A DNA stretch of 44,950 nt, taken from assembly GCA_018607135.1 (NCBI GenBank), contig JABBCA010000080.1:1-44950 (forward strand), given 5' to 3'. A program made the translations under genes and the position numbers. The first letter of the stretch is position 1. The number at the start of each line of letters is the position of its first letter. Under the pieces are notes generated by a model. That model was not told the origin of the DNA and searched no databases. It saw only the letters and a list, made by a program, of their open reading frames with translations. Shown here in pieces: positions 1 through 44,950 of the stretch. This DNA is from Opitutales bacterium (GTDB lineage Bacteria > Verrucomicrobiota > Verrucomicrobiia > Opitutales > Coraliomargaritaceae).

Positions 1-32
1 AAACCCGCCGAACTACTTGAGTTGGCGGGTTA
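1..32 (-). terminator. Rho-independent terminator after tRNA-Glu
   Basis: Positions 2-9 (AACCCGCC) pair perfectly with 24-31 (GGCGGGTT) around a 14-base loop. Read on the minus strand the hairpin lies a few bases beyond the 3' end of tRNA-Glu, and its 3' arm ends in a T run that is cut off by the window edge. It is therefore most likely the terminator of the tRNA transcript. On the plus strand the stem is followed by A residues, so a plus-strand terminator is less likely. Confidence 0.7.
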
Positions 33-36
33 AAAA

Positions 37-114
37 TGGCCTCCCGTAGGGGATTCGAACCCCTGTTGCCTGGATGAAAACCAGGTGTCCTAGACCGGGC
101 TAGACGAACGGGAG
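37..114 (-). tRNA. tRNA-Glu (anticodon UUC)
   Basis: Read on the minus strand this folds as a cloverleaf. The acceptor arm CTCCCGT (108-114) pairs with ACGGGAG (41-47), followed by discriminator G and an encoded CCA (37-39). The D arm is GTCT/GGAC, as in known tRNA-Glu. The anticodon stem CCTGG/CCAGG holds the 7-base loop TTTTCAT, which gives anticodon TTC. The T arm carries GGTTCGAATCC. It lies downstream of comEC on the same strand and is followed by a terminator hairpin. It is complete and looks functional. Confidence 0.95.
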
Positions 115-194
115 GGAGGTTGAAGTTGCGGAAGCTGTTTGAGAATCGCTCGGGTGCAAGCCTTTCTTTTGAAAAAGTGTCTCTTTCATCGGCC

Positions 195-1844
195 CTAAGG
201 GCTGTAAATTAGGCCTAAAAGCAGAGTGAAAATTACATATACTGGAGGGATGAGGATTGCCAAAGATCGGAAACGAAGTCGGTTCAGGTGGAGCCAAAAA
301 ACCAGGCCGATAAATCCGATGACTCCGATATAGCTGATGGTTTTAGGGAAGCCATCGCTGTTGATGGCAGAGCCAGGAATGGATAAATTGAGTTGGATCA
401 GCCATTCCATGATCGAAATGCATACCCACGAAGAATGATTCATGAATGCACACAGTGGTGTGAAACCAATGGCTGCCACGCTTAGACTGATCACACCCCC
501 TGTGATGACTAAGGCAGCTAAATAAATAAGTAACATATTAAGCCAAATGGCACCTGGAGCGATGAATCCGAATAAGCCTGCGCTGAGAGGTGCGCTGGCT
601 AGCCATGCGGCAATGCTAATGCTGAATAGTAAGAGTAATTTATCGGTAATCCATGCGCGGGAGCGCTGACTTTGGCTCCAGTCTGCCTCGGGTAGGAATT
701 GGTTCGGGTGAAAGCGTTTCGTTAGCACTTCATGTAACGGGAGCCCGAAAAGTAAAATACTTAATACGACGGTGTAAGAGAGTTGAAAACCCAAACTCCA
801 AACCTGCTCGGGCGCGATCCATAACACTGCGACTGCCGAGCTGGCGAGGGCTGCAAGCGGAGAACGTTGGCGGGTGAGTGCGTAGCTGAGCCAGAAGCAG
901 GCGGCCATCAGGAATGCTCGGACTGCGGAGGGAGAAGCGCCCGTGATTTCAACATAGAGATAGAGCAAAGGAAGGCCGACCCATGGACTGAAATGTCTAG
1001 GGACTCGTAGCAGTAGTAAAAACTGTGCAATTACGGTCGCGATGACTCCTATATGCAGTCCGCTGATTGCGAAAAAGTGCATGGTTCCTGTCATACGGAA
1101 GCGCTCGGTCTGCTCGTCGGAGAGTGCGGCTTTTTTGCCTAGAAGCATGGCCACATAAACGTTCGTGAGGTGTGTATTTGCGGGGGCACCTAGGCGCAGG
1201 TATTCGTCGAACCGCTCATTCATTCGCATGCAAAATCGATCGAAGGCGGAGGCTTCTTTGAGGACTCTTAGCTCAGAGGTTCGCTCGAAGGTGTAGTGAA
1301 TTCCGATACTTTTAAGGTAGGCTGCAAAACTGTCTTCGCCGTCCTCTATGAGGATTGGTCGTAGAATACCGGTGAGTTTTAGTGTCTGTCCGCGTCGTAG
1401 CATGTAGTCGCTTTGTTCGGGAGATTTAACTCTGAAGTAGATTCGACTTTTTGCTAAGACTGGACTGGTTGGCGTCGCTTCTGAGACTTTTGCGATGCCA
1501 GTGGAGTTGCGGTAGACTGTCATCGATCCAAGCACACGCTCTACTCGGAACGTGAGTGTCGCTTCGCGTTCAGGAAGCGCGAGCGTTGTCGGATGTGGTT
1601 TGGCTGGAAATCGCTCCAATCCGTAAGCCCAGAAGCTAAGAGTGGTGCCAATGAAGAAGCAGCATAACCAAAGACGAGTGAGTTGCTTGTGTTGATTGCA
1701 CCATAGACTCGCAAGTAGTGCTACAAGGGCGCAGGGCAAGAGTAGGCTGACAGGCGCTTGGTGCGTCTTTGCAATGCAGAGACCAGTGATCAATCCTGGT
1801 AGCAAATACAGGGCAGGGGCTCGCGTTGGTGTCGGTGAATTCAA
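195..1844 (-). CDS. comEC: ComEC/Rec2-family DNA uptake channel, short form without nuclease-like domain
   Basis: This is a 549-residue polytopic membrane protein of the ComEC/Rec2 family, which forms the inner-membrane channel for single-stranded DNA in natural transformation. It has an N-terminal hydrophobic pair, a soluble OB-like stretch at about residues 90-190, and the competence domain from about 240 with the FAISGLHIG motif and a later GFQLSY motif. Family members are usually 700-800 residues, ending in a metallo-beta-lactamase-like domain. This one stops after the last membrane segments (about residue 549), with no HxHxDH motif. The only in-frame start is TTG at 1844, because a stop lies ten codons upstream. 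It is divergent from rarA. It could be a natural short form working with a separate hydrolase, or a truncated gene. Family assignment is firm; activity is not. Confidence 0.88.
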   Translation of the reverse strand: MNSPTPTRAPALYLLPGLITGLCIAKTHQAPVSLLLPCALVALLASLWCNQHKQLTRLWLCCFFIGTTLSFWAYGLERFPAKPHPTTLALPEREATLTFRVERVLGSMTVYRNSTGIAKVSEATPTSPVLAKSRIYFRVKSPEQSDYMLRRGQTLKLTGILRPILIEDGEDSFAAYLKSIGIHYTFERTSELRVLKEASAFDRFCMRMNERFDEYLRLGAPANTHLTNVYVAMLLGKKAALSDEQTERFRMTGTMHFFAISGLHIGVIATVIAQFLLLLRVPRHFSPWVGLPLLYLYVEITGASPSAVRAFLMAACFWLSYALTRQRSPLAALASSAVAVLWIAPEQVWSLGFQLSYTVVLSILLFGLPLHEVLTKRFHPNQFLPEADWSQSQRSRAWITDKLLLLFSISIAAWLASAPLSAGLFGFIAPGAIWLNMLLIYLAALVITGGVISLSVAAIGFTPLCAFMNHSSWVCISIMEWLIQLNLSIPGSAINSDGFPKTISYIGVIGFIGLVFWLHLNRLRFRSLAILIPPVYVIFTLLLGLIYSP

Positions 1845-1942
1845 AGGAGTGCGATCTTGCTCGGGTCGAGGACGTTAGTTCCTAGTTGAAGTGGTTTCGT
1901 TCAAACTTGCAAGGCTGCGTCTGTGCTTTGATGTTTAGGCCA

Positions 1943-3295
1943 ATGTCTTCTGATCTGAATCAAGCTGGCTTCTTTGAAGCCGAGGAAAGTGCCGCGAGCG
2001 CCCATGTGAAGCGGCCGCTTGCGGTGCGTATGCGCCCTCGTGCTTTGAGCGAGATTCTCGGGCAATCGCATGTGGTCGGAGACGGTTGCCTGCTGCCGCG
2101 CTTGATACAGGCGGACAACTTTGGAAGCTTGATTTTTTATGGCCCTCCAGGCTGTGGGAAGACCTCGATGGCGGAAGTGATTGCAGAGGAAACCAAGAGT
2201 AAGTTTGTGCGTATCAACGCAGTGCTCTCCAATGTTGCTGAGATGCGAGACATCTTGCGCATGGCACGTTACGAGTCGGACAAGGATACGATTCTCTTCA
2301 TCGATGAAATTCATCGGTTTAATAAGTCTCAGCAAGACCTGCTCCTGCCCGATGTCGAGGCGGGAAACATCAGGCTTATCGGAGCGACCACGCATAATCC
2401 TGGGTTTTATGTAAATGCGCCCTTGCTCAGTCGTAGCCATTTATTCCGTCTTGAGCCAGTGGCAGCAGAGGCGATTCGTGACGTGCTCCAGCGCGCGCTG
2501 GAGGATGCGGAGCGAGGCTTGGGGGCGCAACGGTGCACTGCAGACGCGGCCGTTTTTCAAGCCATCGCAGATTTTTCAAGTGGTGACCTGCGCCGTGCAC
2601 TGAATGCCTTGGAAACCTTGGTCTTGAGTCAGCCTGTGGGGGCTCATTTAGATTCAGATGCGGTCGAGGTGTTTGCTCGTGAGCGGCAAATTCGCTATGA
2701 CCGCAATGAGGATGAGCATTACGATCACGCCTCCGCGATGATTAAGAGTCTGCGAGGATCCGATCCCGATGCGGCGCTGTATTGGACGTTTAAGATGCTG
2801 CAAGGAGGCGAAGACCCGCGCTTTTTGGCACGTCGTTTGGTGATTCTGGCTTCAGAAGACATCGGTCTTGCTAATTCGCATGCGCTGACAGTCGCTGTGG
2901 CCGCTTTTGAAGCCTGTGAAAAGGTTGGACTGCCGGAATGTGAATATGCGCTAGCCCACGCGGTATTGTATCTGGCCACTTCGCCTAAGAGTAATTCTGT
3001 CACACGTGCACTGGGCGCTGTGAAGAAAAGTCTCCGCGATGAGCCTGTTCAGCAGGTGCCGATCTGGCTACGAGATGCGCACACCAAAACTAATAAGGCG
3101 CTTGGTCACGGGGCGGATTACCGCTACAGTCATGACTTTCCGCAGGGCGTGAGTGGTCAAGACTACATGCTCGACACGCTGACTTTCTATGAACCTGGCA
3201 CTGCGGGCGCAGAAGCTGCTACGGCACAGCGCATGGAACAGTTAAAAAAACTTAAAGTCGAACTGCAAAAGCGTGAGCGCGAAGCTCGTGATTGA
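1943..3295 (+). CDS. rarA: Replication-associated recombination protein A (RarA/MgsA, AAA+ ATPase)
   Basis: RarA is a clamp-loader-like AAA+ ATPase acting at stalled replication forks. The sequence shows the N-terminal LAVRMRPRALSEILGQ block, Walker A GPPGCGKTS at about residues 67-75 (K73), and Walker B ILFIDEIHRFNK (D121, E122). A sensor-1-like IGATTHNPGF follows, then the C-terminal MgsA part with the KSLRGSDPDAALYW and EDPRFLARRLV motifs that typify this family. The open frame begins with TTG at 1886, but ATG at 1943 is preferred because it gives the usual short N-terminus before the AAA+ core; ATG 1931 is also possible. The length of about 450 residues fits the family. It shares a divergent upstream region of about 100 bp with comEC. 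Confidence 0.93.
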   Translation: MSSDLNQAGFFEAEESAASAHVKRPLAVRMRPRALSEILGQSHVVGDGCLLPRLIQADNFGSLIFYGPPGCGKTSMAEVIAEETKSKFVRINAVLSNVAEMRDILRMARYESDKDTILFIDEIHRFNKSQQDLLLPDVEAGNIRLIGATTHNPGFYVNAPLLSRSHLFRLEPVAAEAIRDVLQRALEDAERGLGAQRCTADAAVFQAIADFSSGDLRRALNALETLVLSQPVGAHLDSDAVEVFARERQIRYDRNEDEHYDHASAMIKSLRGSDPDAALYWTFKMLQGGEDPRFLARRLVILASEDIGLANSHALTVAVAAFEACEKVGLPECEYALAHAVLYLATSPKSNSVTRALGAVKKSLRDEPVQQVPIWLRDAHTKTNKALGHGADYRYSHDFPQGVSGQDYMLDTLTFYEPGTAGAEAATAQRMEQLKKLKVELQKREREARD

Positions 3296-3326
3296 TCTCT
3301 CACCTCAAATCGTTCACTTTTACATC

Positions 3327-3827
3327 ATGAACTATAAAAAACTCCCTCTATGTCTCGCATTCATGCTCAGTTTTTCAGTGACGTCTGTGTGGGCTGAAGA
3401 GGCCGCGGAGGGTGCGGAAAAAGAAATCCCGACTGAAGTTTCCGAGCCCCCTTATCAAATTGGCGACCTTCCCATGGAGCAGGGCTATTATATTGAGCGG
3501 GGCGAGGAGGCCACAAAAATTAACTTCCGCATCGTGAACAATCAAATGCGTGTCTACTGGATCGATTCAGACGGATTGATTGCTGAGCCAGAAGCCGTTT
3601 CTGGAAATGTTCGTTTTACCACGGCATCTTCGGGTCGCACTTTCTATGGTCTGACGCCACTGAGCGGCGATTTTGGAATGGGTTCACCTGCGAATTTGCC
3701 TCCACCACATATTTTCAATCTAATTCTCACTCTGGATAATTCAGGTCAGATCACCACACACAATTTTCGCTACACTGCAAATTTGGATGAGGCGGTGCTT
3801 CCTGAAGGAGCTAGCTTCCCAGAGTAA
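3327..3827 (+). CDS. Exported protein of unknown function
   Basis: A 166-residue protein starting at ATG 3327. The frame is open from 3273, but the internal ATG gives a clean signal peptide: a basic start (MNYKK), a hydrophobic core, and a likely cut after VWA near residue 23. The mature part is acidic at first, then appears beta-rich (repeated blocks such as INFRIVNNQMRVYWID and IFNLILTLDN), with no motif I recognise. It begins 31 bases after the rarA stop and may be co-transcribed with it. A small secreted or periplasmic beta-sandwich protein is the most that can be said. Confidence 0.7.
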   Translation: MNYKKLPLCLAFMLSFSVTSVWAEEAAEGAEKEIPTEVSEPPYQIGDLPMEQGYYIERGEEATKINFRIVNNQMRVYWIDSDGLIAEPEAVSGNVRFTTASSGRTFYGLTPLSGDFGMGSPANLPPPHIFNLILTLDNSGQITTHNFRYTANLDEAVLPEGASFPE

Positions 3828-3922
3828 CTGAGGCCGCGCTCATAGATATTTCTGATATCCTCTGCTCGTTTGCGGGTAGATCGATGATGTGTTCCTCTGA
3901 ATGCGTCGAATTCCATTAACTT

Positions 3923-4393
3923 ATGAATTTTCCACAACTTTTTAAAAGTTGGATACTGATTGCACTCGGTGTGCTGTTGGCGTCCAACACGTCTCAAGGT
4001 ATCGCTTACGACAGTAATGGTGCCCTCATCGTTGCAGTCATCTTACTCAGTCTGTGTAATGTCTTTTTTAAGCCATTGCTCATGCTCTTTTCGTTGCCGT
4101 TCATTATTTTGACTTTCGGGATCGGTGTTTGGTTGATCAATGCATTGCTTTTCCTGCTCGTTGGTGGGCTCGTCGAAGGCTTCCATGTGGCTAGCTTTGG
4201 CAGCGCTTTGTGGGGCGCACTTGTCGTGAGTATCACTAGTGCCGTGGCCAATCTACTATTCGGTAAGAACCGAGTTAAAGTGCAAATGAGTGGCACACGC
4301 CCGCAGCAAAGTAATGCGACAGGTGGAGGTGACAGACCGCGAACTCAGCAAACTCGCCGTCCGCTTAATGACGACGACGTAATTGATATTTAG
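3923..4393 (+). CDS. Phage_holin_4_2 / YvlD-like small membrane protein
   Basis: A 156-residue protein with about four hydrophobic segments between residues 8 and 115, joined by short loops, and a hydrophilic tail rich in Q, R, T and D. The pattern NVFFKPLLMLFSLPFIILT followed by GxxxxxINALLFLLV matches the family called phage holin 4 superfamily 2, or YvlD-like. Despite the name, these are chromosomal inner-membrane proteins of unknown function and not phage genes. Nothing nearby suggests a prophage. The start is ATG 3923. Confidence 0.8.
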   Translation: MNFPQLFKSWILIALGVLLASNTSQGIAYDSNGALIVAVILLSLCNVFFKPLLMLFSLPFIILTFGIGVWLINALLFLLVGGLVEGFHVASFGSALWGALVVSITSAVANLLFGKNRVKVQMSGTRPQQSNATGGGDRPRTQQTRRPLNDDDVIDI

Positions 4394-4460
4394 CAGGAGT
4401 GAGTATCGAGGTTTGAGCACAGGCGATCGAGCTTACTGGTGAGTGTGGTTTCACCATAGG

Positions 4461-4509
4461 ACGTTCGATTTTGGATGTTCGACGTTCTTACTTAACGCCT
4501 ATTGACGTT
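4461..4509 (+). repeat. Degenerate short repeat (ACGTTCGA/ATGTTCGACGTTC units)
   Basis: ACGTTCGAT at 4461 is followed by ATGTTCGACGTTC from 4475, and GACGTTC recurs at 4504. These make a small cluster of related 7-9 base units in the gap before the methyltransferase gene. The pattern looks like a degenerate intergenic repeat and not a regulatory palindrome. No function is claimed. Confidence 0.3.
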
Positions 4510-4543
4510 CATGCACGGTTCCGCATCTTCCCCCTGTTCATTC

Positions 4544-6100
4544 ATGAAGAAAACCAATCTCAATCTCGCCAAAGAAATTTATAAGCAGCTCCGCACTGAA
4601 TCTTGGGAGCGTCTGTGGGAGCGTGAAGTGCCCTTGTTTGATGCGGGAACTGCTGAAGAGCGTCTCGCCCGTGTGGGCTTGGTTCGTGCGATGGGTGTGG
4701 TGGCACTAGAAAAAGCGACTCAAGAACAACGCCAGCAAACTCGGGAATGGTTGACCCGCCTCTTGCAAGACCCACAAGAGAAGATCCGTCGCTATGCGAT
4801 GAATGCCTTACCCAAGCTCGGAGGGAGTGCCGATGCCGAAAAAGCGGTGTTAGAAATTTTGGATCAACCTGAAGGTGAGCGTGAGGTTAAGAACGTCAGC
4901 CAGACTTTAAGCAAAATCGGCGGCGAAGCCACACTAGAGAAACTAGAGGAGCTGCATGATTCGAATGACGCTTTGCACCAAGCCGAGCAAAAAGTGAAAG
5001 CACAGCTCGCTCGAAAAGAGGAGCCTGCGAGCATCCGCCTAGATGTAAAGATCAAGGAGACGCGTAAGTTACGCATCCACCTGCGCACCCGCAAGGGTAT
5101 GGAGGTCTTTGTTCGTGATGAGCTACTGGCGCATCCGAAGTTAAAGAGTCGTTTCAAGATTGTCCGGACCAGTCCTGCCTGCGTGGCGATCACCGCTCTG
5201 CGCCCGTTCACTCTCGCAGATTTGTATCAACTACGCACTATTGGTTCGGTCAATTTCGTGCTCGGCATTGTCGCCAAAAACGAAGCGCAGCATACCGATG
5301 CACTGGCAACGATCATTGCCTCAGAATTAACACAGTTACTTTGCCAGAAATTAACTGAAGGCCAAGCACGCTACCGCTTACAGTTTATGCGTGCCAAGGT
5401 GCCACCGCGTAAGGTGCAGGCGATCGCAAATGCTGCATTTGCACTTTGCCCCGACTTACTCAACGATCCACGCAAATCACCATGGGCGATCGAAGTGTAT
5501 CCTGAGAAGGTCGGGCAGTCGGTTGAATTGCGTCCACGTGTCCAGCCTGATCCTCGCTTTACGTATCGAGTGGACGACGTGCCCGCGTCCACACATCCAC
5601 CGCTTGCCGCAGCAATGGCACAGATGGCTGGCATTCAAGAGAAGGAATCTATTTGGGACCCGTTTTGTGGCTCCGCGCTCGAATTAATTGAACGGGCTCG
5701 TCTGGGCGAAGTCGACTCGATCATTGCCTCCGATCGCGATCTAGACGCGATTGAAGTCGCTCGTTTGAATTTTAAATCGGCAGGCATCGAGAGTGGAAAG
5801 ATTGCGCTGCATCGCTGTAGCTTTCGCAGCTATGAATCTGTGACTGGCATTGCTCCAAACAGCATCAGTTTGATTATCGCCAATCCGCCACTCGGTCGCC
5901 GCATCCGGATCGAAGATCTGCAGGGACTGATTCAAGAGTTCTACCAAATTGCTGCTGACACACTTCGCCCTGGGGGACGTCTGGTGTTTATCAACCCATT
6001 AAAAATGGATAGCCCCGATCCTTCATTGAAGTTAGAAGCTCGCCATCTAGTCGATATCGGTGGCTTCGATTGCCGCGTTGAGAAGTGGGTGAAGTGTTAG
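4544..6100 (+). CDS. HEAT-repeat / THUMP-like / RlmL-type RNA methyltransferase fusion
   Basis: A 518-residue protein in three parts. Residues about 1-165 are helical with HEAT-like repeats (for example KIRRYAMNALPKLGG and EREVKNVSQTLSKIGGEATL). Residues about 175-310 resemble the THUMP-type RNA-binding and ferredoxin-like region of RlmL/Trm14 enzymes (MEVFVRDELLAHPKLK). Residues about 330-500 form a SAM-dependent methyltransferase with WDPFCGSALELIERA (about 370) as the SAM-binding motif I and NPPLGRR (about 447) as the catalytic motif of N2-guanine methylases. The likely substrate is a guanine in rRNA or tRNA (inference). The frame opens with ATG 4502; ATG 4544 is preferred because it begins MKKTNLNLAKEIY. 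The HEAT extension is unusual for this family. Confidence 0.8.
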   Translation: MKKTNLNLAKEIYKQLRTESWERLWEREVPLFDAGTAEERLARVGLVRAMGVVALEKATQEQRQQTREWLTRLLQDPQEKIRRYAMNALPKLGGSADAEKAVLEILDQPEGEREVKNVSQTLSKIGGEATLEKLEELHDSNDALHQAEQKVKAQLARKEEPASIRLDVKIKETRKLRIHLRTRKGMEVFVRDELLAHPKLKSRFKIVRTSPACVAITALRPFTLADLYQLRTIGSVNFVLGIVAKNEAQHTDALATIIASELTQLLCQKLTEGQARYRLQFMRAKVPPRKVQAIANAAFALCPDLLNDPRKSPWAIEVYPEKVGQSVELRPRVQPDPRFTYRVDDVPASTHPPLAAAMAQMAGIQEKESIWDPFCGSALELIERARLGEVDSIIASDRDLDAIEVARLNFKSAGIESGKIALHRCSFRSYESVTGIAPNSISLIIANPPLGRRIRIEDLQGLIQEFYQIAADTLRPGGRLVFINPLKMDSPDPSLKLEARHLVDIGGFDCRVEKWVKC

Positions 6101-6159
6101 TTTGGTATTAAGCGCTTATCTTTTTTGAAACTATTAAATGCCGTAGTTTCTGGTGGAAT

Positions 6160-6354
6160 ATGAAATTATCTCAAATGGCGCTCCTGCTTGTGACTTTTTC
6201 GTCATACTCGTTTGCTGACATTACACCGATCTCTTATGATGCGTTGAGTCGTCTGCCAATCGAGGCGAAAGGGATCTCAAAAGAGATTGCTAAAGTTGAC
6301 ACTACCCGGGGAAATCCATGCGAGGCGGTCGTGATGTTCGAAGTGTCGCGCTAG
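6160..6354 (+). CDS. Small putative exported protein or gene remnant
   Basis: A 64-residue open frame with GGTGGA seven bases before ATG 6160 and a convincing signal peptide (MKLSQMALLLVTFSSYSFA), then about 45 residues with no known motif. It ends abruptly at TAG 6352. The same reading frame carries a second open stretch from 6400 to 6615, after stops at 6352 and 6397. This suggests the ORF may be the intact 5' part of a broken longer gene. Alternatively it is a true small secreted protein. The ribosome-binding site and signal peptide favour translation of at least this part. Confidence 0.4.
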   Translation: MKLSQMALLLVTFSSYSFADITPISYDALSRLPIEAKGISKEIAKVDTTRGNPCEAVVMFEVSR

Positions 6355-6399
6355 CGAAGGAAGTCTCCAGAGGATGACCGATATTGTATATGAGGTTGA

Positions 6400-6615
6400 T
6401 TATGCACCCCTCATACTCGTTCTATTTATTTGAGCAAGGCTAGGGCAATACTCGAAGACTATCTTGAAGAAGATCTAGACGATAAATATGCATGGCTAGT
6501 ATATCTTCACAATTATTATCGCTTTAGCCCAAACTATGCAAAGGCGTTTCCCGAACAACATGTTGGCTTCCGTAATTACTGGTCAATCAAGCACATTTCA
6601 AATGAATCGCATTAG
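6400..6615 (+). pseudogene. Possible 3' remnant of the preceding exported-protein gene
   Basis: This open stretch has the same frame as the ORF at 6160-6354 but lies after two in-frame stops. It has no ATG and could start only from TTG at 6430. Its protein (LEDYLEEDLDDKYAWLVYLH and onward) reads like normal protein sequence, with many aromatics and acidic residues, and ends at 6615. It is read here as a decayed 3' half. A separate small gene with a TTG start cannot be excluded. No family is recognised. Confidence 0.3.
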
Positions 6616-6624
6616 AAATGTGCT
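6590..6624 (+). other. 10-bp inverted repeat overlapping the end of the remnant ORF
   Basis: AGCACATTTC at 6590-6599 pairs exactly with GAAATGTGCT at 6615-6624 around a 15-base loop. It spans the stop at 6613-6615. No T run follows on either strand, so it is not a typical intrinsic terminator. It could still act as a transcript-end structure for the small ORF. Confidence 0.4.
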
Positions 6625-6952
6625 CACCTGACGGGGGTCCGTGAAACGCTTAGGCGACAAGCGCACATCGCTGCCTGTAAGCCCTGCAGTCAGGTATGTT
6701 TATATGCTCCCTTGCGCTACAGTTGCCGAGCACTGCCATTAACCCGCTATCCCTCGTGTCCTAGGTTGGATATGGTTACTTAGGGAGACGTTTGGTGTGA
6801 ATGTTTTTTAGCTACAGGGTTGTTGGCTCGAGGGTGAGATGAAGCGGCTATTCCTTATTCAAGGAGGAGAGGAATGTTCGTTCTTTTTGAGCGTGTAAAA
6901 AGTTTTCAAAATCTTGCACTGGTGAATTCGTTGGTTTTATTGGGCGGCTGTT
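6625..6952. other. Intergenic stretch without a gene; candidate promoter for the protease
   Basis: About 330 bases with no credible ORF, tRNA or known RNA fold. ACCTGAC at 6626-6632 is repeated inverted as GTCAGGT near 6691, but the arms are short and far apart. Near the right end TTGCAC (6914-6919) and TTTATT (6936-6941) are 16 bases apart, close to a sigma-70 pair, and lie just before the protease start at 6953. That promoter is a guess from spacing only. Confidence 0.35.
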
Positions 6953-8410
6953 ATGAAAGCTCGTTTACTTGCAGTCGTATGTATTTTAGGAGGTCTTTTT
7001 GTGGCGGTCGTCTGCGCGCAAAAGAAGGAAGTTAATTTGGACTTGGATTCAAGACCGATGGATCGTGAGAATCCAAAGTATTTGACGAGCTATGCGCCTG
7101 TTTTGAAGGATGCAAAAGATGCGGTGGTTGCGGTGCATTCGGCGCGTATCTTGAAGGTCTATCGTTCTCGTGGGATGGACCCTCGAGAGCAGCTACTGCG
7201 TCGCTATTTTGGTATGCCAGTGCCAGAGCAACAAGCGCCCGAGGTCGAGGAGCGTCGTGCGCCGCAGGGAGTGGGTTCGGGCGTAGTGATTTCGGCGGAC
7301 GGCTATATCGTGACGAACAATCATGTGATTTCGACGGAGGCGGGAACGCCTGCCGATGAGATTTTGGTCGAACTGACAGATGGCCGCGAGTTGGAGGCGA
7401 AGCTTGTGGGCCGTGATCCACGTAGCGATTTGGCGGTGTTGAAGGTGGATGCGGAGGATCTGACGTATCTGCCGATTGCAGACAGTGACCATTTGGAAGT
7501 GGGCGATATTGTTTTTGCGATTGGGAATCCGATGGGTATTGGGTTGACCATTACGCAGGGGATTGTGTCGGCTACGGGGCGAAGCAATTTGGCGATTCTT
7601 GGTGAGTCTGGCTATGAGAGTTTTATTCAGACAGATGCACCGATCAATCCGGGGAATTCGGGTGGGGCATTGATTGATGCGTATGGCCGCTTGGTGGGTA
7701 TCAACACCGCGATCTTGTCGCGTAGTGGTGGAAGCATTGGGTTGGGTTTTGCGATTCCTTCGACCTTTGCGCGCAAGGTGATGCTGGCCTTGATCAATGA
7801 AGGTGAAATGCGCCGTGGTGTGATTGGCGTGAGTGTGGATGATATCAATGCAGACTATGCGGAAGCCTTCGAATTGCCTGCGATCTCAGGGGCATTAATA
7901 CAATCGGTAGTCGATGGGTTACCAGCCGCACGAGCTGGCTTAAGGCAGGGTGATGTGGTGGTCTCAGTAGATGGTCGAGCGATTGTAGATGCAGCCGCTC
8001 TGCGTATTAAGCTGGGCGAGTATGCTCCAGGCACTGAGCTACAAATTGAATTTTATCGTGAGGGCCAGTTGGAGTCCTTGAATGTGCGCTTGAGCGACCC
8101 AGAGGATCCTTATGAATTGGATGCGACCATCGGTGAAATCTTAGAAGGCGTGCAGGGAGTGATTTTGAGTGACCTGTGGCGTCGAGAATTTGGCATCGAA
8201 CGTGACGTGGACGGTATTTTGGTGCTTTCAGTCGCAAATGATTCGCCGTTTGTGGATGCGTTGCCTCGTGGAAGTGTAATTTTAGAAATCAATGGTCAAG
8301 TCTCAGAGACGATTGAGGAGGCTGAAAGCTTATTAGATACGCAAAAAGTGAGTCGCTTATACCTCTATTTCAACGGTCGACGGGGTTATCTGACGATTCG
8401 TAGTGATTAG
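6953..8410 (+). CDS. Periplasmic HtrA/Deg-type serine protease with PDZ domains
   Basis: A 485-residue secreted protease of the DegP/DegQ/DegS family, which degrades or refolds damaged envelope proteins. It has a signal peptide (residues 1-22, cut after VCA) and a trypsin-like domain at about 50-285. The catalytic triad is visible: H124 in VTNNHVIS, D159 in RSDLAVLKV, and S236 in INPGNSGGAL. A PDZ domain follows at about 290-375, and a second, more divergent one at about 395-480 (ILVLSVANDSPFVDALPRGS). Length fits DegP/DegQ. The gene stands alone after a 330-base gap. Which Deg subtype it is cannot be told from sequence. Confidence 0.93.
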   Translation: MKARLLAVVCILGGLFVAVVCAQKKEVNLDLDSRPMDRENPKYLTSYAPVLKDAKDAVVAVHSARILKVYRSRGMDPREQLLRRYFGMPVPEQQAPEVEERRAPQGVGSGVVISADGYIVTNNHVISTEAGTPADEILVELTDGRELEAKLVGRDPRSDLAVLKVDAEDLTYLPIADSDHLEVGDIVFAIGNPMGIGLTITQGIVSATGRSNLAILGESGYESFIQTDAPINPGNSGGALIDAYGRLVGINTAILSRSGGSIGLGFAIPSTFARKVMLALINEGEMRRGVIGVSVDDINADYAEAFELPAISGALIQSVVDGLPAARAGLRQGDVVVSVDGRAIVDAAALRIKLGEYAPGTELQIEFYREGQLESLNVRLSDPEDPYELDATIGEILEGVQGVILSDLWRREFGIERDVDGILVLSVANDSPFVDALPRGSVILEINGQVSETIEEAESLLDTQKVSRLYLYFNGRRGYLTIRSD

Positions 8411-8423
8411 GTGGTCTGATGAC

Positions 8424-8447
8424 TTGACGTAAGGGCAGTGTTTGCCG
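8424..8447 (+). promoter_or_regulatory. Candidate promoter of the MshEN-regulator-pilB operon
   Basis: TTGACG at 8424-8429 is followed, 18 bases on, by an AT-rich block beginning CATTTTAAT. This lies in the 60-base gap between the protease stop and the start of the next gene at 8471. The -35 hexamer is good and the -10 is weak. No terminator is visible after the protease gene, so read-through is also possible. Confidence 0.3.
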
Positions 8448-8470
8448 CATTTTAATGGGCATTAGACCCC

Positions 8471-8986
8471 ATGCAGCAGCACAGAGCACTCATACTTCGC
8501 GGTAACCGTTTTTTAGGTTCCTCCCTTGTCGATAAGGGGCTTCTTACTATGAACGACCTTGAGTCGGCCAATGAGAAGTTCATGGGGGCGATTCAACAGG
8601 GCGATATGAAGCACGCGTCGATACTGACTTCGCTGATTTATGACTTGAAAGTCCTCGATGAGAACAAGCTGATCGACTACATCGTTGAAGAGTATGAACT
8701 AGGCTTGATTGATTTAAGTTTCATCGAGTTGAAGAGCTTACGCCCGATGGAGGTGAATATCGATTTGTGTTGGGCGACCTCGACTGTGCCCTTTGATAAA
8801 ATTGAGGACACCTACATGATGGCGACCTGTTACTACATGAGTGCGCCTGTCATTAAATATTGGGAAGAGGCTTTGGACGGAAAGGTCATCTGGTATGCAA
8901 CCAGTTGCCAGTCCTTTACCCGGGCCTTGGAAAAAATTACTGACATCCACGACGCAGAAGATGCTGCAGAGGAAGACGAGGATTAA
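8471..8986 (+). CDS. Free-standing MshEN-like (GspE N-terminal) domain protein
   Basis: A 171-residue soluble protein with no signal peptide. Its first half carries FLGSSLVDKGLLTMNDLESA (about residues 14-33), which follows the LGxxLVxxGLLxxxxLxxA pattern of MshEN/T2SSE_N domains at the start of PilB/GspE ATPases. Its second half keeps the rest of that fold: ELGLIDLSFIEL, a DKIEDTYMMAT strand where PilB has its LxVAxxDP strand, and a closing TSCQSFTRALEKI helix. The tail is acidic. In MshE this domain binds cyclic di-GMP (family knowledge). Here the motif is partly kept, with the R displaced. It is the first gene of an operon with two response regulators and pilB, so a role in regulating the pilus ATPase is likely (inference). 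Confidence 0.65.
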   Translation: MQQHRALILRGNRFLGSSLVDKGLLTMNDLESANEKFMGAIQQGDMKHASILTSLIYDLKVLDENKLIDYIVEEYELGLIDLSFIELKSLRPMEVNIDLCWATSTVPFDKIEDTYMMATCYYMSAPVIKYWEEALDGKVIWYATSCQSFTRALEKITDIHDAEDAAEEDED

Positions 8987-9003
8987 TCCATTTCAGACGA
9001 TTC

Positions 9004-10305
9004 ATGGCTTACAGTGTTTTAATACTAGATGACGACTCAGACTTCAACAGTCTGCTGACTGATATCTTTGAGCAGGCGGACTATACGGTCACACCCATGG
9101 AGGATCCAGTGGAGGCTGTGGTCGTCTTTCGTGACAACCATTTCGACCTAGTGGTGACCGATCATAAAATGCCTCGCATGAGCGGTGCGGAATATATGAA
9201 AGTCATTAAGCAGATCAAACCCGAGGTTCCAGTCATAATGGTTTCCGGGTATCTCGAGAATGATACGATTCGCGAACTGATTAGCGATGGGGTCGGCGGT
9301 GTGTTTTTAAAGCCCTTGAATATCTTCTCGCTACTGGAGCGAACTGCTGAACTCATTGTCGAGGCAAAGAAATATCAAGACAATGGAGGTGAGCGAGCTT
9401 TGCTCAATGCGGGTGCCAAGCAGTCCACACTAAAGTTTCCTTTTCGTTCATTTCCATGTAAGGCCTCTGCCTCGATACGATTTGCAGAGCGTTTATATGC
9501 ACTGCGTAATTTTAAGTCGACACTGTCGCTCGTTGGGCCAAACGGTGCGAATTATCGAGCGATCTGTGATGACATACGCAGCTTTGATGCATCCTCAACA
9601 GAGAGCTTTATTTATCTCAGCCCAGAAAGCTTTGATGAGAGTCATGCAATCTCAGCAATCTTAAATGCTCAAAAGGCCAATGCGGATCAGGTAACCTGTG
9701 TTGTCTTGGGAGTGGAGAGTCTGTCTCTATCCCAGAAAAAACTAGCCGCACAATTGGCAAGATGTGAGGGTGTATTTGACAATGGTGACCTCGTATTGCG
9801 CACGATTTTTTGCGTGAGTGGCGACTTAGACGAGCTATTCGATGAGGGGCGCATTGATGAGAGCTTATACATTTTGATGGGAACTGCTGAGATTAAGGTG
9901 CCCAGTTTGAATGAGTGTAGTCATGATGTGCCAGTGTTGGCACAACAGCTTTTACTCAGTATATCAGCTGAACAGGGCCGCGAAGTGGTCCCCGAGCTGA
10001 GTCAGTCGGCGGCGGAAATGTTGCTCTCATATGATTTGGAACGTGACTACGATCAATTGCATTCCGCAATCCAGAGTATCGTCGTTGCGGGCGCCAAGGC
10101 TGAGTTGAGTGCTGATGTATTGAGAGGCGCGCTAGAGAATGCATGCTCAATGTCCCCGCATGCGGCTCTCGTTGCGTTTTTAGAGGCCCAGCGAGTGGAT
10201 TACGCCAAGGCGGTGTATGCCTTAAATCAAGGGGATCTAGCCAAAACTGCAGACTTTTTGCGAGCCGATACGAAGACTCTGGAGGAGATCGTGAAACAAG
10301 CCTAG
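9004..10305 (+). CDS. Response regulator with degenerate NtrC-type AAA+ and Fis-like output region
   Basis: A 433-residue protein. Residues 1-120 form a complete receiver domain: acidic pair D10/D11, phospho-acceptor D53 in VVTDHKMPRMSG, S81, and K103 in FLKPLN. Residues about 150-330 align by pattern with the sigma-54 activator AAA+ domain, but the Walker A glycines/lysine and the GAFTGA loop are absent. What remains is a block at about 279-319 (FDEGRIDESLYILMG, then VPSLNE and DVPVLAQQLL) resembling the sensor region FRxDLYYRL...PPLRER.EDI. The last 30 residues (VYALNQGDLAKTADFLRAD) resemble a Fis-type helix-turn-helix. ATP hydrolysis and sigma-54 activation are not expected. It starts 18 bases after the previous gene. 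Confidence 0.8.
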   Translation: MAYSVLILDDDSDFNSLLTDIFEQADYTVTPMEDPVEAVVVFRDNHFDLVVTDHKMPRMSGAEYMKVIKQIKPEVPVIMVSGYLENDTIRELISDGVGGVFLKPLNIFSLLERTAELIVEAKKYQDNGGERALLNAGAKQSTLKFPFRSFPCKASASIRFAERLYALRNFKSTLSLVGPNGANYRAICDDIRSFDASSTESFIYLSPESFDESHAISAILNAQKANADQVTCVVLGVESLSLSQKKLAAQLARCEGVFDNGDLVLRTIFCVSGDLDELFDEGRIDESLYILMGTAEIKVPSLNECSHDVPVLAQQLLLSISAEQGREVVPELSQSAAEMLLSYDLERDYDQLHSAIQSIVVAGAKAELSADVLRGALENACSMSPHAALVAFLEAQRVDYAKAVYALNQGDLAKTADFLRADTKTLEEIVKQA

Positions 10306-10331
10306 TGCTTCTAGATTAATGTATTTCAATT

Positions 10332-11618
10332 ATGGCTGGTAGAATTTTAGTTTTAGACGACGAGGAGAATTATGCAGAAATGCTGCAAGAGCTTCTTAAA
10401 GAGCACAACTACCGTGTGGACATGGCGACTCGCCCTGAGCGCGCGATCGATCTGTTAGAAGAAATTCCATACGACCTCGTCATCTCAGACTATAAGATGC
10501 CAGTCATGGACGGGGCGGACTTTTTGAAACGTTCTCGAGAGTTGTATCCTAACCTGCCGTTTATTTTAGTCTCTGGACTGATGAACACCCCCGAGTTAGT
10601 CAAAGTCGCAAACATGAGTGTGACTTTGGTGATGGAGAAGCCATTAAATACGGCTTATTTTCTAGAGCAAGTAGAGCGTTTTTCTGAGCCAATGAGCGAT
10701 GACGAGAAATCTTCTTCTGAAGAGGATGCAGAGGAAACGGATACGGAGCATTTACACCTTCCTGACGAGCCACGCTTTATTTCTGCCAAGTCTTTAACCT
10801 CTGTGAAATTCACCAAGGATCTATGGTCCCTAGCGCAAAAGAAGGATCATTGTTTTATTTGGGAACCCAACGGTGGAGAAGCTGAGCTTGCTTTGAAGGA
10901 TTTGTCGGCATGGCTTGGCAATGAAGACAAACCACTTCTTACCTATCAGTTCTCTAGTCTAGCCGACGGTGGAGTGATCAAAATTCAAGAGTTGTCTGAG
11001 GATCTTGAAAACAGCCATGTGGTGCTGTTACGTTTAAACAATGCTTCAGACATACCTGCTGCCAAAGAATTTGCGTGTTTGGTCGCAGAGGAGGCTTCGG
11101 ATCTTTTCTTGGCGTTTGTTCTTTCTTCAACGGAAATGCCAACCGATTTTTTAATTGCTTCAGATCGTCATGGATTGGTTCTGCCCGCATTGAATCTGCG
11201 GCCTAGTGACGTTGGGCATTATGCACTGCGGTTTTTACGTATCGCGACCGAACGCTTGAATGAATCAAAGGCTATGGAATTGTCGCAAGATGCGATTTAC
11301 GCATTGCTTGCCAAGAATTGGTCCAGCTGCCGTGAAATTCAAGATGTGATGACCGCTTTGGTCAATGAAAGTTCTGGTTCAGTGCTTACTGGCGAGCATG
11401 TCGCTAGGCACCTGCCATCTGTGGGAGTCGTTGATCCTGCTAAGCAACTCGGATCCTTGCTGACTCATTCTCAAGCAGAGTATTTGAGAACTGAATACGC
11501 AATGTCTGGACTGTCGGCCGAAGATTTTGCTCACCTGTATGACTTAGATGGTTCGATTCAGTCGCTAGATGATTTGATGGCTATGCCACTCGTTGATGCC
11601 AATATGGCCAAATTTTAA
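10332..11618 (+). CDS. Second response regulator with degenerate NtrC-type output region
   Basis: A 428-residue paralogue-like neighbour of the gene before it. The receiver is intact (D10/E11, D53 in VISDYKMPVMDG, S82-region SGLMN, K104-region MEKPLN). An acidic linker (about residues 120-148) follows. The rest keeps traces of an NtrC AAA+ domain without Walker A or GAFTGA: LPALNLRPSDVGHYALRFL (about 283-301) for the PxLRxRxxDI block, and LLAKNWSSCREIQDVMTAL (about 326-344) for the WPGNVREL block. The end (LSAEDFAHLYDL) may be a weak helix-turn-helix. It probably signals by protein contact, perhaps to PilB encoded 38 bases downstream (inference). Confidence 0.8.
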   Translation: MAGRILVLDDEENYAEMLQELLKEHNYRVDMATRPERAIDLLEEIPYDLVISDYKMPVMDGADFLKRSRELYPNLPFILVSGLMNTPELVKVANMSVTLVMEKPLNTAYFLEQVERFSEPMSDDEKSSSEEDAEETDTEHLHLPDEPRFISAKSLTSVKFTKDLWSLAQKKDHCFIWEPNGGEAELALKDLSAWLGNEDKPLLTYQFSSLADGGVIKIQELSEDLENSHVVLLRLNNASDIPAAKEFACLVAEEASDLFLAFVLSSTEMPTDFLIASDRHGLVLPALNLRPSDVGHYALRFLRIATERLNESKAMELSQDAIYALLAKNWSSCREIQDVMTALVNESSGSVLTGEHVARHLPSVGVVDPAKQLGSLLTHSQAEYLRTEYAMSGLSAEDFAHLYDLDGSIQSLDDLMAMPLVDANMAKF

Positions 11619-11656
11619 GTGTAGACTTTGATTGCCCTCTTTAACTAATTTTTCTT

Positions 11657-13435
11657 ATGGCTTTAGCTAGAATACAAACTTCGATCGTGAAAAACCTGCT
11701 CGATATGGGGCACCTTTCCGATGAGCAGTTTAAAGTGATTACTAGCACTGATGAAGACATGTCGGGGCAGGCCGTGGAGTCATTGCTCGCCGATAGCTAT
11801 AAAATTACTCAATTTCAGTTGTTAGTGGCTAAGGGGAGGGCCTTTGATTTATCGCCGATCAATATTCGCAGCTGCATGGTCAACGAGATGACCTACGCGA
11901 AGTTGGAAAAAGATTTTTGCATCGAGAATAAGGTCTTACCACTCGGGTTTTGTGGAGATTTTTTGATTGTCGCAGTAAGCAATCCGTTTGACCTACGGGT
12001 GACTACTAAAATCCAAGAGATCTCAGGGATGCGCGTCTCTGTCCTCCTTGGTTTGGAGCAGCAAATCGATAAGGTGCTAGACAGTCAGGTAGACAAATAT
12101 CAGTCCGAAGGCTTCGGGGATGTTGTCGAAGCTCTTGGCGAAGAATATGAGGATACGGATGACTTAGAGGATGAATTTGGAGACGAGGAATCTGCGCCGA
12201 TCATTAAGTTGGCAAACCGTATCGTTGAAGAGGCTTACTATGCTGGTGGAAGTGATATCCACATTGAACCTTTTGAAAAAGAAACACGTGTGCGTGTGCG
12301 TGTGGACGGCATTCTCGCGAATACTTTATCGATACCTCCTGCAGCTTCGAATGCCTTGCTAGCACGCCTCAAAGTGATGGCTCAATTGGACATTGCGGAA
12401 AGACGGTTGCCCCAGGACGGGAGAATTGTTTACAAGCAGTTTAATAAAAAAGGCATTGATGTTGATTTACGTGTTTCTTCTGCGCCATTGAATCATGGCG
12501 AAGGCATGGTGATGCGTATCTTGGACAAGCAAAAGAGCACCTTGCCGCTTCCAGCACTGGGTTTTTCGGATCGTAATTTGGGTCTGTATCGAGATCTGAT
12601 TCAGCGTCCATACGGAATGATTTTACATTGTGGGCCGACGGGTTCGGGTAAGTCCATGACCTTGTATTCTGCATTGAACGAAATCAATACGCCTGACCTT
12701 TGTATTCGCACCGCGGAAGATCCGATCGAGTATACTTTACCTGGATTATTGCAAATGCAGATGCAGCGTAAAATTGGGCTTACTTTCGCTAATGCGCTTC
12801 GATCGTTCCTGCGTCAGGACCCCGATGTAATTCTGGTTGGGGAAATTCGGGATAAGGAAACTGCTGGCATTGCTGTCGAAGCCGCGCTCACTGGGCACTT
12901 GTTATTCAGCACCTTGCACACCAATGACGCACCAACAACGATCTCTCGGTTGACTGAGATGGGAATTGAGCCGTTTATGATTTCAGCATCTTTGATCTGT
13001 GTTTGCGCTCAGCGCTTGATGCGCCGTGTTTGTAAATCTTGTGGCTCTGCGTATCGACCAGAAGGAAATGAGGCACAAATTATCAACAAGGCATTGACTT
13101 GGACTGGTAAAATTCAACAGGCCAACATGGATGGTTGTCCGAGCTGTGGGGGTAAGGGTTACAAGGGGCGAATCGGCATCCATGAACTCATGGCAACCAG
13201 CGAGGAGCTGATCAAGGCAATCAACGCGGGTGAAGAGGCTGCCGTGCTCAAGCGCATCGCGATGCGCAATGGTATGATGACTTTGCACCAAGACAGTATG
13301 CTTAAAGTTAAAGAGGGACTCACTACGATGGCTGAATCGATTGCGACGGTTCCACCCGATATGGAACAATATGAGGTCGACCACAATGTTCTGGTGCCCA
13401 AGAAGAAAAAAATTAAGCCAGTGCCTGAGTCTTAA
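11657..13435 (+). CDS. pilB: Type IV pilus / type II secretion assembly ATPase (PilB/GspE)
   Basis: A 592-residue hexameric motor ATPase driving pilus or pseudopilus polymerisation at the inner membrane. An N-terminal MshEN-like region (about residues 1-150) is followed by an acidic linker and the secretion ATPase core. The core has Walker A GPTGSGKS (326-333), the Asp box RTAEDPIEY, Walker [15 protein letters not shown] and the His box [13 protein letters not shown]. The zinc-binding cysteines C459/C462 and C494/C497 form the expected two CxxC pairs. It is the last gene of the MshEN-regulator-regulator operon. Its stop overlaps the convergent cutA stop by 4 bases. PilB and GspE cannot be separated here because no other pilus or secretion gene is in the window. 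Confidence 0.95.
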
Positions 13436-13743
13436 ACTTCTAAGGCCCACTTGAGGTAATCTGGGCTGCTGAAGTTTGCTTTTACAGTCACCCACTCAGG
13501 GATTTCATATGGGTGTCGCGTAGCCATGTAGTCGTTGAGTGACTGCTGCTTGGATTCACCAAATTTGATGCACAGTCGCCATTCTGCGTCTTTATGTGTC
13601 TCATTTTTATAGCGATATACGGATGCTATTTGATGGATTTGCACGCAGGCAGCAAGTCTTTGATCGATTAAGTCGTTCGCGATGCGTTCCGCTTCAGCTT
13701 CGTTGCCTACCGTTGTCCAACCGATATATAGAAACTCTGACAT
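13432..13743 (-). CDS. cutA: Divalent-cation tolerance protein CutA
   Basis: A 103-residue protein of the CutA1 family, small trimeric proteins resembling PII and linked to copper tolerance. The family pattern is clear: [21 protein letters not shown], an E/K-containing middle strand (EWRLCIKF), then [14 protein letters not shown] and YLKWALEV. Length is typical. The conserved W of the usual SxYxWxG motif is replaced (SVYRYKNE). Start ATG at 13743. The end overlaps pilB by 4 bases in convergent orientation. Confidence 0.93.
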
Positions 13744-13990
13744 GCTAGCAGTGTAGCAGTTTTTTACTTGGGGTAAACCTGAATAGTGCGCACATGAAGC
13801 ATGTTATACGATGCCAAATCTCTGTTTGAGTTGGCGATTAAGTATAAGGCCCGTGCTTGAGCCTATAAAGAGTAGTCAGGAGACCTCCTCCTAGCTTTGG
13901 ATTTTAGGTTTGTTGTGGCGGAAATACGACTCGTCCGCCGTAGATCGAATTGGGAAAGTAGTTCTCAATTTCGCTACTCACGATAAAGCC

Positions 13991-14021
13991 AAAAAAAGCC
14001 CGGCGATTTAGGCCGGGCTTT
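13991..14021 (-). terminator. Rho-independent terminator of the malate dehydrogenase gene
   Basis: AAAGCCCGGC (13995-14004) and GCCGGGCTTT (14012-14021) form a perfect 10-bp GC-rich stem with a 7-base loop. On the minus strand the stem is followed by a run of T (complement of the A run 13991-13997), a classic intrinsic terminator 20 bases after the mdh stop. The rest of the gap up to cutA (13744-13990) shows no gene. Confidence 0.9.
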
Positions 14022-14041
14022 GGGTAAAACTTGGATCGGAG

Positions 14042-15025
14042 CTAGATCAGGTCTTTGACCGCTTCACGCTCTTCTTCGAGCTCTTTGACGGTCGCATCGA
14101 TCTTTGCGCGGCTGAAATCGTTGATTTCGATACCTTGCACCACTTCTAGCTTACCGCCTTTGACCCGACATGGAAGTGAGGTGATGAGGCCCGGAGTTGT
14201 GCCGTAGCTGCCATCAGAGCAAATGCACATGCTAAAGCTGTCACCCTCAGGGGTGTCGTTGATGAGTTTGCGAACGGAGTCGATCGCACCATTCGCTGCA
14301 GAAGCGGCGGATGACGCGCCACGCGCTGCGATGATTGCCGCACCACGTTTTTGCACGTCCGGAATGAAGGTGTCTTTAAGCCATGCCTCGTCGTCAATTA
14401 CTTCGGCGGCTGACTTACCCGCGATCTGAGCCGAGTAGAAATCAGGGTATTGTGTGGCGGAGTGGTTGCCCCAGATCGTCATGTTCGTCACCTCGGTTAC
14501 ATCAACACCTGCCTTTTGCGCGAGTTGTGTCTTGGCGCGATTTTCGTCGAGCATCGTCATCGCAAAGAACCGGTCGTTTGGAATGCCTTCTGCATTGTTC
14601 ATCGCGATCAGTGCATTGGTGTTACAGGGATTGCCGACAACCAGCACACGCACGTCGCTTGCTGCGTTGGCTGCGATTGCTTTACCTTGGCCAGTGAAGA
14701 CCTTGCCGTTGATGCCGAGTAGATCACCACGTTCCATTCCCGCTTTACGTGGGACAGAGCCGACGAGAAGCGCCCAGTTGACGTCCTTGAAACCTTCATT
14801 GAGGTCAGTCGTCGCAACGACGTCTTTCAAGAGTGGAAACGCACAATCATCAAGCTCCATCACCACACCCTTGAGTGCATCTAAAGCTGGTGGAATCTCG
14901 ATGAGATTGAGCGCTACTGGTTGATCAGGGCCGAATACAGCGCCTGAAGCGATGCGGAAGAGGAGGGCGTAGCCGATGTTTCCAGCTGCACCAGTGACTG
15001 CGACACGGATGGGTTGTTGACTCAT
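14042..15025 (-). CDS. mdh: Malate dehydrogenase (NAD-dependent, type 2)
   Basis: A 327-residue enzyme converting malate and oxaloacetate in the TCA cycle. It shows the Rossmann motif [13 protein letters not shown] (residues 9-21), the substrate-binding loop [15 protein letters not shown], the conserved [10 protein letters not shown] and [13 protein letters not shown] segments, and the catalytic His in [12 protein letters not shown]. These features place it in the malate dehydrogenase type 2 group (cytosolic or prokaryotic, 325-330 residues) and not lactate dehydrogenase. It is a single gene with its own terminator downstream and an AT-rich promoter region upstream (15026-15090). Confidence 0.96.
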
Positions 15026-15091
15026 TGTATTATTTTTTAATTGGGTTCAGATAAGTAGAACTATAGTAGATAACTTATCGCTTATAAAGAA

Positions 15092-15123
15092 AAACTTATT
15101 AACTTTATCTTTTAAATAAGTTT
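15092..15123 (-). terminator. AT-rich hairpin after the DAHP synthase gene, probable terminator
   Basis: AAACTTATT (15092-15100) pairs with AATAAGTTT (15115-15123) around a 14-base AT-rich loop, 14 bases after the DAHP synthase stop on the minus strand. On that strand the stem runs into TTCTTT, so it can work as a weak terminator. The stretch 15045-15128 repeats the unit ACTTAT/ATAAGT about six times on both strands and also holds the promoter of mdh. Confidence 0.5.
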
Positions 15124-15137
15124 AACTTATGAAAAGC

Positions 15138-16193
<1,056 letters not shown>

Positions 16194-16344
16194 GGTAGGG
16201 CAGAGTTAAAGGAGCCGTAGGCAGGTAACAAGTCCTTATTCGTATTTAGGGGAATCTAAACAACATTGTCGCAAAATGAGATCAAGACTTGCCAAGGACA
16301 ATCTGGCTTGTTTTCTTCCGCGTTTGTCCAATGACACAACCTGC

Positions 16345-16427
<83 letters not shown>

Positions 16428-16452
16428 TTTGGTGGTTCAGGATGCTTGTAGA

Positions 16453-17277
16453 CTATTTAATCAGTCCGAAATGTTTGCAGCCTTCGAGCACACCACTGGT
16501 GGCTTCTTTGTTCGCAAGGTAAAGTTGCTCTGATAAATTTCGCTGTTGAAGCTTCGCTTGCACTTTTTCGACAAGACCTTCGCTGCTATTGGCGACGATG
16601 ATTGCCCGGAAGCCGCTGACGAGGGCGGCGTAGTCATTACCTGAGTCGCCTGAGTAAATCACTTCGTCGGGTAGGAAATCGGCGTGTGTGGCGAGCCACA
16701 GGAGTGCGTATGCTTTCGAGACATTTCGTGGGAGCACATCGATGAGTCCACAATTTTCAAAAGGATCGATGCTACCCATGCAATCGTAGGGCATGTCATC
16801 GTTCTGAAGTCTAGCTTCGATCGTGTCGACGAGCTTGTGCAGGACTTCAGATGTGCACTGATAGCTGACTTTGAAGCGTTGTTGATGGTCGGGTGGTTGT
16901 AGTTCTAAGCCGTCGATGTGGTTGAGGCAGGTTTCAACCTTTGCACGGTTTACGGTGCCTGTTGTTTGCGCAAGGTGATCTTCATAGGGTGTGTAGCGTT
17001 GGTAGCTGTCGCCACGATGTCTGAAGATTGCGCTGCCGACGTCGCATACGATCCATTCTGGAGTGGGCAGGGTGTAGTGTACGATCGCTTCGAGCACGGA
17101 TTCAAAATGCCTGCCGGTAGCATAGACCAAGTTGATTTCGCCGGATTGGTGATGTTTAAATAACTCAGCTAAAGCACTTACGTTTCCTGCGTTATTAGGT
17201 AATGGAATCAGTGTTCCGTCCAAGTCCGTAGCTAGGGTTTTGGCGGTAATTTTAGGTTGAGGGTTGAAATGATTCAT
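16453..17277 (-). CDS. Sucrose-6-phosphate phosphatase-like HAD hydrolase
   Basis: A 274-residue HAD-superfamily phosphatase of the sucrose-phosphatase (S6PP, Cof-like) group, which removes phosphate from sucrose-6-phosphate. Motif I is TDLDGTL (D18, D20), motif II is VYATGRH, and motif IV is [11 protein letters not shown] (D211, D215). It stands divergently, 85 bp from the fructokinase, sucrose-phosphate synthase and amylosucrase genes, which supports the sucrose assignment over a generic Cof phosphatase. The gene ends 25 bases after the convergent tRNA-Leu. Confidence 0.85.
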
Positions 17278-17362
17278 AGTTTAGCGTTATATAGTCGAGC
17301 AATAAGTTACAAATCTAGCAATGGGCAAATGATTCATCCCAATGTGACTCATACTAAAACGT
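17278..17362. promoter_or_regulatory. Divergent promoter region of the sucrose cluster
   Basis: This 85-base gap separates the phosphatase start (17277, minus) from the fructokinase start (17363, plus), so it must hold promoters for both directions. TGATTCAT at 17330-17337 and TGACTCAT at 17345-17352 are two near-identical 8-mers 15 bases apart. Another TGATTCAT at 17270 is the phosphatase start codon region and may be chance. They are candidate operator half-sites. No confident -10/-35 pair was found. Confidence 0.35.
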
Positions 17363-18286
17363 ATGCAGCAAACTATATCGAAAGCCAACCCTTCTGTTAA
17401 TCCAGTCTCGTCCGCAGTTGACGTTGCCGTGTATGGTGAAGTGCTTTACGATTGTTTCCCAGATGGCCGCCGTGTGCTTGGAGGCGCCCCGTTCAATGTA
17501 GCTTGGGGGCTCAAAGGTTTTGGGCATGATCCGCTATTTATGAGTGCTGTGGGGGACGATCCGGGCGGTCACAATATACGTGAAAAAATGTCGACGTGGG
17601 GTCTGTCGACTGATGGTCTGCAAACTCATGCCGACTACGCGACAGGCGAAGTGCAGGTAACGATTGAGAATGATGAGCCGTCGTATGAGATTTGCGAGCC
17701 GCGTGCCTGGGATTTCATTGATGACTCCGACGTGAGTGCAAGTAAGTTGATCTATCATGGATTGCTGGCTTTGCGTAATCCACACTCTAGAGCTTCGTTT
17801 CAGGCGTTGATGCGAAACTCTTCTGCAATGCGCTTCTTTGATGTGAATTTAAGGCCACCCTATTATGAATTGGGCTCGTTGCGCGCACAGATTGAAGGTG
17901 CGGACTGGCTTAAATTAAATATCGATGAGCTAGAGATTGTGCTCGGTGAGTCCTCTATCATTTTTGATAGGAGCGAAGCGTCTGTGGAGCGGTTGATCGC
18001 GCAGTTTGGTGTGAAAAATGTGCTACTGACTGGCGGTAGTCAGGGTGCGTTCATTTACGGCGAATACGGTAAGGCAATGTGCACACCTGCGCCGGTTCCA
18101 GATCCTTTGGTGGATACAGTTGGGGCGGGTGATTCTTTCTCGGCATTTACCATACATGGAATCGTATCACAGCTACCGGTCGAAGCCATTGTCCAGAATG
18201 CCAGCCATTTTGCCGCTAAAGTCTGCGGAATGCAGGGCGCGACGACTACGGACAAAACATTTTATTCTACTAGCAACAAGTCATGA
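17363..18286 (+). CDS. Fructokinase (PfkB family)
   Basis: A 307-residue sugar kinase of the PfkB/ribokinase family. The N-terminal signature is GGAPFNVAWGLKGFG (about residues 39-53) and the C-terminal ATP/catalytic signature is DTVGAGDSFSA (residues 251-261), with D257 as the catalytic base. FDVNLRPPYY is typical of fructokinases. It is expected to phosphorylate fructose released from sucrose by amylosucrase, encoded two genes on, which fits the cluster. The stop overlaps the next start by 4 bases (ATGA), so the two are translationally coupled. The substrate is inferred from family and context. Confidence 0.9.
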   Translation: MQQTISKANPSVNPVSSAVDVAVYGEVLYDCFPDGRRVLGGAPFNVAWGLKGFGHDPLFMSAVGDDPGGHNIREKMSTWGLSTDGLQTHADYATGEVQVTIENDEPSYEICEPRAWDFIDDSDVSASKLIYHGLLALRNPHSRASFQALMRNSSAMRFFDVNLRPPYYELGSLRAQIEGADWLKLNIDELEIVLGESSIIFDRSEASVERLIAQFGVKNVLLTGGSQGAFIYGEYGKAMCTPAPVPDPLVDTVGAGDSFSAFTIHGIVSQLPVEAIVQNASHFAAKVCGMQGATTTDKTFYSTSNKS

Positions 18287-20490
18287 CAAAAAATAAAGGA
18301 AAACGTATCGCACTGGTCAGTCTTCATGGGCTTATCCGGGGAGAGGACTTAGAGCTTGGTCGTGACGAAGATACTGGTGGTCAAATCCGCTATGTGCTCG
18401 AGCTCGCGCGTGCGCTTGCCGAGAGTCCAGAAGTGGAACGAGTTGATTTAATCACTCGTCAAGTCGTGGATGATCGTGTCTCTGATGATTACGCGAAGCT
18501 TGAAGAGCAGATTGCAGATAAAGCTTACATCGTGCGAATCCCGTTTGGGCCGAAGCGTTATTTGACGAAGTCTAAGCTGTGGCCATACATGGAGATGTTT
18601 GTGGATCAGTGCCTCAACCACTTTCAGCGTACACACACTGCTCCCGACGTGATACATGGGCACTATGCAGATGCGGGCTATGGAGGCGGTCAGCTAGCGC
18701 GTTTGATCGGAGTGCCTTTCATCTTTACTGGACACTCGCTTGGGCGCGTGAAAAAAGAGCGCCTGTTGGAATCTGGGGTCAGCCCTGAGAAGATCGAGGC
18801 GCGCTATGCCATTTCGAGTCGTATTGAGGCGGAGGAGTTTGCCTTGGAAACTTGCCAACTGATTTGCACCAGCACGCATCAAGAGGTTCGTGAGCAATAT
18901 GAGTGTTATGAACACTATGTGCCGCAACGTATGGAAGTGATTCCGCCAGGGGTGGATTTGAGTTCTTTCCATCCGCCTCGTGAAGATGAGCCCGAATTTC
19001 AATTAAAGAAGGATATCGACGCCTTCTTACATGATGCTTCAAAGCCAATGATTGTGGCGATGGCGCGGCCTGATGAACGTAAAAACTTGGAGATGCTCGT
19101 GAAAGTATTCGGTGAGTCTCCTGCGTTACAACGAGAGGCGAATTTAGTGCTGATCATGGGGAGTCGCGACGATGTTCGCCAGATGCCACATGGTCAAAAA
19201 ATGGTGCTCAACAATGTGCTCCAGCTGATTGATGTCTATAACCTGTATGGTAAGATCGCGTATCCGAAGCAGCATAAGTCGGGTGACGTGCCAGCACTGT
19301 ATCGAGCGATTACGCAGTCACGCGGTGTCTTTATTAACGCCGCAATGACGGAGCCGTTCGGACTGACATTGCTTGAGGCGGCAGCAAGTGGTGCCCCAAT
19401 CGTGGCAACGAATGATGGTGGGCCGAGTGATATTATTGCCAATTGCAAGAACGGTCAGCTCGTAGATCCGTTCGACCCGAAGGCAATAGAGCAGTCTCTG
19501 ATGCATGCCTTACTTGAGCACGATCAATGGAATGAATGGTCCAAAAATGGTCTTGAGAATGTAAACAAACACTACTCATGGAAACGTCATGTGATGCGCT
19601 ACTTGCGCGATGTGAACGAGGTGCTTGAAGAAACTTACCATTCGCCCGATATTGCACGCGGACGTAAAACGCGCCGCTTACCGCAGATTGATCGATTGAT
19701 CATCGCGGACATTGATAACACGCTCACGGGTGACGATAAAGCGATGCAGGATTTCTTCAAACTCATGAGTGAGGCGGAGGATAATATCGGATTCGGAATT
19801 GCTACCGGGCGACGCTATGAAGAAGTCATTGCGTTGATGGATGAGTATGAGATTCCGCAACCAGAAGTGTTGATCACTTCGGTAGGCACCGAAATCTATT
19901 ACGGGAAGAATTACACTTTAGATAAAAGTTGGCAAAAACACATCGATTTCCGCTGGGAGCCAGATCGTATCCGTGAAGTGTTGCTCGGGATTGAAGGGCT
20001 GCACCTACAAGAGGATCGAGAGCAGTCTAAATACAAAATTAGTTTTGGAATTGATCCAACAGTCGCACCGAAGGTGGGAGTTATTAAGCGAATTATGCGT
20101 GAGCATGGCTTGCGCGCGAAGGTGGTCTTCTCGCTAGGGATGTTCCTCGATGTGATCCCATTTCGTGCAGGTAGTGGTATCAGTATTCGCCACATGGCGT
20201 TCAAGTGGGGCTTTCCTCTGGAGAATATTTTGATTGCTGGGGATTCGGGTAATGACGAAGAGATGCTTGCCGGGAATACTTTGGCTGTAGTGGTGGGTAA
20301 TTACAGTTCAGAGCTGGAAAAGCTACGAAAGTATCCACGTGTTTATTTCGCAGATGCGCATCATGCTGCAGGTATCATTGAGGGAGTCGGATATTACAAT
20401 TTCCTCGATACGATTACCATTCCGAATGATAAGTCTGTAGAAATAGAGTCCGAATCTGAATTTGAAAACGAAGCCGACGCTGATGCCTGA
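18283..20490 (+). CDS. sps: Sucrose-phosphate synthase with C-terminal HAD phosphatase domain
   Basis: A 735-residue two-domain enzyme making sucrose-6-phosphate from UDP- or ADP-glucose and fructose-6-phosphate. The GT4 part (about 1-460) has the N-terminal [23 protein letters not shown] segment common to sucrose synthases and [21 protein letters not shown], and the donor-binding EPFGLTLLE (E357 to E365). The HAD part (about 470-720) has DIDNT (D476, D478) and GDSGND (654-658), so its catalytic aspartates are kept and it may also remove the phosphate. A separate phosphatase gene lies at the other end of the cluster. The tail is acidic and low-complexity. It overlaps both neighbours. Confidence 0.93.
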
Positions 20491-22441
20491 TATTGACCTC
20501 GAATACGAAGCTCAACGTTCGCTGAATCGCATCAGGCCTAAGATCCTCTCTAAGGTCGATGGGGCGGTAGCATCTCCATCCGAGCGTGCCCAGCTAATCG
20601 AGACGATGGATGGAAGACTTGCCGAACATTGGCCGCGTTTGTTCCTTTTACTGTATCGTCTCTACGGTGACCACTACGACTTCTTTTTCTACTTGGAAAG
20701 TATTCTTTTGACGGCAGTCGACTGTTGGCTGAGTCGCCCCGAGGAATTACAGCAACTCGATATTCGCCGCGAAAATGATCCAGGCTGGTATCTGTCAGAA
20801 CGCATGGTGGGCGGTTCGCTTTACGTGGATTTGTTTAGCGATGACCTCAATCAGTTGCGTGACAAGATTGCTTACTTTAAAGGTTTAGGACTCACATACG
20901 TGCATTTGATGCCATTGTTTAAAGACCGAGAAGGGCAGAGCGATGGAGGCTACGCGATTACCGATTACCGTGCGGTGGATCCGAATCTCGGCACCATGGA
21001 AGATCTGCGTTCGCTGGCAACGGATTTTCGTAAAGTCGGCATCTCACTCGTGATTGATTTCGTGTTTAATCACACTTCAGACGACCATGATTGGGCGATA
21101 CGTGCGCAGGAGGGTTCACGTGAACATCAAAATTATTATCATATGTATTCAGACCGCACGACTCCGGATCACTATGAACAAAATTTGCGTGAGATTTTTC
21201 CAACAATACGGCGCGGGAACTTTACCTGGCATGAGGGATTACAGCAATGGGTGTGGACCACGTTTAACAGCTTTCAATGGGACTTAAAGTATTCCAATCC
21301 AGAGGTCTTCCGTGCGATGGCGGGCGAGATGCTCTTTCTCGCCAACACGGGAGTGGAAATTTTACGCCTCGATGCAGTGGCCTTTATTTGGAAGCAGATG
21401 GGCACGATGTGCGAAAATTTGCCTGAAGCGCATTTGTTGATTCAAGCATTCAATGCGGTCTGTCGTATCGCAGCGCCTGGTTTGGTATTTAAATCAGAAG
21501 CTATTGTGCACCCTGATGAGGTGGAGAAATACATCGACCGCGATGAGTGTCAGATCTCCTATAACCCGACAATGATGTCGCTGATGTGGGAAAGTATCGC
21601 GACACGTGAGACGAAGCTCTTAAAGCAGTCGCTGAGTCATCGTCACACCTTGCCATACGGCACCTCTTGGGTGAATTATTTGCGCGGGCATGACGATATC
21701 GGCTGGTCGTTTGATAACGAAGATGCTTGGGCAGTTGGGATTAATCCGGATGATCATCGCAACTTCTTGAATTCATTTTATGCAGGTGGTTTTCCAGGCA
21801 CTTTTGCATCGGGTGTGCCTTTCCAGCATAATGAGGATACGGGGGACATGCGCGTGTCAGGGACTATGGCGTCGCTTGCAGGTCTTGAGCAAGCATCGTT
21901 AAGCAAGGACTCTGTGCTTATTGAGATGGCGGTGCGGCGCATATTTATGATGTATGGTGTGCTTTCGAGTATCGGAGGGATTCCATTGATTTTTCTCGGG
22001 GAGGAGTGGGGCTTACTGAATGACTACAGTTATCTCGAAGATCCAGATAAAGCTATAGATAGTCGTTGGGTGCACCGGCCTCGGATGGATTGGTCGATTC
22101 TTAAGGAATTGAAAAAGGAAAAATCAGTAAAGAAGCGTCTTTTTCAGTCGATGCAGCAGCTGTTTGAGGCGCGCAAACAGATTCCAGCTTTGAGTGGTAA
22201 TAGCATGCGGCTACTACAAGTCGAGCATCCGCATGTGCTGGCTTACCTGCGCTGGCATGATGCGAATACATTGACGGTGATCGCTAATTTTTCAGAGCAT
22301 CTGCAAACGGTGGATGTCAGACAGCTACGCACTGAGGGTTTGTCGCATTTCTTGAAAGACGTTTTAACAGATAAGGAAGTTTCTACACACGACTACCTCA
22401 CTTTAGAGCCCTACGAAGTGCTGTGGTTAAAGGAAGATTAA
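20483..22441 (+). CDS. ams: Amylosucrase (GH13 subfamily 4)
   Basis: A 652-residue GH13 enzyme that splits sucrose and transfers glucose to alpha-1,4-glucan, releasing fructose. The amylosucrase pattern is clear: N-terminal helical domain, [29 protein letters not shown], nucleophile D297 in LRLDAVAF, acid/base E339 in FKSEAIVHP, and D404 in RGHDDIGW. Length matches known amylosucrases (about 640). A TTG start at 20462 is possible, but ATG 20483 is preferred; it overlaps the SPS stop by 8 bases. The end overlaps the convergent gene at 22438 by 4 bases. Sucrose phosphorylase is less likely, given the length and the HDDIGW motif. Confidence 0.93.
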
Positions 22442-23247
22442 CGAGCACTTGTTTCATTCATTAGGCGTTGCACTTGATCGGAGGTGCTCTCTCCATTCGC
22501 CGGTTGCTTTCTGTAGAAACGGTTTGTTTTTGTCTCTTCGTGTTGGTGCGTCTTGGTATCGCCTTTGCCGTGTGTGTATATGGTCACAGTGGGTGGGCGA
22601 TAGTAATAGCGCCGGTCAACCGCGGGATCGGTGTAGTAGCGCAATCCGTAGTTGTCTCGGCTTCGAGCTTCGGCCTCGTCGCGAGCCTTCTCTGCTTCAA
22701 GACGAGCGGTCGCGGCGTCTTTTTCAGCGAGCGCGACCCGGGCCTCTAGCTCAGCGATGCGCTGTTGAGCTTGAAGTTCCTTAAGCTCGACTTCGTAGCC
22801 TTCTAGTGAGCGTGCGATTTCTTCAGAAACGTCGATTTCTGGATAACGAATTTGAAAGCTCCGCCAATAATCGACTCGGTCTTTGGCTGGCAGGGCGTGG
22901 AAGGCATTACTCTTTGTTTTGGCCGCCTTGATTTGCTTACCTTGTTCAATGCGTTGCTCCGCCTCTTTTTCTTGTTGTATAGCCCACTCTTCACGTTCTT
23001 TGCGGAGTCGCTCTTGATCCGCTTTAAAGTCTTCGGGGCTCATTAAGTCGAGTGCGGTAATTTGGTCTTCTTTGAAAGTGACCTCACCTTGTGGATAGAG
23101 CAGGAGTGTTTTTTCTCGGAGCTCGATAGTGCCTAAGGGTTTACCAAGGGCTTCAATGGTGTCTTTGAGACTGTCTCCCACTCGCAGATCGTAATTCGCG
23201 AACAACAGTGCCGGCAGTAAGAATAGGGGTAGTAGGTATGCCTTCAT
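22438..23247 (-). CDS. Exported coiled-coil protein with SmpA/OmlA-like N-terminus
   Basis: A 269-residue protein with a signal peptide ([17 protein letters not shown]). Residues about 20-75 ([17 protein letters not shown], then [13 protein letters not shown]) look like the SmpA/BamE-type fold that opens many small outer-membrane assembly proteins. Residues about 75-105 and 150-195 are charged helices rich in E, K, A and R that should form coiled coil. The tail is rich in Y, H and T and appears disordered. It is the last gene of the HIT-phoH-pgpH-ybeY-exosortase run, 41 bases after the exosortase. Function unknown; a periplasmic or envelope-attached location is likely. Confidence 0.7.
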
Positions 23248-23288
23248 AATTGATTACCATAAGCAGTGTCTGAAAAATAGCAACACGA

Positions 23289-24251
23289 CTAGTGCGTCGA
23301 CGCTGGTGAGTCAGTCTTTGGCTTTGTAGGGGCTTCGTAGTTGATGGGGCCATTTAAAAAGACCCATACAAGGGCTAAGCAGCTCCAATAGGTGATGGTG
23401 CCGACAATTTCATGCATCAAGTGGTAGTGCTCCATGAGTGAAGGGGCGAGCAGCACGATAATGACGATGCGTAGGGTGTTGAAAAGAAAGCCCAGCACCA
23501 CGCCGAGAAGTAGATTGAGCGCACTATCGAAGAGGCCTAGTTTTCGATAGATTGCGAGCATCAGTGAGAGTAGGAGGCTGGTGAGGATCACTCCAAAGCC
23601 ATTACACTCTGAGGCCACATGGAATGGATGCTCGTTCACAAACATCAGTAGTTGAGGAGCGCCTGTTGCTTCTGCTTGATTGAGACCAAATTCTACCGTT
23701 TTTCCGAGCATTTCAAGAATGCCGCCACTCCATTGACCGGCTAGTGAGCGCAGTGGCCAATCCAAGGGTTGCATTAAAATACTCAGCAATAAGAAGGCGC
23801 ACAAGGTGCCAGCTACTGTCTTCGTTAAGCGTTTGGTATCTTCACCAAAGGTGAACAGCACCAGCGAACCCAGTGCTAAACAGTATGCGGGTATGCTGAG
23901 TAGGGTCAAGATTACGCCTAGGTTTCCTTGTTGAAGCGCGTCCACCTTGTGCGCGATTAGGTTGATCACCAATAGAGCATAGGCGGCATAAAGGTAATTA
24001 CGTGCGGAACTGTTTAAACTCAGGGGTTTGATGATACGAACGCACCCAAAGCGAATCAGCATCAAGCAGGCAGCTAGTAAAACAATCAGCGCATGAAGAA
24101 TACGACTTTGTTCTTCCGTCGAGTGTGCAACCCACTTCGTAATTGGTAGTAGTGCGATGAAGAGGCAACCATAGAGCACTGCGTGTATCCAAAAATCAGC
24201 GGTCCGGATTTTTTCGACTAAGGTCTTGGCGAGTTGTTTGCGAATGGGCAT
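23289..24251 (-). CDS. Exosortase/archaeosortase-family transpeptidase-like membrane protein
   Basis: A 320-residue membrane protein with about eight hydrophobic segments. The exosortase catalytic triad is recognisable: C216 in VASECNGFGVILTSL, R261 in LFNTLRIVIIV, and H280 in MHEIVGTITYW. Exosortases cut C-terminal sorting signals (PEP-CTERM-like) and pass exported proteins onward, often in species that make extracellular polysaccharide. No protein in the window ends in a PEP-CTERM-like tail, so its substrates lie elsewhere. It follows ybeY by 67 bases on the same strand. The exosortase subtype cannot be set from sequence alone. Confidence 0.85.
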   Translation of the reverse strand: MPIRKQLAKTLVEKIRTADFWIHAVLYGCLFIALLPITKWVAHSTEEQSRILHALIVLLAACLMLIRFGCVRIIKPLSLNSSARNYLYAAYALLVINLIAHKVDALQQGNLGVILTLLSIPAYCLALGSLVLFTFGEDTKRLTKTVAGTLCAFLLLSILMQPLDWPLRSLAGQWSGGILEMLGKTVEFGLNQAEATGAPQLLMFVNEHPFHVASECNGFGVILTSLLLSLMLAIYRKLGLFDSALNLLLGVVLGFLFNTLRIVIIVLLAPSLMEHYHLMHEIVGTITYWSCLALVWVFLNGPINYEAPTKPKTDSPASTH

Positions 24252-24318
24252 ATTCTAAATAGCAGGAGCGTGTCTCCAACGGACAGGAAATCGTATTTAA
24301 AGTGCCGTAAGCACTGTA

Positions 24319-24780
24319 TTATTTTAGAATGAAATTCGCTCCTAAATGGGCATTATCGAGTAATTGCAGTGCTGCTTGCTCGGCTTCACGCATTTTCGTG
24401 CGGTCGGCTTCATTGCGATCATCGTAGCCCGCTAGATGCAGCCAGCCATGGACTAGATACAGGCTAAGCTCACGGCTGAATGGTAGCCCGAGCTCCTCAG
24501 CGCGGCTTTGCGCGTGGTCGACTGAAACAATAATCTCACCCGCAGATTCCATTTCAGTGTTGGCTGGAAAGGTGATGACATCGGTCGGCGTGGGGTCATC
24601 CATAAAATCTCCGTGCACTTGAGCGATCACGACATCGCTTACGAACGCGATGGAAAGCTCGCCGCTTTGAATCGGAAACTTGCCCGATTGCTCGATCGCT
24701 TGGAAGAGTGCTTGAGTCTCAGCTTCGGGTGCCGTGAGAGCACTATACTGGTTGCTGATTTCTAGGCTGATCTTTTCCAT
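24319..24780 (-). CDS. ybeY: Endoribonuclease YbeY
   Basis: YbeY is a zinc-dependent RNase needed for 16S rRNA 3' end maturation and ribosome quality control. The core motif reads HGWLHLAGYDD (residues 111-121 from ATG 24780), with H111 and H115 as metal ligands. The third usual His (HGxLHLxGYDH) is Asp here. PTPTDVITFP and GEIIVS upstream also fit the family. The frame is open to 24849, but ATG 24780 gives the usual N-terminus (MEKISLEISNQ) and a 38-base overlap with pgpH instead of 107. The order phoH-pgpH-ybeY is the common bacterial arrangement. Confidence 0.92.
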   Translation of the reverse strand: MEKISLEISNQYSALTAPEAETQALFQAIEQSGKFPIQSGELSIAFVSDVVIAQVHGDFMDDPTPTDVITFPANTEMESAGEIIVSVDHAQSRAEELGLPFSRELSLYLVHGWLHLAGYDDRNEADRTKMREAEQAALQLLDNAHLGANFILK

Positions 24781-27160
24781 TTTTTGCTTTGGCGCTTTCG
24801 CTGTTTTTATCCTCTTTCTTCTCTGCTTTTGGATATTCGACACGAGCATGCAACATGTTCAACACAGTGTAAGTGAAGCTACGGCGAATCAATGCGAGCT
24901 CGTGAAAGGTGAGTGGACATTCGTCCAATTGACCATCTTCGATGCGATCTTTAAAGATGCTATCGATGAGTTCTTCGACGGCAGGCTGTGTCACTTTTTT
25001 CAGTGTGCGGCTTGCCGCTTCGACGCTGTCTGCAAAAAAGATAATCGCGCTTTCCTTGAAACGTGGCCGAGGGCCATCGTAGCGGTAGGTGCTTTCATCT
25101 ACTTTTTTGAGCTCTTGTGGTTTGCCGTTCTTTTGAGAGCCAGCGGTTTCGCCTAATTCTTTCTGCTTTTGTTGGGCTTGATAGTAGAAATATTTGATGA
25201 GTGTAGTGCCGTGGTGTTGGCGGATTACATCGACGATGACCCGTGGCAGTTTGAATTTGTGCGCGAGTTCGACGCCTTCCTTTACGTGAGCTTTGATGAC
25301 CAGAGCGCTCATTGAAGGATTTTGTGCATCGTGAGGGTTGATTCCGTCACGTTGATTTTCGGTGAAATACTCTGGCTTTACCAATTTCCCAATGTCGTGG
25401 AAAAAACAGCACACACGGCAAAGAAGTGGGCTTGCGCCAATTTCTGCTGCCGCATTTTCGGAAAGATTGGCGACCATTAAGCTATGGTGATACGTGCCCG
25501 GTGCTTCCATTTGCATGCGACGAAGTAGTGGGTGATTAAAGTCGGTGAGTTCGAGTAGCGTAATCTCTGAAGTGATTTTAAAGAGTTGTTCGAATACCGG
25601 AAGTATGCCTGCGGCAATAATACCAGTGAGTGCCCCTACAATTAGAGCGATCAGTGTTTGCTGGCCGACCAGTCCGACAGTAAACCCATTGATTAAGCCC
25701 ACCGCTGCGCCAGCGATTGCTGCAGTGGAACCAGCGATAAGGCCTGCGCGCACAAGCTCCGATCGCTTCCGAATATTTGAAGAAACGTAGCTGCCAGCAA
25801 CCCCGGAGAGGAAAGCGATCAGCATAAACTCAATTGAATTTCCTTGGACGATGCCAAATAGCACGGCCACGATGAGCGCAGATAGCACTGCAGGCGAGGT
25901 GCCAACTAGCACTGCGACAATAATCGGAGCGAGTGCATAGGGCGCCGTGTAAGGGAGCATGCTGATCGTCGGGCGATCATTGATCAGCGCGATTTCACCG
26001 ACTTCGATAATCAGGCGGACGATTAGAAGGTTGAGCAAAATACAGACAGCGGTGATCGCTATGGCACGATTACGTTTATGTATTTCACGCAAGCCTTGAC
26101 GGATGTAGATCAAAATAGCGAGTAGTAGGGTCGTGGTCAGGATCACTCGCTCAATAAATAACTGGTTGAAAATTAAGGAGTTGTTGCCGCGCTCAAGCTC
26201 GACTTCCCTGTAAAACTTCAAGCGTTCTAAATCGGCCTCGCGTATGATTGAGCCTGGCTCAATGAGCGTCTGCCCTTTCTTGTAGGCTTGGACCGGTGGC
26301 TCAATGTCGGCAATGGCGCGCTCGATCGCACGAGTGGTGCCGCTTGCACTGTAGAGCAGGTTCGACTGAACTCCTGTGCGGAAGATTTCAAACAAAGAGC
26401 GAGCAGTTTGTTTATTGCCAGAGAGTGCGTTGATTCGCACACGTAGCGCTACGAGTGCGTCGCTGAGTATGCGCGCATCCGGCAGGTTGTAGCGTCCTTC
26501 CTCATCTACTAGTTGGATGACCGTGATTTGATGCGAGGCATTCTGTGTGCTTTGTGAAAGATAGATGCCATCATCGTAGAGTGCCTTTAGGATTGATAAG
26601 GAGTCCTCGAATAAGCTGGAGCGTTCTCTGGGTATATGGCTCGCGGTAAAGTCGATGATGACTTCGGGGTCAATATCCAGACTGTAAGACTGGATCAGCG
26701 CGCCAATTCGCTCGGTGAGTTTGAAAATAACGATTTCTTGACCTTCCGCTTCGAATTCAATCTGTGTTTTTGCAACGTTACTCGTTAGATCGCTTACGAA
26801 GTTTTGAAACTCGTTGTAAGGTTGAAAGGTTCGTTCGAATACGGGTGGCACTCGTGCACGCACTTCCTTCGAAATTTGCTCTAGCTGCACCTTACTCGTG
26901 TAGTCGAAATCAAATTCTGCAACAACTCGATTGGGGGCCGGTTGATTGAGAATAATGCGTGGGCCCTTAGGTTTTTGACCCAAAAAGCAAATTATGATTA
27001 CGAGCGCGGCAAAAATAAAAAAGAGCCCAGCTTCAATCATTCGACTGGTTTCAAAAAACATGGATTTTGCTTCTTTATTTGCCGCGCGTCCGGATTCTTT
27101 GCGCGTGGGCAAGGAATCACGTTTCCTGCGATGGGAAGGTTTTTTCGAAAAGAAAGTCAT
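24743..27160 (-). CDS. pgpH: PgpH-type 7TM-HD cyclic di-AMP phosphodiesterase
   Basis: An 805-residue inner-membrane HD-domain hydrolase. One N-terminal membrane segment (about 43-62) is followed by a large extracytoplasmic domain (about 65-335). A block of about seven membrane segments (about 345-545) leads to a cytoplasmic HD domain with RMQMEAPGTYHHSLMVANL, CCFFHDIGKLVKPEYF, and RQHHGTTLIKYFYYQA. This is the PgpH/YqfF architecture, known in Firmicutes to hydrolyse cyclic di-AMP. Whether this organism makes that nucleotide is not shown in the window. The tail is charged and disordered. It starts 19 bases after phoH and overlaps ybeY. Confidence 0.92.
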   Translation of the reverse strand: MTFFSKKPSHRRKRDSLPTRKESGRAANKEAKSMFFETSRMIEAGLFFIFAALVIIICFLGQKPKGPRIILNQPAPNRVVAEFDFDYTSKVQLEQISKEVRARVPPVFERTFQPYNEFQNFVSDLTSNVAKTQIEFEAEGQEIVIFKLTERIGALIQSYSLDIDPEVIIDFTASHIPRERSSLFEDSLSILKALYDDGIYLSQSTQNASHQITVIQLVDEEGRYNLPDARILSDALVALRVRINALSGNKQTARSLFEIFRTGVQSNLLYSASGTTRAIERAIADIEPPVQAYKKGQTLIEPGSIIREADLERLKFYREVELERGNNSLIFNQLFIERVILTTTLLLAILIYIRQGLREIHKRNRAIAITAVCILLNLLIVRLIIEVGEIALINDRPTISMLPYTAPYALAPIIVAVLVGTSPAVLSALIVAVLFGIVQGNSIEFMLIAFLSGVAGSYVSSNIRKRSELVRAGLIAGSTAAIAGAAVGLINGFTVGLVGQQTLIALIVGALTGIIAAGILPVFEQLFKITSEITLLELTDFNHPLLRRMQMEAPGTYHHSLMVANLSENAAAEIGASPLLCRVCCFFHDIGKLVKPEYFTENQRDGINPHDAQNPSMSALVIKAHVKEGVELAHKFKLPRVIVDVIRQHHGTTLIKYFYYQAQQKQKELGETAGSQKNGKPQELKKVDESTYRYDGPRPRFKESAIIFFADSVEAASRTLKKVTQPAVEELIDSIFKDRIEDGQLDECPLTFHELALIRRSFTYTVLNMLHARVEYPKAEKKEDKNSESAKAKNGKDQPRNQQPV

Positions 27161-27179
27161 AATGAAAAGGTTCGTTTAC

Positions 27180-28133
27180 TTACTCTGGCGTATGTTGCGC
27201 GTAGGCATTGATAATACTTTGCACGAGCGGGTGGCGGACGACGTCTTGGCCGTCGAAGTAAAAGTGTTCAAGGCCGTTGATATTCTTGAGTAGGCGTGTC
27301 GCTTCCTTGAGGCCTGATTGCTTGGCGCGTGGTAAATCGATTTGTGTGATGTCTCCAGTGATTACCATGCGACTGCCATCGCCGAGGCGGGTGAGGAACA
27401 TCATCATTTGTTCATGGGTGGTGTTTTGCGCTTCATCGAGCACCACGAATGCATTGGCGAGCGTGCGACCACGCATGTAGGCGAGTGGCGCGATCTCTAC
27501 GATGCCACGCTCGACGAGTTGCAATGTCTGTTCCTTGCCGATCATTTCATTCATCGCGTCGTAAAGCGGAGTGAGGTAGGGCAAGATTTTCTCTTGGAGC
27601 TCGCCAGGTAAGAAGCCGAGTGCTTCGCCCGCCTCAACTGCGGGCCGAGTGAGGATGATTCGCTCGACAGTGCCGTTCATGAGCTCTTTCAGGGCCATTG
27701 CCATTGCAAGGTAGGTCTTACCCGTGCCTGCAGGGCCAATGCCAAACGTGATCGGATTTTTCGTGATACACTGCAGGTAGCGCTTTTGGTTGAGCGTCTT
27801 GGGGATCACGCTCTGTCGCTTGAGTTTAATCACTAAAGGGTTGGCATAGATTTCACGTAGCTCATCGCTTTTGCCCTCAGCCACGCAGCGAAGTGTGTAG
27901 TGGAAGTCAGAGCTGCGGATACGGATGCCTTGTTGACGACCCGCCTCCAAGAGCTCAAAGACGGCCTTGGTTTGTTCGATACCAGCAGCGTCGCCGTCAA
28001 TGCTTAGCCAATCATCCCGTGTGGTGAGTTGAACCTTGAGCGCGCGCTCAGCTTCTTCCAAGTTACGCACATCATCGGAATACAACTGGCTGAGTTGTCG
28101 CGCATTTGGAAAGTGTAGTGTTTCAGAAGGCAT
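27180..28133 (-). CDS. phoH: PhoH-family ATPase (PhoH-like RNA-associated NTPase)
   Basis: A 317-residue P-loop ATPase. It has GIGPAGTGKTYLAMAMAL (Walker A), RPAVEAGEALGFLPG, FVVLDEAQNTTHEQM (Walker B, DEAQ), and ITGDITQIDLP, all diagnostic of PhoH. An N-terminal KH-like or YjeF-like region (about 1-100) is typical of the PhoH/YbeZ group, which works with YbeY in rRNA processing. The frame runs to 28211, but ATG 28133 (MPSETLHFP) is the likely start. It is the second gene of the minus-strand run, between the HIT gene and pgpH. Confidence 0.94.
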   Translation of the reverse strand: MPSETLHFPNARQLSQLYSDDVRNLEEAERALKVQLTTRDDWLSIDGDAAGIEQTKAVFELLEAGRQQGIRIRSSDFHYTLRCVAEGKSDELREIYANPLVIKLKRQSVIPKTLNQKRYLQCITKNPITFGIGPAGTGKTYLAMAMALKELMNGTVERIILTRPAVEAGEALGFLPGELQEKILPYLTPLYDAMNEMIGKEQTLQLVERGIVEIAPLAYMRGRTLANAFVVLDEAQNTTHEQMMMFLTRLGDGSRMVITGDITQIDLPRAKQSGLKEATRLLKNINGLEHFYFDGQDVVRHPLVQSIINAYAQHTPE

Positions 28134-28177
28134 AGAAGTCCTTAAGTAAAGTGTAACGAGTTGGACGTAGGAATTGC

Positions 28178-28714
28178 TTAAACGTTCACGTGGGCATGTA
28201 GGCGCTCCCACATCGCATCCATAGAGTCAGGTATGACTCGCGTGTTGCCGATTACGGGCATGAAATTGGTATCGCCATCCCAACGGGGGACGACATGGCA
28301 GTGTAGATGGCGTGGGATGCCTGCGCCGCCGGCACTGCCAAAATTAAAGCCAGTGTTAAATCCATCCGGTCGTAGGGCTTTGGTTAAAATGTCTTGGGCC
28401 TTTACAATTAGGTCCATTAGTTCATGGCGCTCCTCGGCACTGAGCTTATCCAAAGTGGGCACTTCGCGAAATGGGATGACCAATAAGTGTCCCGCGTTGT
28501 AGGGGAAGCGATTCATCACGATATAGTTCAACTCGCCTCGATACAGAATGTATTCCTTCGGGTCGTCGCCAGATTCTGTGATTCGAGTAAACGGATTTCC
28601 TCCCTTGTCCGAGTCTTTCGGGGCAAGAATGTAGGGCATCCGCCAATAGGCGTGGAGGCGCTGCATGGACGGTGTTAGCTCGGATGAGGACTGCTCTGGT
28701 GTAGAATCTGCCAT
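28178..28714 (-). CDS. HIT-family nucleotide hydrolase/phosphorylase
   Basis: A 178-residue protein of the histidine triad family. The triad is HLHCHVVPR (H136, H138, H140), preceded by FNFGSAGGAGIPRHLH. The N-terminal nucleotide-binding part has YRGELNYIVMNRFPYNAGHLLVIP, the pattern of Ap4A phosphorylase-like HIT proteins. The likely substrate is a dinucleoside polyphosphate or an AMP conjugate (family inference). ATG 28714 is the start. It is first in the minus-strand run ahead of phoH and faces the Gfo/Idh gene across 146 bases. Confidence 0.9.
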   Translation of the reverse strand: MADSTPEQSSSELTPSMQRLHAYWRMPYILAPKDSDKGGNPFTRITESGDDPKEYILYRGELNYIVMNRFPYNAGHLLVIPFREVPTLDKLSAEERHELMDLIVKAQDILTKALRPDGFNTGFNFGSAGGAGIPRHLHCHVVPRWDGDTNFMPVIGNTRVIPDSMDAMWERLHAHVNV

Positions 28715-28860
28715 ATTTGAACCGGCGAAAGTAGAGCGTTATCACGCCTCCGTCGATGGTAATTTCAGTTTCGGAAATGGCCTTTTTTGAGTGTTCAAAG
28801 TCGTGTTTTGTGTGCAGATGCGCCTTGTAATGGAGTATGCTTTGCAACTTTATAGCGGAT

Positions 28861-29787
28861 ATGTCTGAACAAACAAAAATTCGCTGTGGTGTCGTAGGCA
28901 CTGGTTATTTAGGTCAACACCACGCGCGCATCTATGCAGCGCTGGATTCCTGTGAATTGGTTGGTATTGTCGAAGCCAGTGACGAGCGTGCAGCAGAGAT
29001 TTGCGAGAAGTATGGCTGCAAGCGCTACGAAACCGCGGCGGCCCTTGCTGCCGATTGCGACGCGGTGAGTGTGGTGGTCCCGACTGATAAGCACTGTGAA
29101 GTCGCAGTTCCACTGCTTAAAGGAGGCTGTCACCTTTTGATCGAAAAGCCACTCTGCACCAGCCTCGAAGAAGCGGAAGAGATTCTTTCTGCTGCGAAAA
29201 GCCAAGGCTGCATCGTTCAAGTCGGCCACATCGAGCACTACAATCCGGTGATGGGTTATCTAGAAAGTGCGGTCACTATACCTCAATTTATTACCGCAGA
29301 TCGCCTTGCACCGTTCAATCCACGTGGCACGGAGGTCGGCGTGGTCCTCGATCTCATGATACACGACATTGGCGTGATTTTGGCGCTTGTGCGTTCACCA
29401 ATCAAACAAGTCGATGCAGTTGGGGTGAACGTGCTCTCCAATTCTGAAGACATCGCCAATGCGCGAATTACTTTTGAAAACGGCTGTGTAGCGAATATCA
29501 ACACCAGCCGAGTCAGCATGAAGAAGGTGCGCGAGATCCGCGTCTTCCAACCGCAGAATTATTTATCACTCAACTTTCAAGATCAAAGTGGCCACTTCCT
29601 ACGCAAGGAAGGCGCAGAGCTCGTGCGCGAGGAAATTCCAATCGAGAAAGACGAACCACTCAAGCTCGAGCTCGAATCCTTCGTGCAAGTCGTGAAAGAC
29701 ACAGGTAAGCCAAAAGTGGGCGCCGAACTCGGCAAGTCCGCACTCGAACTTGCGATTCAAGTCACGGAATTGATTCATCAGAAGTAA
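28861..29787 (+). CDS. Gfo/Idh/MocA-family NAD-dependent oxidoreductase
   Basis: A 308-residue dehydrogenase. The N-terminal Rossmann fold has [17 protein letters not shown], and the family EKP motif appears in [24 protein letters not shown] and [12 protein letters not shown] supply the C-terminal domain motifs. The substrate is probably a nucleotide sugar or a lipid A sugar, because the gene sits close to lpxB. Related genes next to lpx genes include gnnA, a UDP-GlcNAc 3-dehydrogenase, but no gnnB aminotransferase is visible here, so that function is only a possibility. ATG 28861 is chosen over the frame opening at 28837. The GDPD gene follows after 4 bases. Confidence 0.85.
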
Positions 29788-29791
29788 GTGC

Positions 29792-30601
29792 ATGCGCCTT
29801 CGCTTTATTGCTTTATTTCTCGGACTCACTGTTTCTGTATTTGCAGAGGTTAAAGTTGTTGCGCACCGAGGTGCCTCCGCGTATGCACCTGAAAATAGCA
29901 TCGAGGCGATTCAACTGGCATGGGAACTGGGTGCGGATGCTGTCGAAGCTGATTTTCGAATCACTAAAGACGGCCATATTGTTTGTATTCACGATTCAGA
30001 TACCGAGCGTGTTGCGAATCAGAAGATAGCGGTAGAGACCTCTCTGCTGAGTGAACTGAAAGCACTCGAATTGGTTTCAGGAAACGAAGAGAATGGAGTT
30101 AGTAGGATTCCTGAATTAGCCGATGTGCTCGCAAGTGTTCCTGCTGGTAAACTCGCTTATCTTGAGTTGAAATCAGATGTTAGGATCGTTCCTGAGTTTC
30201 TAGAAGTCCTCAAGTCGAGCCCTGTGCCGGCCGCCCAGCTGATTGTGATCTCCTTCAACTCTGATGTGCTCGCAGAGTTGGCTTTGCGAGCTCCTGAGTT
30301 GAAAACGATCTTATTGGTAAGCCTTAAGCGTAAGGGCTTCGTTCTCAGGCCAAGCATATCCTCTATCATTGAAGAAGCCGAAGCAGCAAAAGTAGATGGA
30401 GTCAGTGTGAAAGCTCACCCAATGATGCCGCAAGATTTTGGATTCAAGCTCAAGGCCGCTGGCTACGAGTTCCATGTGTGGACGGTGGATTCTCCAGAAT
30501 GGGGTATTGAGATGATTAAACGAGGCGCACAAAGTATCACGACGAATAAGCCTGATCTATTGAAGGCTGCACTAGAATCCTACAATCAATCATCTAAGTA
30601 A
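29792..30601 (+). CDS. Secreted glycerophosphodiester phosphodiesterase
   Basis: A 269-residue periplasmic enzyme that releases glycerol-3-phosphate from deacylated phospholipids. A signal peptide ([18 protein letters not shown]) precedes the catalytic motifs [32 protein letters not shown] and YLELK. The C-terminal part has [29 protein letters not shown], as in UgpQ/GlpQ-type proteins. It lies between the Gfo/Idh gene and lpxB with 4-base and 0-base spacing, so it is probably co-transcribed with them. A role in lipid turnover of the envelope fits the neighbours. Confidence 0.93.
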
Positions 30602-31789
30602 GTGTCCGATCAACTTCCAACGACTACCGAGTTTGCCGCACCCACAAAGGGCCAGCCGGATCTACTGATCATTGCGGGTGAGCACTCAGGTGATGAGCAC
30701 GCGGCGCTGATGGTTGCGGATATGCGTAAGCAGCAGCCGGATCTGAAGGTTGCTTGCTTGGGAGGAGAGGAGCTTCAAGCGGTCGGCGCGCAGCTTTTGT
30801 ATGACTTAACTGCGGTCTCAATTGTCGGTTTTGTCGAAGTGGTGCGGCACTATAGTTTCTTTAAAGACCTTTTCGACCGCACACTGAATTGGATTGAAAA
30901 GTATCGGCCCAAGCACGTCTGCTTCGTGGATTATCCAGGCTTTAATCTTCGCTTAGCTGCTCAGCTTTGTGAGCGTGGTCTGAGCAAAAAGGGCGGGGGT
31001 GACATGGGCCTTAGTTATTACATCGGTCCGCAGGTTTGGGCGTGGAAGGCGAAGCGTCGCTTCAAGATGGCGGAATTGATCGACCAGCTCGGCGTGATTT
31101 TCCCGTTCGAGGTCGAGTGTTTTGCCGATACCAGCCTAAAGACTGAATTCGTCGGGCACCCGTTCGTTCGCGAAGATTATGAACAACCCTTTCAGTATGA
31201 CGCAGCTGCTCCCATATTGCTTTTGCCTGGCAGTCGTTCGGCGGCGGTGGGTCGAATTTTCCCGTTACTGCTCGATGGCTTTGTGCAAGCGCGTAAGCAG
31301 AATGCCCACTTAAAGGCTCGGGTCGTGTATCCGAGCGCAAAAATCTTGCAGCTATTAAAGGCGACACTTGCTGACTACGCCGATTTGCAAGACTCGATTG
31401 AATTTATTCGAAATACGCAGAAGTCGGTGTCCGCGAGCGCGGTTTTGATGAGCTCTGGCACGATGTCGCTTGCGGTGGCGATGTCTGGGATTCCGGGTGC
31501 GATTGCGTATCGCTTGAATCCACTGAGCTATTGGCTTGGGAAGATTTTGGTGAAGATTGAGTATATTGGTATTTCTAATTTATTGCTGAAGCGCCCGCTC
31601 AATCCTGAGTATCTTCAAGCTGCGGCCACTCCGAAAGCGTTGGCCGCAGAAATCTTGAGGTCGGTGCAACCCGAGGATGCCGAAAACGCCAAGCGTGGAG
31701 CCGATGAATTGCACGCGTTGCTGCAAACGGACAGTGGTTTAACTGCTGCAGATTGGCTGTTGGCTACAATGAATGATGAAGACTCGTAA
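30602..31789 (+). CDS. lpxB: Lipid-A-disaccharide synthase
   Basis: A 395-residue GT19 enzyme joining UDP-diacyl-glucosamine and lipid X to make the lipid A disaccharide at the inner membrane. Family motifs are present: IIAGEHSGDEHAALMV, VDYPGFNLRLA, YYIGPQVWAWKAKRRFKM, FVGHPFV, LLPGSRSAAVGRIFP and EYIGISNLLLKRP. In the donor-binding loop the usual SGTATLE is SGTMSLAVAMSGIP, without the Glu. A GTG start follows the GDPD stop with no gap. The end is 3 bases from the convergent mtfA stop. Its presence implies the organism makes lipopolysaccharide. Confidence 0.93.
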   Translation: MSDQLPTTTEFAAPTKGQPDLLIIAGEHSGDEHAALMVADMRKQQPDLKVACLGGEELQAVGAQLLYDLTAVSIVGFVEVVRHYSFFKDLFDRTLNWIEKYRPKHVCFVDYPGFNLRLAAQLCERGLSKKGGGDMGLSYYIGPQVWAWKAKRRFKMAELIDQLGVIFPFEVECFADTSLKTEFVGHPFVREDYEQPFQYDAAAPILLLPGSRSAAVGRIFPLLLDGFVQARKQNAHLKARVVYPSAKILQLLKATLADYADLQDSIEFIRNTQKSVSASAVLMSSGTMSLAVAMSGIPGAIAYRLNPLSYWLGKILVKIEYIGISNLLLKRPLNPEYLQAAATPKALAAEILRSVQPEDAENAKRGADELHALLQTDSGLTAADWLLATMNDEDS

Positions 31790-31792
31790 GTG

Positions 31793-32557
31793 TTAGAACC
31801 ACTCAATAGGATCGAGGAGGTAGTAGCCTTTTAATTGCGCATAGAGTTCAGGGCGTTTCTTGAGCAGCTGCTTTGGCTTTTCGAAAAAGGCTTCGGTGGC
31901 GACGGCAAAGTATTCGGCCGGATTGGTGGCACCATAAGGATCAAGCACGGTTTTACGTCTACGTTCGGCGTGGTTGACCAGTTCTTGGTAGCCGTCGTGT
32001 ATGACTTGTCCCCAGATATGATAGGTCGCCTTATCATGTAGCCTTGGCACACCATCCGTGCTGCCGAGCTCGGAATCCAGTTGGTGGGCAAATTCGTGCA
32101 AAGTGACGTTGTGGCCATCGAAGACATTGCGCGCGCCGTGCTCCACGGAGTCCCATGCGAGAATGACGGTGCCGTTGCTCCACGATTCGCCGAGACGATG
32201 CTGTGTGGATGTGCCGCCCATGCTGTTGGTCACTCGTGAGCTGAAGGTGCTTGGGTAGAGGAGCACGGTATTGAGGTTGGGGTAGGGACGACCCTCCCGA
32301 TTGATGACCAGCATGCAGGCCTGACCTGCGACTGTGAGAATCATCTCATCAGTCAGTTCGAGTCCATTGCAGCCTTCGAAAAAAGTCGTCGCGACAAATT
32401 GTCGTATTTTTTCATGGATACGAAGTCTGAGTTCTTGAGGGAAACGCGCGTAGAGCGGGAGGTTGTTTTCGAGATAGGCCACCCATTCGTCTTTAAATGC
32501 GATGTCGATAGTGGGTGTTTTAACGAAGAAGGCTTTGAGTTGTTCCCAAATAGTCAT
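31793..32557 (-). CDS. mtfA: MtfA-type zinc metallopeptidase
   Basis: A 254-residue cytoplasmic protein of the MtfA (Mlc titration factor A, YeeI) family. The zinc site VTLHEFAHQLD gives H154, E155 and H158, and the third ligand is E216 in NPAEYFAVATEAFFEKP, as in E. coli MtfA. Length fits (E. coli 265). In E. coli it binds the glucose-phosphotransferase repressor Mlc and acts as an aminopeptidase. No phosphotransferase or mlc gene is in this window, so the partner is unknown. It is monocistronic, convergent with lpxB. Confidence 0.92.
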   Translation of the reverse strand: MTIWEQLKAFFVKTPTIDIAFKDEWVAYLENNLPLYARFPQELRLRIHEKIRQFVATTFFEGCNGLELTDEMILTVAGQACMLVINREGRPYPNLNTVLLYPSTFSSRVTNSMGGTSTQHRLGESWSNGTVILAWDSVEHGARNVFDGHNVTLHEFAHQLDSELGSTDGVPRLHDKATYHIWGQVIHDGYQELVNHAERRRKTVLDPYGATNPAEYFAVATEAFFEKPKQLLKKRPELYAQLKGYYLLDPIEWF

Positions 32558-32623
32558 AGAGGTGTGGGGATCAACGTAGTGCTGTGGGTATGGAGTGCAA
32601 GCGTTTCGCTGTCTGGCGACGTT

Positions 32624-32899
32624 GTCTTAATCCTACTCTTAATCGTAATCTTAATCTCTCACGTGGTCGGTTTAGGCGTAAAGGAACTGAGTTCGGTATT
32701 TTCAAAGGAGCCAGGACATTCCTATCCTAGTTTTTGAGGGGCGTGGATACGTAAATTACGGACAGGAATGTCCGTCCTCCTTTATCCATGCTGATGAGGT
32801 TTGGTGGGCAGCCTAGGTTCTCTCGTTATTAAACTTCGTATCCTTCGTGGTTGAAGCATTCACGGAGATTAAGATTACGATTAAGAGTAGGATTAAGAC
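32624..32899. repeat. Perfect 35-bp inverted repeat flanking a 206-bp intergenic block
   Basis: The 35 bases 32624-32658 are the exact reverse complement of 32865-32899. Each arm is built of TTAATC/GATTAA-type units: the left begins GTCTTAATCCTACTCTTAAT, and the right ends AGTAGGATTAAGAC. The 206 bases between hold a second, smaller palindromic repeat and no gene. The right arm ends 5 bases before the stop of the TonB-like gene. It looks like a small non-coding mobile or foldback element (inference). Related units appear at 43880-43953. Confidence 0.8.
32704..32783. repeat. Inner imperfect inverted repeat with REP-like stem-loop
   Basis: AAAGGAGCCAGGACATTCCT at 32704 onward matches the reverse complement of 32760-32783 at 20 of 24 positions. 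The right copy also folds on itself: ACGGACA (32758-32764) and TGTCCGT (32769-32775) form a perfect 7-bp stem with a GGAA tetraloop. This resembles a REP-type palindromic unit nested inside the larger repeat. No transposase of the REP-associated (RAYT) kind is in the window. Confidence 0.65.
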
Positions 32900-32904
32900 T
32901 TGAA

Positions 32905-34047
32905 TTAGAAGAAGCCGAAGCTCGGGCCGTCCATTCGTTTTGGAAAACCGTCTTGGGAAATGCTTTGCTTGTCGGACTGCGAAAACTCTTTGAGTTTGAA
33001 AACGGGGAGGATGGGGCGTCCGCCGTCGGAGGTTTCGTAGTCGACGCCTTTTTCTTCAATAAAGAGATAGCAGGCGAATTCGCCGCCGGGGATTTCGCCG
33101 ATCACTACGGAGAGGTCGAGCGCTTCGCCAGGGGACATTTTAAACCAATCGCCTTCGGTGAGTTTGGGTAAATACTCGGAAACATTTGGGCCGCTGTGCT
33201 CGGGCTCGTCGTCGGGTTTCCATTTGCCGGGGTTGGATTCGGTGAAGCCTGCTGAGAGCACGGTCTTGTTATTTACGCCGACGATTAAGATGTCATCTGC
33301 CGTGCCGACGAAGCGGAAGGTGCCGCCTTTCATCGAGCGGAACTTACCTTGATACACTGCGATCCATTGACTGGGTTCGACGAGGTTTTCGACTCCATAC
33401 GCGCGTGGTGCTTCTTCGGCATTCATCAACGGGATGTAGAAGTGTGTGGCGTAGAGCTTCTGCGGCGCGCTGAAGTATTTGCGAAACTCGTTGAGGCGAT
33501 AGTTGCGCAGGAAGTCTTTACCCGCATCGAGCCAACCTTGTTTGGGTGGGCTTTCGCGGTAGCGATCTTGTTTGAAGTCGATAAAGGTGCCTTCGAGCGC
33601 ACCGGCGAGTGGGGAGGTGTTACCAAAGAGAGTTGAAAACCCGCCACCGCTGCCGGTGCCGCCGCCGAGCCCGCCGCCGATGTCGCCGGCGTTACCGCGA
33701 GCTTTAATCGCGCTTTTACCCGTCGATGGCTTGGGGATGTCGATCTTTGGCAGGTTTAATTCGGAAGGTTGGTCGACTGCGATCGGCACTTGCATCGCGG
33801 TCGCGGTGTTGCGCTGCGAGCGCATGGTCTTGAGCTTATACTCACGCTGCTTGGGCTGAATCGCTTCGGGAGGAGTGACGACTTCGATCTCCGTTTCTTC
33901 CTCTATAAGTAGGGTGAAGATCTTCCAACTACCTAGGCCGATGCCTGCAATGATGTGTAACAGTAGGCTAGCCAGTAGTATCAGCAGCAGCGGGCGCTTC
34001 ATCAGCTTCTGCATGAAAGTGAGTAAGTTCTGTTCGGGGTCTGACAT
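32905..34047 (-). CDS. TonB-like membrane-anchored protein with PA14-like domain
   Basis: A 380-residue protein with a short cytoplasmic start, one membrane segment (about residues 18-40, KRPLLLILLASLLLHIIAG), a proline- and lysine-rich periplasmic stretch (about 45-115) and a glycine-rich linker (about 118-135). The C-terminal globular part has GGTFRFVGTADDILIVGVNN (about 238-257), the pattern of PA14-like carbohydrate- or ligand-binding folds. The anchor plus linker resembles TonB, but the end is not a TonB C-terminal domain. It is divergent from the amylase-TPR-ExbB-ExbD unit across 165 bases, so it may be the transducer partner of that motor (inference). Confidence 0.65.
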   Translation of the reverse strand: MSDPEQNLLTFMQKLMKRPLLLILLASLLLHIIAGIGLGSWKIFTLLIEEETEIEVVTPPEAIQPKQREYKLKTMRSQRNTATAMQVPIAVDQPSELNLPKIDIPKPSTGKSAIKARGNAGDIGGGLGGGTGSGGGFSTLFGNTSPLAGALEGTFIDFKQDRYRESPPKQGWLDAGKDFLRNYRLNEFRKYFSAPQKLYATHFYIPLMNAEEAPRAYGVENLVEPSQWIAVYQGKFRSMKGGTFRFVGTADDILIVGVNNKTVLSAGFTESNPGKWKPDDEPEHSGPNVSEYLPKLTEGDWFKMSPGEALDLSVVIGEIPGGEFACYLFIEEKGVDYETSDGGRPILPVFKLKEFSQSDKQSISQDGFPKRMDGPSFGFF

Positions 34048-34061
34048 GGAGGCAAAATGGT

Positions 34062-34092
34062 ATCGACGAACCGATAGAGTGTATTCGTCGAT
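34062..34092. promoter_or_regulatory. 9-bp inverted repeat in the shared promoter region, candidate operator
   Basis: ATCGACGAA (34062-34070) and TTCGTCGAT (34084-34092) are exact reverse complements separated by 13 bases. They lie 15-45 bases upstream of the TonB-like gene (minus strand) and about 120 bases upstream of the amylase lipoprotein gene (plus strand). Position and symmetry fit a repressor or activator site controlling one or both directions. A transcript hairpin in the leader is the alternative. Confidence 0.45.
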
Positions 34093-34212
34093 TGTTAGAC
34101 GCTATGTGTTGTCAACTGAATCGGAAACCCCATTCTTATTCAACTGTCCAATAGGTGGGGTTGTGCGCTTCTCACGAGTTCACTGTCATATACACCCTCA
34201 ACACTATTTGTT

Positions 34213-37200
34213 ATGTCTTCCCCTGCAAAGTCTTTTCCCCTTCTCGCCCTCAGTGCTGCGCTGGTCTCTGGTTGTTTACAGGCTCGCTCGGTTTCGGTCG
34301 ATGTTCCCGTGTCGCTCAATACAGATGCTGCGGCGCTCTGGCTTGCGCTGGATGCGGGGCCCAGCTTTGGCTCCTCAATTGTCACCATCGAGGATTCCGG
34401 CCGTGTCTTTCTGCCGTTTCAAGCAGATGTGATTCTTGAGATCGCCGAGGGCAAGGTGGCGTCGGTGCGTCAGTATGCGAACTATCAATGGCAAGCGATT
34501 GAGCCAGATGGTTTCAGTGTCGCGATGACGGGTAATAAGACTCAGGTTAGTCTGCCACTCAATGCATCGATTGATCGTGTCCGCGCGGTGCAATGGTTTG
34601 AAGAGGGCAGCGCTGGGCAGCTCGCACCCGATCATGCTTATGCACAGCACACTGGCAATGAAGTGTATTTACCACGCTACTACGAAGTTTCTGCTGCAGG
34701 ACAGCTTGCCGTGAAAGGTCGATTCGGTGCGGTGCATACCAAACCTCGCATCTATCAATTGTTGCCTCGCCTGTTTGGTAATGAAAACGAAACGCGCAAA
34801 GTGAACGGCACGCTGATTGAAAATGGCTCGGGTAAATTCAGCGATCTTTCAGCATCGGTTTTATCAGGCCTCCAGGCTGATGGCTACTCACACGTTTGGC
34901 TGACGGGTGTGATTCAACAAGCCACTTCCACTGATTACAGTGAGGCGGGGCAAGCCGCGGATGATCCAGACTTACTTAAGGGCATTGCGGGTAGCCCGTA
35001 TGCAATCCGAGATTACTTTGATGTCTCTCCCGATTATGCTGACAATCCCGCGGAACGCCTTGAGGAATTTAAAGCACTGACTGAACGCATGAAGGCAGCT
35101 GGTTTGAAAGTGTTGATCGACTTTGTTCCCAATCATGTTGCGCGTAGCTATGGTTCCGATATACGACCCGAGCTCGCATTTGGTGTGAAGGATCGCAAAG
35201 ACGTGTATTTTGACCCTGATAATAATTTCTTTTATCTCACTCCAGAGATCACTGATGGCGAGGCCCCCTTGCGCCTGCCCACGGTCGACCGAAAGACAGG
35301 GCAGATCATCAATGAAACCGCCCGTCTGGTCGGCAATGCCGATGGTTTCTTCCCGCCCGAGCGGGTGCATGGCCGAGTGACCGGTAACAATGTCGCAAGC
35401 TGGTATCCTTCGAATGGCGATTGGTATGAAACCGTGAAGATCAACTATGGATTCGACTTTTTGAACCGCGATCGTCCGCCCGAGTATCCGAGTGCGATCA
35501 CTCCGCGTAAGCGCATCCCTGATACATGGAAAAAGATGGATTCCATTATCGAGTATTGGCAAGGACTCGGTGTAGACGGCTTTCGCGTGGATATGGCGCA
35601 CATGGTGCCACCAGAGTTTTGGAAGTGGATGATCCACCGTGCCCGTGAACGTAATTCAGAGACTTTTTTCTGCGCTGAAGCCTACAATGACGATCCAGCC
35701 AAAGTGCCGAGCCGTGATCCCGCGCTGCGCGAAGAGGACAGTGTGATGCTTGCTTTGCTCGATGCTGGCTTCAATGCCGTGTATGATGATCCTGGATACG
35801 ATACATTGGAGCATGTGTATCACGGTAAAGCGTGGGTGAATGACCTTGAAGAAGTGCAAGAAAGCTTAGGTGCGTTCTTCTTTGATTGCGCGTTGCGCTA
35901 CACTGAGAATCACGACGAAATACGCCTCGCTCACCCGAGCACATGGGGTGGGCAAGGGATGGAAGTCGGGCGCCCGGTGACCGCCACCTTGTTTGGTCTC
36001 TCTCGTGGCGCAGTGATGGTGTATCACGGTCAAAAAGTCGGCGAGCCTGGTCTCGGTCGCGAGGGTTTCGGTGGCGATGATCAGCGCTCCTCCATTTTTG
36101 ATTATTGGTCACTTCCTGAGTTGAATAAGTGGTGGAACAACGGCGTGGCCGATGGCGCACAACTCTCTGCGGAGCAACGCGAGCTGCGTGCCTGGTATTT
36201 GCGTTTGTTGGATGTCTTGCAAGAGCCTGCGTTTACAGTCGGTAACTCCGTGCAGCTGAACCTCGCCAACCGCGACAATCCATTCTATGGCAAGGTCGAA
36301 GATGTGGGCCCGTCCGGACATTGGTTTTATAGTTATGTGCGTTCCGATCCTGAGAGTGGTTCGCGTTTTTTAGTGACCTCTAACTTCCATGCAAACGCGA
36401 CCTTGCGCCATGTGCGTGTGCGTTTACCAGACTCAGCGTTGAACGCTCTACAGTTTGGTGAGGCCGATGGCACTTGGCTGGTTTTGAAGGATCGTTTGGC
36501 GCCCGATTCAGCAGTTCGTGCACTGCCGCTCGCCGATGCACTGCGTGAAGGAATCTATCTCGATTCACTGGCTCCGTTGTCGGCTGCTTATTGGGAGCTC
36601 AGTCTTGCCAATGCTGCACCTGTGGGCGCTCTCGTGCCTACGAGTTTACCAGCAGGTGAGGCTTTCTTGGGCGCACCTCCAGTCTCTAGAATTCGAGCCG
36701 GTGAGTGGATGCAACTTGATTTGCGCCGCTTCGGGAATCCTGGCGCTACGCACCGCTTTGCGGTGGAGGCGGTCGATGGTCTGCAGGCTGAGGTCGATTC
36801 TTTGAATCATCGCTTGGTCGTTGAAGCTGATGCATCGGCATCAGGCTTGAAAGTCTTGCCCCTTTTGTTGCTCCCTACGGATGAGAGCAGCACGCTTTTA
36901 AAAAGTAGTTTACCGATCGTGGTGGAAGGTGTTTCGACGCATACGTTTACTTTAGAAGGCTATGCAGATGCGGAATCCGTTGCCGTGGTCGGCGGGTTCA
37001 ATCAGTGGAATACCAGTGCTTCGCCGATGCAAAAAATCGAAGGTGGCTGGCAGTGGACAGGATCTTTGAACCCTGGAACGTATGCTTACAAGTTTGCAAT
37101 CGACGGTCGTTGGGAAAGTGATCCTGACAACGATCAGCAAGAGCCCGACGGGCATGGTGGGTTTAATAGTGTGTTGGACTTTAAGGGCACGGGGCAATCC

Positions 37201-38964
37201 GGTGACCCTGTGACCTTGATTGTAGAAGCGGTGACGGACGCCAGTGTGACCGTGCGAGCTAGTGGTGCCTTAGGGCAGGTCGTCGCCGAGGCGTTGCCAA
37301 AGAAAGGCGGAGTGGTGTCCCTACCTGTGCAGATCGAAGACCAGACGATCACGGTGACACATCGCAAGCTTGCGCCTAAGGGATCTATGATTCGTGTGCT
37401 TGCTGAAAGTGAGGGCGGTAAAGTTGGGCTTCCTGCGATTGCCTTTGCGGGTGATCCGAGTGAGGACATCTGGCAGGACGACATTATTTATTATGCATTC
37501 ACCGATCGTTTCCATGATGGCGATCCGAGTAACACCAAAGCAGTGGCTAATGATCAGGTGTTCGCTCCAGCGAATTATCAGGGTGGGGATTTTGAAGGCA
37601 TTCGCCAGAAGTTGGCGGAAGGGTATTTTGAGGATCTGGGTGTGAATGTATTGTGGCTCGCGCCGCTCAATCAAAATCCAGAAGGCGCGTGGCAAGAGTA
37701 TCTGGAGCCGTATCGTCACTACACGGGTTACCATGGTTATTGGCCGATTTCGCGTTATGCAGTGGAGCCTCGTTTTGGAGGTGACGATGCGTTGCGCACA
37801 CTCATCGGTAGTGCGCAGGACAAGGATATGAAGGTGCTTGCCGACTTTGTCTTGAAGCATGTTCATCAAGAGAATCCGATTCGCGAAGAGCGTCCAGAAT
37901 TGTTTGGAGAGCTGGAGCTGAGTGATGGCACGCGCAACTTGCGCCGCTGGAATGATAATCCATATACCACTTGGTTTGAACCGTTCTTGCCGGCCTTTGA
38001 TTTTCGCAATCCCGATGCGGTTTCGTTCTTATTGGAAGATGCGACCTATTGGATCGATACCTATGGTTTGGATGGCTATCGCCTCGATGCGGTGAAGCAC
38101 ATTCGTCCTGACTTCTGGTGGCGTTTTCGCACTCGTATGCGCGACACCTTCCCCGATGCGAATCACTACTTCGTGGGGGAGACTTTTCAAAGCCGAGAGG
38201 GAATCACTGACTTTGTCGGGCCGAACATGCTCGACGGTCAGTTTGACTTTCCACTCTACGACACCTTGGTGCCGTGTTTCGCGCAAGCCACTGCGAGTTT
38301 CGCCGATCTAGAAAGTGCGCTGCGTCAATCGGAAGAAGTGTATGGGCGCAGTGTGCGTATGTCGGCTCTGCTCGGCAATCACGATAAGTCGCGCTTTATG
38401 GCCTATGCCGATGGCGATCTGCCAGATGCGACTGAGCCGGACGACGAAGAAGTGGGGTGGGCAAAACGTCTGACGGTGGATACTGCATCCAACTATCGAA
38501 AACTAAAGCAAGCGATGACCTTCCTATTGACGATTGATGGCGTGCCGATGATTTATTACGGCGATGAAATCGGCATGACGGGCGCGGGCGATCCAGATAA
38601 TCGCCGTAGGATGCGTTTCGATGAGGATGTGACTCAAGCCGAAGTGTCGGTGCGCGAGCATTTCTCAAACTTGGCCAAGGCGCGCCGTGCGCACCCAGCC
38701 TTGTATCTTGGTAGTCGTCGGGTGTTGGTCGCGAATCAAGATCAATATGCCTACGTCCGTGCGTATGCGAGCGACAAGGCAGTGGTGGCATTTAATCGAT
38801 CGAGCAAGCCAACCACACTCGTGTTGGAAGTCGGCACTGAAATGGAAACCGAAATTTTAACGGACGTGCTGAGTGGGCATTCGCTTAAGGTGGTCAATGG
38901 TCGTGCGGTGACTCGCTTGGAGCCGATGTCGTCGGTGGTCTTTGTGAATGGAGGTCGTGACTAG
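34213..38964 (+). CDS. Lipoprotein with two complete GH13 alpha-amylase domains and a CBM48-like module
   Basis: A 1583-residue exported protein. The start MSSPAKSFPLLALSAALVSG leads to a lipobox Cys (C21, VSGC), so it is probably lipid-anchored. Residues about 20-170 are beta-rich. GH13 domain 1 spans about 178-740 with nucleophile D460 (FRVDMAH), acid/base E489 (FFCAEAYND) and D568 (TENHDE). A CBM48/AMPK-type glycogen-binding module follows at about 913-985 (VAVVGGFNQWN, YAYKFAIDGRWESD). GH13 domain 2 spans about 1090-1580 with D1292 (YRLDAVKH), E1323 (YFVGETFQS) and D1391 (LGNHDKSR). All six catalytic residues are kept, so both domains may be active on alpha-glucans. Its stop overlaps the next gene by 1 base. 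Confidence 0.92.
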   Translation: MSSPAKSFPLLALSAALVSGCLQARSVSVDVPVSLNTDAAALWLALDAGPSFGSSIVTIEDSGRVFLPFQADVILEIAEGKVASVRQYANYQWQAIEPDGFSVAMTGNKTQVSLPLNASIDRVRAVQWFEEGSAGQLAPDHAYAQHTGNEVYLPRYYEVSAAGQLAVKGRFGAVHTKPRIYQLLPRLFGNENETRKVNGTLIENGSGKFSDLSASVLSGLQADGYSHVWLTGVIQQATSTDYSEAGQAADDPDLLKGIAGSPYAIRDYFDVSPDYADNPAERLEEFKALTERMKAAGLKVLIDFVPNHVARSYGSDIRPELAFGVKDRKDVYFDPDNNFFYLTPEITDGEAPLRLPTVDRKTGQIINETARLVGNADGFFPPERVHGRVTGNNVASWYPSNGDWYETVKINYGFDFLNRDRPPEYPSAITPRKRIPDTWKKMDSIIEYWQGLGVDGFRVDMAHMVPPEFWKWMIHRARERNSETFFCAEAYNDDPAKVPSRDPALREEDSVMLALLDAGFNAVYDDPGYDTLEHVYHGKAWVNDLEEVQESLGAFFFDCALRYTENHDEIRLAHPSTWGGQGMEVGRPVTATLFGLSRGAVMVYHGQKVGEPGLGREGFGGDDQRSSIFDYWSLPELNKWWNNGVADGAQLSAEQRELRAWYLRLLDVLQEPAFTVGNSVQLNLANRDNPFYGKVEDVGPSGHWFYSYVRSDPESGSRFLVTSNFHANATLRHVRVRLPDSALNALQFGEADGTWLVLKDRLAPDSAVRALPLADALREGIYLDSLAPLSAAYWELSLANAAPVGALVPTSLPAGEAFLGAPPVSRIRAGEWMQLDLRRFGNPGATHRFAVEAVDGLQAEVDSLNHRLVVEADASASGLKVLPLLLLPTDESSTLLKSSLPIVVEGVSTHTFTLEGYADAESVAVVGGFNQWNTSASPMQKIEGGWQWTGSLNPGTYAYKFAIDGRWESDPDNDQQEPDGHGGFNSVLDFKGTGQSGDPVTLIVEAVTDASVTVRASGALGQVVAEALPKKGGVVSLPVQIEDQTITVTHRKLAPKGSMIRVLAESEGGKVGLPAIAFAGDPSEDIWQDDIIYYAFTDRFHDGDPSNTKAVANDQVFAPANYQGGDFEGIRQKLAEGYFEDLGVNVLWLAPLNQNPEGAWQEYLEPYRHYTGYHGYWPISRYAVEPRFGGDDALRTLIGSAQDKDMKVLADFVLKHVHQENPIREERPELFGELELSDGTRNLRRWNDNPYTTWFEPFLPAFDFRNPDAVSFLLEDATYWIDTYGLDGYRLDAVKHIRPDFWWRFRTRMRDTFPDANHYFVGETFQSREGITDFVGPNMLDGQFDFPLYDTLVPCFAQATASFADLESALRQSEEVYGRSVRMSALLGNHDKSRFMAYADGDLPDATEPDDEEVGWAKRLTVDTASNYRKLKQAMTFLLTIDGVPMIYYGDEIGMTGAGDPDNRRRMRFDEDVTQAEVSVREHFSNLAKARRAHPALYLGSRRVLVANQDQYAYVRAYASDKAVVAFNRSSKPTTLVLEVGTEMETEILTDVLSGHSLKVVNGRAVTRLEPMSSVVFVNGGRD

Positions 38965-41900
38965 TGCGGAGGAAGGCACAGAGTGCGCTCGGCATTGCAG
39001 CGCTTTGCTTGGTGGGGATGACCCGCTTGTTCGCAGAAGCGCAGGTGAGTGCGTTTCCAGAGTTGGATTTACCGACGCTGGGACAACGCGCGGAAAGTTC
39101 ATTTGCAACGAATCCAGAAGAGGCGATTCCTTACATGATAGAGATTCGCGGGCGGCTGTCTGGAGCTGCGAGTGACGAGTATGGATCGATCTATAAAGAA
39201 AATATCTACATGCTCGGGCTGGCGCATATGAATTGGTATCAGCGCAGTAAGGATATCAAGCATTTGGCTGCAGCGATCCCCTACTGGGAAGAGTTTATTA
39301 ACCACTACATTGAAGACGAACGTCATCCGCTCGCGGTGTTTAATCGTGCGGACAGTTACTTTGGTTCGGAGCAGTGGAGCCAGGCGGTCGATGGCTACTT
39401 GCACGTGCTCAAAGTGTATAGCTTTCAGCTTGATGAAGGTGAGTTGAAGGGAGTGTTGCAGCGTCTGGTTGAAGCAGCAGCGTTGGCGGAGCGTAAAGAG
39501 GATATCGACCCAGCGTTGTGGAAGTGCACGGCTACGGATTATCCGGAGGAGATACGTTTGTTTTGTTTGAATGCGCTGTTTGATCGCGCGCTGGAAGGCG
39601 GGGCGTTGGACGATTTGTTGAAGCTCGTCTCGGTGATCAATCAAGACCGTGGCTTTCGCTACGATCTTGGCATCAACTTACGCTTGTTGAGTGTCGGTGA
39701 TCGTTTCGAAAGCGAGGAGCGTTACCTGGAAGCTGGCCTATTATTCTCAATGGTGCTGCCGGTTGAAAAGCTGCTGTATTCAGTGGAGAATGCCTTGATT
39801 GAGATCGAGGAAACACTGTTTCGTAAGCAATATATTGCGTCGAAGAAAACAACCTTGGAAAATCAACTCGTGCGTTTACGAGCGAAGCGTGAAGCCCTCG
39901 TCGCTGCGCCGAAATACACTGCAAATCTGCGGTGGCGTCAGGCACGGGTCTTGCGTTTAATGGGGCGCACCTATGAGGCGTTTTTTGCCTTTCGTCGGTT
40001 GATCGAGCAGTATCCACAGCATCAGCATGTAGAGCAGTTTCGCTATGCGGCCTTCTTGCAAGGATTGGAATGCAACTACATTAGCGAGGCCGTGAGGATT
40101 GGTGAGGAGTATTTAGAGCAGCCAGCGTATGTGTTGTTCGAAAAGCCGATCGCTGTGCAGCTGGCGAACATTTATCGAAAGGATGGTAATCTCGATAAGT
40201 TGAGTTTCATTGCCGATGAGTTTTTACACCGCTTCCCGTATGAGCCAGTGGCTGCTCAGATGACGCATAATTTAGGGCAGGGGCTATTCGTGAAAGGTCG
40301 GACTGAAGAAATTTTAGAGACCTTTCCGTTCCTCGCCGAAGAGTTTCCGGATGGGGCCTTTATTGATAGCGTCGATTACTGGTCGGGCATGGCTTATCTG
40401 TTTAGCGGTGATTTTGAGAATGGCTTGGTGGCCTTTGAGCGCTTGATTGAAACACATCCTGGCAGCGTGTATTTTCAGGAGGCGCGTTTTCGGCGTGGCG
40501 TGGCATTCTTTGGGATGAGTGAGTATACAACCGCTCGTGAGATCTTTGAGTCTTGGGTCGTTGAAGCACTTGAACATCCTTTGCAAGCCGAGGCACATGT
40601 ATTTTTAGGGGATTTAGATGCGATGGATGCCGAGATTGAAAGTGCACTCGCAAACTACGCGAAGGTCGAGACGCTTGGCGGTTCGCAGGCCTTGATTGAT
40701 CATGCGTATTTTGAGTCGTCTTCGTTGTTGATCGCGAACCAGCGCTACGAGGCACATGATGAATTACTGACTCGCTATTTGGATCGTTTTCCAGAATCAC
40801 CCGCTGCCGCAGAGGCGGTCTTGCGACTCGCAGAAGCGGATCTTGAGCAAGGGCACATTTCGAAGGCCTTTGAGCGTTATCGCGATGGTATCGAGCGCTT
40901 CGGTAATACCATCGAGGCAGACCATGTGGACCAGTTGATGGATGCGTGGTGGAAAACAGATGCGGAGGTGCGTGACACTTATCAGCAGTCGAAAGCGTTT
41001 GTTGATCAGTTACTCGCAGATGAGGCGTTTCGGAGTGAAATCTTATACAATCGAGTCGCTCAAATACGCTATTTTCAATCACATCCGGGCATCCCTGAAT
41101 CGATTCAATCCGCGTTGACGATTCGCCAGCCGCTCTACGAAGACTTGGTTAAAAAGACCAAGCAAGAGGGGATCAATGGCACGGGTCGTCGTTTAGATCT
41201 GGTTGATTACCGCGCTTTAGACTCTGAGATGGTGGCGATCTCAAGGTCGCAGAAACAACTGCCTGTTACGTTACCTAAAGATGCGTTTAAGGAACTGCGT
41301 GAAGAGGCGCTGGCAAATGGGCAAGCAGCCCTAGCGCTGCGTTTGTTACGGGCATTGAATCTGCGTGGAGGTGTTGAAGTGAGCCCCGCCGAGTTGGGGC
41401 AGACAGAAGTAGACCTCGCGAGCCCAGCGACCTTGGTCTGGATCGCAACGATTGAAGCGACCGCGGATCCGCTACTCGCGCGTCCTCTCCTCGAACAAGC
41501 TATCGAGCGAGCGCCTGGAACGATGACGGCTGCCGAAGCGATGTTCTTCCTCGCCGAATTGGAAATGGATGCGGCATTTTATGATGAAGCTGCCGACTAT
41601 TTTCAGCGCATTTTAGATGACTACTTCGGTTATGAGCGCGCTCCGCAGGCGGCAATGCTACGTGGGGATTCGTTGTTTTCTGCGCGCCGCTATGAAGATG
41701 CGATTGAGGCCTATTCGATCATTATCAATCAACGGGATTGGCGTGGCCAAATCTGGGCTGAGGCCACCTTTAAGATTGGTCGCTGCTTCCTTGAGCTGAA
41801 TCAACTCGGCAAAGCGCAGGGCTTTTTTGAGCGCACCTATTTGGCTTATAGCGGTTACCCTTCATGGTCAGGCAAGGCGGTGCTGGAGAGCGCGACCTTG

Positions 41901-42020
41901 CTGGAAGATCAAGGCGATAAGGTATCCGCCAAAAACACTTACGAATTTTTCCTCAACGCACCCAACTCAGTGGAATCGCCATTGTATGAAGTCGTGCGTC
42001 AACGTTCACTGGCACTGTAA
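38964..42020 (+). CDS. Large exported TPR-repeat protein
   Basis: A 1018-residue protein with a signal peptide (about residues 1-24) and TPR-like helical repeats through most of its length, for example LMGRTYEAFFAFRRLIEQYP, FSGDFENGLVAFERLIETHP, and ALANYAKVETLGG. The pattern resembles YbgF/CpoB and outer-membrane assembly TPR proteins, though it is much larger. GTG at 38964 overlaps the amylase stop by 1 base and ATG of the next gene overlaps its TAA by 1 base, so it is translationally coupled on both sides. Likely a periplasmic scaffold between enzyme and ExbB/ExbD motor (inference from order only). Confidence 0.85.
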   Translation: MRRKAQSALGIAALCLVGMTRLFAEAQVSAFPELDLPTLGQRAESSFATNPEEAIPYMIEIRGRLSGAASDEYGSIYKENIYMLGLAHMNWYQRSKDIKHLAAAIPYWEEFINHYIEDERHPLAVFNRADSYFGSEQWSQAVDGYLHVLKVYSFQLDEGELKGVLQRLVEAAALAERKEDIDPALWKCTATDYPEEIRLFCLNALFDRALEGGALDDLLKLVSVINQDRGFRYDLGINLRLLSVGDRFESEERYLEAGLLFSMVLPVEKLLYSVENALIEIEETLFRKQYIASKKTTLENQLVRLRAKREALVAAPKYTANLRWRQARVLRLMGRTYEAFFAFRRLIEQYPQHQHVEQFRYAAFLQGLECNYISEAVRIGEEYLEQPAYVLFEKPIAVQLANIYRKDGNLDKLSFIADEFLHRFPYEPVAAQMTHNLGQGLFVKGRTEEILETFPFLAEEFPDGAFIDSVDYWSGMAYLFSGDFENGLVAFERLIETHPGSVYFQEARFRRGVAFFGMSEYTTAREIFESWVVEALEHPLQAEAHVFLGDLDAMDAEIESALANYAKVETLGGSQALIDHAYFESSSLLIANQRYEAHDELLTRYLDRFPESPAAAEAVLRLAEADLEQGHISKAFERYRDGIERFGNTIEADHVDQLMDAWWKTDAEVRDTYQQSKAFVDQLLADEAFRSEILYNRVAQIRYFQSHPGIPESIQSALTIRQPLYEDLVKKTKQEGINGTGRRLDLVDYRALDSEMVAISRSQKQLPVTLPKDAFKELREEALANGQAALALRLLRALNLRGGVEVSPAELGQTEVDLASPATLVWIATIEATADPLLARPLLEQAIERAPGTMTAAEAMFFLAELEMDAAFYDEAADYFQRILDDYFGYERAPQAAMLRGDSLFSARRYEDAIEAYSIIINQRDWRGQIWAEATFKIGRCFLELNQLGKAQGFFERTYLAYSGYPSWSGKAVLESATLLEDQGDKVSAKNTYEFFLNAPNSVESPLYEVVRQRSLAL

Positions 42021-43099
42021 TGAGCATCATTAAACAGATTCGACCGATTGTATGGCTACTGCTATGGGTGTCTGCGCTGCAAGCAGCTGAGCTGAATGTG
42101 CGTTTACAGTATCCGATGCAGGCAAACGATGTGATCCTTACCGGGGTTGAAAATAATGAGATGGTGATGCGCCCGAAAGGACGAGACTCTGGGGGGCGTG
42201 CATATTTGAATATCGATGAGCTACTGGTGCAGCGAGCGACTTTACTCTTTTTGTTTCCGCAGGCCTATTACACTGCCGTCGAACAAATGGAGCAGGGCAA
42301 GCCGACTGCAGCACTTCCTGCAATTCAGAAAGCAGCTCAACCATTACTCGATTATATGCCGCTCGCGGTGTTGCCTGGTAATTTAACACCGACGGTGCTG
42401 TCTTACCTCGATGTCTTGCGAGCGACGCAGCGCTGGGATGAGGCCGTTCAAGTGGCCACGCGTATTCCGCTCAATGTGGCACCTGCCTCGACGCTACGCT
42501 ATGTGGGAGACCTTACCCTCGATCTGCATGAAGCAAATCAGACGAAGGCCTTAGATCGGTTGCATGCGCACATTGTGCAGACACGTGGCATGAGTGAAGA
42601 GCGCTTGTCACTTGCGATGAATTTGGCGGATCAATGGCGTGAGCGTGGCGAGTATTTGCGTGCCTTTGAGCTCTATCAAAAAGTTCAGATCACCGAAGGC
42701 CCGCAGCAGACGCTGGCCCGTCTATGGGTCGCCTATTGCAGTTTTTACTTAGGCCACGAGGTTGTCCCAGAGGTCTTTCTCGAAGTGTTGCCCGATATGG
42801 ATGTGAACACCGATGGCTACTCATTACGCGAATTGATTAAGGCGCGCCTGCGCATTCGCGAGGAATCCTTTGACGCTGCAATGCGCTCAGCTGCAGAAGG
42901 GAAGACCTATTCCAATGCGGTCGACCCGTGGTATCCTGAACTACTCTACACGGTCGCACTGCTCTATGAGCAACGTGGTATGCAAGAAGCTGCGCTTGCA
43001 GCCTATCGCGAAGTCTCCATTCTCTTTTCCGACAGCCCATGGGCGGCTGAAAGTATCAAAGCCCTAGAAAATTTAACCCCAGATGTATCTGCCTTATGA
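42020..43099 (+). CDS. Second exported TPR-repeat protein
   Basis: A 359-residue protein with a signal peptide (MSIIKQIRPIVWLLLWVSALQA) and, after about residue 80, TPR-like helix pairs (LDVLRATQRWDEAVQVATRI, GEYLRAFELYQKVQI, YEQRGMQEAALAAYREVSIL). The first 70 residues of the mature protein (LNVRLQYPMQANDVILTGV) look beta-rich and may be a separate small domain. The start overlaps the upstream stop (TAATG), and its own stop overlaps the exbB start by 4 bases. No enzymatic motif is seen. Probably periplasmic and part of the same complex as its neighbours (inference). Confidence 0.8.
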   Translation: MSIIKQIRPIVWLLLWVSALQAAELNVRLQYPMQANDVILTGVENNEMVMRPKGRDSGGRAYLNIDELLVQRATLLFLFPQAYYTAVEQMEQGKPTAALPAIQKAAQPLLDYMPLAVLPGNLTPTVLSYLDVLRATQRWDEAVQVATRIPLNVAPASTLRYVGDLTLDLHEANQTKALDRLHAHIVQTRGMSEERLSLAMNLADQWRERGEYLRAFELYQKVQITEGPQQTLARLWVAYCSFYLGHEVVPEVFLEVLPDMDVNTDGYSLRELIKARLRIREESFDAAMRSAAEGKTYSNAVDPWYPELLYTVALLYEQRGMQEAALAAYREVSILFSDSPWAAESIKALENLTPDVSAL

Positions 43100-43860
43100 A
43101 TACGAAAAAATATCCATACTTTTATAGTTTCGCAGTCGGACTGCTGATGTTGACTGCCGACCTGCAAGCGCAATCTGAAGTCGTCGTCGAAGCGGCACCC
43201 GAGCCAGAGAGTGTCACGCTATGGACGATGTTTCAACAAGGTGGTTGGGCGATGTATCCGCTACTCGCATTTTCCGTGGCGGTCGTCGGCCTTTCGGTCT
43301 ATTGTGCCCTGTTGATCCGCGAGAAGCGATTTACTCAACCTGAAGCAGTGGATGACTTGAAAAAAGCCATCGCGAGCGAAGATGCCGAAGCCGGCCTGAA
43401 AGCATGTGAGGCGCATGAAGGCTATATGACTGCGATTCTGCAGATCGGTTTTCAAACCGTGCAAGAAGGCCACGCCTCCACGTCTGCGGTGAATGAAGCA
43501 CTTGAGGAGCGCGCGAGTAAGGTGCTCGCAGGGCCTTTGGTGTTTGTGCAATACCTGCAAGTGGTGGCATCGATCTCGCCGATGATGGGACTCCTCGGAA
43601 CCGTGAGTGGTATGGTGAAAGCATTCCGTAATATCGCTGCCCAAGGCCTCGGTAAGCCAGAGCTACTCGCTAATAATATTTCAGAGGCATTGATCACCAC
43701 TGCAACGGGACTCCTGATCGCCATACCTGCGCTCATGGCTTACTTCTATTTTAAAAATAAATACCTCGCCGCATCGTCTGGGATCTATGAGCAGTTGGGC
43801 TCGATGACGCGCTTGATGGCAAAGAGCGGCATGCTGAAGGAAGGTAAATCTCTGTCTTAA
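43096..43860 (+). CDS. exbB: MotA/TolQ/ExbB proton-channel family protein
   Basis: A 254-residue inner-membrane motor subunit. An N-terminal signal-like segment is followed by a periplasmic stretch and three membrane segments at about 52-73, 155-180 and 195-217. The family signature VVASISPMMGLLGTVSGMVKAF spans the second segment, and SEALITTATGLLIAIPALMAYFYF the third, including the conserved Thr of the proton path. The cytoplasmic loop is helical and acidic. It is coupled to the upstream TPR gene by ATGA overlap and followed, after an intergenic repeat, by two exbD genes. ExbB and TolQ cannot be told apart with certainty. Confidence 0.92.
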   Translation: MNTKKYPYFYSFAVGLLMLTADLQAQSEVVVEAAPEPESVTLWTMFQQGGWAMYPLLAFSVAVVGLSVYCALLIREKRFTQPEAVDDLKKAIASEDAEAGLKACEAHEGYMTAILQIGFQTVQEGHASTSAVNEALEERASKVLAGPLVFVQYLQVVASISPMMGLLGTVSGMVKAFRNIAAQGLGKPELLANNISEALITTATGLLIAIPALMAYFYFKNKYLAASSGIYEQLGSMTRLMAKSGMLKEGKSLS

Positions 43861-43879
43861 TCTTTTAAGCGGTCTTACT

Positions 43880-43953
43880 CTTAATCCTAATCCTCTCTGA
43901 AACGCCTTATACTTTGTTTAGATTAAAAGATTAAGAGTCAGATTAGGATTAAG
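43880..43953. repeat. Inverted GATTAAG-type repeat between exbB and exbD
   Basis: CTTAATCCTAATC (43880-43892) pairs exactly with GATTAGGATTAAG (43941-43953). The right arm and its flank (GATTAAGAGT, then AGGATTAAGAC after a short insertion, 43929-43955) share their units with the 35-bp repeat at 32865-32899. It fills most of the 112-base gap inside the motor operon, so its transcript could form a hairpin between exbB and the first exbD. Confidence 0.65.
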
Positions 43954-43972
43954 ACTTTAAAGACACTTTATT

Positions 43973-44383
43973 ATGAAACCACGCCCTGTAGAAGAAACGA
44001 CCGATCTCCCGGACCTCACTCCGATGATCGATATCGTTTTCTTGTTGATCGTCTTCTTTATGACGGTGGCAAATATGCAGGTGCAGCAAATGGTGCCGAT
44101 CTCGGTGCCGATTGCTGAGAAGGCGACGATCCCTGAAGATCGCTCCGGCCGTGCGACAGTTACCTTGAAAGAAGATGGCTCTGTTTATTTTGGGCCGCAG
44201 TCGGTGCTGATTGAAGATCTCCCCGCATTGATCGCTCAAACCAAAGCCAGTAATCTAAACTTGAAGGTCTATGTGCGCGCCGACGCGAAAGTGCCCTTTA
44301 AAGAAGTGCGCGCAGTCTTCGGAGCCGCAGCTGCGGGTGGGGTGCCTAACGTCGTCTTCGCAACCTTCCAGAGTGACAAATAG
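43973..44383 (+). CDS. exbD: ExbD/TolR-family protein (first copy)
   Basis: A 136-residue inner-membrane protein with a short cytoplasmic start, one membrane segment (about residues 18-37) opening with DLTPMIDIVFLLIVFFM, and a small periplasmic domain. The Asp in the membrane segment (PMIDIV) is the conserved proton-binding residue of ExbD/TolR. With ExbB it forms the proton-driven motor that energises TonB or Tol systems. A second exbD follows immediately, so the motor probably uses two different ExbD subunits, a common arrangement in Bacteroidota and Verrucomicrobiota. Confidence 0.92.
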   Translation: MKPRPVEETTDLPDLTPMIDIVFLLIVFFMTVANMQVQQMVPISVPIAEKATIPEDRSGRATVTLKEDGSVYFGPQSVLIEDLPALIAQTKASNLNLKVYVRADAKVPFKEVRAVFGAAAAGGVPNVVFATFQSDK

Positions 44384-44391
44384 TGTTTACC

Positions 44392-44823
44392 ATGAAAGCC
44401 CGCCGATTACGCATAGCTGAAGACACCGTCGATCTGACTCCAATGATTGATATCGTGTTCTTGTTGCTGATCTACTTCATGGTCACCACCACGATTGTGA
44501 AGGAAGAAGCGGATCTCGGAGTGAAGCTGCCTTCAAGTATGGCTGCGCCTCCGGGCACGCCGCTGCCAGAGCAGCATTACATTGATATTTTGATTGATGG
44601 CACGGTCATGCTTAACGGCATGCCGACTGACAACCCCGGACAAAACGACTTGCCAAACCTAACCCGCACTTTGACGCAACTGAAGCTCTCCTCAGACCGC
44701 GCAGGTTTAAAAACACTCGTGATCATTCAACCCGATCCAGAAGCCTATCAGCAAAGTGTGGTCAATGTAATCAATGCGCTCAAAGCGGTTGGAATTAGTT
44801 CAATTTCGTTTGGCGAAGGGTGA
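44392..44823 (+). CDS. exbD: ExbD/TolR-family protein (second copy)
   Basis: A 143-residue ExbD/TolR protein. VDLTPMIDIVFLLLIYFMVT carries the conserved membrane Asp, and the periplasmic part (HYIDILIDGTVMLNGMPTDN) has the usual ExbD fold. ATG 44392 is chosen because MKARR parallels MKPRP of the first copy. GTG 44383, which overlaps the previous stop by 1 base in the manner of other pairs in this operon, is an equal alternative and would add three residues. No tonB follows in the 127 bases left in the window. Confidence 0.9.
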   Translation: MKARRLRIAEDTVDLTPMIDIVFLLLIYFMVTTTIVKEEADLGVKLPSSMAAPPGTPLPEQHYIDILIDGTVMLNGMPTDNPGQNDLPNLTRTLTQLKLSSDRAGLKTLVIIQPDPEAYQQSVVNVINALKAVGISSISFGEG

Positions 44824-44950
44824 ATGGTTTAGTCTTTGGTAAATCTCGAGAGTTCATTGAACCCGGATTATGCAATAGGATGAGCAAGGTGCTCCGCAAC
44901 TGACGAAGCTCGGCAGAGCGAAGATGGTGCACCTCTTGAGGTGTGCCCGA
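44824..44950. other. Right-end stretch without a visible gene, hairpin near the edge
   Basis: No ORF starts here before the window ends. CACCTC (44930-44935) and GAGGTG (44938-44943) form a small perfect hairpin with a 2-base loop, not followed by a visible T run. The block from 44860 (ACCCGGATTATGCAATAGG) changes in character from the operon and could be the start of a dispersed repeat or insertion-sequence end, but this cannot be tested within the window. Confidence 0.3.

Follow-up and report, generated by a model that had tools for sequence, protein, structure and literature searches.

Two tandem response regulators beside pilB share ancestry with NtrC-type activators and lack their Walker A and GAFTGA motifs

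The window, the whole analysed stretch of 44,950 nucleotides from an Opitutales bacterium, carries two response regulator genes in tandem directly ahead of a gene for a PilB-type ATPase. The preliminary description read both products, here RR1 and RR2, as receivers followed by decayed sigma-54 activator domains, and this raises the question of what such proteins could control. The genes concerned lie on one strand in the order ORF171, RR1, RR2, pilB and show the following features.

8471..8986, forward strand: ORF171, a stand-alone PilB N-terminal (N1 / MshEN / GSPII) domain protein lacking the ATPase domain (NCBIfam, profile against PDB, Pfam)
9004..10305, forward strand: RR1, 433 aa, with receiver (about residues 1-120), pseudo-AAA+ NtrC-like region (about 150-385) and degenerate Fis-like tail (about 386-433)
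9160..9162, forward strand: RR1 codon 53, phospho-acceptor Asp; among the orthologues Asp in 25/26, Glu in 1/26
9535..9558, forward strand: RR1 Walker A remnant GPNGANYR, residues 178-185, with Tyr at the Lys position; Phe, Tyr, Leu or Ile there in 26/26 orthologues
9853..9882, forward strand: RR1 IDESLYILMG, residues 284-293, aligned to FREDLYYRL, the stretch with the arginine fingers in intact NtrC; no Arg at either finger position in 26/26
10332..11618, forward strand: RR2, 428 aa, with receiver (about 1-120), pseudo-AAA+ NtrC-like region (about 150-362) and C-terminal tail
10488..10490, forward strand: RR2 codon 53, phospho-acceptor Asp; Asp in 24/24 orthologues
11316..11342, forward strand: RR2 NWSSCREIQ, residues 329-337, sensor II segment; Trp in 24/24 orthologues, Asn at the Asn position in 21/24
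11657..13435, forward strand: PilB/GspE-family extension ATPase with MshEN domain (Pfam), Walker A GPTGSGKS and two CxxC pairs (motifs by eye)

The unit is flanked by a gene for an HtrA-like protease (Pfam) and by CutA- and malate-dehydrogenase-like genes on the opposite strand (by eye), and further T2SSE- and T2SSF-family genes sit elsewhere in the genome. This does not amount to a complete pilus operon; a scan of the operon for promoters and terminators gave counts at the level of shuffled sequences. The family-level assignment of the window PilB to T2SSE is clear (401.9 bits, with MshEN at 42 bits; Pfam), whereas the NCBIfam equivalog cut-offs were not reached (type_IV_pilB 555.6 bits, cut-off 675.65; GspE 525.1 bits, cut-off 630.25).

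Several lines of evidence support the descent of both RR1 and RR2 from NtrC-type activators. The Pfam family Sigma54_activ_2 was matched by RR1 with 27.7 bits (cut-off 25) and by 25 of the 26 members of the RR1 alignment; the window RR2 gave no Sigma54 family match of its own in Pfam. AAA_lid_14 was present at E <= 0.01 in 23/26 RR1 and 24/24 RR2 alignment members, the window copies scoring 22 and 21 bits under a cut-off of 27. When aligned with intact NtrC proteins by hhalign, RR1 reached 99.1% and RR2 98.6%, against maxima of 0.9% and 0.3% in 20 column shuffles each and 0.1% upon reversal, and these controls rule out chance or artefact as the source of the AAA+ similarity. The profile of the RR2 C-terminal region matched 34 bEBP sequences, ZraR being the best (E 8.6e-20).

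The predicted structure of RR1 (pLDDT 88.8) matched NtrC1 (1ny5) over residues 3-378 with 351 aligned residues and a Z of 23.8, the rmsd of 16 A being one that we attribute to the inter-domain arrangement; NtrC4 and NtrX matched as well. For the RR2 model (pLDDT 84.0) the top 17 Foldseek rows were all of the NtrC family (NtrX, NtrC1, NtrC4, LuxO, VpsR, FleQ), with TM values of just 0.31-0.40 for the whole chain and up to 0.60 for single AAA+ domains. Among the matches listed by VIA-align, most of those of RR1 covered the receiver alone, and the 50 of RR2 covered essentially nothing else; the AAA fold of RR2 therefore rests on Foldseek and the profiles. The sigma-54 activator layout proposed earlier is thus borne out by profiles, predicted structures and Pfam, and homology to the sigma-54 interaction family was found for RR1 and RR2 alike, which together form one well supported clade.

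The catalytic motifs of this family are gone, as the preliminary description had noted for Walker A and GAFTGA. Neither the pattern GxxGxGK nor GAFTGA occurred in 55 orthologue rows (0/30 distinct RR1, 0/25 distinct RR2), and column scoring found the Walker A Lys in 0/26 RR1 and 0/24 RR2 orthologues. A loose GAFTGA match, GSYDGS, in a further RR2-like frame (L161) lies far down the tail, outside the loop. The spacing from Walker A to Walker B is 50 in the window RR1, 14 residues less than the 64 of six measured intact NtrCs. Arg was found in 0/26 RR1 orthologues at each of the two finger positions, and the window RR2 showed no FRxDLYYRL in its hhalign block of this region. A remnant sensor II Arg was seen in 1/26 RR1 and 4/24 RR2, the position of the Walker B Glu is acidic in 19/26 RR1, and the sensor II segment of RR2 retains a WPGNY-like form in most orthologues. 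Because the Walker A Lys, GAFTGA and, where scored, in RR1, the finger Arg of a functional bEBP are missing in all scored orthologues, sigma-54 activation by RR1 or RR2 is very unlikely; ATP use itself has probably been lost too. A lineage-wide loss of sigma-54 is ruled out as the cause, since the genome of the window encodes rpoN and two intact NtrC proteins; rpoN was found in 52/57 genomes overall, this one among them.

Compared with group 1 bEBPs (NtrC1, NtrC4, NtrX, ZraR), RR1 and RR2 have the same order of receiver, AAA+ region and C-terminal tail, the fold with its lid and the residues of receiver chemistry, but they lack the Walker A Lys and GAFTGA (the stretch is shorter there), their DNA-binding tail is degenerate, RR1 has no finger arginines and the sensor II Arg is mostly lost in both. 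A second comparison is with the bEBPs without GAFTGA, for which excerpts of PMC10274813 name the NtrC of Caulobacter and of Rhodobacter capsulatus and the Vibrio VpsR: they too have a receiver before the AAA+ region and have lost the contact, whereas RR1 and RR2 also lack the P-loop Lys and form two tandem paralogues beside a pilus ATPase.

The receivers, on the other hand, are complete in both proteins, as had been claimed. Response_reg (Pfam) was matched with 78.8 bits by RR1 and 67.2 bits by RR2 (cut-off 30.2), D53, S81 and K103 are found in both, and K103 is kept in 26/26 RR1 and 24/24 RR2 orthologues, so that the phospho-acceptor Asp and conserved Lys of a bEBP receiver are in place. Since the receivers are under strong constraint, phosphorylation control is likely. 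The earlier proposal of a phosphorylation-controlled regulator that lost transcription activation is supported to this extent, with the loss referring to activation through sigma-54.

We see about an even chance that RR1 and RR2 are pseudo-ATPase regulators under phosphorylation control that work by contact with other proteins, most likely with PilB. Retention of the receiver, loss of the ATPase part and the vicinity of pilB in many relatives suggest a conversion of gene regulators into protein controllers. In what follows we infer the phosphorylation, the contact with PilB or ORF171 and the direction of the effect. As paralogous pseudo-bEBPs the two would retain the AAA+ fold but no longer use ATP or contact sigma-54. 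A putative histidine kinase would phosphorylate D53 in each receiver; this would alter the packing or pairing of receiver and pseudo-AAA+ domain and thereby gate contact with another protein, most likely PilB, the product of the co-directional neighbour gene. ORF171, seemingly a free PilB N-terminal regulatory domain, may mediate or join this contact. Pilus or pseudopilus extension would then come under phosphorylation control without new transcription.

ORF171 matched the NCBIfam type_IV_pilB model over positions 3-149 (E 1.5e-4), and its profile against PDB found only the N-termini of PilB, PilF and MshE (7/7 sequences, E 2e-5 to 0.1). MshEN was detected at E <= 0.1 in 6/25 members of its family, the window copy giving no match. 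The hhalign match to the N-terminus of the window PilB was weak (14.8%; maximum of 20 shuffles 0.7%), and it is because of PilB and MshE from other species that ORF171 is regarded as PilB N-terminal-like. We know of no free-standing N1-like protein that has been described. By eye, ORF171 contains one near-consensus copy of the MshEN motif, FLGSSLVDKGLLTMNDL, in which Phe takes position 1, and a second copy that has degenerated. According to excerpts of PMC11731258, the c-di-GMP-binding MshEN/GSPII domain has two copies of a (R/K/L)LGxx[LVI][LVI]xxG[LVI][LVI]xxxxL... motif, and GSPII-A, in which one copy is good and the other degenerate, falls outside the domains credited with binding. Beside the PilB cofactors PilZ and FimX stands the MshEN/GSPII N1 domain of PilB itself; ORF171 resembles this N1, which PilZ binds in Xanthomonas (PMC11656802, PMC11731258; both in excerpt), but unlike it stands free. 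At matched ATPase identity the PilB N1 domain showed just a slight excess of conservation in 25 RR-positive over 11 RR-negative sequences (42.9 vs 38.3%, 59.8 vs 51.4%), which counts against the PilB reading, these being raw percentages of related sequences from which three with unlinked RRs were omitted.

Action of a response regulator on an extension ATPase has a proposed parallel in the PATAN-CheY regulators. No PATAN-type family, which we take to be filed in Pfam as DUF4388, was among the Pfam matches of RR1 and RR2 up to E 10, and by this measure the two are not PATAN proteins. In excerpts of a review (PMC7690835) the binding of PilB1 by PixE, a cyanobacterial PATAN response regulator, is given as a hypothesis, with reference to a paper that states this interaction in its title; the proposed working is alike, but the output of RR1 and RR2 is a pseudo-AAA+ domain.

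We considered four alternatives. First, RR1 and RR2 could be DNA-binding regulators of the sigma-70 type that need no ATP hydrolysis to control the expression of the pilB unit or of other genes, which we consider unlikely. RR1 has kept a Fis-like tail (hhalign 85.7%; maximum of 20 shuffles 0.6%); the Fis-like end claimed earlier is thus real but weak, with no Pfam HTH_8 match up to E 10. The segment around its former recognition helix has a net charge <= 0 in 21/26 orthologues, against TRATLRKR and SRRTLHRK at the equivalent helix in this genome's own pair of intact NtrCs (sequences by eye; the charge was computed for RR1 rows). The RR2 tail resembles that of RR1 (82.2%) but does not match HTH (2.5%, hhalign). 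In favour of a sigma-70 role, the structural matches of RR2 include VpsR and FleQ, and excerpts of PMC10274813 document bEBPs without GAFTGA at sigma-70 promoters, some working without ATP hydrolysis; the same source, however, describes the Walker A Lys of Caulobacter NtrC, studied by mutation, as conserved, whereas RR1 and RR2 lack it.

Second, the protein contact could be with another target (a different pilus or secretion part, a second-messenger enzyme, an unlinked kinase), the linkage to pilB reflecting co-expression only. To this we likewise assign a minor probability, and the distribution of the genes bears on it. The RR2 profile matched in 50 of the 273 genomes surveyed in this order, the match in one of them (G007) being its RR1 at a contig end. 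This pilB orthologue occurs in 88 genomes, 43 with an RR2 match, as against 7 of the 185 genomes without it. Among the 43 genomes having both, RR2 directly precedes pilB in 36; in 7 the two are on separate contigs, at least once near a contig end (G041). These are descriptive counts over related genomes, with hand-picked pilB orthologues (long matches down to E 4.9e-218 plus three cut by contig ends: G129, G164 and G218), and G003, with a cut pilB beside RR2, is tallied as pilB-negative. The concentration of RR2 in genomes with this pilB, usually directly before it, argues against another target and supports a lasting link of the pair to pilB as context. The idea of a tandem pair in a pilus or secretion operon stands in this respect, with PilB downstream, but the flanking genes speak against a complete operon of that kind. 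The link is not obligatory either: 45 of the 88 pilB genomes have no RR2 match.

RR1 and RR2 are also found apart from pilB in several genomes. RR1 stands without pilB in the fetched stretches of L051, L054-L056, L058 and L059, and in L162 it adjoins an intact ntrC. In 7/20 loci (L094, L099, L100, L102, L105, L111, L112) ORF171 directly precedes pilB with no RRs between, and the closest functional pair may therefore be ORF171 and PilB. PilM was matched in 48/57 genomes including G002, of the same genus and without RR2 match, and therefore does not distinguish carriers of the pair from non-carriers. Spread through the phylum beyond the order was rejected: in a sample of 288 genomes, 9 outside it matched at E <= 1e-35, and in the 8 examined the protein hit has Walker A as well as GAFTGA by pattern and is thus an ordinary NtrC, the ninth (G417) being left out of the pattern check. 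The order also contains degenerate receiver-AAA proteins that are more distantly related (L158-L160).

Third, only the receivers might count, as sinks for the phosphate of another two-component system or as timers for it, with the pseudo-AAA+ part serving just for dimerisation. The receiver is indeed by far the most conserved part. The domain comparison covered the nine of 13 other genomes that yielded RR1, RR2 and each of the two intact NtrCs (G004, G011, G031 and G036 were dropped), and against eight genomes of the same family the identities of receiver and AAA region were 78-87% and 47-60% for RR1, 84-90% and 33-47% for RR2, and 81-96% and 87-94% for the intact NtrCs; the receivers are thus about as conserved as those of the intact NtrCs. 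The RR1 pseudo-AAA+ core is nevertheless considerably constrained and has conserved blocks specific to the clade, for example LxGExGTxFR and LYILMGTAE, which makes this alternative highly improbable. The median dN/dS was 0.127 for the AAA-like region of RR1 and 0.290 for that of RR2, 0.036 and 0.033 for the intact AAA regions and 0.045-0.065 for the receivers (22 to 40 non-independent pairs per region, those with dS outside 0.05-2 dropped), so that the AAA-like parts evolve faster, yet under purifying selection. Last, that RR1 and RR2 are pseudogenes or decaying regulators, as the fast evolution of these regions might suggest, is barely credible and contradicted by a dN/dS clearly below 1 (highest pair 0.484) and the receiver conservation, as well as by intact reading frames among the aligned orthologues (L036, one of 16 initial loci, was a non-orthologue) and invariant RR1 residues outside the receiver, among them G181, Y289, G293 and P300.

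Protein contact with PilB remains our preferred reading. A more specific form of it, in which RR1 and RR2 would pair or assemble into a phosphorylation-gated scaffold docking on the hexameric PilB and the free N1 protein would couple the two, a clutch for pilus extension made from a former sigma-54 activator, is possible but doubtful. No paper on a decayed regulator pair beside pilB was among the matches listed in titles and abstract beginnings of open-licence PMC papers, which is weak evidence of absence. That bEBPs without sigma-54 contact still act as transcription factors is already known (PMC10274813, in excerpt). A conserved pair that also lacks key residues of the nucleotide pocket, with a fully constrained receiver and a link to a pilus ATPase, would clearly exemplify the move of a transcription factor family to a probably post-translational role and, if true, would explain how two-component control over this PilB is possible.

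The two tandem response regulators RR1 and RR2 belong to a run of five genes in the window, from an HtrA-like protease to PilB, which point in one direction and are separated by short gaps. The window contains the following features:

6953-8410, HtrA-like protease, co-directional with the RR genes
8471-8986, ORF171, PilB N-terminal-like protein, co-directional with the RR genes
9004-10305, RR1, complete receiver at its start
10332-11618, RR2, complete receiver at its start
11657-13435, PilB/GspE-family ATPase, co-directional with the RR genes
198-1844, minus strand, ComEC-type competence protein (Competence domain, 167.9 bits)
from 18283, ORF resembling a sucrose-phosphate synthase (by eye only)
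from 20462, alpha-amylase-family protein
from 34213, 1583-aa alpha-amylase-family protein with an AMPK1_CBM domain

Orthologous loci were found in records named Coraliomargarita, Puniceicoccaceae, Opitutales and Opitutia. The ComEC-type gene lies about 10 kb from pilB, and a link of the locus to DNA uptake through this neighbour is possible. Sugar metabolism genes are located at 18283-22441 and 34213-38964.

The preliminary description had assigned to the C-terminal approximately 300 residues of both proteins the layout of a sigma-54 activator, and this relationship was recovered for both. In profile-profile alignments with intact NtrCs of related genomes, RR1 reached 99.1% over 216 columns and RR2 98.6% over 209 columns, both being colinear with NtrC between the Walker A region and the lid; 20 column shuffles each gave at most 0.9% (RR1) and 0.3% (RR2), and reversed profiles 0.1%. 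Sigma54_activ_2 was matched by 25 of 26 RR1 orthologues, and by the window RR1 above the Pfam cut-off. In the window RR2 the lid alone was matched in Pfam, with a score below the cut-off, and AAA_lid_14 was found at E 0.01 or better in all 24 RR2 orthologues. Searched against the PDB, the profile of the RR2 C-terminal region matched 34 sequences of bacterial enhancer binding proteins (bEBPs), with ZraR as the best match (8.6e-20); the lid carries most of these matches, and NtrX was matched almost end to end. AlphaFold2 models were also compared (mean pLDDT 88.8 for RR1 and 84.0 for RR2). In VIA-align, NtrC1, NtrC4 and NtrX covered RR1 residues 1-379, and 339-352 residues were aligned; the rmsd was high, which we would attribute to a differing domain arrangement. 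The remaining rows were mostly receivers. For RR2, all of the first 17 Foldseek rows were NtrC-family proteins, with whole-chain TM-scores of just 0.31-0.40. The C-terminal parts of RR1 and RR2 are NtrC-type AAA+ domains.

Walker A and GAFTGA, described as missing from both proteins, were absent as patterns from every distinct row of RR1 (0/30) and RR2 (0/25); a loose GAFTGA-like match (GSYDGS) in an RR2-like frame found later, L161, is situated in the tail, outside the loop. The Walker A lysine is replaced in all 26 RR1 rows (Phe 17, Tyr 7, Leu 1, Ile 1) and all 24 RR2 rows (Ala 15, Val 3, Phe 3, Gly 2, Ser 1). None of the 26 RR1 rows has arginine in the columns matching the two finger arginines of FREDLYYRL or aspartate in the Walker B Asp column, the column following the latter being Glu in 11 and Asp in 8, and the sensor II arginine is present in 1/26 RR1 and 4/24 RR2. 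The distance from Walker A to Walker B is 64 residues in the six intact NtrCs that were measured and 50 in the window RR1; a deletion of the L1 loop, where GAFTGA is located, would fit this difference. According to a bEBP review, most GAFTGA mutants fail to activate transcription, and nucleotide is bound between the two AAA+ subdomains (PMC7175178). Together with the motif losses this makes ATP-driven sigma-54 activation by RR1 and RR2 very unlikely.

The main rival explanation is that both proteins are sigma-70-type DNA-binding regulators, for which GAFTGA-less NtrCs offer a precedent (PMC10274813). However, RR1 and RR2 have lost the P-loop lysine too, the RR1 tail is uncharged or acidic in 21 of 26 rows, and the RR2 tail by itself is not recognizable as a helix-turn-helix.

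Each protein does carry the complete receiver with phospho-acceptor D53 that had been noticed, and D53, S81 and K103 are near-invariant among the orthologues. Between the window genome and eight same-family genomes, the receivers were 78-87% (RR1) and 84-90% (RR2) identical, and the AAA regions 47-60% and 33-47%; two intact NtrCs of the same genomes gave 81-96% for the receiver and 87-94% for the AAA region. A ninth, more distant genome showed the same pattern, and four genomes in which an NtrC was not recovered were left out. Median dN/dS (pairs with dS 0.05 to 2) was 0.065 for the receiver and 0.127 for the AAA region of RR1, 0.048 and 0.290 for RR2, and 0.045 and 0.046 (receiver) and 0.036 and 0.033 (AAA) for the two NtrCs. 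The output domains change about four times (RR1) and eight times (RR2) faster than those of working activators. They are still under purifying selection, which is an argument against plain decay. RR1 has conserved blocks of its own, LxGExGTxFR where GESGTGKE was and LYILMGTAE after the old finger site, as expected if its pocket had been rebuilt and not abandoned. We are highly confident that RR1 and RR2 are response regulators under selection that neither act as ATPases nor work with sigma-54.

The order ORF171-RR1-RR2-PilB on one strand was conserved in 14 of 20 loci of one fetched set, among them one that has a 224-aa ORF between RR1 and RR2 and one whose PilB is truncated where the contig stops. 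In the remaining six loci, some of which lie at contig ends, RR1 was present, accompanied by ORF171 in part of them. At 1e-30 the RR2 profile matched 50 of 273 genomes of the order, the match in G007 actually being RR1. RR2 was present in 43 of the 88 genomes with an orthologue of this PilB, a set based on our reading of the match list, versus 7 of 185 others, and in 36 of the 43 with both it is encoded on the pilB strand, within 1.2 kb upstream of that gene. Some genomes encode a protein of 222-224 aa between RR1 and RR2 (L033:7178-7846; L049:8149-8823, minus strand); the L033 copy had no match in Pfam or NCBIfam. Since ORF171 stands directly before pilB with no RRs between in 7 of 20 loci of another set, ORF171-PilB looks like a wider unit to which the RR pair was added, or from which it was lost elsewhere. 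In G065, from another family, the place directly upstream of pilB that RR1/RR2 occupy elsewhere is taken by a gene whose product combines receiver, HisKA and HATPase_c domains (L101:7308-8423, minus strand), a hint that PilB of this kind drew two-component control more than once.

The ORF171 profile matched only N-terminal domains of PilB, PilF and MshE in the PDB (7/7 sequences, E 2e-5 to 0.1). The window copy aligns with the first 149 positions of PilB in NCBIfam (E 1.5e-4) and is unmatched by Pfam MshEN, which matched 6 of 25 orthologues. We read ORF171 as a probable PilB N1/MshEN domain without the motor. By eye it has one near-consensus copy of the c-di-GMP motif (consensus from PMC11731258) and a second, degenerate one.

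For the phosphorylation-controlled regulators proposed here, a histidine kinase would phosphorylate D53, the receiver would alter the exposed surface or the pairing of the pseudo-AAA+ domain, and this domain would bind or release a protein partner. The best candidate for this partner is PilB, either by itself or together with ORF171, given the gene order, the known docking on PilB N1 domains and the precedent of PixE. Xanthomonas PilZ docks on PilB residues 12-163 (PMC11656802); action of the Synechocystis response regulator PixE on PilB1 is a hypothesis in a review (PMC7690835), and the interaction is stated in the title of a paper cited there. Where ATPase identity is equal, PilB sequences from genomes that have the RR pair show a slightly better conserved N1 domain, which may be a weak hint. 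By eye, many RR2 orthologues share a short C-terminal motif (PLL.P.L / LIYPDL), possibly a docking peptide. We put the chances at about even that RR1 and RR2 act at the protein level and that their partner is PilB or ORF171.

Known kinds include response regulators whose output domain is altered and bEBPs that lack GAFTGA. No tandem receiver-pseudo-AAA+ pair that lacks the Walker lysine and is linked to a pilus ATPase turned up among the results listed by searches of open-licence PMC papers.

In a maximum-likelihood tree of 44 proteins (16 RR1, 13 RR2, 10 intact NtrCs, three of a further decayed group, RR3, and two intermediates; midpoint-rooted for drawing only) each group is set off by a well supported branch, and RR1 and RR2 are jointly split from all other members with support 100/100. 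The simplest reading would be that one ancestor, its motifs already lost, was duplicated long ago. Outside the order, nine genomes of a 288-genome phylum sample matched at E 1e-35 or better, with ordinary NtrCs in the eight examined. The window's own genome encodes a third receiver protein with a decayed AAA+ domain (L082:1300-2415, minus strand; contig C42, about 89044-89487), 371 aa long, with GPAACGKLQ at the Walker A place and GAFTGA absent by eye; proteins of G001 and G010 (L067, L064) share its clade, which is separate from RR1/RR2. Further receiver and AAA-like proteins in G187 and G234 (L158-L160) lack Walker A and GAFTGA by pattern, with no pilB in the fetched stretch. Judged from these sequences, NtrC-type regulators may have decayed more than once in this order.
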